Source: an uncultured Fidelibacterota bacterium
GTDB lineage: Bacteria; Fidelibacterota; Marinisomatia; Marinisomatales; TCS55
DNA: 36,956 bases
Assembly (NCBI GenBank): GCA_913009735.1
Contig: CAJVYU010000022.1
Location: 1 to 36,956, forward strand
Reading direction: 5' to 3'
The translations under genes were made by a program, and so were the position numbers. Below, piece by piece: positions 1-36,956 of this stretch (position 1 is the first letter of the stretch; each line of letters starts with the position of its first letter). The notes under the pieces were generated by a model. The model ran no database searches. It was not told the DNA's origin and worked only from the letters and a program-made list of their open reading frames with translations.

Positions 1-93
1 ATAATGATACAGGAAAAGGCCAAGGGAAGTGTCCGTAATCGAAATGCATTAATCCAAACTTTCATTGCCTCAAAATGCACAAAAATCACAAAA

Positions 94-468
94 TTAGGAT
101 AATATGTATTTCTTGATTTGAAGTTTGGATGATCCAAAATTTATCAACAATCCATGTTCCATTCCCGACGCTCGCAAATACCCAAGTATTTGGGCAGTAT
201 GGTCATTTATCAAAGTTTTACAAGCTTTCAACTCAATAATGAAAAAATCATTTATTAGCAAATCTGCAAAATAATCTCCCAATAGGGTCCCATCTTCGTC
301 GTGTACCTGTAAAGGGAATTGTTGTTGAACTTTGTATCCTATTTTCTTTAAACGATGGGCTAATCCATTTTCATACACCTTTTCCAAATGTCCATATCTC
401 AAATATTTATGTAATGAAAATGCAGTTTTACGAATTTCGTCTATCATTTTTTTGATTTCCTGATCCAT
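94..468 (-). CDS. GxxExxY family protein
   Basis: A 124-residue protein with the signature GHLEKVY (G-x-x-E-x-x-Y) near residue 26, which names the GxxExxY family. Further on, GDYFADLLI followed about ten residues later by IIELKA resembles the D...ExK core of PD-(D/E)XK nuclease-like folds. The family is common as small solitary genes in environmental bacteria and its function is not established. An AAGGAT ribosome site precedes the ATG. It lies 71 bp after menB on the same strand and is separated from it by a CACAGAG-type repeat, so it is probably a passenger at the end of the menaquinone operon rather than part of that pathway. The family call is firm; a nuclease role is only inferred. Confidence 0.8.
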   Translation of the reverse strand: MDQEIKKMIDEIRKTAFSLHKYLRYGHLEKVYENGLAHRLKKIGYKVQQQFPLQVHDEDGTLLGDYFADLLINDFFIIELKACKTLINDHTAQILGYLRASGMEHGLLINFGSSKLQIKKYILS

Positions 469-498
469 TTTATTATCCTTTTTTGTTATTCTAAAAAG

Positions 499-539
499 TT
501 TCCTTTTTACTCTTGTGATTTCTGTGCCTTTTGCGGCTA
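499..539 (-). repeat. CACAGAG-type dispersed repeat, copy 1 (degenerate)
   Basis: Read on the minus strand directly after the menB stop, the sequence GCCGCAAAAGGCACAGAAAT followed by CACAAGAG is a degenerate copy of the motif also seen at 3022-3050, 18048-18074, 18137-18176 and 19285-19309. It lies in the gap between menB and the GxxExxY gene. Confidence 0.5.
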
Positions 540-1364
540 TTAAGGAAACTTTGGGTATTTTGAAAAATCCGGTTTACGTTTTTCCACAAAAGCATCTCGC
601 CCTTCTTTCGCTTCATCGGATAAATAATATAACAATGTAGCATTCCCGGCCAGTTCCTGAATTCCTGCTTGTCCGTCCAATTCCGCATTGAATGCTGACT
701 TCAACATCCGGATAGCCAATGGTGATTTTTCCTGGATCTTTTTTGCCCATTCAATAAATGTGTCTTCCAGTTTTTCCAGTGGAACAACCGTGTTCACTAG
801 CCCCATATCCAGGGCCTGTTTGGCATTGTACTGATCGCATAAATACCAGATCTCCCGGGCTTTTTTCTGTCCAACAATCCGCGCCAGATAGGATGCACCG
901 AATCCACCGTCAAATGATCCCACCTTCGGCCCTGTTTGACCAAAGCGCGCATTTTCTGCTGCAATAGTCAGATCACACACCACATGTAATACATGTCCCC
1001 CGCCGATGGCCCAGCCAGCCACTGCGGCGATGACGACCTTCGGAATGGAGCGAATTTGTTTCTGCAAATCAAGTACATTAAGCCTCGGGACTTCATCCTT
1101 GCCCACATAGCCTCCATGTCCGCGGACGCTCTGATCCCCGCCGCTGCAAAAGGCCTTGCCACCTTCCCCGGTTAAGACGATGACCTGAATGTTTTCATCA
1201 TCACGGCAGATATTCATGGCATCGATCATTTCCTTTACCGTTCTTGGCGTGAAGGCATTGTGTTTTTTGGGACGATTGATACTGATCTTGGCTATCCCTT
1301 CAAAGAAATCAAACTTGATCTCGTCATATTCCCTGATTGTCTGCCAATTATTTTTCCATTCCAT
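540..1364 (-). CDS. menB: 1,4-dihydroxy-2-naphthoyl-CoA synthase (MenB)
   Basis: Crotonase-fold enzyme that closes the second ring of the naphthoquinone by Dieckmann-type condensation of o-succinylbenzoyl-CoA in menaquinone synthesis (cytoplasmic). The 274-residue length fits MenB. Diagnostic stretches are [17 protein letters not shown] (residues 72-88), the oxyanion-hole region [12 protein letters not shown] (120-131) and [14 protein letters not shown] (143-156). The QTG at 143-145 has Gly where bicarbonate-dependent (type I) MenB enzymes have it; type II enzymes have Asp there. The gene starts 2 bp after the menD stop, so translation is probably coupled. menC, menE and menA are not in this window. 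Confidence 0.95.
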
Positions 1365-1366
1365 AT

Positions 1367-3013
1367 TTATTCCCCATTCATTAATGAATTCAAAAATTCT
1401 GTATTTGTTACCATGTCAGTAAAAATTTCCAGGATGCCTTTTTCGAAACCGCCAAGGGATGCTTCCAATGTTTCCATGGATGATGTGCTTCGGTAATCCA
1501 ATCCAAATTCTTTTGCGGTCAATTCAGCCGTGCGATTGTGAGGTGTGGTGAACAATTCTTTAAGTTTCCCCTGATTCGATGAACCGTGAATTATATCGAA
1601 AATCCCCCCGCCACCGTCATTCAGAATTACTATCCGTAGATTTTTCGGAAATTCATGATTCAACCACAATCCATTCCTATCATAGAAAAAAGCTAAATCA
1701 CCTACAATTAAAGTATGTGTCCGTTTTGGATCAGCTAAAGCATGGCCCACGGCTGTGCTCACCGTTCCGTCAATCCCCGAAGTACCCCGGTTTGACCAAA
1801 CATTCACATTTGGTGTTTTTAACCCGATAATATTGGCAATCCGAACCGGCATGCTGTTTCCCAAATGCAAAACTCCATTTTCTGGCATTGCTTCCATGAC
1901 TTTCCAAACGGCACTGAAATAATTGAAATCGGGTTCATTCAGTTTTGATTTTAATACTGAATCAACTTTGGTTTGGACTTCAGCCAGGATAGAATGATAC
2001 CCGTTCTGATTTGAAAAAGTGATTTCTCTTTTCAGCCATTCTCCAAAGAAATATTCCGGGTCAACTCGAACCGTTTTCGTCAGACTCTGAAACGGGTCTC
2101 CTGCTATTCCCAGACCGATATGCCAGTGGGTTTTTGGTTTATATTTTCTAAAATAAAGTTTCAGGTTTTTAGAAATAACCGAACGACCAAACGTAATCAT
2201 TAAATTCGGTTGTAAATTATTACCGTCTGTTTTAAAAACAAGATCCGCATTTTTTATCACGTTATCCACTCCGTGAAGATTGCTGATTATATCCCCCACA
2301 ATAGGGATATCAATTTGGTTTAACAATCCAACTAATTCAGCATTGGGTTCTGACTGACCACTTAAAATCAATACATTTCCGGCATTATTTAATTCCGTCT
2401 GTAACTCTTCCCAATTTTTTTCTTTGATGATGTCTCCATTATTAATACTCTGTGTTCGGCGCGTCTCTGTGGCAAATTTTACATCATCCAATCCATCGGG
2501 ATAAAACGGTTCCCTTATGGGAATATTTAAATGGACAGGCCCCGGTGCTCCGCACAATGCTAATTCCAACGCTTCTTCAGCCACATTCCATGTTTCTTCT
2601 TCAAAAACAAAACTGCCTTTTACATGCGGTTCGTACAAGTGTTTCTGATGAATTGTTTGTCCATCCCACTGGTCAATCCATTCCGGTGGACGGTCAGCCG
2701 TTAGGACAATTAAGGGAACATTTTGGTAAAACGCTTCCGTGACAGCCGGGGTAAAATTCTGTGCTGCGGTTCCTGATGTACAGACCAGGGCGACAGGTTC
2801 ACCGGACTGCTGTGCCAATCCTAACCCCACATACCCGGCAGAGCGTTCATCGGTCATAGAAACCGTTTTTATTATCGGATGTTTACCGAATCCAATGAGC
2901 AGAGGCGCACATCGAGACCCCGGACAAACAACAGCTTTCCGAACACCTTTTTGTGCACAAAGTTCTACAAGATCATAAATATGTTGGGTGTTTTGTAAAG
3001 CCACAGATTTCAT
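1367..3013 (-). CDS. menD: SEPHCHC synthase (MenD)
   Basis: Thiamine-diphosphate enzyme that adds the succinic semialdehyde unit from 2-oxoglutarate to isochorismate, the first committed step of menaquinone synthesis. The 548 residues match the family. Seen in order: an N-terminal PYR-type domain with [14 protein letters not shown] near residue 30, [30 protein letters not shown] and [11 protein letters not shown]; then a C-terminal PP domain with [19 protein letters not shown], the GDLAF metal/ThDP segment and [12 protein letters not shown]. Its ATG overlaps the menF stop by 4 bp, so the two are translationally coupled. No missing catalytic motif was seen. Confidence 0.95.
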
Positions 3014-4239
3014 AGTTTTTTCTTTTTTTTTCTCTGTGGCTCTGCGGCTTTATTCCCGTTCATTACATCCAATAGTGTCTGGCATTTCAAAGCGGTTTCA
3101 TCCCATTCTTTCTCCGGGATTGAATCATGGGTAATTCCTGCTCCGGCGTAGAGCACTGCACGGGTTCGTAATATCTGCATACAGCGCAAATTCACATAAA
3201 GACGGGAAACGCCATCCATATTTACCGGACCTAAAAACCCGCTGTAGAATTCACGACTCAAATGTTCATTGACAACAATAAACCGTAGTGCAGAAAATTT
3301 TGGCATCCCGCAAATAGCAGACGTGGGGTGAAGGAGATGAAGCATCACTGTGCCCAATTCAGGGAAGTGAACTTCTTTCAAATCTACGGTGTATTCCGTT
3401 TTCAGATGAATCATATTTCCCGCTCGGATTGAACGCGGTCCCGATTCCTCAAATTCCCGAAGACGAATTGTTTTGAACTGTTCGACGATGTAGCGGCTCA
3501 CCATCGCCTGTTCTTCAATTTCTTTTTGGTTCCATGCCGCTTCAGACAGGTCAACATCTAAAGGAAATGACTGTGTCCCCGCCAGTGAAACAGTTCGAAA
3601 GTGATCATTCGATGATTCAATCAACAGTTCCGGTGTTACCCCCATCCAGGTTCCTTTTTCCGGAATAGAAACAAGATTGATAAAAGCATCCGGATATGCT
3701 TTTTCCATTCGTTGAAATTGATCGACCACATTAAAATGTTCTGGTAACGGTTCGTCAAGTGTTCTGGCAGAAACAACTTTGTCAAACTCCCCATCTTCAA
3801 TAGCAGCAATTCCATTTTCCACCATTTTGATGAAATGAGCTTTCTTTCCTGATATCTCCGTATCCGGTCGGATATTTAAGTGGTAAGGTGTTGTCTTATC
3901 ATTGGATCTGGATTGTTTCTCTACTTCTATCCAATATTTTTCTAATTCCGCCCCATGCTCCATCTTCCATGTTCCGTCTTCCATCAAAGATATATGAACA
4001 TTGGCTTTCAAGAACAAAGTTTCATTCCCCTCGGGATTCATGAACGGACTTAAAGCAAAACCACTTTCACTCTTTTGAAGATCCAGTCTTTTTTTTATCG
4101 GATCCGGAGATAAATCAGTGAGAAAATGAATTTGTTTTTCCCGTGGACACCGCCATAAGACCGCAGATGCATTTGTATTTATTGCTGCTTTCCAAAAATT
4201 ACATAGTTGTTTTTTTTGTGATGAAATATCTGAAACCAT
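3010..4239 (-). CDS. menF: Isochorismate synthase (MenF)
   Basis: Chorismate-binding enzyme that isomerises chorismate to isochorismate, the branch point into menaquinone. Motifs seen: EFDKVVSARTL (the Lys of the general-base segment), GTWMGVTPELLIES, SLAGT, the HLLHPTSAICGMPK block, REFYSGFLGP and LYAGAGITHDSIPEKEWDET, all typical of the MenF/EntC family with intact Mg-binding glutamates. The frame remains open upstream to a TTG at 4305, overlapping menI by 43 bp. I prefer the ATG at 4239, which gives 409 residues (MVSDISSQKK) and leaves the preceding gene intact, although neither start has a strong ribosome site. The C-terminus ends in [12 protein letters not shown], encoded by a dispersed repeat rather than by family-conserved sequence. 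Confidence 0.92.
   Translation of the reverse strand: MVSDISSQKKQLCNFWKAAINTNASAVLWRCPREKQIHFLTDLSPDPIKKRLDLQKSESGFALSPFMNPEGNETLFLKANVHISLMEDGTWKMEHGAELEKYWIEVEKQSRSNDKTTPYHLNIRPDTEISGKKAHFIKMVENGIAAIEDGEFDKVVSARTLDEPLPEHFNVVDQFQRMEKAYPDAFINLVSIPEKGTWMGVTPELLIESSNDHFRTVSLAGTQSFPLDVDLSEAAWNQKEIEEQAMVSRYIVEQFKTIRLREFEESGPRSIRAGNMIHLKTEYTVDLKEVHFPELGTVMLHLLHPTSAICGMPKFSALRFIVVNEHLSREFYSGFLGPVNMDGVSRLYVNLRCMQILRTRAVLYAGAGITHDSIPEKEWDETALKCQTLLDVMNGNKAAEPQRKKKKKL
3022..3050 (-). repeat. CACAGAG-type dispersed repeat, copy 2, inside the menF 3' end
   Basis: On the minus strand, GCCGCAGAGCCACAGAG followed by an A-rich run forms the last codons of menF. It encodes the low-complexity tail [12 protein letters not shown], so the repeat appears to have been read into the gene. 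Confidence 0.6.
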
Positions 4240-4262
4240 TTTTATTTTATTTAATATCTGAT

Positions 4263-4679
4263 TCAAGATGATTTCACGACAGCTAATGTCATCCTGGAAA
4301 CACAAATCAACTGATCATCTTCATTCTTGATTTTAATTTCCCATACATGAGTTCGTTTTCCGATATGGATCGGAATTGCTTTTCCATATACCCAACCGGA
4401 CTTCGCACTTTTAATATGATTTGCGTTAATTTCCGCACCGACAACGAATTCTTCCGGGTAGTTCACGTTTATAGTGCCTGCTATACTGCCCAATGTTTCA
4501 GCAAAAGCTACAGAAGCACCGCCGTGCAGAGAACCCAGGGGTTGTTTTGTCCGTTTATCCACGGGCATTTTCCCCTCTATCATTTCCTTTGACGCACTCG
4601 TTACGACAATGCCGAGGTTTTCAGCCAAAGTATTTTTCTCATGGTCCTGGATAAATTGAATTAGTTCATTTTCATTCAT
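4263..4679 (-). CDS. menI: Hotdog-fold thioesterase, probable DHNA-CoA thioesterase (MenI)
   Basis: A 138-residue single hotdog domain of the PaaI/YdiI type. The active-site segment SLHGGASVAFAETLGSIAG (residues 50-68) contains the His-Gly-Gly and the catalytic-position Glu61, as in E. coli YdiI, which hydrolyses 1,4-dihydroxy-2-naphthoyl-CoA. Its place between menG and menF supports that role, which completes the step after MenB. It overlaps the menG stop by 8 bp. Function on other aromatic acyl-CoAs, including benzoyl-CoA thioesters from the adjacent catabolic island, cannot be excluded. Confidence 0.85.
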   Translation of the reverse strand: MNENELIQFIQDHEKNTLAENLGIVVTSASKEMIEGKMPVDKRTKQPLGSLHGGASVAFAETLGSIAGTINVNYPEEFVVGAEINANHIKSAKSGWVYGKAIPIHIGKRTHVWEIKIKNEDDQLICVSRMTLAVVKSS

Positions 4680-5427
4680 GTTTTTTCTTTCCTATATACA
4701 GGGTACAAACCCCAAATGTTAATGGAATAGCACGACAGTTTTTCAATCCCACCGATTCCATCAGTGCCACAAATTCTCTCCGTGTGGGGAAATTTATAAT
4801 TGAATCAGCTAAATATTTGTATGCTGAAGGATTGGTGGTAAAAATCCGTGCCAATTTTGGCAGTAAACCTTTCAGGTAAAAACTGTAGATGGACCGCCAG
4901 AATCCCGGCTCCGGCGTAGTAAGTTCCAACACCATCACCTGCCCATCCGGCACAATGATTCGCTTCATTTCTTTTAATGCTTTTTCTTTATCCGGAATAT
5001 TGCGAATCCCAAATGCCATGGCAGTCACATCAAAAGTATTGTCTTCAAACTCAAGATTTGTGGCATCCCCCCATTTCAGTTCAACCTTATCCGACAGATT
5101 CTGTACAGTAATTTTTTCGTTTCCCCTATCCACCATTTCCTGAACAAAATCCACACCTGTTACATATACATTTGGATATTTTCTGGTGCAGTCTAATGCC
5201 AAATCGCCTGTGCCGGTAGCTACGTCCAGAAATCGATAGGTGTTGAAAAAATTCATTTCTTTTACAGTCCGTTCCCGCCAAGCCACATCCCGCCGACCGG
5301 ATAGGAATTTATTCAGAAAATCATATTTATCCGTAACCGACGCAAAAATATCTTTGACGATTTCAATTCGTTGATCGTCTGTCATTTCCTGAACAGGTGG
5401 ATAATCCTGATTCTTTGATTCTCTCAT
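4672..5427 (-). CDS. menG: Demethylmenaquinone methyltransferase (MenG/UbiE)
   Basis: Class I SAM methyltransferase for the last step of menaquinone synthesis, C-methylation of demethylmenaquinone at the membrane surface. The 251 residues carry FLDVATGTGDLALDCTRK (SAM motif I), GVDFVQEM, the family signature AFGIRNIPDKEKALKEMKR, LELTTPEPGFWRSIY and the C-terminal PLTFGVCTLYIGKK. Its ATG overlaps the stop of the TetR gene (ATGA), placing it as the first enzyme gene of this operon. As no ubiquinone genes are seen and menB/D/F are linked, a menaquinone assignment is preferred over ubiE. Confidence 0.95.
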   Translation of the reverse strand: MRESKNQDYPPVQEMTDDQRIEIVKDIFASVTDKYDFLNKFLSGRRDVAWRERTVKEMNFFNTYRFLDVATGTGDLALDCTRKYPNVYVTGVDFVQEMVDRGNEKITVQNLSDKVELKWGDATNLEFEDNTFDVTAMAFGIRNIPDKEKALKEMKRIIVPDGQVMVLELTTPEPGFWRSIYSFYLKGLLPKLARIFTTNPSAYKYLADSIINFPTRREFVALMESVGLKNCRAIPLTFGVCTLYIGKKKHE

Positions 5428-6038
5428 TTAAATCCTTTTGTAAAAAATTCAGTAATTCCCTTTACCCATTTTTCTTTGTTAAACCGGTTATTTTCTCCCA
5501 ATTCTAATGTTTCATGGTAATCCTTTAAGAATCTGTTCAATACTGAATCCAAAAAAAACACTGCTTGAGTTTTATCAAGTTGAGCATTCAATTCATTCCG
5601 ATCCATAGCATCTTGAATAATACCTCCCAGATATTTATCAGACATGGATTGGAGTTCGCTTATTACTTTTTTTCTATGGGGAGAATCACCGGAATAAATC
5701 AGCCTGAAATAAATCCGGGCCAATCTGGGGTGCTGTGTTATAAACTGAATACCAGAGTCAACAATTTTTGCCATTCGCACATCAAAGGGCAGTTCAGCCG
5801 TCTCATCCCGGACTTTCTGCAAATACGCCTTTACTTCTCCCAAAGCCAACTGGTAAATATGATTATAAAGGCTGCTCTTTGACTTGAAATAATTAAACAG
5901 AGACCCCTTGGAGATACCTGCCTTATCCACAATTTTATTCATGGATGCTGTTTCGTAATCTTTTTCAGCAAATTCTAAAATGGATGCATTTACAATACGT
6001 GCTTGTTTTTCGATTGGTAATTTTTCAAAAGGTTTCAT
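5424..6038 (-). CDS. TetR/AcrR family transcriptional regulator
   Basis: A 204-residue one-domain repressor-like protein. The N-terminal helix-turn-helix is clear: IVNASILEFAEKDYETASMNKIVDKAGISKGSLFNYF over residues 15-52, with the canonical GISKGSLFNYFKSK recognition helix. The C-terminal part is helical and family-variable, so the ligand is unknown. It is the first gene of the men operon and overlaps menG by 4 bp. Twenty-nine bases before its start codon is a perfect TTGACC-N4-GGTCAA dyad, the likely autoregulatory operator. A TetR regulator leading a menaquinone operon is unusual; it may instead sense an acyl-CoA from the divergent aromatic operon. Confidence 0.88.
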   Translation of the reverse strand: MKPFEKLPIEKQARIVNASILEFAEKDYETASMNKIVDKAGISKGSLFNYFKSKSSLYNHIYQLALGEVKAYLQKVRDETAELPFDVRMAKIVDSGIQFITQHPRLARIYFRLIYSGDSPHRKKVISELQSMSDKYLGGIIQDAMDRNELNAQLDKTQAVFFLDSVLNRFLKDYHETLELGENNRFNKEKWVKGITEFFTKGFK

Positions 6039-6067
6039 GTCACTCTTTCAATCAAAAATAATATAAA

Positions 6068-6083
6068 TTGACCGGGTGGTCAA
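6068..6083. promoter_or_regulatory. Candidate TetR operator, TTGACC-N4-GGTCAA
   Basis: Perfect 6-bp inverted repeat with a GGGT spacer (TTGACCGGGTGGTCAA), lying 29 bp upstream of the TetR start codon in the 181-bp divergent region between the TetR and MarR genes. The size and symmetry fit a TetR dimer site; binding is inferred from position. Confidence 0.6.
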
Positions 6084-6152
6084 ATTAAGCAAATTGGGTA
6101 TAATATTAACATAAATTCTTTAAGAAATTTGATTGTTTAAAGCTTGTATTAG

Positions 6153-6188
6153 TTCACTTGGGAATAGTTAATATATATACTATATTCC
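6153..6188 (+). promoter_or_regulatory. Predicted marR/bzd promoter overlapped by a GGAATA...TATTCC dyad
   Basis: TTCACT (6153-6158), a 17-bp spacer and TATACT (6176-6181) form a reasonable sigma-70-type promoter. The -10 box lies inside a 28-bp dyad (6161-6188) with arms GGAATA and TATTCC around a central ATATATAT. A dyad covering the -10 box upstream of a MarR gene is the usual layout for autoregulation. Confidence 0.5.
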
Positions 6189-6208
6189 TACGAATAAATA
6201 TTTAGGAA
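6185..6208. promoter_or_regulatory. Second inverted repeat before marR (TTCCTA / TAGGAA)
   Basis: TTCCTA at 6185-6190 and TAGGAA at 6203-6208 form a perfect 6-bp inverted repeat with a 12-bp AT-rich spacer. It ends 11 bp before the MarR start codon and overlaps the end of the preceding dyad. Possible second operator half-site pair or 5' leader hairpin. Confidence 0.35.
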
Positions 6209-6219
6209 AGTTAATTATT

Positions 6220-6672
6220 ATGTCATCATTAGAAAAATGCACAGGATTCTTGACAGTACGAACCGGCCGGAGTATGAAAAAAGCACTGGATATCAACTTG
6301 ACAGAAAATGGTGTAACGTCAACACAGCAACATGTCCTTAGTGTCCTTGGAGATGAGGATGGAATATCACTATCCGCCATTGGGAGAAGGATTTTTCTCG
6401 ATAAACCGGCTATGACCGGTTTGGCGGATAGGATGGAAAAGGACGGCTTGGTCGAACGTAAGCGGAGTCCGGAAGACCGTCGGGTGATTCAATTATTATT
6501 AACAGAAAAAGGCAGAAAGGTTCTCAAAAAGTGTGAAAATATTGTTAATGAAACAGATGAACAATTGGTGAGTGTTTTGTCTGGAGATGAATTGAAATCT
6601 TTCAGAGAAATGTTGGTAAAAATATGGAAGAATGCAAAATCAAATACAAATAATGAGAACGGAAATGAGTAA
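6220..6672 (+). CDS. MarR family transcriptional regulator of the aromatic operon
   Basis: A 150-residue winged-helix protein. The segment [38 protein letters not shown] is the MarR recognition helix plus wing, with the conserved D-R-R. It is the first gene of the long plus-strand catabolic run, and its last codons overlap the start of the first benzoyl-CoA reductase gene (ATGAGTAA), so regulator and reductase are co-expressed. MarR-type regulators are known in anaerobic benzoate clusters (for example BadR of Rhodopseudomonas), so control by an aromatic acid or acyl-CoA is likely. Palindromes over its promoter suggest self-control. The effector is unknown. Confidence 0.88.
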
Positions 6673-7834
6673 AGAGCCAATTTTCGATGGATGGAAGGGG
6701 CAGCCTTTGGATGAGATTCTCTGGCTCGTTCAGGAAACAATCGAAGACATTGAAATGCCAACAGCAAAAATGTGGCGTAAGAACGGCGGAAAAATACTCG
6801 GACACTTCCAAGTATATTTCCCTGAAGAAATTGCCCATGCTGCCGGAATGCTCCCCTTAAAAATGTGCGGTGCGTCTGTGGAATCACGAATCGCAGACAG
6901 TCGGTTCGGTTCATATCTTTGCTCAATTATTAAAACTTCTCTCGAACAGGTACTCAGCGGACGGGTAGAATTGGATATGTTTGTTACACTTCCCATCTGT
7001 GACGCTGCACGAAACCTGGGGTCGATCTGGGGTCGCAATTTTAATTATCTCTGTCAAATCCTCTACTTACCACAGAATCCAAATTCAAAATATTCAGTCC
7101 AATATCTCCGCGATGAATACGAGCGGTTGAAAGAAACCATTGAAAAAGTAGCTGGTAAAACAATTACAGATGAACAGTTGAGAAACTCCATTGCTGTATT
7201 TAATAAAAATCGTGCTTTATTACGCAAACTCTATGAAATTAAACGAAACACCCCATGGTTGGTAACCATCCATGAAGCGTATATACTAACCCTAATCGGT
7301 AGTATGATCCCACGAGAAGAACACAACGAACTTCTGGAAGCAGTCTTGCCTATGCTGGAAAAAAGAAATGCCAAAAAACAGGATAAAATTCGCGTTGTTT
7401 ATGAAGGAGGCTTTTGTGAACAACCGCCATTAGATATGCTTCGCACGATGGGAAGGTCATGTTATGTGGTAGATGATGATCTTCTGATTGGTCTACGGTG
7501 GATATTGGAAGATGTAAATGCAGGTGACGACCCCTTATACGGTCTTGCAGACGGATACATCAACCAATCATCTTACAGTCCGGTTCAACATGATTTAAGA
7601 AAACCAAAAGAGGATATGTTGTTGGAACGGATCCGAAATTCCAGTGCGGAATCAGCAATTATAACTGCGGCGAAAATGTGCGAACCCGGATTGGAAGAAC
7701 AGGTGACTTATGCACATACTCTGGACAAGGAAAACATTCAATATTTCATGAGTGAATTTGAAGAAAACATGACCAGTTTTGATCATCTCGAAATTCAGCT
7801 TGAGACGTTTGTTGAAAATATAATTTTTGATTAA
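6665..7834 (+). CDS. bzdN: Benzoyl-CoA reductase subunit, BcrC/BzdN-like
   Basis: Catalytic-module subunit of ATP-dependent (class I) benzoyl-CoA reductase, in the 2-hydroxyacyl-CoA dehydratase D-component family, which holds a [4Fe-4S] cluster at the substrate site. The chosen ATG (6665, overlapping the MarR stop) gives 389 residues; upstream in-frame starts lie inside marR. Candidate cluster cysteines are C68 (KMCGAS), C86 (YLCSII) and C112 ([10 protein letters not shown]). Gene order (C-like, B-like, then two ATPases) is the order of bzdNOPQ and bcrCBAD. It reduces benzoyl-CoA to cyclohexa-1,5-diene-1-carbonyl-CoA with low-potential ferredoxin electrons, but no ferredoxin gene is in the window. 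Confidence 0.88.
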
Positions 7835-7844
7835 GGAAACAAAA

Positions 7845-9137
7845 ATGAGTGAGGTGATAAATATAGTCGGAAGAGGTGCTCGGGATGGTGCTAAATTATT
7901 TCGCGATTGGTTTAGTGAACTATCAAAAACTGCCGAACTTGGTAATCCGGCAGCTTATGTATTTGTCATGGGAAGTATGGCAGAAATACTTCGGGTATTT
8001 GACCTCCCAATGGTTTTTCCGGAGATCAATTCTCTGCAAACTGCAGTAAGGCATGTCTCCAGCGACTATTTGAACGAAGCCGAGGACTATGGCTATTCCC
8101 CTGATATTTGCGGATATGTGAAAGCGGATGTGGCAATGCAGCTTCGGGGTGGGGAACATCCAATGGGACGAATTCCTAAACCAAGTATTGCAGTGTTAAC
8201 CAATGCCTGTAATACCTATTTGAAATGGGGAGAAATTTGGGAGAGGATGTACGGTATCCCTATGTTCACAATCGATGTCCCTGCTACGCGTCAAGCCGGG
8301 AATCCAAGTCAGATTGGTTCAAATCAGTTTGAACGGGAAAAGAAATATATAATAGCCCAACTCGAAGAATTAATCGAACTGTGCGAAAAGATCACAGGTA
8401 TCACATTCGATATTGATAAACTCCGGGAAGTAATGGAGAATGTGAATAAAATGACTATTAGTTTCAAGCGGATGCTCGAGTTGAATAGAAGTAAACCATC
8501 GTTGTTTAATGCTCTCACTGACGGCACTATTTATCTTGGTGTTGCAAATACTTTCAGAGGAACCATTGAAGGAGTTAAATATTTTCAAAATCTGGTGGAA
8601 GAACTTGAATATATGTCAGAAAATGGTATTGGAACCTTGACGGATGAAAAATACCGCTTGTGTTTTATCGGGGTGCCGTGTTATCCGATTTTCAGACGGT
8701 TCAATGAAATGTTTACAGAATGGGGCGGCACATTTGTCACATCCACCTATTTGTGGTTTGCCACCGGTGGAACCAATCTCGGCTTTCAGTATGATTTGTC
8801 AAATCCACTGGATTCTTTGGCCGAAGGAATTTTGATCAGCGTCCGCGATGCCATGGATTCCATGTTTAATTCTGAAATACCATTGGTCAAAATGATCGAT
8901 GATTTTACTTTGGACGGAGTTATATATCATCCAATCAAAAGCTGCCGAACCGTGTCAACCGGTTTGGCAGATAACCGTCGCGCATTGATGGAAATGAGGG
9001 ATATCCAGACTTTGTTCATTGAATCTGATATGATGGATACCCGTGTAGTATCAGAAGCCCAGATGAAAAATAGAATTGATGCATTTTTTGAAGGTCTGGC
9101 TTCACGAAAGATAAGAGAAGCCGTAGGAGAAATATAA
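7845..9137 (+). CDS. bzdO: Benzoyl-CoA reductase subunit, BcrB/BzdO-like
   Basis: Second catalytic-module subunit, 430 residues from the ATG at 7845, which has AAGGAA seven bases upstream; the in-frame TTG at 7827 lies in the previous gene. Conserved cysteines are C89 ([12 protein letters not shown]), C122 ([11 protein letters not shown]) and C367 ([11 protein letters not shown]), the pattern that binds the [4Fe-4S] cluster in this family. The length fits the larger catalytic subunit of class I reductases. It pairs with the preceding gene to form the heterodimeric substrate-binding module. It starts 10 bp after that gene's stop. Confidence 0.88.
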
Positions 9138-9138
9138 T

Positions 9139-9951
9139 ATGGCTTATGCAGCAGGTGTAGATGTTGGGTCCACCCTGACCAAAGCAGTTATTATTAATGA
9201 AGACAGTCAGATTGTAAGCCGTTCTTTGATCGATACCGGCGCAAATGTTGTAAAGGCAGCCCAAAAGGCCTTTTTACTTGCATTGGAAAACGGAAATCTG
9301 CGCGAAGAAGAAGTTTCCTATGTGATTGGAACGGGGTATGGCCGGTATAAAGTTACTTTTGGGAATGCCCAGGTTACAGAGATCAGTTGTCACGGTCGCG
9401 GTGCAGTGAATATGTTCCCCGGCACTAAAACTGTTCTGGATATGGGCGGGCAGGACACAAAAGCTATCCGCATTGGAGATAATGGCGATATCATTGATTT
9501 TTGTATGAATGATAAATGTGCCGCCGGAACTGGCAGATTTCTGGGCGCGGCCGCCATAGCATTGGATATTCCAATTGATGACCTTGGACCCACAGCGCTC
9601 AAATCAGAAAAACCGGTCAAAATCAGTACAACATGTACGGTTTTTGCCGAAACGGAAGTGTTGTCCTGGCTTGGAAAAGGGAAGAAAATCCAAGATATCC
9701 TAATGGGAGTGCATTCTTCCATTGCATCCCGGTCTGTCTCTCTGCTGCGGCGTGTAGGAATTAAAGAGGAAGTAACCTTTTCCGGTGGTGTTGCAAAAAA
9801 TTTAGGAATGATAGAAGTACTAAATCGAGCCTTGGGAATGAAAATGAATGTAAGTGATGATTCACCCTATATGGGGGCATTAGGTGCGGCATTGTTTTCG
9901 TTAGACTATATTTTTGAAAGCCGGACCCCGATGAGAGAGAAAATAGTATGA
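9139..9951 (+). CDS. bzdP: Benzoyl-CoA reductase ATPase subunit, BcrA/D (BzdP)-like
   Basis: ASKHA-fold ATPase of the BcrAD/BadFG/HgdC family that uses ATP to push electrons from a bridging [4Fe-4S] cluster into the catalytic module. In 270 residues it has the phosphate-1 motif [10 protein letters not shown] (6-15), GTGYGR (64-69), [10 protein letters not shown] (101-110) and the two cluster cysteines C127 ([11 protein letters not shown]) and C166 ([11 protein letters not shown]), the same spacing as in Hgd[10 protein letters not shown] near the C-terminus is the adenosine motif. Both ATPases here are short (about 270 residues), which fits the Azoarcus bzdPQ arrangement better than the longer Thauera BcrA; this subtype call is from length and order only. 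Confidence 0.87.
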
Positions 9952-10754
9952 AAAATGTTATTGGTATTGATGTTGGATCAATATATACCAAAGCGGTGAT
10001 GCTTTCACCTGAAAATAAAATTATCTGCAAAGGAATGTTCTCGACAGGATTCAAACTATCGGAAGTATCCAGAAAAGTGTTTGATAATGTTATTAAATCT
10101 GCCGGTTTGACCGAAGACGATATCGGATATATCATTGCTACGGGTTACGGAAGACACAGAGTTGATTTTTGTGATTTAACCGTAACCGATCTGACAGCTA
10201 CAGCCCGGGGAGCCAATTTATTATTCCCGGGGACAATGACTGTTCTCGATATTGGAGGACAAACCATGAAAGCCAGTCGATTGGACGAAAATGTAAAAGT
10301 GAAATCATTTCGCTTAAACGATAAATGTGCAGCCGGGACAGGTGCTTTTTTGGAAAAAACCGCCAGGTATATGGGATATGAAACAGAAGAAATTGGACCG
10401 CTTGTCCTGATATCGAAAGAAAGCGTTCCTATTTCAGGTGTGTGTGCTGTGTTTGCCGAGTCCGAAGTGATCAATCAGCTATCATTGGGGTCTGCCCCTG
10501 CCGACATTATGTTAGGCGCCATGGAATCATTAGTTAAACGGGCAATCCAATTACTGAAGCGTGTAAAAATGGAGCCCAAAGTAATATTAACCGGTGGGAT
10601 AATGCGCTTTCCGTCTATGATCCAATTGTTAAGAGAACAACTCGAAGATGGAATACTCAATGTGCCTGAAGGTGATATGGTTCAGTTTACCGCTGCATTG
10701 GGCGCTGCAACGTTAGCCCTTCAAAGAATGACAAAAATTAGTGCTGCCGCATGA
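9948..10754 (+). CDS. bzdQ: Benzoyl-CoA reductase ATPase subunit, BcrD/A (BzdQ)-like
   Basis: Partner ATPase of the preceding gene, overlapping it by ATGA, 268 residues. It keeps [10 protein letters not shown] (6-15), ATGYGR, C127 ([11 protein letters not shown]) and C166 ([11 protein letters not shown]), and the [10 protein letters not shown] adenosine motif. The second phosphate motif reads [10 protein letters not shown], with Thr where the sister subunit has Asp (GGQD), so the two ATP sites are probably not equivalent. A heterodimer of two different ATPases is the class I benzoyl-CoA reductase pattern; 2-hydroxyacyl-CoA dehydratases instead use a homodimeric activator. Confidence 0.87.
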
Positions 10755-11014
10755 GTGACCTCTGTGGCATAACAGTCTCTCCGAGAGAAGATGAGTTAGT
10801 TCTAAATGGATGGGAAAAACAATTTTCTTGTAATGAACCGCGACTTTCTGAAGCAACCGAATTGTTTGAATCCATGGGAAGAGACGTAATCGTTGAAAAT
10901 GTTATAATTGAAAATCTTCCCAATGGAGACAGCTGTAAGGAATGTTTCATAAGCTGCAGTGGGGAAGTAAAAACAATCTGGACTCGAACTAAAAACACAA
11001 ACAAGGTCACTTAA
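10751..11014 (+). CDS. Small cysteine-containing protein of unknown function
   Basis: An 87-residue protein I do not recognise. Its ATG overlaps the stop of the second reductase ATPase by 4 bp (ATGA), so it is almost certainly translated with the reductase. It has five cysteines, C5, C27, C62, C65 and C69, three of them in SCKECFISCSGE (C-x2-C-x3-C) near the C-terminus, followed by VKTIWTRTK. There is no signal peptide or membrane segment. A metal- or cluster-binding assembly or electron-transfer accessory factor would fit its position and cysteines; that is inference. It is not a normal two-[4Fe-4S] ferredoxin, because the two C-x2-C-x2-C-x3-C motifs are missing. Confidence 0.7.
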   Translation: MSDLCGITVSPREDELVLNGWEKQFSCNEPRLSEATELFESMGRDVIVENVIIENLPNGDSCKECFISCSGEVKTIWTRTKNTNKVT

Positions 11015-11021
11015 GAACGAT

Positions 11022-12734
11022 ATGTCTAATAATTCAATTCTTGAAAGTACGATGACCCTTCCGGTTCATGCCGAGAATCTGGCAAGTATGTTATCAGAAA
11101 ATTCCAAAGCATTTTCGGGTAAAACAATTTGCCAGGAAATAAGGTATAATGTTTATGAACCCTTATTATGGGAAAAATGTTATCAAGACATCATTGCTAT
11201 TCAGCAATACCTTCTGTCTATTGGTTTCAGTGCAGGAGATCGATTGGCCATTTTATCCACAAATTGCAGTAAAATGCTGGAGATTGAACTTGCTGTAATG
11301 TCTATGGGTGGAATCGCGGTCCCCATCTTCGCAGGTTATCCCCGGGAAAAGACTAACCTATTGGTTGATTTCTGCGAAGCAAATATTGTTGTCTTGGAAG
11401 ATGACGCGCAAATTAACAAACTTTCCGATCCGGATAAATTTAGGAAAATAATCTATTTTAATGACCTGAACATCTCCGCTGGAAACCAAATTTCATTTAG
11501 TGAAATAATTGGTAATGAATCAACAGCAGATATCACCGGAATTGATATTCCCACAGATACTGTCTGTTTGATGATGTACACATCCGGCACCATGGGAAAA
11601 CCCAAATGTGTACAATTGACCCATGGTAATATTCTGTCACAACAGGCAGCGATGAGAGTATTATGGAAACTTTCAAGCACAGACAGATTTCTGTCTTATC
11701 TCCCCTGGCATCACAGTTTTGGCGGAATTTTTGAAAAATATGCTGCCATTTGCAACGGGGCAGTCCTGTCCCTGGATAATAGTTGCGGAAAGGATATTGA
11801 TAGATTATTAGCGAATTGGAGAAAAGTTAAACCAACCGTTTTCTTCAGTGTTCCGCGGATATACCAGTCATTGGCAACAATGATGCGCCATGACCCTGAA
11901 ATTGAAGATTTAATCTTCCATAATGAGTTGCGATTTATTTTTACAGCTGCGGCGCCGCTCCCTAAAAATATTTCTGATATCTTTGAGAAAAAAAATATCC
12001 CCGTTTACGAAGGATGGGGTTTGACTGAGACATCGCCATGCTGCACGGTAACAGACTCTAATGTACCGCGAAAAATTGGCGTGGTGGGAAAACCCATTGC
12101 CGGAGTTTCATTAAAATTGTCTCATGATGGAGAAATCCTTGTCAAAGGGCCCAATGTGATGACAGGATACTATCACAATCCGGATGAGACAGAAAAAGTT
12201 CTTTTGGAAGATGGATGGTTCAAAACGGGCGATGTCGGTAAGTTTACGGATACCGGGTTAAAACTGATTTCCCGCAAGGACAGGATATTCAAATTATCCA
12301 ACGCTAAAAAAGTCATCCCGGCCGAAATCGAAAATTTGATTGCAAAAGACTGTGCATATCTTTCTCATGCGTATGTTTCAGGTAGTGGTAAGGATTATCC
12401 TGTTGTATTATTATTCCCAAATACAGGCATGTTCGACCAAAAACCTGATGAGGCCCAGATAAAGGAAGACTGTTTATGTCCGAAAAACCTGATTGAATAT
12501 GTTAATTGCTTAACAAATTGTTTGGAAAATTGGAATCACTCAATCGATGCAAAATATTCCAGAATTAATAGAGCCAAACTCATTGATTACGAACTCTCTA
12601 TTGAGAATGAAGAGTTGACCCCATCTATGAAACTAGCACCAAATGTTGTGGGAAAGATATTCAAAGCAGAAATTGAGGAGTTGTATTCGCAAGAGACTGC
12701 AACCGAAGATGTATATATTATAAAATTAGGATAA
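11022..12734 (+). CDS. AMP-forming acyl-CoA ligase, long-chain ACS type, substrate unknown
   Basis: Adenylate-forming ligase of 570 residues. Core motifs are MYTSGTMGKPK (185-195, phosphate loop), YEGWGLTE (329-336), GWFKTGD (398-404), SRKDR (417-421) and a C-terminal catalytic lysine at about K537 in ELTPSMKLAP. That last segment resembles long-chain acyl-CoA synthetases (the LTP-T-LK pattern) more than the classical 520-residue benzoate-CoA ligases. It sits between the reductase genes and the third catalytic subunit and starts 7 bp after the small cysteine protein. It may activate benzoate, 4-hydroxybenzoate or another ring acid; it is the only ligase in the window. The substrate cannot be read from the sequence. 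Confidence 0.85.
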   Translation: MSNNSILESTMTLPVHAENLASMLSENSKAFSGKTICQEIRYNVYEPLLWEKCYQDIIAIQQYLLSIGFSAGDRLAILSTNCSKMLEIELAVMSMGGIAVPIFAGYPREKTNLLVDFCEANIVVLEDDAQINKLSDPDKFRKIIYFNDLNISAGNQISFSEIIGNESTADITGIDIPTDTVCLMMYTSGTMGKPKCVQLTHGNILSQQAAMRVLWKLSSTDRFLSYLPWHHSFGGIFEKYAAICNGAVLSLDNSCGKDIDRLLANWRKVKPTVFFSVPRIYQSLATMMRHDPEIEDLIFHNELRFIFTAAAPLPKNISDIFEKKNIPVYEGWGLTETSPCCTVTDSNVPRKIGVVGKPIAGVSLKLSHDGEILVKGPNVMTGYYHNPDETEKVLLEDGWFKTGDVGKFTDTGLKLISRKDRIFKLSNAKKVIPAEIENLIAKDCAYLSHAYVSGSGKDYPVVLLFPNTGMFDQKPDEAQIKEDCLCPKNLIEYVNCLTNCLENWNHSIDAKYSRINRAKLIDYELSIENEELTPSMKLAPNVVGKIFKAEIEELYSQETATEDVYIIKLG

Positions 12735-12737
12735 ATC

Positions 12738-13931
12738 ATGCCAAGACTTCAATCACAGACCGCATTAAAAAATATATTAAAAACATATTTCACAGAGATG
12801 AGGTCACCCATAGCTTGGTGCACAAGTGCCGGTCCGGCAGAGATTTTAAGGGCATTGGGATTTGATGTGTATTTCCCGGAAAATCACGGTGCGTTATTGG
12901 GAGCATCCCGAATTGCAGAAAAATATATACCCCGGGCACACCAGGAAGGTTTTGATGGTGAAATCTGTTCTTATCTGACGGCCGATATCGGCGCATGGCT
13001 CATGAAGGAAACCCCTTTAACAAAGATTTATGGACTGGAATCGATTCCAAAACCGGACTTGATTGTTTTCAACACAAACCAATGTCGCGAAGTTGCCGAA
13101 TGGTTCTCTTATTTCGGACGGGAATTTGATTGTCCGGTGGTAGGTATTTTCCCACCCCGATATCTTGAGACTGTCCATAAAGCGGATATAGATAATGTGG
13201 TTGCTCAATTCAAGAACCTCATATCCATTGGTGAGAATGTAATTGGGAAAAAGTTAGATCCGGAGCGACTGGCTGAAACACTTCGTTTAAGTTCAGAAGG
13301 ATCACAATTGTGGAAAAAAGTATTGGGTACTGCAAGTAATAAACCTGCTCCGCTTTCATTTTTTGATGGTTGCATCTTAATGGCTCCAATTGTTGTTCTT
13401 CGCGGTACACAAATTTGTGTTGATTTTTATAAGGATGCCTTAAGTGAATTAACTCAACTTGTCAATAATAATAAAGGCGCTGTTGCCGACGAACAAGTAC
13501 GCATTTATTGGGAAGGGATGCCGGTGTGGGGCAAGTTAAGAAGTTTGTCGGAACTGTTTGCTCAAAACAATGCTTCGGTGGTGGCTTCCACTTATTGCAA
13601 CAGTTGGGTGTTTGATGATTTTGACATATCAAACCCGTTGGAATCTATGGCTCATGCCTATACACAAATATTTATCAACCGTGGTGAAAATACCAAACTT
13701 GAAATGATGATGGATCTCATTGAAACTTTTTCAGTTGATGGTGTGATTTTCCATAATTCAAAAACATGCTTTAATAATGCAAACGGCCGATTTGGCTTAC
13801 CAGGTCGACTGGAAAAGGAAACCGGAATTCCAACTGTATCTTTCGACGGTGATCTCGTAGATCTTCGATTTTTCTCGGAAGGACAAACTGAAACAAAACT
13901 CGAAACATTTTTTGAACAATTAAAAGGTTAA
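12738..13931 (+). CDS. Additional BcrB-like / 2-hydroxyacyl-CoA dehydratase family subunit
   Basis: A third member of the benzoyl-CoA reductase/2-hydroxyacyl-CoA dehydratase D-component family, 397 residues, starting 3 bp after the ligase. It matches the BcrB-like subunit (7845-9137) motif by motif: C77 (EICSYLTADIGAW, compare [12 protein letters not shown]), C116 (NTNQCREVAEW, compare [10 protein letters not shown]) and C344 (FHNSKTCFNN, compare YHPIKSC). An extra C28 lies in AWCTSAGPAEIL. All three cluster positions are intact, so it is probably functional. No second catalytic partner is adjacent, although the family normally works as a heterodimer. With the PanE-like gene and third activator downstream it may form a separate enzyme, or swap into the reductase. 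Confidence 0.85.
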   Translation: MPRLQSQTALKNILKTYFTEMRSPIAWCTSAGPAEILRALGFDVYFPENHGALLGASRIAEKYIPRAHQEGFDGEICSYLTADIGAWLMKETPLTKIYGLESIPKPDLIVFNTNQCREVAEWFSYFGREFDCPVVGIFPPRYLETVHKADIDNVVAQFKNLISIGENVIGKKLDPERLAETLRLSSEGSQLWKKVLGTASNKPAPLSFFDGCILMAPIVVLRGTQICVDFYKDALSELTQLVNNNKGAVADEQVRIYWEGMPVWGKLRSLSELFAQNNASVVASTYCNSWVFDDFDISNPLESMAHAYTQIFINRGENTKLEMMMDLIETFSVDGVIFHNSKTCFNNANGRFGLPGRLEKETGIPTVSFDGDLVDLRFFSEGQTETKLETFFEQLKG

Positions 13932-13952
13932 GATGGTTCTTCAAAGCCATCT
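13931..13952. other. Small intergenic hairpin
   Basis: AGATGG at 13931-13936 and CCATCT at 13947-13952 pair perfectly around a 10-base loop, starting at the stop codon of the dehydratase-like gene. There is no T-run, so it is not a convincing terminator; it may affect mRNA processing between this gene and the next. Confidence 0.3.
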
Positions 13953-13980
13953 ATAATTCCAACTGAATGGAGATAATTAT

Positions 13981-14928
13981 ATGACCGAAAATAATCCTCA
14001 ACTTAAGATAGGAATAATTGGTTTAGGTCCTGTCGGTGCAACATTAGCTGTCCATTTTTTAGAGGCAGGTGCTTTTGTCGTTGCATGTGATATTGATCCT
14101 CAAAAAATAGATATGATTAAAAAAGATGGGATTGTACTGAAGCATACGATTGAAAAGCACGTACAAATCGAAGAAGTATGCTACACGTTACCGGAATTAG
14201 AGATGTATGATCTTGATCTTGTAATCATTGCGACAAAAGCAACTGCTTTGGGGAAGGTGGTCAAGCAACTGTCTGAAATCGCTACAGAAAAAATGTATGT
14301 ACTTTGTGCGCAAAATGGCATTGACAACGAACAGAAAGCATCGAGCGAATTTGGCGAAGATAAAACATTGAGAATGGTGATTAATTATGCCGGGAACATG
14401 AGTGATAGGAATACGGTTCATGTCAGCTTCTTTAATCCGCCAAACTATGTTGCGTCCATGATGCCCCAGGGAAATCATATGGCTGAAAAAATAGCCGAAC
14501 TATTAAACTCTGCCGGTTTGGAGACTGAAATACCTGAAGATATTCAGGACTTTGTTTGGGAAAAAGCAATTTTGAATGCAGCCTTGAGCGCAGTCTGCGC
14601 CATTACCCGGCGAACGATGAAGGATGTTATGAGTTTCCCAAAGACACTTGAACTAGTGGAGGCTATTATTGATGAGTCCGCACGGGTTGCTGATGTAGAA
14701 GGCATTGAACTCGGGAAAAAATTCCGAAGGTTCTGCATTCAATATTTGAAAAATGCAGGTCACCACCGCCCATCCATGTTGGTGGATCTTGAAGACGGCC
14801 GTCGAACCGAGATTGATTTTCTTAATGGAAAAATCGTGGAATACGGCAGAAAACATTATCTGCCGACACCCTTGAATCAATCTGTTACGGCATTAATACA
14901 TATGCTTGAATACTCACCTGAAGATTAA
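13981..14928 (+). CDS. Ketopantoate reductase-fold (PanE/ApbA) 2-oxoacid reductase-like protein
   Basis: NADP-dependent reductase fold, 315 residues. It has the N-terminal dinucleotide motif GIIGLGPVGATLA (12-24), CAQNGIDNE, the catalytic-type Lys in VWEKAILNAALSA and the Glu in RRTEIDFLNGKIVEYG, which are the hallmarks of 2-dehydropantoate 2-reductase. A good GGAG site precedes the ATG. Its place between a dehydratase-type subunit and an activator argues against vitamin B5 synthesis. PanE relatives are known that act as D-2-hydroxyacid dehydrogenases, so making or oxidising a 2-hydroxy acid, or a ring hydroxy-acyl-CoA, is plausible. The family is sure; the substrate is inferred. Confidence 0.82.
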   Translation: MTENNPQLKIGIIGLGPVGATLAVHFLEAGAFVVACDIDPQKIDMIKKDGIVLKHTIEKHVQIEEVCYTLPELEMYDLDLVIIATKATALGKVVKQLSEIATEKMYVLCAQNGIDNEQKASSEFGEDKTLRMVINYAGNMSDRNTVHVSFFNPPNYVASMMPQGNHMAEKIAELLNSAGLETEIPEDIQDFVWEKAILNAALSAVCAITRRTMKDVMSFPKTLELVEAIIDESARVADVEGIELGKKFRRFCIQYLKNAGHHRPSMLVDLEDGRRTEIDFLNGKIVEYGRKHYLPTPLNQSVTALIHMLEYSPED

Positions 14929-14939
14929 GGATGCGGGGA

Positions 14940-15698
14940 ATGTCTGACTATTTTGTTGGTATTGATTTAGGCTCATCCTATACCAAGTTCGCTGTTTCTG
15001 ATGAGGACAAGAATCTTGTGTATAAAGCAGTCGTTCCGACGTTGAGCAGAAATAAAGATGTGTTCAAGAATGAACTTGAAAAGATCAGGGATAAATATTC
15101 TATTTCGAAAATATGTACAACTGGATATGGGCGGAACAGTTTCGATAGTGATATTAAAAAAACCGAATTGGTTTGTGCGTCGGTCGGAGTATCTGCATTG
15201 TATCCCGAACATAAATGTATTATTGATATCGGAGGTGAAGATATCAAGATCATTGAAAGCGGTCCAAAAGGCGAAGTTCTCAATTTTTATATGAATGATA
15301 AATGTTCTGCCGGAACCGGAACATTTATTACAGAAATCGCAGAGAAAGCAGAACTCGAAATAAGTGAAATGAGCACGCTTGCAAAAACATCCAACACAAC
15401 TAAAGTCATTAACAGTTTCTGTACTGTCTTCGCTAAATCAGAAATACTGGGATGGAAGTTCAATGATATGCCTATCGAGGAAATTGCCAGAAGCATTTAC
15501 CTTTCCATTGTAACACGCATCAGAAAATTGCCTGTTAAAACAAATCTTGCGATTTATCTATGTGGGGGCGTAATTGCATTTCATCCATATTTAAAGGCGC
15601 TGATATCCGAGGAATTCAATGTTGATATTACGGTTCCTGATGATTCCCAGTTTATCGTGGCATTGGGTGCATCTGTTTTGGCAAAAATGAAAAAATAA
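14940..15698 (+). CDS. Third BcrAD/HgdC-family ATPase (activator)
   Basis: ASKHA-fold ATP-dependent electron activator, 252 residues from the ATG at 14940 (AAGGA 8 bases upstream; an ATG at 14931 would add three residues). It keeps GIDLGSSYTK (7-16), TTGYGR (60-65), DIGGEDIKII (96-105), C122 (NDKCSAGTGTF) and C161 (SFCTVFAKSEI), with the same 39-residue spacing between cluster cysteines as the two reductase ATPases, plus a GGVIAFHPY adenosine motif. It lies 11 bp after the PanE-like gene. As a lone ATPase it could act as a homodimer, like HgdC, on the subunit at 12738-13931. It appears diverged from the two reductase ATPases. Confidence 0.85.
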   Translation: MSDYFVGIDLGSSYTKFAVSDEDKNLVYKAVVPTLSRNKDVFKNELEKIRDKYSISKICTTGYGRNSFDSDIKKTELVCASVGVSALYPEHKCIIDIGGEDIKIIESGPKGEVLNFYMNDKCSAGTGTFITEIAEKAELEISEMSTLAKTSNTTKVINSFCTVFAKSEILGWKFNDMPIEEIARSIYLSIVTRIRKLPVKTNLAIYLCGGVIAFHPYLKALISEEFNVDITVPDDSQFIVALGASVLAKMKK

Positions 15699-15708
15699 AG
15701 GAGATATT

Positions 15709-16950
15709 TTGAGTAACAAATTTGCATGTGAATATGACGATATATACCTGATAAACGGTGCCCGCACTCCCTTTGGGAAGTTTATGGGAGCCCTCGGAGC
15801 TATTTCGCCAACGGATCTTGGGATCATTGCAAGTCGTGCCGCAATTAAAAGATCTGGAATTACACCTGAAGATATTGACCATGTGGTTTATGCCAATATC
15901 ATCCAGTCCAGTTTTGATGCCATTTACATTCCGAGACACGTGGGTCTATATTGTGGAATACCCTCGTCCGTTCCGGCATTGCTGGTTCAGCGGATTTGTG
16001 GTTCAGGATTCGAATCCATCATTTCTGCTGCAGAACAAATCACTTTGGGCAAGGCTGGGTTTATTTTAGCGGGCGGCGCAGAGAACATGACCCTTACCCC
16101 TACAGCATCGTTTGGGAACAGAATGGGTTACAGGTTAGGTGGAATTAAATTTGGTGATACGCTGATGGAAGGTCTTTACGATCCCGCCGGGAATTGTTCC
16201 ATGGGACAAACTGCCGAAAACCTTGCCAAAAAATACAAAATTTCAAGAGAAGATGTTGATGAGTTCGCTCTTCGGTCCCATACCTTGGCATTAAAAAATA
16301 TGAAGGATGGTACTCTTGGAGAAGAAATAGTTGAGGTTGGTTCCGGCGTCCTTGAATCAGAGAATTTAACTCCACGCAAAATCAGGACTATTCCAAGCAA
16401 ACGTACATTAAATTATGACGAAAACATTCGTGAAACCGGTATGGACCAACTGAAAGGACTGTCCCCGACTTTTGCAAAAGATGGCGTTCAAACAGCCGGA
16501 AATTCCAGTGGCATTGTTGACGGTGCTGCATCGGTTATTGTGGGTTCCGGTAAAAAAATAGAATTAAAAGGTTTACAACCGCTCGCTAAAATAGTGGCAT
16601 CCGCATCGGCGGGAGTGGATCCAACAATTATGGGAATCGGACCGGCTCCGGCAATACGGAATGTATTGGAAAAAACAGGATTATCTTTGGATGATATTGA
16701 TCTGTTTGAAATCAATGAAGCCTTTGGTGCGCAAATTGTAGCTGTAGAATTGGAGCTGGGGTTGGACAGAAAAAAACTCAATGTGAACGGTGGCGCTATC
16801 GCTATAGGACATCCATTGGCCGCAACTGGAACACGATTGACCCATACATTAGCTTTGGAGCTTAAAAGAAGAAATAAAAAATATGGTGTTGCTTCCGCCT
16901 GCATTGGCGGTGGACAGGGAACGGCAATTCTAATCGAAAATGTAGATTAA
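15709..16950 (+). CDS. Thiolase (acetyl-CoA C-acyltransferase) 1
   Basis: A 413-residue thiolase that cleaves 3-oxoacyl-CoA with CoA. The nucleophile is C97 (LVQRICGSGFES), the His base is H368 (AIAIGHPLAATG) and the second active Cys is C398 (SACIGGGQGTA); EINEAFGAQ is also present. It starts at TTG (15709), supported by a strong AAAGGAG site five bases upstream and by the in-frame N-terminus; no ATG lies near. Following the reductase accessory genes, it probably serves the beta-oxidation of 3-hydroxypimelyl-CoA or its products. A second thiolase is at 27298. Confidence 0.9.
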   Translation: MSNKFACEYDDIYLINGARTPFGKFMGALGAISPTDLGIIASRAAIKRSGITPEDIDHVVYANIIQSSFDAIYIPRHVGLYCGIPSSVPALLVQRICGSGFESIISAAEQITLGKAGFILAGGAENMTLTPTASFGNRMGYRLGGIKFGDTLMEGLYDPAGNCSMGQTAENLAKKYKISREDVDEFALRSHTLALKNMKDGTLGEEIVEVGSGVLESENLTPRKIRTIPSKRTLNYDENIRETGMDQLKGLSPTFAKDGVQTAGNSSGIVDGAASVIVGSGKKIELKGLQPLAKIVASASAGVDPTIMGIGPAPAIRNVLEKTGLSLDDIDLFEINEAFGAQIVAVELELGLDRKKLNVNGGAIAIGHPLAATGTRLTHTLALELKRRNKKYGVASACIGGGQGTAILIENVD

Positions 16951-16981
16951 TGTCAGAGGTGCAGACAAAGGAAAGGACATT

Positions 16982-18040
16982 ATGAAGACAATACAATCGT
17001 GGCAGATGACAGAGAAAGACCAACCTTTTGAGTTGGTTGAAAAATCAATACCTGAACTTGCTGATGGTGAGGCATTGGTAAAAATTGCTGGTTGTGGTGT
17101 GTGTCATACCGATTTGAGTTTTTGGCATTATGGAGTACCAACGCGTCATGAACTTCCGTTGGTGTTAGGTCATGAAATTAGTGGTATTGTAGAAGATGGA
17201 CCTGCACATTTAAAAGGGAAACCGGTTATCATTCCGGCTGTAATGCCTTGCGGTGAATGTGATCTGTGCAAAGCAGGAAGAAGTAATATTTGTCCGAAAC
17301 AGCAAATGCCCGGAAATGATTTTCATGGTGGTTTTTCCAGTCATATTGTAACACCTGCCCGGTTCTTGGTGGCGGTTTCAGATTCAGCTCTGGCAAACCA
17401 TACATTAGCGGAATTAGCCGTTATCGCCGATGCTGTTTCCACACCGTATCAAGTAGTATTAAAGAGTGAAATTCAAGATGGTGATTTTGCTGTTATTATT
17501 GGCGTCGGTGGTGTGGGGATTTATGCCGCTCAAATTGCCAACATAATGGGTGGAAAAGTATTGGCGTTGGATATTTCACAGGATAAACTTGATCAACTTG
17601 CACAAATTGGTATTGATCAGACTTTAAATATTTCCAAAATGGGTATTCGGGATATTAAAAATGCAGTAAAGGAAAGATGCCGGGAAATGGGCGCTCCATT
17701 AAACCGTTGGAAAATCTTTGAAATGTCAGGCACAAAACCGGGGCAGGAATTGGCATTTGCACTTATGGGAATTGCCACCACCCTATCAATCGTTGGATTT
17801 ACTATGGATAAATTGGAAGTCCGGTTAAGTAATCTGATGGCATTTGATGCAAATATTATCGGCACATGGGGTTGTAAACCGGAATTATATGCAGACGTCC
17901 TGGAACTGGTTTCTGAAGGCAAACTGAAAATAAAACCATTTACAGAAACATTTCCCTTGTCACAAATCAATGAAATTTTTCAACAAACATTAGAACATAA
18001 ACTGAAGAAACGATCCGTTATGATACCGGATTTTGAATAG
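16982..18040 (+). CDS. had: 6-hydroxycyclohex-1-ene-1-carbonyl-CoA dehydrogenase (Had)
   Basis: Zinc-type medium-chain dehydrogenase, 352 residues, that oxidises the ring hydroxyl made by the dienoyl-CoA hydratase. Catalytic zinc ligands are seen in GCGVCHTD (C41) and LGHE (H64, E65). The structural-zinc cysteines are C90, C93, C96 and C104 (PCGECDLCKAGRSNIC). The NAD motif is VIIGVGGVGIYAAQI. The GFSSH segment and the HELPLVLGHEISGIVEDG context match Had proteins, and the ring-opening hydrolase follows directly, as in bzdXY and had-oah pairs. A generic alcohol dehydrogenase is the fallback. Confidence 0.88.
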   Translation: MKTIQSWQMTEKDQPFELVEKSIPELADGEALVKIAGCGVCHTDLSFWHYGVPTRHELPLVLGHEISGIVEDGPAHLKGKPVIIPAVMPCGECDLCKAGRSNICPKQQMPGNDFHGGFSSHIVTPARFLVAVSDSALANHTLAELAVIADAVSTPYQVVLKSEIQDGDFAVIIGVGGVGIYAAQIANIMGGKVLALDISQDKLDQLAQIGIDQTLNISKMGIRDIKNAVKERCREMGAPLNRWKIFEMSGTKPGQELAFALMGIATTLSIVGFTMDKLEVRLSNLMAFDANIIGTWGCKPELYADVLELVSEGKLKIKPFTETFPLSQINEIFQQTLEHKLKKRSVMIPDFE

Positions 18041-18047
18041 GTTTAGC

Positions 18048-18074
18048 CACAGAGAACACAGAGAACACAGAGAA
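18048..18074 (+). repeat. Three tandem CACAGAGAA units (dispersed repeat, copy 3)
   Basis: Three perfect back-to-back copies of CACAGAGAA, preceded by GC and followed by an A-run, 8 bp after the had stop codon. Same motif as at 3022-3050 and 19285-19309. Confidence 0.75.
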
Positions 18075-18136
18075 AAAAAGTAAGGATAAATGGATTAATG
18101 AACAGCTCACTGTTCTATCAAATTAGTATCCAATTT

Positions 18137-18176
18137 TTCCCTCTTATCTCTTTATGCTTTTGTGCCTTGGTGGCAA
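18137..18176 (-). repeat. Inverted relative of the CACAGAG repeat, before oah
   Basis: Read on the minus strand this begins TTGCCACCAAGGCACAAAAG and continues into A/G-rich sequence, a looser member of the same repeat class in the opposite orientation. With the copy at 18048 it brackets the otherwise AT-rich 154-bp gap between had and oah. Confidence 0.45.
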
Positions 18177-18194
18177 GAAAAAAAGGAGAATGAC

Positions 18195-19280
18195 ATGAGC
18201 AATAATTTAGTCAATCACAATTTAGTGGATATTGATTACAAGGAAATTATCTATGAATTACGTCCATGCTTGGATTACAACGGCGACCCTGTTGAAGGAT
18301 TGAACAATGCCTGGATTTTACTGAACAATCCCAAACAGTATAACTCTTATACAACAGCAGCCGTGAAGGAAATTATACTTGCTTTTCGCGAAGCTTCCAA
18401 TGACCGCAGTGTTGTATCCGTTGTTTTATCAGCTGTGGGCGATAAAGCCTTCTGCACCGGTGGAAATACGAAGGAATATGCTGAGTATTATGCCGGTCGG
18501 CCCATGGAATACAAACAATATATGCGCCTTTTCAATGATATGATCACATCCATCCTGCACTGCGACAAACCGGTGATCTGCCGAGTGAATGGAATGAGGA
18601 TTGCCGGGGGACAGGAAATTGGAATGGCATGTGACTTTTCCATAGCCAGTGACTTGGCTATTTTTGGCCAGGCAGGCCCCAAACACGGCAGCGCTCCTGA
18701 CGGTGGGAGTACCGATTTCCTGCATCTATATGTGGGAATTGAACGAGCAATGCAGAGCGGTGTTTTGTGTGAAATGTGGACTGCCTACGAAGCGAAAAAT
18801 ATTGGATTGATCACCAATGTGATTCCTGTTTTGAAAGTAGATGGCAAATTTATTCGGAATCCCCTTTTAATCACTGATAAATGGATCAATGAATTCGGAG
18901 ACCTTGTGTATGGTCGGAAAAAATCCGGGGATGAATATAAAGCTGGCAAAGAGTTGCTTATGAACGGTGAGATTGATCTGTTACCGCTTGATACCGCTGT
19001 TAATGCGTTGGCAACAAAAATAATGTACTTAATGCCAGAGTGCACCAGCAAGACTCTGAACAGTCTCCGTAAAAAGAAACTGGAGCATTGGGACAAAAAC
19101 AGTCAAACCAATCGCGATTGGTTGGCGCAGAATATGGTCACAGAAGCGCTGGCAGGATTCAGAGCGTTTAATGAAGGTCCGAAAGGTAACCGTGAAGTTG
19201 ATTTTATCAAACTTCGTCAAATGCTGGCTGAAGGACATCCTTGGGATGATGAACTGGTAGAAGCTATTATGCCAAAATAA
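18195..19280 (+). CDS. oah: 6-oxocyclohex-1-ene-1-carbonyl-CoA hydrolase (Oah)
   Basis: Crotonase-superfamily ring-opening hydrolase that adds two waters and cleaves the ring to give 3-hydroxypimelyl-CoA. The ATG at 18195 follows AAAAAAGGAG, giving 361 residues; the GTG further upstream lies in repeat sequence. The segment FCTGGNTKEYAEYYAGRP (87-104) and EYKQYMRLFNDM after it are characteristic of Oah, and the oxyanion-hole region is RIAGGQEIGMACDFS (135-149). FGQAGPKHGSAPDGGSTDF is also family-typical. It is flanked by CACAGAG-type repeats on both sides, so it could have its own transcript, separate from had. Confidence 0.92.
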   Translation: MSNNLVNHNLVDIDYKEIIYELRPCLDYNGDPVEGLNNAWILLNNPKQYNSYTTAAVKEIILAFREASNDRSVVSVVLSAVGDKAFCTGGNTKEYAEYYAGRPMEYKQYMRLFNDMITSILHCDKPVICRVNGMRIAGGQEIGMACDFSIASDLAIFGQAGPKHGSAPDGGSTDFLHLYVGIERAMQSGVLCEMWTAYEAKNIGLITNVIPVLKVDGKFIRNPLLITDKWINEFGDLVYGRKKSGDEYKAGKELLMNGEIDLLPLDTAVNALATKIMYLMPECTSKTLNSLRKKKLEHWDKNSQTNRDWLAQNMVTEALAGFRAFNEGPKGNREVDFIKLRQMLAEGHPWDDELVEAIMPK

Positions 19281-19284
19281 GGTG

Positions 19285-19309
19285 TTGCCACAGAGACGCA
19301 GAGAAAAAA
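19285..19309 (+). repeat. CACAGAG dispersed repeat, copy 4
   Basis: TTGCCACAGAGACGCAGAG followed by an A-run, 4 bp after the oah stop and 11 bp before the first lipoprotein gene. It marks the left border of the lipoprotein-ATPase insert. Confidence 0.65.
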
Positions 19310-19319
19310 TGAAAAGCTC

Positions 19320-20822
19320 ATGAGAAAAATATTACTTATTCCGATTCTGCTTTCCCTGATTTTTTCTGGGTGCGCATCTGTTATAACGCAGAAGAAAACT
19401 GAACCGACAAATCCAAATAAACTTTATTCACCTGAAGAACTGAAAGAGGACTTAGACTATTTATTCCAGACGATGGAAGATGTCCACCCCAATTTGTATG
19501 CTTACACACCAAAGTCTGTGATTGATTCATTGCGGGAGAAAGCAACAGGTCAATTGACAAATCCAAAGACTGCATTTGAATTTGGAAAGTTGATAACGCC
19601 TTTGGTAGTGAAATTAGGAGACGGTCATACATTTTTGCATTTCCCGGGCGAATTATGGCAAACTTATTTAAATGACAGTGGCAAATTAGTTCCGTTTAAG
19701 ATTATAGTTGAAGAAGACCAATTACTTGTGAAGAAAAATTATACTAATGATTCAACACTGTCCGTGAACACCAAAATCATTTCAATTAATAATGTACCGG
19801 CAAAAGATATAATTCAAGCAATGTTGAAATACACAAAGGGTGAAAAATTAGCTTTTCGGAAGAAAAGGATATCAAAACATTTTGCATCTTTGCTTTGGGC
19901 TTTATATGATATAAAAAGTGATTTTTCAGTTGAATATCTTTCTGCATTGGATGACCAAAAATATATTAATACCTTTTCCGGAATTACATTGAATGAGTTG
20001 GATGGATCTTTAAAAAATGAAACAAATAAGCAAACTAAACTACCTTTTTCATATCGTTTATTGCCAAATGACAAAATTGGAATAATTGATTTGAAATCAT
20101 TTGCGGATAGCTGGGAGATTTTTGAACAATATTGCGAGAATACTTTCGGTCAAATTCAGAAGGACAGCGTGCAGACTTTAATAATTGATATTAGAGAAAA
20201 CGGTGGAGGTGATTCCTATAATGGGGATATTTTGTTTAATTATATTACTGACAAACCATACCTGCAGATTGAACAGGCAGATTACAAAATAAGTAAAAAT
20301 CTTAAGCAAAAATTCAGACAACGTGCGAAAAGACGCTTGGTCTATGCGTACTATATTTTATATCCGCTTTTGTATATTCATCCTGACGGACGTAAAATAT
20401 TTGCATCTAAAAATGGTACAATGATTAGTTACAAAATTGAACCATACGCACCCGATAATAATCACTTTCTTTTTAAAGGTGATGTATATCTCTTAACCGG
20501 TCAATATACTTTTTCTGCTGCAGTAGATTTTGCTTCGGCCTTTAATTGTTATAATATGGGGACCATTATTGGAGAGGAAACAGGGGGTTTAACTGTATCA
20601 TTTATTGATATAATACACTTTACATTACCTAATACTAATTTAAGATTTGGTGTAGCTGACAAGCGAAATATAAATGCATGCGGCAAAGAAGACGGCCATG
20701 GCGTCATCCCCGATTTTGAAGTAAAGCAAACACCGGAAGACCGGGAAAAAGGAATTGATACTGTGCTGGAATTCACGAAGGAATTGATAAAGAAAAATAA
20801 AACTACCGGAGTATTCGATTAA
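19320..20822 (+). CDS. S41-family peptidase-like lipoprotein, copy 1
   Basis: A 500-residue secreted lipoprotein. The signal peptide MRKILLIPILLSLIFSGC ends in a lipobox with Cys18. An N-terminal helical domain (LYSPEELKEDLDYLFQTMEDVHPNLYAYTP) is followed by LGDGHTFLHFP, and the S41 core contains LIIDIRENGGGDSYNGD, the probable nucleophile S399 in YTFSAAVDFA, and TIIGEETGGL. The Ser-Lys dyad lysine of Ctp proteases is not evident (IGEETGG instead), as in tricorn-like S41 members. It is a paralogue of 22222-23718. It has no known role in aromatic degradation and appears to be an insert within the pathway; its base composition is more AT-rich than the flanking enzyme genes. Confidence 0.82.
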   Translation: MRKILLIPILLSLIFSGCASVITQKKTEPTNPNKLYSPEELKEDLDYLFQTMEDVHPNLYAYTPKSVIDSLREKATGQLTNPKTAFEFGKLITPLVVKLGDGHTFLHFPGELWQTYLNDSGKLVPFKIIVEEDQLLVKKNYTNDSTLSVNTKIISINNVPAKDIIQAMLKYTKGEKLAFRKKRISKHFASLLWALYDIKSDFSVEYLSALDDQKYINTFSGITLNELDGSLKNETNKQTKLPFSYRLLPNDKIGIIDLKSFADSWEIFEQYCENTFGQIQKDSVQTLIIDIRENGGGDSYNGDILFNYITDKPYLQIEQADYKISKNLKQKFRQRAKRRLVYAYYILYPLLYIHPDGRKIFASKNGTMISYKIEPYAPDNNHFLFKGDVYLLTGQYTFSAAVDFASAFNCYNMGTIIGEETGGLTVSFIDIIHFTLPNTNLRFGVADKRNINACGKEDGHGVIPDFEVKQTPEDREKGIDTVLEFTKELIKKNKTTGVFD

Positions 20823-20861
20823 TGGAATATTTGAAAAAACACTTGCCTAACAATGGGCGAT

Positions 20862-20881
20862 TATGATAGTATACTATCATA
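20862..20881. promoter_or_regulatory. Perfect 20-bp palindrome upstream of the AAA ATPase
   Basis: TATGATAGTATACTATCATA is self-complementary over all 20 bases. A further half-site ATGATAG follows at 20895-20901. The gene starts at 20918. This looks like a strong dimeric operator, and the central TATACT could be a -10 box. No linked DNA-binding regulator is seen in this insert. Confidence 0.55.
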
Positions 20882-20917
20882 TAAGCCGGTTGATATGATA
20901 GCCATTCCGCATATATT

Positions 20918-22096
20918 ATGAAAAGAATCATTACAAAAAACATTCTTCAGGAATTGAGCCATCTCAAAAGAAAAATTGTATTGATTTTGGGACAGCGGAG
21001 AACAGGCAAAACTTATGAGCTTCAACGCTTGTTGAATGACAATGAGAATGCTTTGTATTTCGATTTGGAAGATTTTGGAAATCGAGAATTATTTGCGCCG
21101 TCTGTTAGTCATCTTGAAAGTACCCTTGGTGATAAAAATAAATCAGGGATGCTATTATTGGATGAAATTCAATATTTAGAAAATTCAGGGTCAATTTTAA
21201 AACTATTGCATGATCATTTTCCAAAATTTAAAATTGTTGTTACCGGTTCTGCTTCCTTTTTGATGTTAAAAAATATTGGCGATAGTCTAATGGGAAGATA
21301 TTTTTCATATCCATTGTTTCCATTAACTCTGCGAGAGATATTTGAGATTAATGATAATAAATTTTCAATTGGTGGATATCCGAGCCGTCTTAAACAGCCT
21401 GAGATATCAGGATTACTGAAAAATATTTTGGTTTATGGTACATTACCGGAAGTGCATTTGGAATCGAACAAAATTCGGAAAAATGACTATTTGAAATATT
21501 ATGTGAACAGCCTTTTGTTTAAGGATATTTTTGAAATTGAGGGTATTCGCTATCCGGGATTATTTAAGCAATTATTACAGGTACTGGCATTGCAAATCGG
21601 TCAAGAAATTAATCCGAATGAAATTTCAAAAAAGTTTCAGATTCATCGTAAAACAATTATGGATTACATATATTTATTTGAAAAATTTCATATTATCAAA
21701 GTGATGCATTGTTTTAGCAATAATCCACGGAAAGAAATCACAAAAGGATTCAAGGTCATTTTTACGGATATTGGAGTGCGAAATGCATTAATCAATTATT
21801 TTGCTCCCCTGCATCAACGAAATGATATTGGTGCGCTTTTCGAAAATTTCGTAATGAATATATTTTACGCAAACATCGATTATTATCATGCACCCTACAA
21901 AATGTATTTTTGGAGAAATATTAAACGGGCCGAAGTAGATTTAGTATTAGAAAATACGGAAACAGGAAAACTGGTTCCCATGGAAATAAAATGGAATAAA
22001 AATAAAATGCCGTCTTATGCTTTTCGTAATCTTTACGGAGATAATATTGAAAATGAGCTTTATGTTAATAAAGATAATCTCTGGAAATTTATATGA
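20918..22096 (+). CDS. AAA_14/DUF4143 ATP-binding protein
   Basis: A 392-residue P-loop protein: Walker A GQRRTGKT (near residue 26), Walker B MLLLDEIQ, sensor-like VVTGSAS, then a DUF4143-type C-terminal region with an HTH-like stretch (NPNEISKKFQIHRKTIMDYIYLFEKFHII) and a restriction-like tail WRNIKRAEVDLVLENTETGKLVPMEIKWN (D...ExK). This architecture is widespread in anaerobic bacteria and archaea, often in many copies, with unknown function and an accessory distribution. It lies between two paralogous lipoproteins on the same strand, with a perfect palindrome in front. The family is firm; the role is unknown. Confidence 0.88.
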   Translation: MKRIITKNILQELSHLKRKIVLILGQRRTGKTYELQRLLNDNENALYFDLEDFGNRELFAPSVSHLESTLGDKNKSGMLLLDEIQYLENSGSILKLLHDHFPKFKIVVTGSASFLMLKNIGDSLMGRYFSYPLFPLTLREIFEINDNKFSIGGYPSRLKQPEISGLLKNILVYGTLPEVHLESNKIRKNDYLKYYVNSLLFKDIFEIEGIRYPGLFKQLLQVLALQIGQEINPNEISKKFQIHRKTIMDYIYLFEKFHIIKVMHCFSNNPRKEITKGFKVIFTDIGVRNALINYFAPLHQRNDIGALFENFVMNIFYANIDYYHAPYKMYFWRNIKRAEVDLVLENTETGKLVPMEIKWNKNKMPSYAFRNLYGDNIENELYVNKDNLWKFI

Positions 22097-22167
22097 TTGA
22101 AAAATGAAAAAGTGAAGTTAATGGAGTAATGGAATTTTCGATGAATGGAAAAAAACAAAAACATTGC

Positions 22168-22199
22168 GGAAGTTTCCGCCGACAGGCGGATAAATTTCA
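22168..22199. repeat. REP-like hairpin before the second lipoprotein gene
   Basis: TCCGCC (22175-22180), GACA loop, GGCGGA (22185-22190), extended by imperfect GAAGTT / AAATTTC arms. It is GC-rich in an AT-rich stretch. Its presence here argues that the open frame upstream of 22222 is not coding. Confidence 0.55.
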
Positions 22200-22221
22200 C
22201 TTTCGCAAAGCTAGTAAACTA

Positions 22222-23718
22222 ATGAGAAAAATATTACCAATCACAATTATATTTACTCTGGTTCTTTCAGGGTGTGCATCTTTACTACCTTCAGTTGATT
22301 TAAATCCCGATGATGGTGTTGATACCGAAAGACTATATTCACCCATAGAATTGGAAGATGATTTAGACTATCTTCTTGAAACACTAGAAGATGTGCATCC
22401 AAACTTGTATGCCTTTACACTTAAAGATACAATCGATGCATTGAAAAATAAAATTGTGTCAACTATTTCTGATTCTATGACATCATTTGAATTTTGGAAA
22501 TTAGTTCGACCAATAGTTTCAAAAATTGGTGATGGACACACTGTACTTCATTTTCCTGATAAATTTAGAACAGCCTATTTAAAAAACGGTGGATTAGCTA
22601 TTCCGTTCGATGTAAATATAAGTGAAGGGAGAATTTTTGTTAATTCAAATTATACGAGCGATACAACTCTTTCTATCAATTCAGAAATATTATCCATTAA
22701 TAATATCTCTACACAAAAAATATTAAAAGATATGAGTCGCTATGAAAGCGGAGAGCGTACAGAACATAAATATATCCGGATAAAAAAGAGATTTGGAAAA
22801 CTTTTGTGGGCTTTATACGACTTTGATAATAATTTTAATCTCGAATATATTTCAGCCTTAAACAATCAAAAATATTCTAAAACTTTTTCAGGAATTACCC
22901 TTGATGCATATAAAGCCATTAATAAAGCGAAAGCAGTTAAATCTAAAGTTATTGCTAATTCGTACAAAACAATTCCTGGTGAAAATATTGGAATAATCGA
23001 CTTACGGTCGTTTCTGGATTTTTCTGGTTTTAACGCTTTTCTTAAGTCGTCATTTACACAAATACAGGAAGAAGGTATTGAACAATTAATAATTGATAAT
23101 CGAAATAATGGGGGAGGTAATTCTCAATTAGCAGATGACTTTTTACAATACATTACAGATGTACCTTATAAACATATTGAACGTGTATCCGTTAAAACAA
23201 CAAAAAAAAGTAAAGAGTTGTTTAAAAAAATGTGGTTTAAGTGGTATTTATATCCCCTAATACCACTGGCTTATTTACACCCTGAAGGTCGTAACACACT
23301 ATTTAAACCTGATGGCACAATTACTGAATATGAAGGTAGTCTAAGGAAAATAAAAAAGAATCCTTTAAGGTTTAATGGTTCTGTATATTTATTAGTAGGA
23401 CCCTGGACATACTCAAGTGCAAATTTATTTACGTCCATTTTTAAATGTGAAAAGATGGGACTTATAATTGGTGAAGAAACTGGAGGATTGACAGTTTCTT
23501 ATGGGGATGCGCTAATTTATAATTTGCCAAATACTCATCTTCCCGGGTGGGTATCCCGAAAGAAATTTTTTCAATCCTGCGGCAAAGAAGACGGACATGG
23601 TATCATTCCTGATTTTGTAGTCAAACAAACGCCGGAAGACCGGGAAAAAGGCATCGACACGGTAATGGAATTCACAAAAGAATTGATAAGGGAGAACCAA
23701 ACTTTGCATCCCGATTGA
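22222..23718 (+). CDS. S41-family peptidase-like lipoprotein, copy 2
   Basis: Paralogue of 19320-20822 with the same layout: signal peptide MRKILPITIIFTLVLSGC with a canonical LSGC lipobox (Cys18), LYSPIELEDDLDYLLETLEDVHPNLYAFT, IGDGHTVLHFP, LIIDNRNNGGGNSQ, a TYSSA nucleophile site (S398/S399), LIIGEETGGLTVSYGD and the near-identical tail CGKEDGHGIIPDFVVKQTPE. I start it at the ATG 22222 (498 residues); the frame is open to 22129, but that extension runs through a hairpin repeat and would bury the signal peptide. The gene ends inside a perfect-arm hairpin. Probably outer-membrane or periplasmic; substrate unknown. Confidence 0.82.
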   Translation: MRKILPITIIFTLVLSGCASLLPSVDLNPDDGVDTERLYSPIELEDDLDYLLETLEDVHPNLYAFTLKDTIDALKNKIVSTISDSMTSFEFWKLVRPIVSKIGDGHTVLHFPDKFRTAYLKNGGLAIPFDVNISEGRIFVNSNYTSDTTLSINSEILSINNISTQKILKDMSRYESGERTEHKYIRIKKRFGKLLWALYDFDNNFNLEYISALNNQKYSKTFSGITLDAYKAINKAKAVKSKVIANSYKTIPGENIGIIDLRSFLDFSGFNAFLKSSFTQIQEEGIEQLIIDNRNNGGGNSQLADDFLQYITDVPYKHIERVSVKTTKKSKELFKKMWFKWYLYPLIPLAYLHPEGRNTLFKPDGTITEYEGSLRKIKKNPLRFNGSVYLLVGPWTYSSANLFTSIFKCEKMGLIIGEETGGLTVSYGDALIYNLPNTHLPGWVSRKKFFQSCGKEDGHGIIPDFVVKQTPEDREKGIDTVMEFTKELIRENQTLHPD

Positions 23719-23733
23719 TCGGGGCGCAAAGTT
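23700..23733. terminator. Strong hairpin at the end of the lipoprotein insert (terminator- or REP-like)
   Basis: AACTTTGC (23700-23707) pairs with GCAAAGTT (23726-23733), and CCCGAT (23710-23715) pairs with ATCGGG (23718-23723), with one two-base mismatch between them and a two-base centre. The hairpin overlaps the stop codon. An A-run, not a T-run, follows on the plus strand, so termination is uncertain; it may be a mobile palindromic repeat. Confidence 0.5.
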
Positions 23734-23743
23734 AAAAAAGCAA

Positions 23744-24511
23744 ATGAGTAAAATAATCAGAGAAGAAATATTTGACGGTCAAGTCATTCGTTTCACACTC
23801 AATGCCCCAAAGGCGAATGTGCTGGATAGTGAAATGATGACTGAATTACAGTCCAAATTAGCAAATATTGGTCAAGATGTAAAATTGCTCCAGTTTATCG
23901 GTGCCGGAGATCATTTCAGTTTTGGGGCATCTGTACCTGAACACACCAAAAAGAATGCGCCGGAAATGCTTCGACAGTTTCACGGACTGTTCAAGACAAT
24001 GATTGAACTGACGGTTCCTACCATGGCATTGGTATCCGGTCAATGTCTGGGTGGCGGAATGGAACTGGCGATTTTCTGCAATTTCCTGTTCTTGGATGAA
24101 ACGGCACGAATGGGGCAACCGGAAATTATGCTGGGTGTTTTTGCTCCCCCGGCTTCCCTTATCTTGCCGTTGAAAGTCGGTCAGACAAAAGCCGATGATC
24201 TGCTCCTGACCGGAAGAAGCATGAAAGCGGAAGAAGTGATGCAATTCGGTTTGGGCGCCAAATTGTTTGATGACCAACAAGCCATGATGGACGGTGCCGA
24301 TGCGTGGGTGGAAAAGCACATCCTTCCCAAAAGTGCATCATCCTTACGGTTTGCTAATCGTGCAGCGCGGACAGTATTTAATAAAACCCTGTCTGCAACA
24401 CTGGACAAACTCGCGGAAATCTACACGACTAAATTGATGGAAACACACGATGCCAATGAAGGAATCAACTCATTTCTGGAAAAACGAAAACCAGATTGGA
24501 AGAACTCGTAA
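23744..24511 (+). CDS. dch: Cyclohexa-1,5-diene-1-carbonyl-CoA hydratase (Dch)
   Basis: Crotonase-fold enzyme of 255 residues that hydrates the diene product of benzoyl-CoA reductase to 6-hydroxycyclohex-1-ene-1-carbonyl-CoA. The segment HFSFGASVPEHTKKNAPEML (58-75) is a Dch hallmark. The oxyanion-hole region is QCLGGGMELAIFCNF (100-114), and GQPEIMLGVFAPPAS follows. It belongs between the reductase and Had in the pathway but is separated from both by the lipoprotein insert. It overlaps the next gene (TAATG), so it is coupled to the beta-oxidation fusion. Confidence 0.92.
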   Translation: MSKIIREEIFDGQVIRFTLNAPKANVLDSEMMTELQSKLANIGQDVKLLQFIGAGDHFSFGASVPEHTKKNAPEMLRQFHGLFKTMIELTVPTMALVSGQCLGGGMELAIFCNFLFLDETARMGQPEIMLGVFAPPASLILPLKVGQTKADDLLLTGRSMKAEEVMQFGLGAKLFDDQQAMMDGADAWVEKHILPKSASSLRFANRAARTVFNKTLSATLDKLAEIYTTKLMETHDANEGINSFLEKRKPDWKNS

Positions 24512-26496
24512 TGAGAACAATTACACACATTGGAATTATTGGTGCCGGCACCATGGGCGCCGCATTGACACAGAAATTTGCACAAGAAGGTCTCACTGTG
24601 TTTATGGTGGACAGAGAAGATCGTTTTCTGGATCGTGGCATGGAAAATATTCGAGTGGTACTTCAAGAAGGTGTGGAGCGACGCATATTCACTGAAGAGC
24701 AAATGCAGCAGATCGTTGACCGGATCCATCCAACCATCGATATGAATGAATTGGCACAATGTCAGATAATCATCGAAGCGGTCTTTGAAGATAAGAAGGT
24801 CAAGGAAGATTTGTTCAGTCAGATCAGCGAAATCGTTCCGTCGGACACTATTCTTGCCACTAATACATCATCATTTTCAGTTACAGAATTGGCGGAGTCT
24901 GTAAATCATCCTCAACGCTTTCTGGGACTTCATTTTTTCTATCACGCGGCAAAGAACCGGCTGGTAGAAGTAGTGGAGGGAGAAACCACAAGCGATGCGA
25001 TTTTTAATGAATGTATGTGGTTTATGCAGCGTTGCGGAAAGGACCCAATCTTTTGCAAAGATTCCCATGGATTTGTTGTAAACCGGTTTTTTGTTCCCTG
25101 GTTGAATGAGGCCGTTCATCTCTATGAAGAAGGTATTGCCGAACCGGCTGCAATTGATGCAATCGCGCGTAAAGCCTTTGGATGCGGAATGGGACCCTTC
25201 GCTCTAATGAATGCCACCGGTGTCCCCATTGCTTTTCATGCCCAAAGAACACTGGAAGATGCTTTTGGTAAATTTTACCATCCCGCAGAAACCCTGAAAC
25301 TTCAGACAGAGAAAAATGAAGAATGGAGCATTTCCGGATCTGAGGAAGTTGAACCATCCGTTGCAAAACAGATAACCGACAGATTGCAAGCTGTAACCAT
25401 ATTTGTATGCGGACAGCTTTTAGATGAGAAAGTTTGCACGGCTGGAGATATCAGCCGCGGTGCAGGTATCGGGCTCAAATGGAGAAAAGGTCCTGTGGAT
25501 TGTTATCATAAACTTGGAGAAGCAAAAGTAAATGATTTAATTCGGGACTTGGCGAAAGAATGGAAATTGGAAGTCCCCGGTGCCATGGCTTCCGAACACT
25601 GGAGACCGGATTTTGTGAACACAGAAATTAACGTTCATACAGGGGTAATCACCATCAACCGTCCCGAAGGAATGAATGCCATGAACCCCACGGTTGTATC
25701 CCAACTGGCAGATGCGTTTGACCGGCTGGATGGGGATGCTTCATTGAAAAATATTGTGATAACTGCTCGAGGAAAAGCATTTGTTGCCGGTGCCGATATC
25801 AATTTTTTCATTGACCATATCAAAGCAAACACCATTTCTGAAATTGTTGATTTTACGACCGACGGTCAAAAACTGTTCACACGGATTGATGAATCGGATA
25901 AAAAGATTATTGTCATGGTAAACGGATTCGCGTTGGGCGGTGGATTAGAATTGGCACTGACAGCCGATGTGATCGTCGCATTGAATAAAGCGATTTTCGC
26001 ATTTCCGGAAACAGGTATTGGTATCTATCCAGGACTTGGTGGCACACAGCGGCCCATTAACAGGATTGGTAAAGGTCTGACTAAATACCTTGTTTACACG
26101 GGGCAAATTTTATCTGCACAGAAAGCGGCGGAGATTGGATTAATCGATAAGGTAGTTACCTGGGACGAAATGGTGTCATTGATTGCTAATCCGGATTTGC
26201 TGGAAAAAAATTCGGTTACTTTATCTGAAAAATGGCAGAAGTTGTCAGACTATTTTGATAATACAACTGTAGAAGCACTGTTCAATATGGATGAAATTCC
26301 CGAAGGAATGGAAAAGATCATTGGCAAAATCCGGACAAAAGCACCGGTAGCGATGAAGATCGTTGAAACATTGATCAATGAGAATCTTGGACCTGAATCT
26401 GAACTGGACCATCTGGAAACCATTTTCAATACGGTTGATGCATTGGCAGGACTACAGAGCGTTGGAAAAAAGCCCCCGGAGTATAAAGGGCGTTGA
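24511..26496 (+). CDS. 3-hydroxyacyl-CoA dehydrogenase / enoyl-CoA hydratase fusion
   Basis: A bifunctional 661-residue protein starting at ATG 24511 (GGAAG eight bases upstream; an in-frame TTG at 24496 lies within dch). N-terminal dehydrogenase half: GIIGAGTMGAALTQK (8-22), NTSSFSVTELAESV and LGLHFFYHAAKNRLVEVV with the active-site His. C-terminal crotonase half, from about residue 375: NRPEGMNAMNP, GKAFVAGADINFF, ALGGGLELALTADV and FPETGIGIYPGLGGTQR, with both catalytic Glu positions. The order dehydrogenase-hydratase is the reverse of FadB and is known from archaeal and anaerobe crotonyl-CoA enzymes. Likely substrate: 3-hydroxypimelyl-CoA and shorter intermediates. Confidence 0.92.
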   Translation: MRTITHIGIIGAGTMGAALTQKFAQEGLTVFMVDREDRFLDRGMENIRVVLQEGVERRIFTEEQMQQIVDRIHPTIDMNELAQCQIIIEAVFEDKKVKEDLFSQISEIVPSDTILATNTSSFSVTELAESVNHPQRFLGLHFFYHAAKNRLVEVVEGETTSDAIFNECMWFMQRCGKDPIFCKDSHGFVVNRFFVPWLNEAVHLYEEGIAEPAAIDAIARKAFGCGMGPFALMNATGVPIAFHAQRTLEDAFGKFYHPAETLKLQTEKNEEWSISGSEEVEPSVAKQITDRLQAVTIFVCGQLLDEKVCTAGDISRGAGIGLKWRKGPVDCYHKLGEAKVNDLIRDLAKEWKLEVPGAMASEHWRPDFVNTEINVHTGVITINRPEGMNAMNPTVVSQLADAFDRLDGDASLKNIVITARGKAFVAGADINFFIDHIKANTISEIVDFTTDGQKLFTRIDESDKKIIVMVNGFALGGGLELALTADVIVALNKAIFAFPETGIGIYPGLGGTQRPINRIGKGLTKYLVYTGQILSAQKAAEIGLIDKVVTWDEMVSLIANPDLLEKNSVTLSEKWQKLSDYFDNTTVEALFNMDEIPEGMEKIIGKIRTKAPVAMKIVETLINENLGPESELDHLETIFNTVDALAGLQSVGKKPPEYKGR

Positions 26497-26548
26497 CCGA
26501 AATGGGACACAAACTACAAGAGGACTTTTCAAAGGAGATAAAACAGTT

Positions 26549-27298
26549 ATGAACAAACGACTTGAAGGAAAAATTGCATTGGTAACCGGGGGGAGTTCAG
26601 GCATTGGGACATCTATAGTCCGGTTCTTTGCCAAAGAAGGAGCCCATGTTGCATTCACTTACCACAGCAATAAGGAGGGAGCTGAAACAGTTCTTTCTGA
26701 AATTGAATCAATGGGTGTGAAAGGTGCGTATTTTCAGGCGGAAATGTCAGATTTTGAAAGAGCCAATTTCATTGTAAATCAAGTAATTGATATGTTTGGA
26801 ACCTTGGATATCCTGGTAAATAATGCTGGTGCAAACCAGGACAAAGTTATTTGGAAAATGTCTGAAACAATGTGGGACGAAGTGATTGATACCGATTTAA
26901 AAGGTGTTTTCAATTATATCCGTGCAGCTTCACCCAATTTCAGGGAAAAGAAATCAGGTCGAGTCATTACCATTTCATCCATTAATGCACTTCGGGGAAA
27001 ATTTGGTCAGTCAAACTATGCCGCTGCCAAAGCTGGTGTAATTGGGTTGTCGAAAAGTGTTGCCAGGGAATTAGGTCGGTCGAATGTTACTGTAAATGTT
27101 GTATGCCCCGGTCTAATTGCCACAAAAATGATCCAGAGTATGCCCGATGATTTCAAAGAGAAAGCATTGGATGAAATAATATTAGGACGCATTGGTACAC
27201 CTGAAGATGTTGCTGAAGTTGTTGCATTTTTAGCAAGCGATGGAGCCCGGCACATTACGGGTGAAGTCATAAAAGTAGATGGGGGGCAGTACATATAA
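26549..27298 (+). CDS. Short-chain dehydrogenase/reductase (FabG-like)
   Basis: Classical SDR of 250 residues. TGGSSGIG (13-20) binds NAD(P), NNAG is at 91-94, and the catalytic set is S143/S144, Y157 and K161 (TISSINALRGKFGQSNYAAAK). The C-terminus GEVIKVDGGQYI is family-typical. I start it at ATG 26549, behind AAAGGAGAT; the open frame extends into the previous gene without support. It overlaps the following thiolase by one base (TAATG). In this setting it probably oxidises a 3-hydroxyacyl-CoA, although a 3-oxoacyl reductase in synthesis cannot be ruled out. Confidence 0.88.
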   Translation: MNKRLEGKIALVTGGSSGIGTSIVRFFAKEGAHVAFTYHSNKEGAETVLSEIESMGVKGAYFQAEMSDFERANFIVNQVIDMFGTLDILVNNAGANQDKVIWKMSETMWDEVIDTDLKGVFNYIRAASPNFREKKSGRVITISSINALRGKFGQSNYAAAKAGVIGLSKSVARELGRSNVTVNVVCPGLIATKMIQSMPDDFKEKALDEIILGRIGTPEDVAEVVAFLASDGARHITGEVIKVDGGQYI

Positions 27299-28440
27299 TG
27301 AAGCCGGTATATTTAATTGACGGTTGTCGTTCACCCATTGGTCGGGGGCATCCGGAAAAAGGTATTTATTCCAATCTCCGGGCAGATGAGTTATCCGTTC
27401 AGGTTTTGCATTCTCTCATCAACCGTACGGGACTCAATCCTGAACAGATTGATGATTTTTTTCTTGGATGCGTTGGTCAACACCTGGAACAAGGAAAAAA
27501 TTTAGCCAGACTGATCATTCTCCTGGCAGGATTACCAAATACAATTCCCGGTGCCACGGTGAACAGGTTGTGTAGTTCGAGCCTGACCGCTCTTCAAATG
27601 GCAGCAGATAGCATCAAAACCGGAAATAATAATCAAATGCTGGTTGGCGGTGTCGAGCATTTAGGCCATGTCCCCATGACAGCTGCGTTGGGTTACCACC
27701 AGGATCTTTTCAAAGATTATGATTTCCAATGGACCAATATGGGCCTTACAGCAGAAAAACTATCAGAAGATTTTAATATTAGTAAAGAAGAACAAGATTT
27801 GTTTACCATTGAATCCAACAGGCGATATTTTGCTGCCAGGGAGGCAGGTTTTTTTGACAGGGAAATCATACCTGTGATTTTACCCGACGGACAGAGTGTT
27901 AATGATGATCAGGAACCCCGTTTATCTACGTTGGAATCGTTGGCAGGATTAAGAACGGTTTTTAAGGAAGATGGCACTATCACCGCCGCCAACAGTTCCG
28001 GTATTTCTGATGGCGCTTGTATGGCTTGGATAGGAGATCAATCCGCTGTTCTGCAATACGGCGGAGAACCGCTGGCAGAAATCGGATTAACTGTGAACAT
28101 CGGGTTAAATCCGGTAGACATGGGACTGGGGCCTGTTTTTGCCATCAGGAAATTATTGGACAAGACCGGTTTTACATTGGATGAAATCGATTTGTTTGAA
28201 ATCAATGAAGCTTTTGCTGTTCAAGTACTGGCGTGTCAACAGAAGTTACAAATTCCAGATGATAAGCTGAATATCCACGGTGGCGCAGTGGCTTTGGGGC
28301 ATCCGTTGGGAATGTCCGGGTTGCGGATCGCAGTTACGCTTGCCCATAGCATGGTAGAAAAGAATGTTCAGTATGGTATTGCATCATTGTGTGTTGGTCA
28401 TGGTCAGGGAGTGGCAATGTTGTTGAGACGAAAACAATAA
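27298..28440 (+). CDS. Thiolase (acetyl-CoA C-acyltransferase) 2
   Basis: A 380-residue thiolase coupled to the SDR. The active sites are C92 (VNRLCSSSLTALQ), H335 (AVALGHPLGMSG) and C365 (SLCVGHGQGVA), with EINEAFAVQ in between. The third motif has CVGHGQG where most family members have CxGGGQG. This is a small deviation next to the catalytic Cys and may alter substrate preference. It probably cleaves 3-oxopimelyl-CoA to glutaryl-CoA and acetyl-CoA, or a later oxoacyl-CoA; division of labour with the first thiolase is unknown. Confidence 0.9.
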   Translation: MKPVYLIDGCRSPIGRGHPEKGIYSNLRADELSVQVLHSLINRTGLNPEQIDDFFLGCVGQHLEQGKNLARLIILLAGLPNTIPGATVNRLCSSSLTALQMAADSIKTGNNNQMLVGGVEHLGHVPMTAALGYHQDLFKDYDFQWTNMGLTAEKLSEDFNISKEEQDLFTIESNRRYFAAREAGFFDREIIPVILPDGQSVNDDQEPRLSTLESLAGLRTVFKEDGTITAANSSGISDGACMAWIGDQSAVLQYGGEPLAEIGLTVNIGLNPVDMGLGPVFAIRKLLDKTGFTLDEIDLFEINEAFAVQVLACQQKLQIPDDKLNIHGGAVALGHPLGMSGLRIAVTLAHSMVEKNVQYGIASLCVGHGQGVAMLLRRKQ

Positions 28441-28462
28441 CCAAATATGGAGTGGATTAACT

Positions 28463-28510
28463 ATGTCAATCCAAGCATTAACACAGTTAATGCAATCCAA
28501 AAAGGATTAA
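28463..28510 (+). other. Possible 15-codon leader peptide before hcrC
   Basis: ATG at 28463, with GGAG about ten bases upstream, opens a 15-codon frame (MSIQALTQLMQSKKD) ending in TAA. The 98-bp gap before the 4-hydroxybenzoyl-CoA reductase genes otherwise shows no gene. Chance is possible. Confidence 0.25.
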
Positions 28511-28513
28511 TTA
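28488..28513. promoter_or_regulatory. Hairpin upstream of the hcr genes
   Basis: TTAAT (28488-28492), two bases, AATCC (28494-28498), AAAAA loop, GGATT (28504-28508), one base, then ATTAA to 28513. It forms a two-part stem overlapping the end of the possible leader peptide. It could be an operator, a leader structure or a weak terminator. Confidence 0.35.
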
Positions 28514-28538
28514 AAATCTTTGTAAAGAGTCTGAAAAA

Positions 28539-29012
28539 ATGGGTTTAAAACAAATAGAATTAACGGTGAATGGTTTTTCCTCTCCATTTCTGGTGCAATC
28601 TGATGAAGTACTATTATTTACATTGAGAGAACGACTATACTTAACCGGTACCAAAGAAGGATGTAATCAAGGTACCTGCGGAAGCTGCACTGTACTTCTG
28701 GACGGGAAACCGGTTTTATCGTGTATGACTCCAACGCTTAGATGTGTGGGGAAGAAAATCATCACCATTGAAAATATCAGTTCCGGAGATACCTTGCATA
28801 CCGTTCAAAAATATCTGGTAGAAAAAGGCGGGCTGCAATGTGGATTTTGTACACCGGGTGTAGTGATGACAATGGTACCGTTTCTTGAAGAAAACCCGAA
28901 TGCCTCCCGCGAAGAAATCAAAGAAGGTCTTTCCGGTAATCTCTGTCGATGTACCGGGTATAAAAAAATTATTGATGCCGTAGAAAATGCTGCTGAGGAG
29001 ATGCGGTCGTGA
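28539..29012 (+). CDS. hcrC: 4-hydroxybenzoyl-CoA reductase, [2Fe-2S] subunit (HcrC)
   Basis: Small iron-sulfur subunit of a xanthine-oxidase-family molybdenum enzyme, 157 residues. The plant-type [2Fe-2S] cysteines are C42, C47, C50 and C62 (GCNQGTCGSCTVLLDG then C62), and the second cluster uses C101, C104, C136 and C138 (QCGFCTPGV and NLCRCTGYKKI). It overlaps the large subunit by GTGA. The small-large-medium gene order and the [4Fe-4S] insert of the medium subunit identify the complex as the dehydroxylating type rather than an ordinary hydroxylase. Confidence 0.9.
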   Translation: MGLKQIELTVNGFSSPFLVQSDEVLLFTLRERLYLTGTKEGCNQGTCGSCTVLLDGKPVLSCMTPTLRCVGKKIITIENISSGDTLHTVQKYLVEKGGLQCGFCTPGVVMTMVPFLEENPNASREEIKEGLSGNLCRCTGYKKIIDAVENAAEEMRS

Positions 29013-31285
29013 GCGGACCCATCGGCAAACCAACTCCATTTATCGATGCGGTACAGAAAGTCACCGGTCAGGCAATGTATGCTGGAGATTATCGAATGCC
29101 GAATATGCTGTATGTGCGTTTCCTCAGAAGTACAGAATCCCATGCAATAATTTCTAAACTTGATACTTCAGAAGCAGAATCATATCCCGGTGTATGTGCT
29201 GTTGTAATTGGAAAAGAAATTCCGATTTCATTTGGGGTTTTACCAATCAGTCCTGACGAAAATGCAATTGCCATAGATAAAGTTCGATATAAAGGTGAAA
29301 TCGTCGCCGCAGTCGCTGCTGAAACGATTGAAGCTGCGAGAGAAGGCGCAAAAATAATCCAGGTTGAATATGAACCTATTCGTTTATTTCTAGAACCTGA
29401 AGATTCTTTGGAAACATGTGCATTTCATGAACAAATCCACAGTCACACGAAAAATGGAAAAAATATTCACAAGACTGCAGAACTGCGTTTCAACGAACCG
29501 GAAAAAGAAATTAAAACAGCCGCCCATGTTCGGAGGGAAAAATTCAAGTTTGCAGGAGTAACTCATGCCTTTACGGAACCACACTCAACAATAGCAGTCT
29601 GGAATGGAGATGATACACTTACGGTAATCAGTGCGACTCAAGTACCCCATTATCTGCACAGAAATTTGGCAAAAGTGCTGGGACTGCCCATGCATAGCAT
29701 CCAAGTGAAAAAACCGGCGCTTGGAGGTGGTTTTGGCGGAAAAAGCGACCCCTTCCCTCATGAAATAATCACTGCCTATATGGCAATGAAAACCAAACGA
29801 CCGGTAAAATGCACTTTTTCCCGGGAAGAAGTGTTTATCACGAACCATGGAAGGCATCCTACAGAAATTGATATGTCTGTCAGTTGTGATCAAAATGGAA
29901 AAATAACCGCTCTGGATACAGATATTATTATTGATGGTGGTGCCTACGGTAGTTTTGGTGTGGTAACGTCTTACTATAACGGTGTCTTGCTGCAGGGTCC
30001 CTACAGAATTAATAAGTTTGGTTTCCGAACTCGCCGTGTTTACACGAATAAGCCACAGTGCGGCGCCATGCGCGGACATGGAGCGGTAAATCCCCGGTAT
30101 GCTGTGGAAGTAATGCTGGATATGCTGGCCCACGATATGAACATGGATCCCTGCGATTTGCGTATAAATAATTTTCTTCCGGAAAATACATTAACGGTTG
30201 GGCAACTGCGAATCACAAGTAACGGTGTTCGGGAATGTTTAGATACGGTCAGGATGAAATGTGATTGGGATAACCGTTACGGTAAACTTCCTTCTGGACA
30301 CGGTCTTGGAGTCGCCTGCGGTTTTTTCATAAGCGGCAGCGCTCTTCCAATCATATGGAACCGATATCCTCAAACGGTTGTACACGCAAAATTGGATTTT
30401 GACGGAAGAATTGTCATGTTCAGCGGGGCCAGTGATATTGGACAGGGAAGTGATACGGTGCTGGTCCAGATTGCTGCAGAGGAATTAGGTATCACTATGG
30501 GTCATGTTCAGGTAGAAGTTGCCGACACAAAAATAACCCCTGTAGATCTAGGTAGCTATTCAAGCCGTGTTACATTTATGGTTGGGAATGCTGCCAAAAC
30601 AGCAGCGACGAAAGTCAGAGAAGAAATGGCTAAAGCCATTGCAAAAGAAAAAGGTGTTATTGCGGAAAATCTGATTTTTAATAATTGCCGTATCTATACC
30701 AAAGATGAAACTGTCGATTTAAGTTGGGAAGAAGGTGTGGAAATTGCCCTGGCCGGCAGGGGTGCGTTTGTGGAAAGTGGATATTACATATCACCGAAAC
30801 TTGGTGGAACTTTCAAAGGGGCCGGCGCCGGGTTGAGCCCTGCATATAGTTTTGGTGCTTTTATTTCTGAAGTGAAGGTGAACCCCAATACAGGCGAAGT
30901 AAACGTGATCAAAATCTGGGGAGCACACGATTGTGGAAAAGCACTCAATCCCCTTTCGGTGGAAGGACAGATTGAAGGAAGTATTCATATGGGGTTGGGT
31001 CAAGCAATGTCCGAAGAACTGCGATACAAAAATGGTCAGCAGATGAATGCCAATTTCTTTGATTATCGTATTCCGTCAAGCCTGGATACTCCCGATATGG
31101 ATATTACTATTATTGAATCGAACGATGCTGAAGGTCCGTATGGAGCAAAAGAAGCCGGTGAAGGTCCTATTCATCCGGTATTGCCGTCCATAGGAAATGC
31201 CATTTATGATGCGGTGGGAATCCGCATGATGGAACTTCCTATCACCCCCGACAAGGTCTTATCAAAATTAAGGGGGGGGGAATAG
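29009..31285 (+). CDS. hcrA: 4-hydroxybenzoyl-CoA reductase, molybdopterin subunit (HcrA)
   Basis: Catalytic molybdenum-cofactor subunit, 758 residues, with a GTG start coupled to hcrC and a GAGGAG site before it. Family motifs are GGGFGGKSDPFPHE (about 239), GAMRGHGAVNPRYAVEVMLDM (about 352), ASDIGQGSDTVLVQIAAEELG, and the C-terminal PYGAKEAGEGPIHPVLPS (about 709), which contains the conserved active-site Glu. It removes the para-hydroxyl of 4-hydroxybenzoyl-CoA reductively to give benzoyl-CoA, feeding the reductase at 6665-10754. The gene ends in a run of nine G immediately before its stop; one inserted G would join it in frame to hcrB. Confidence 0.9.
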   Translation: MSGPIGKPTPFIDAVQKVTGQAMYAGDYRMPNMLYVRFLRSTESHAIISKLDTSEAESYPGVCAVVIGKEIPISFGVLPISPDENAIAIDKVRYKGEIVAAVAAETIEAAREGAKIIQVEYEPIRLFLEPEDSLETCAFHEQIHSHTKNGKNIHKTAELRFNEPEKEIKTAAHVRREKFKFAGVTHAFTEPHSTIAVWNGDDTLTVISATQVPHYLHRNLAKVLGLPMHSIQVKKPALGGGFGGKSDPFPHEIITAYMAMKTKRPVKCTFSREEVFITNHGRHPTEIDMSVSCDQNGKITALDTDIIIDGGAYGSFGVVTSYYNGVLLQGPYRINKFGFRTRRVYTNKPQCGAMRGHGAVNPRYAVEVMLDMLAHDMNMDPCDLRINNFLPENTLTVGQLRITSNGVRECLDTVRMKCDWDNRYGKLPSGHGLGVACGFFISGSALPIIWNRYPQTVVHAKLDFDGRIVMFSGASDIGQGSDTVLVQIAAEELGITMGHVQVEVADTKITPVDLGSYSSRVTFMVGNAAKTAATKVREEMAKAIAKEKGVIAENLIFNNCRIYTKDETVDLSWEEGVEIALAGRGAFVESGYYISPKLGGTFKGAGAGLSPAYSFGAFISEVKVNPNTGEVNVIKIWGAHDCGKALNPLSVEGQIEGSIHMGLGQAMSEELRYKNGQQMNANFFDYRIPSSLDTPDMDITIIESNDAEGPYGAKEAGEGPIHPVLPSIGNAIYDAVGIRMMELPITPDKVLSKLRGGE
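31272..31280 (+). repeat. Homopolymer of nine G at the hcrA-hcrB junction
   Basis: Nine consecutive G in AT-rich DNA, encoding Arg-Gly-Gly-Glu just before the hcrA stop TAG. It also serves as the ribosome-binding region for the hcrB GTG start, 5 bp downstream. Confidence 0.8.
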
Positions 31286-32211
31286 TGGATTATTATCACT
31301 CTCCTTCGTCAATAAAAGATGCATTGTCTATGGCTGGAAAATTTTCAGGGAATTATACCATTTTTGCCGGCGGGACCGATATTCAAATTTATCGTAAACA
31401 GCAACTTGATACGAATGAACATATTATCGATTTAAGTGGAATTGATGAATTAAACTCCATCGCTACCAAGGAAGGAATCCTTCATCTGGGTGCCATGACA
31501 ACCCTGGACGAAATCATTTCGTCTGACGAGATTCAACTCCATTATCCACTCATCGCTGAAGCAGCAAAATCTGTAGCAACTCCCGTACTGCGTAAAACGG
31601 CAACCATTGGTGGAAATCTCCTGGTAAAAAACCGATGTGTTTTCTATAATCAATCTCAAGCATGGCGGAACGGTATGGGTTCATGCCTGCGGGATGTGGG
31701 AACGATTTGTCAAGTCACTGGCGGTAAGAAGGACTGCTATTCCCGGAATGTATCCGATACTGCGGCAGCGCTGATAGCTCTTGGTGCTGAAATAACCTTG
31801 ATGACCCCTGATGGAATAACACAAAAACCTCTCAAAGATATATATCTGCCATGTGGTATCAAATTCCACAATTTAGAAGAACATAGTATTTTGACTCAAA
31901 TATCCGTCCCCATAAAACCGAAAAAATGGTGGTATAAAAAATTACGGTTACGGAAAACACTGGATTTTACATCATTGACTGTTGCGGCAACAGTAGATAT
32001 AAACAGCATAGCTCGTGTGTGTTTGAATGGCGTGTCTATGTCGCCTATACTTGTTGAACAAACTATGGATACACTTACTCAGGAAAACCTGACTAGACAA
32101 GCCCGGAAGAACTGTAAAACCGTTGATAATGACTTGATGCCATTGAAATACCGGCGGGAAATGATCAATGTGTTTTTAGAAGAATGGTGGGATTCTATTG
32201 AAATAATATAA
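31285..32211 (+). CDS. hcrB: 4-hydroxybenzoyl-CoA reductase, FAD / [4Fe-4S] subunit (HcrB)
   Basis: FAD-binding medium subunit, 308 residues, starting at GTG 31285, which overlaps the hcrA stop (TAGTG). FAD motifs are FAGGTDIQI (27-35) and TIGGNLLVKN. Four cysteines, C118, C134, C142 and C151, lie in an insert with spacings of 16, 8 and 9 residues. From memory these are the spacings of the extra [4Fe-4S] ligands in the Thauera 4-hydroxybenzoyl-CoA reductase beta subunit (C122, C138, C146, C155). This cluster is absent from ordinary xanthine-oxidase-type enzymes and is the best evidence for the substrate call. The gene is the last of the catabolic run. Confidence 0.9.
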   Translation: MDYYHSPSSIKDALSMAGKFSGNYTIFAGGTDIQIYRKQQLDTNEHIIDLSGIDELNSIATKEGILHLGAMTTLDEIISSDEIQLHYPLIAEAAKSVATPVLRKTATIGGNLLVKNRCVFYNQSQAWRNGMGSCLRDVGTICQVTGGKKDCYSRNVSDTAAALIALGAEITLMTPDGITQKPLKDIYLPCGIKFHNLEEHSILTQISVPIKPKKWWYKKLRLRKTLDFTSLTVAATVDINSIARVCLNGVSMSPILVEQTMDTLTQENLTRQARKNCKTVDNDLMPLKYRREMINVFLEEWWDSIEII

Positions 32212-32235
32212 TAGAGGGCTTTGCAAAATCCTCTA
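32212..32235. terminator. Hairpin after hcrB (weak terminator candidate)
   Basis: TAGAGG (32212-32217) and CCTCTA (32230-32235) pair perfectly around a 12-base loop containing TTTGCAAA, directly after the hcrB stop. No T-run follows. It marks the end of the aromatic operon and the start of the toxin-antitoxin region. Confidence 0.4.
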
Positions 32236-32306
32236 ACGAATATTCCTTGTAAGTTATTACTGTAAGTACACAAATTCGGGTGTTGTCTAAATTAAGGAAT
32301 GGTGAA

Positions 32307-32546
32307 ATGAGTACAGAAGTAAAATTGATTCCAATTGGGAATTCAAAAGGAATCAGAATACCTAAAGCCCTATTATTAAAATATCATTTGCAAGAGCAAA
32401 TAGTTATTGAAGAAAAAGAGAATGGTTTATTCATTCATTCCAACGATGAACAAAAATTATCTTGGGAAGAAACATATAAAGAAATCGAAAAAGAGGAAGA
32501 AGATTGGTCAGATTGGCACGCATTTGAAGATATTCATGAAATTTAA
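32307..32546 (+). CDS. MazE/AbrB-type antitoxin
   Basis: A 79-residue protein with an N-terminal swapped-hairpin AbrB DNA-binding domain, VKLIPIGNSKGIRIPKALLLKY (residues 5-26), and an acidic C-terminal tail rich in Glu, Asp and Trp (EEEDWSDWHAFEDIHEI), typical of the disordered toxin-wrapping region. The ATG at 32307 has AAGGA upstream; the frame runs further 5' but lacks support. It overlaps the toxin gene by 11 bp, the usual antitoxin-first arrangement. Presumably autorepresses with its toxin. Confidence 0.85.
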   Translation: MSTEVKLIPIGNSKGIRIPKALLLKYHLQEQIVIEEKENGLFIHSNDEQKLSWEETYKEIEKEEEDWSDWHAFEDIHEI

Positions 32547-32874
32547 GAATCCAAAACGATATGAAATTTATCTTGCAAATCTTGATCCTGCGTTAGGATC
32601 AGAAATAAAAAAAACAAGACCTGTCGTTATTGTAAGTGATAATCTTATGAATAAATTTCTTAAAACCGTAGTTACGTGTCCCCTTACAACTCAAATACAT
32701 AAAAAATGGCGCAGTAGGATACAAATTATGTGCAATAATAAGCTTACAGAAATCGCCGTTGATCAAATTAGAACCATTTCAAAATTACGATTAATAAAAA
32801 AATATGATAGATTAGATGGCGACAATGCTCAACAATTAAGAATCACTATTACAGAAATGTATGGTGAAAATTGA
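32536..32874 (+). CDS. MazF/PemK-type mRNA interferase toxin 1
   Basis: A 112-residue endoribonuclease toxin from ATG 32536. The motif LGSEIKKTRPVVIVSD contains the catalytic Arg (R28 here), and VVTCPLTTQIHKKWRS contains the catalytic-type Thr; these correspond to Arg25 and Thr48 in B. subtilis MazF. VDQIRTISKLRL is also family-typical. Both active residues are intact, so the toxin is probably active. It overlaps the MazE-type antitoxin gene. Cleavage specificity cannot be predicted. Confidence 0.88.
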   Translation: MKFKNPKRYEIYLANLDPALGSEIKKTRPVVIVSDNLMNKFLKTVVTCPLTTQIHKKWRSRIQIMCNNKLTEIAVDQIRTISKLRLIKKYDRLDGDNAQQLRITITEMYGEN

Positions 32875-32890
32875 TTGTATAATTAATTTA

Positions 32891-32918
32891 TATAGTATAT
32901 ACTATAGGTATATACCTA
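32891..32918. promoter_or_regulatory. Two overlapping perfect palindromes before the second TA pair
   Basis: TATAGTATATACTATA (32891-32906, 16 bp) and TAGGTATATACCTA (32905-32918, 14 bp) are both fully self-complementary and overlap by two bases, ending 10 bp before the antitoxin ATG. Likely operator pair for ribbon-helix-helix autoregulation, probably over the promoter. Confidence 0.6.
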
Positions 32919-32928
32919 AGGTGATTCC

Positions 32929-33168
32929 ATGTCAAAAGCCATATCTGTAAAAATTAAAGATGATATTTTTACCGAAATTGAAGAAATTGTTTCAAAATTA
33001 AATACACCCCGAAATGCTTATATCAACCGTGCATTGAAATATTTTAATCAGTTAAATCGAAGAAAACTTCTGAAAGAAACATTTGCTGAAGAATCGATGC
33101 TGGTTCGGGAACACTCACTTCATATTTTGGAAGAATTCGAACAGTTTGAAGAATCTATTAGAGAATGA
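32929..33168 (+). CDS. Ribbon-helix-helix (CopG-like) antitoxin
   Basis: A 79-residue protein. The start AISVKIKDDIFTEIEEIVSKLNTPRNAYINRALKYF is a ribbon-helix-helix DNA-binding domain (strand, two helices), and the remainder is an acidic helical tail (LVREHSLHILEEFEQFEESIRE) that would wrap the toxin. It overlaps the toxin gene by ATGA. The two palindromes just upstream are its probable binding sites. Confidence 0.82.
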   Translation: MSKAISVKIKDDIFTEIEEIVSKLNTPRNAYINRALKYFNQLNRRKLLKETFAEESMLVREHSLHILEEFEQFEESIRE

Positions 33169-33506
33169 ACATCCGAAAGTTTAATGTGTATACTGCAGAC
33201 CTAAATCCACAAATGGGAACAGAGCCGGGAAAGTTACAACCGGTGGTAGTGATACAGACAAATCTCTTGAATGAAGTTCATCCAAGTACTGTCATTTGCC
33301 CAATAACGACAAATGTTATTCAAAAAACAAAATTATTACGAGTTCATTTGGAAAAAGGTGAAGGGGGATTAAAAAAGAATTCCGATATTTTGATCGATCA
33401 GGTACGGGCGATTGATAATCGACGATTCGTTAAGCATTTAGGTGAAATAAACACTGTTCATAAACAACAAATTTTGACCAATATTGGTCTTCTAATTTTA
33501 GAGTAA
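33165..33506 (+). CDS. MazF/PemK-family toxin 2 with altered catalytic position
   Basis: A 113-residue MazF-fold protein: MGTEPGKLQPVVVIQTNLLN, STVICPITTNV, DILIDQVRAIDNRRF. Most relatives read G-K-T-R-P in the first motif; here it is G-K-L-Q-P, so Gln25 replaces the catalytic Arg (position 25 in B. subtilis MazF), while the Thr region (T48/T49) is kept. The codon is CAA, one transition from CGA. The toxin may be weakened or inactive, leaving the antitoxin as a regulator. It ends 12 bp before aroC, so the pair may be co-transcribed with the shikimate genes. Confidence 0.85.
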   Translation: MNIRKFNVYTADLNPQMGTEPGKLQPVVVIQTNLLNEVHPSTVICPITTNVIQKTKLLRVHLEKGEGGLKKNSDILIDQVRAIDNRRFVKHLGEINTVHKQQILTNIGLLILE

Positions 33507-33518
33507 AAGAAATAATTC

Positions 33519-34679
33519 ATGATGCATAGACTTACATTTCTTACAGCCGGGGAATCTCATGGGCGCGGTCTTTTGGGAATCGTTGAGGGTTTACCCGCCG
33601 GATTGGAGATTACCGAAAATTATATTGGTAATCAGCTTGCCCGTCGTCAAATAGGTTATGGCCGCGGCGGACGAATGAAAATTGAAACCGACCACGCTGA
33701 AATCTGGTGCGGTGTTCGCCATGGGAAAACACTCGGCTCACCCGTGGGTCTTCTCATTCATAATAAAGACTGGGAAAACTGGACCAAGATAATGTCCGTT
33801 GAACCTGTAGATGACGATATTAAAAAAGTGACACTCCCCCGTCCCGGTCACGCCGATTTAGCCGGGATTCATAAATATGGGTTTGATGATATCCGCAATG
33901 TTTTGGAACGATCATCCGCCCGGGAAACAGCCATGCGCGTCGCACTCGGCTCTGTATGTAGAAAATTGCTGTCGGAAATTGGAATAGAAATCGGCAGTCG
34001 CGTTCTCCAAATCCACGATGTAAAAGATGAATCACCTGTGTCTGCTGATTTATTTCCGGATCAACTCAACAACGCAGCGGATACTTCACCTGTCCGGTGT
34101 TTAGATAAAGACGCTGAAGCCGCCATGATGAAAATTATCGATAAAGCCAAGGCTAATGGAGATTCTGTTGGTGGTATTTTCGAAGTGGTTGCCACGGGGC
34201 TTCCTTATGGACTCGGATCCCCTTTCCACTGGGATCAAAAACTCCAGGCTCGTATTTCCGGTCTAATGATGAGTGTCAACGCTTTCAAGGGTATTGAAGT
34301 TGGCAGCGGATTTTCCGTCGGGACAAAATTCGGTAGTGAAATCCATGATGAAATTGGCTGGGACGGTGAAAAATTTATCCGATATTCCAACAATGCCGGC
34401 GGCATCGAGGGAGGCATGAGCAACGCTCAACCAATCGTATTAAAGATGGCCATGAAACCGATCCCAACGCTAATCAAACCTTTACGATCAGTGGATATTC
34501 ATACCAAGGAAGAAAAGAACGCCCATAAAGAACGCACCGACGCCTGTGCAGTACCGGCTGCTTCCATTATTGCTGAAAGTATGCTTTGCTTTGTGTTGGC
34601 GGATGCATTGCTGGAAAAATTCGGCGGTGATTCCATGGATCAGCTCAAAGCACATATGAATGCCACAGCAAAATATTAG
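33519..34679 (+). CDS. aroC: Chorismate synthase (AroC)
   Basis: Reduced-flavin enzyme for the last shikimate step, EPSP to chorismate, 386 residues. Motifs: LTAGESHGRGLLGIVEGLPAG at the N-terminus with the active-site His, RPGHADLAGIHKYGFDDIRNVLERSSARETAMRVALG, NNAGGIEGGMSNAQPI and the C-terminal acid region DACAVPAASIIAESMLCFVLADALLEKFGGDS. Two consecutive ATG codons (33519 and 33522) are equally possible starts. It is separated from aroK by a 128-bp repeat-bearing gap. Its product feeds menF on the other side of the window. Confidence 0.95.
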   Translation: MMHRLTFLTAGESHGRGLLGIVEGLPAGLEITENYIGNQLARRQIGYGRGGRMKIETDHAEIWCGVRHGKTLGSPVGLLIHNKDWENWTKIMSVEPVDDDIKKVTLPRPGHADLAGIHKYGFDDIRNVLERSSARETAMRVALGSVCRKLLSEIGIEIGSRVLQIHDVKDESPVSADLFPDQLNNAADTSPVRCLDKDAEAAMMKIIDKAKANGDSVGGIFEVVATGLPYGLGSPFHWDQKLQARISGLMMSVNAFKGIEVGSGFSVGTKFGSEIHDEIGWDGEKFIRYSNNAGGIEGGMSNAQPIVLKMAMKPIPTLIKPLRSVDIHTKEEKNAHKERTDACAVPAASIIAESMLCFVLADALLEKFGGDSMDQLKAHMNATAKY

Positions 34680-34695
34680 AACGTTATAAAGTGCT

Positions 34696-34785
34696 CATGT
34701 GTTCAAGTATTCAAGTATTCAAGTTTTTAGAACTGAAGAATAGTAAGAAGCAAATACACTAAAACACACAAACACATGAATACTT
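34696..34785. repeat. Tandem and inverted repeats in the aroC-aroK gap
   Basis: The gap 34680-34807 has no gene. TTCAAGTA occurs at 34702 and 34710, with TTCAAGTT at 34718 (8-bp tandem). CATGTGTT (34696-34703) is inverted as AACACATG (34771-34778), and TGAATACTT (34777-34785) is the complement of the tandem unit. A low-complexity, degenerate intergenic repeat; no promoter was convincingly seen. Confidence 0.5.
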
Positions 34786-34807
34786 AAATAGCTAAACACA
34801 TTTTTAT

Positions 34808-35317
34808 ATGAACTCTGGAAATATTTATTTAATTGGCATGATGGGATCAGGGAAGTCCACCGTTGGCAAACTGTTAGCTGAAAAAATGCAATTGTCTTTT
34901 ATTGATTTAGATGAAATTATAGAAGCAAGTGCCCAAAAAACTGTGCGAGTTATATTTGAACAGGATGGCGAATTACATTTTCGAAAATTGGAATCGGAAG
35001 CACTGGTAAATGTAAATCAGGAGAATTCAGTCATTTCTTGCGGCGGCGGAATTATTTTAGATGAATCAAACAGAATTCAGCTTAAATCATCTGGAAAAGT
35101 TGTTTTTCTTAAGGCATCCGTTTCAGAATTAACACACCGTTTGCAATCTGTGGTAGATCGCCCATTATTGTATGGAAAACATAACGATGAAGAATTAAAC
35201 TGTCTTTGGTCTGAACGAAAAGAATTTTATGAAGAGACAGCTCACATTACCATAAATGTAGATGGTCAAACCCCAAAACAAATCACTGAATTAATTATCA
35301 ACAGTCTGAACCGATGA
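34808..35317 (+). CDS. aroK: Shikimate kinase (AroK)
   Basis: P-loop kinase of 169 residues that makes shikimate 3-phosphate. Walker A is GMMGSGKST; FIDLDEIIE binds Mg and shikimate, FRKLESEAL contains the substrate-binding Arg, SCGGGI is the glycine triad and DRPLL is the lid. It overlaps aroB by 4 bp (ATGA), a common aroKB arrangement. The upstream region is AT-rich and no clear ribosome site is seen before the ATG. Confidence 0.94.
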   Translation: MNSGNIYLIGMMGSGKSTVGKLLAEKMQLSFIDLDEIIEASAQKTVRVIFEQDGELHFRKLESEALVNVNQENSVISCGGGIILDESNRIQLKSSGKVVFLKASVSELTHRLQSVVDRPLLYGKHNDEELNCLWSERKEFYEETAHITINVDGQTPKQITELIINSLNR

Positions 35318-36384
35318 AAACAATCCAAGTAAATCTTGACAAGCGCTCCTACCCTATCCATATAGAATCCGGCCTCATAAAACAAATTCCGACTATTTTA
35401 AGCGAGAGAAACCATGGACAAAAATGGGTTATTATCTCTCAACAAGGTATTATTGATCGATATGGGAAAGCTCTGGTCGAGCAATTGTCTGAAGCAGGAT
35501 TTTACTCTATAACAATAGATGTTCCTACCGGCGAAAAGGCAAAGAGTTTTGAGGAATACCAGATTGTATTATCTCGCATGGTGGAAGCCGGTTGCGATCG
35601 ATCATCTGTGATTCTTGCTTTGGGTGGAGGTGTTACCGGTGATTTAGCAGGGTTTGCCGCTGCAACTTTCATGCGCGGAATTGATTATTTTCAGATTCCT
35701 ACAACACTGCTGGCAATGGTTGATTCTTCTATTGGAGGAAAAACGGGAATTAATATCACAGAGGGAAAAAATTTAGTCGGTTCCATTTATCAACCGAAAG
35801 GTGTTTTGATCGATCCCGATATGTTGAACTCCTTACCCCGGCAAGAAGTTGTTTCAGGATTGGGGGAAATCATTAAATATGGTGCTATTCGTGATAAGGC
35901 TTTTTTAATTCGTATTTCTTTATGGTTAGATGATATTGATACTTTCCCATTTGAAAAAGCCATTACCCGTTCATGTGAAATTAAGGCCGCTATTGTAGCC
36001 TCGGATGAACGGGAAGGAAACCTGCGACGGATATTAAATTTTGGACATACAATCGGTCATGCTTTGGAAGCTTACCTTGGATATGGAAAAATTCGGCATG
36101 GTGATGCGGTTTCATATGGAATGACCTGTGCCGGCTGGATTTCCAATCAACTTGGTTATTTATCAAATAGTAAATACACTATTTTAAAAAATGCCATACA
36201 AAAGCTGCCTTTACCATTACTCCCAAAACTTGATCATGATAAAATGCTCTCTTTTGTAAAAAAGGATAAAAAAACAGTTTCGGGGAAATTGCATTTTGTC
36301 ATTTTAAATGAATTAGGATCGGCTGCAACCACACATAATGTAACTCACGATTTGATGCTTAAATCCTTAAAGGAAATCCAATGA
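35314..36384 (+). CDS. aroB: 3-dehydroquinate synthase (AroB)
   Basis: NAD- and metal-dependent cyclase, DAHP to 3-dehydroquinate, 356 residues. Motifs: PTGEKAKSFEEYQ, LALGGGVTGDLAGFAAATFMRGI, IPTTLLAMVDSSIGGKTGIN, KNLVGSIYQPKGVLIDP, SGLGEIIKYGAI, LNFGHTIGHALE and IRHGDAVSYGM, covering the NAD site, the metal ligands (Glu, His, His) and substrate lysines. Coupled on both sides by 4-bp overlaps to aroK and aroQ. Confidence 0.96.
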   Translation: MKTIQVNLDKRSYPIHIESGLIKQIPTILSERNHGQKWVIISQQGIIDRYGKALVEQLSEAGFYSITIDVPTGEKAKSFEEYQIVLSRMVEAGCDRSSVILALGGGVTGDLAGFAAATFMRGIDYFQIPTTLLAMVDSSIGGKTGINITEGKNLVGSIYQPKGVLIDPDMLNSLPRQEVVSGLGEIIKYGAIRDKAFLIRISLWLDDIDTFPFEKAITRSCEIKAAIVASDEREGNLRRILNFGHTIGHALEAYLGYGKIRHGDAVSYGMTCAGWISNQLGYLSNSKYTILKNAIQKLPLPLLPKLDHDKMLSFVKKDKKTVSGKLHFVILNELGSAATTHNVTHDLMLKSLKEIQ

Positions 36385-36809
36385 AGATTCTTATTATCAA
36401 CGGACCAAACCTAAACCTGCTTGGAAAGCGTGAACCGGAAATTTACGGGCAAGAAACGTTAACAGATCTCGAATCATGGCTGGCGGCTACATCGGAAGCA
36501 AGTTCACATGACATTGAATGGTTTCAGTCCAATCATGAAGGTAAAATCATCGATCGAATACACGAAGCCATGGAAAACGCTGACGGGATAATAATAAACC
36601 CTGGAGCCTTTACCCACTATTCATACGCCATTCGAGATGCAATTGCTTCTGTGAATATTCCAACAGTAGAAGTTCATTTAAGCGATATAGAAAACAGAGA
36701 AGCGTTCAGAAAAGTTTCTGTTATAAAAGATGTGTGCATTGATCAGATTAAAGGATTGGGTAAAATAGGTTATTTAGAAGGATTAAAAACGTTGATTAAT
36801 CAGGAGTGA
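36381..36809 (+). CDS. aroQ: Type II 3-dehydroquinate dehydratase (AroQ)
   Basis: Dodecameric dehydratase for 3-dehydroquinate to 3-dehydroshikimate, 142 residues. The signature ILIINGPNLNLLGKREPEIYG is at the N-terminus, with the flexible-lid Arg and the catalytic Tyr of EIYG. QSNHEGKIIDRIHEA, IINPGAFTHYSYAIRDAI and VEVHLSDIENREAFRKVS (with the second active-site His) follow. It is the last gene of the aroKBQ run in the window; the sequence continues 147 bp beyond it. Confidence 0.95.
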   Translation: MKILIINGPNLNLLGKREPEIYGQETLTDLESWLAATSEASSHDIEWFQSNHEGKIIDRIHEAMENADGIIINPGAFTHYSYAIRDAIASVNIPTVEVHLSDIENREAFRKVSVIKDVCIDQIKGLGKIGYLEGLKTLINQE

Positions 36810-36956
36810 CATTCCTGAATTAACTGAACTGTAATCTTCTTTTTTTTACCTAATCGCCTAGACAGCTACTTCCGCTCCCGAAATTCTTGGACTATGAGTA
36901 AATACCAAAAAGATAACGAAGTAAACTATGAGGTGGACCCCATAGTCTGAGCAGTT
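36810..36956. other. Window-edge region, possible end of an IS3-like element
   Basis: After aroQ there is a T-run (about 36839-36847) without a clear stem. Near the edge, GAGGTGGACCCCATAGTC (about 36928-36945) resembles, from memory, the terminal GTGGACCCC sequences of some IS3-family elements, and GACTATG / CATAGTC form an inverted repeat. Too little sequence is present to be sure. Confidence 0.2.

Follow-up and report, generated by a model that had tools for sequence, protein, structure and literature searches.

A conserved module of a HadB-like catalytic subunit, a PanE-fold reductase and an activator accompanying benzoyl-CoA reductase genes in uncultured bacteria

The class I benzoyl-CoA reductase (BCR) operon in the window, i.e., the whole stretch of 36,956 nucleotides that was analysed, raises the question of what a further catalytic-type subunit, a ketopantoate-reductase-fold enzyme and an additional ATP-dependent activator are doing behind a reductase that is already complete. 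The reductase genes, Mbd-like by NCBIfam profiles and tree, are located at 6632-10754 on the + strand, as are all features given below (subunit C, 6632-7834; subunit B, 7827-9137; two ATPase subunits, 9139-9951 and 9948-10754), and their B subunit clusters with MbdO in the tree. Between the reductase and the ligase lies an 87-aa cysteine-bearing protein (10751-11014), which is kept in Marinimicrobia relatives, gave no match in the Pfam search and was absent from the original prediction. The AMP-forming acyl-CoA ligase of the module (LIG, 11022-12734) matched AMP-binding with 205 bits as well as AMP-binding_C_3, and its C-terminal domain (12279-12695) carries five conserved cysteines. It is followed by the catalytic subunit T1 (12738-13931, 397 aa), the predicted 2-oxo-acid reductase T2 (13981-14928, 315 aa) and the activator T3 (14931-15698, 255 aa). 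The three reading frames are open, and the intergenic gaps from the ligase through T1, T2 and T3 to the thiolase are 3, 49, 2 and 10 nt, confirming that the trio is contiguous behind a complete four-gene reductase. Further downstream are a BktB-like beta-ketothiolase identified by profile match (THL1, 15709-16950), the 6-hydroxycyclohex-1-ene-1-carbonyl-CoA dehydrogenase gene had (16982-18040; TIGR03201 451 bits, cut-off 339), the 6-oxocyclohex-1-ene-1-carbonyl-CoA hydrolase gene oah (18162-19280; TIGR03200 570 bits, cut-off 464), a dch-like dienoyl-CoA hydratase (23744-24511) with a fadB-like hydratase/dehydrogenase (24496-26496), together spanning 23744-26496, and hcrCAB-like 4-hydroxybenzoyl-CoA reductase genes found by profile matches (28539-32211).

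Family and cysteines of the catalytic subunit

T1 belongs to Pfam HGD-D (PF06050, 206 bits) and had been described as BcrB-like. The results showed that it scored 213.5 bits with the HadB profile NF052455 (cut-off 750) in comparison to 148.1 bits with the BcrB profile TIGR02260 (cut-off 486.6), so that HadB is the nearer of the two even though both scores are below cut-off; the scores with TIGR03191 (92.6 bits, cut-off 448.6) and the DCCP profile (61 bits, cut-off 350) were lower. The top match by sequence and by fold was 3o3m_A, with a TM of 0.89 for the predicted T1 monomer, and residues S30 and E48 match the substrate site of the HadB/BzdO type. In the phylogeny of the catalytic subunits, the T1 clade (100/99) is separate from the clade of BcrB and MbdO (100/99), with the placement of BzdO unsure. 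T1 is therefore HadB-like rather than BcrB-like. It has the fold, the three cluster cysteines and the operon in common with the class I subunits BcrB, BzdO and MbdO, but it does not join the BcrB/MbdO clade and does not reach the cut-off of either TIGR02260 or TIGR03191; profile scores, tree and fold speak against T1 being a BcrB or a DCCP.

The alignment placed C77 (12966-12968), C116 (13083-13085) and C344 (13767-13769) at cluster ligand positions, and these three cysteines, which had been predicted, are unchanged across 62 aligned T1 sequences. Two further cysteines that the original prediction had missed, C28 (12819-12821) and C287 (13596-13598), are invariant in the same set and are absent as a feature of 2-hydroxyacyl-CoA dehydratases (HADs). 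C28 lies one alignment column off BzdN Cys36, while C287 occupies the column of BzdN Cys263, a double-cubane ligand, which also holds a DCCP cysteine. When compared with the six DCCP-type cluster cysteines, T1 has four in register and one shifted by one column, and no equivalent of BzdN Cys293 was found in the alignment.

Reductase, activator and ligase

The PanE fold assigned to T2 was borne out by its ApbA and ApbA_C Pfam domains, by a TIGR00745 score of 196 bits (cut-off 141) and by intact catalytic residues, with N112, K195, S265 and E277 found in at least 97% of 78 homologues. Position 37, D in T2, is of the NAD type (D/E) in 75 of these homologues, the acidic residue being located where the second strand ends. 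KPR-family enzymes yield D (R) hydroxy acids, and two of them, 8wl1 and 3wfi, which we take to be D-mandelate dehydrogenases, are among the nearest solved relatives of T2 with a full-length match. The Enterococcus KPR-family D-2-hydroxyacid (D-mandelate) dehydrogenases resemble T2 in full-length match, catalytic Asn/Lys/Ser/Glu and acidic second-strand end, and differ in that T2 can occur in fusion with a BcrAD-type activator and in another genomic setting. T3 matched BcrAD_BadFG in Pfam with 121 bits and TIGR00241 with 174 bits (cut-off 125), and the two cluster cysteines expected of a BcrAD/HgdC ATPase, C125 and C164, were kept in 68 of 68 homologues. T2 and T3 form a single PanE::activator protein in 49 of the 80 best loci, a fusion of which we know of no other instance.

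In some relatives an ADP-forming ligase stands in for the AMP ligase. When the AMP ligase is replaced, its five-cysteine C-terminal domain is usually kept as a separate gene beside T1, and such a separate gene was seen in 20 relatives. Reading frames of ~700 aa at the LIG position, considered as a new gene, proved to be NDP-forming acyl-CoA ligases, and those of ~134-181 aa beside T1, considered as ligase debris, proved to be the maintained C-terminal domain with the catalytic-lysine region lost.

Distribution and gene association

Close relatives of T1 were confirmed at no fewer than 574 sites in a one-per-species genome collection, mostly in uncultured Bacteroidota and also in other FCB bacteria, accompanied by class I BCR. 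T1, T2 and T3 co-occur even when they are scattered, and three types of BCR (Mbd-like, Bcr and Bzd) are found alongside. T3 and PanE were present wherever T1 is, and both were missing in four BCR genomes without T1. G041 was rejected as a T1-negative case, as the expected place of T1 and PanE coincides with an assembly gap, and the T1-negative BCR contigs examined for THL1 as a module marker were either cut off or carrying another pathway. As for a second catalytic subunit that might be encoded at another locus, the PF06050 census of T1 genomes gave no HadC-type or beta-type HGD-D partner besides the BCR's own subunit. In some relatives, HisC/Pat-type aminotransferases, named HisC by NCBIfam, adjoin the module (PanE) or its BCR; the window itself has no aminotransferase gene.

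Possible function of the module

Because of the co-occurrence and the PanE::activator fusion, the view that LIG, T1, T2 and T3 form one functional unit is well supported. The original prediction of a self-contained route from a 2-oxo acid thus holds with respect to the unit and probably does not hold with respect to self-containment: T1 was seen only in genomes with BCR, a few fragmentary genomes excepted, and the product therefore most likely enters the benzoyl-CoA pathway. Our best explanation, to which we give somewhat less than an even chance, is an accessory radical 2-hydroxyacyl-CoA dehydratase system feeding the benzoyl-CoA pathway, likely from aryl 2-oxo acids, with T1 working without a HadC partner.

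We infer the reaction order, substrate and quaternary structure of such a system as follows. T2, probably with NADH, would form the (R)-2-hydroxy acid by reduction of the 2-oxo acid, and LIG, or the ADP-forming ligase in some relatives, would convert this product to its CoA ester; HADs are known to act on (R)-2-hydroxyacyl-CoA (PMC11971306). ATP hydrolysis by T3 would then drive one electron onto T1, which, as the HAD catalytic component suggested by its sequence, would eliminate water through a ketyl radical to give the 2-enoyl-CoA, from which acetyl-CoA would be released by the thiolase and the fadB-like enzyme encoded in the operon. Phenylpyruvate and 4-hydroxyphenylpyruvate are the likely substrates, which would lead through cinnamoyl- and coumaroyl-CoA to benzoyl- and 4-hydroxybenzoyl-CoA for BCR and HCR. 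Against this explanation, THL1 and fadB may serve only 3-hydroxypimelyl-CoA oxidation, and LIG may be a benzoate ligase.

Since no HadC-type partner exists beyond the BCR's own subunit, a T1 homodimer is possible, and in our best explanation T1 probably acts as one, activated by a dimer of T3 or of the T2::T3 fusion. To our knowledge, DCCP is the only homodimeric member known in this family. The statement that two different catalytic subunits are normal, which accompanied the original prediction, overlooks this homodimeric precedent (PMC11971306). DCCP with its reductase is like the module in having a single catalytic gene and a single activator gene, and its ligand column and that of BzdN are shared by C287, but T1 is without the sixth cysteine, scores far below the profile cut-off and has a fold closer to HadB.

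The clostridial systems HadBC/HadI and FldBC/FldI offer another comparison. HadBC is the (R)-2-hydroxyisocaproyl-CoA dehydratase and FldBC the phenyllactyl-CoA dehydratase, and both are similar to the module in a three-cysteine HGD-D subunit of HadB-like fold, a two-cysteine BcrAD-type activator, and 2-hydroxy-acid-forming and CoA-activating enzymes nearby. The module differs in that it lacks the beta subunit, a ligase replaces the CoA-transferase, the activator is fused to the PanE-fold reductase in those 49 loci, T1 has two extra invariant cysteines, and the whole is tied to benzoyl-CoA reductase. Some of these observations count against the dehydratase explanation: in the HAD mechanism a second cluster in the beta subunit normally stores the electron (PMC11574389), and T1 has no such subunit; C28 and C287 are not HAD features; and the neighbouring aminotransferases are termed HisC, with none in the window.

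The same chemistry could instead act on an aliphatic 2-oxo acid, e.g., 2-oxoglutarate or a branched-chain acid, giving an ordinary, non-aryl 2-enoyl-CoA. We regard this as unlikely: the characterised HADs use leucine- and glutamate-derived acids, and the nearest of them, HadB, acts on 2-hydroxyisocaproyl-CoA, but the module is strictly tied to BCR genomes and to had/oah/dch, and Pat-like aminotransferases are found close to the module or the BCR. Quite unlikely in our estimate is that T1 serves as an alternative active-site subunit that pairs with the BCR C subunit (BCR_C) into a second reductase or dehydratase for another substrate, with T3 as an extra activator. T1 is of the catalytic type, the genome offers no N/C-type partner other than BCR_C, and the restriction of T1 to BCR genomes would fit; however, T1 has its own activator and can sit away from the BCR, still with PanE, ligase or activator. 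The proposal that T1 replaces one reductase partner is also weakened because T1 remains ~58-80% identical across loci while the BCR switches among the Mbd-like, Bcr and Bzd types, whose subunits are ~25-35% identical to those of the window.

A similarly low probability is given to T1 being a reductase rather than a dehydratase, with an enlarged or double-cubane-like five-cysteine cofactor, that reduces or repairs another aromatic-pathway intermediate and passes the product to PanE. The invariant C28 and C287, the latter in its BzdN/DCCP column, and the DCCP homodimer with its one activator are in favour of this, while the missing Cys293 counterpart, the S30 and E48 of a HadB/BzdO-type substrate site, the DCCP score and the HadB-like fold are against it. 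That T2 is merely the pantothenate enzyme of its genome and the trio no functional unit is highly improbable, since, even though the genome of the window encodes PanB and no ApbA_C protein other than T2, the census found PanB absent from 6 of 8 genomes that keep T1 and T2, BCR genomes without T1 lack T2, and both the fusion to T3 and the NAD-type residue at position 37 argue otherwise.

In general, the analysis showed a conserved, uncharacterised module that is found together with BCR pathways across many uncultured bacteria and through which the degradation of aromatic amino acids probably enters ring reduction. Despite this wide occurrence in the company of class I BCR, our literature search, which covered subscription journals thinly, gave no description of it. 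A bolder proposal, which we consider doubtful, is that T1 founds a third kind of radical enzyme in the BCR/HAD family. This enzyme would be a homodimer of a single type of subunit derived from HadB, and its cofactor site, with five cysteines, would be intermediate between the HAD [4Fe-4S] cluster and the double-cubane cluster. It would be driven by an activator fused to a 2-oxo-acid reductase, would be aided by a ligase-derived cysteine domain, and would connect the breakdown of aromatic amino acids with anaerobic ring reduction in Bacteroidota and related phyla. The extra cysteines of T1 bear on the loss or change of double-cubane clusters within the family. If true, T1 would be a single-subunit addition to that family, and there would be a testable reason for ring reduction in these lineages, namely the full anaerobic oxidation of phenylalanine and tyrosine via aryllactyl-CoA.

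Gene arrangement and distribution of the module

As originally predicted, three intact ORFs on the + strand were found in the window, and domain and model searches assigned T1 (12738-13931) to HGD-D, T2 (13981-14928) to the ApbA/PanE fold and T3 (14931-15698) to the BcrAD/HgdC-type activases. The cluster cysteines are C77, C116 and C344 in T1, and C125 and C164 in T3. The spacers from the AMP-forming acyl-CoA ligase (11022-12734, +) through T1, T2 and T3 to the thiolase (15709-16950, +) are 3, 49, 2 and 10 nt, in that order. The upstream four-gene benzoyl-CoA reductase (BCR; 6632-10754, +) is of class I, scores under every curated equivalog cut-off, and its B-type subunit clusters with MbdO of Thauera chlorobenzoica in the tree. 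Mbd-like and Bzd-type clusters encode, behind their BCR genes, a small cysteine-bearing protein (70-87 aa; no match in a Pfam search), at 10751-11014 in the window and 7421-7630 in locus L083. Elsewhere in the window, the run of pathway genes is broken after oah and before dch by a block (19320-23718) in which two S41 peptidase genes flank a DUF4143/AAA_14 gene (20918-22096). In genome G001 (L048), the counterpart of the DUF4143 gene has 98% identity and its neighbours 79-91%, as if the gene had recently been transferred. Downstream of hcr lie two consecutive PemK/MazF-like toxin genes (32407-32874 and 33165-33506).

When one-per-species genomes were scanned, at least 574 T1 relatives were confirmed, and among the best 80 of these, Bacteroidota predominate, the others being Marinimicrobia (the group that holds the close relatives of the present genome), Zixibacteria, Ignavibacteria, KSB1 and Acidobacteria. 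The usual gene order is BCR genes, ligase, T1, PanE and T3-type activator, thiolase, had, oah, dch and fadB. PanE and activator form a single continuous protein in 49 of these best 80 loci and are separate in 18, with PanE but no activator in view in 9 and neither in 4; the junction was free of stop codons in the four loci inspected. In three Flavobacteriales loci (L090, L112, L127), a 374-380-aa NAD-binding protein, saccharopine-dehydrogenase-like as judged by eye, sits within the BCR genes.

That the ligase, T1, T2 and T3 form one functional unit is well supported. In a small and phylogenetically non-independent sample, T3 and PanE were present, even if scattered, in nine T1 genomes whose T3 orthologue is clear (43-62% identity), and both were missing from all four BCR genomes without T1 (G045, G155, G214, G218), the T1-negative status of G045 and G155 being limited by the early end of the BCR contig. 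G061 is a scattered example, with T1 on contig C37, the activator on C82 and PanE genes on both C43 and C116. The activase next to T1 in G039 is just 37% like the probe. The T1x relatives (about 31% identical to T1; G026, G055, G133) retain PanE and have no T3.

Affiliation of T1 and its partner subunit

T1 had been described as BcrB-like, but its best curated model is HadB, with 213.5 bits vs 148 for BcrB, 93 for BzdO and 61 for the double-cubane cluster protein (DCCP), each under its cut-off. HadB was also the top match in a PDB sequence search (169 bits) and in comparison of the AlphaFold model (mean pLDDT 88.5, pTM 0.90), with TM up to 0.90, ahead of MbdO and BzdO (0.84-0.87 by query length) and DCCP (0.73-0.80). 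In the tree, T1 forms a separate clade (100/99) among the catalytic subunits, distant from the C/N/HadC-type subunits (100/100), the positions of HadB and BzdO being uncertain because of long branches.

The present genome (91% complete) encodes exactly three HGD-D proteins, namely the reductase subunits BCR_C and BCR_B and T1, and an HGD-D search of it found no partner subunit for T1 beyond those of the reductase; most T1 genomes examined hold the same three, the exceptions being duplicated, split or fragmentary sets. A T1:BCR_C hybrid enzyme is unlikely, because T1 keeps about 58-80% identity while accompanying three reductase types, Mbd-like here, Bcr in L050 (TIGR02260 651 vs cut-off 487) and Bzd in L083 (TIGR03190 487 vs 454; TIGR03191 677 vs 449).

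C28 and C287 are likewise invariant in T1 (62 aligned sequences). In three alignment modes, C287 aligns with a DCCP cysteine and with BzdN Cys263, one of six double-cubane ligands (PMC11971306), the column holding Pro in HadB, Leu in MbdO and Thr in BcrB and BzdO. C28 is offset by one column from BzdN Cys36. BzdN Cys293 has no equivalent in T1 by alignment. In BzdO, the space of the lost sub-cluster is filled by substrate and Trp46 (PMC11971306); a complete double-cubane in T1 would therefore clash with a substrate site of the 2-hydroxyacyl-CoA dehydratase (HAD) type. In the T1x loci (L057, L058, L166), a different HGD-D subunit, with C28 kept and Thr in place of C287, stands with ligase and PanE and without a T3-type activator.

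T2, the ligase domain and possible substrates

Across 78 proteins, Asn112, Lys195, Ser265 and Glu277 of T2, the catalytic set of ketopantoate reductases, each show at least 97% conservation, and 75 of the 78 have D or E at position 37, which suggests a preference for NAD. PanB was not found in six of eight T1 genomes, so that T2 there does not serve pantothenate synthesis; the present genome has PanB and T2 is its sole ApbA_C protein, hence a second role of T2 is possible there.

The C-terminal domain of the ligase carries five cysteines, four invariant and the fifth more than 90% conserved (55 sequences). Among the best 80 of at least 574 loci, this ligase occurs in 51 and an NDP-forming ligase takes its place in 25, never both; a separate five-cysteine domain gene is kept in 20 of the 25 and in none of the 51. 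The separate domain mostly lacks the catalytic-lysine region, matches adenylation C-terminal domains weakly, both in Pfam and by its model (moderate pLDDT, 68), and probably has a non-catalytic role alongside T1.

A HisC/Pat-family aminotransferase gene adjoins PanE in three genomes (G061, G078, G079). In six Marinimicrobia genomes, including G155, whose assembly has no T1, such a gene lies immediately upstream of marR/BCR, as does a partial ORF of this family in L103 (Bacteroidota). Both types are named HisC by NCBIfam, and the top PDB match of the upstream type, above HisC, is 4r2n, a putative phenylalanine aminotransferase (174 bits). These neighbours, together with the finding of T1 only in BCR genomes, favour arylpyruvates as substrates; the same chemistry has been put forward, as a hypothesis, for a benzene degrader that has FldABC-like proteins (PMC13416013). 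In three Marinimicrobia loci (L041 14917-17535, L160, L166), a TrpB-like PLP enzyme adjoins the upstream aminotransferase. A region of contig C21 of the present genome (L159 6617-10415) is possibly a further aromatic-acid locus: a HisC-type aminotransferase sharing 50% identity with the L083 enzyme is followed there by genes resembling fumarylacetoacetase and flavin reductase and by a weak AMP-binding match.

Mechanism and standing of the module

In HADs, an electron energised by ATP passes from the activator to the beta cluster. Reduction of the substrate by the alpha cluster then gives a ketyl radical, from which the 2-hydroxyl is lost, and the beta cluster keeps the electron for the following cycle (PMC11574389). 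A homodimer of T1 would need every cluster to fill both roles, unless electron storage fell to the extra cysteines or to the ligase domain. No earlier description of the module was found in the literature searched. While its chemistry, substrate and quaternary structure are what we infer for T1, T2, T3 and the ligase, the module itself is real, widespread and within the BCR/HAD radical enzyme family.
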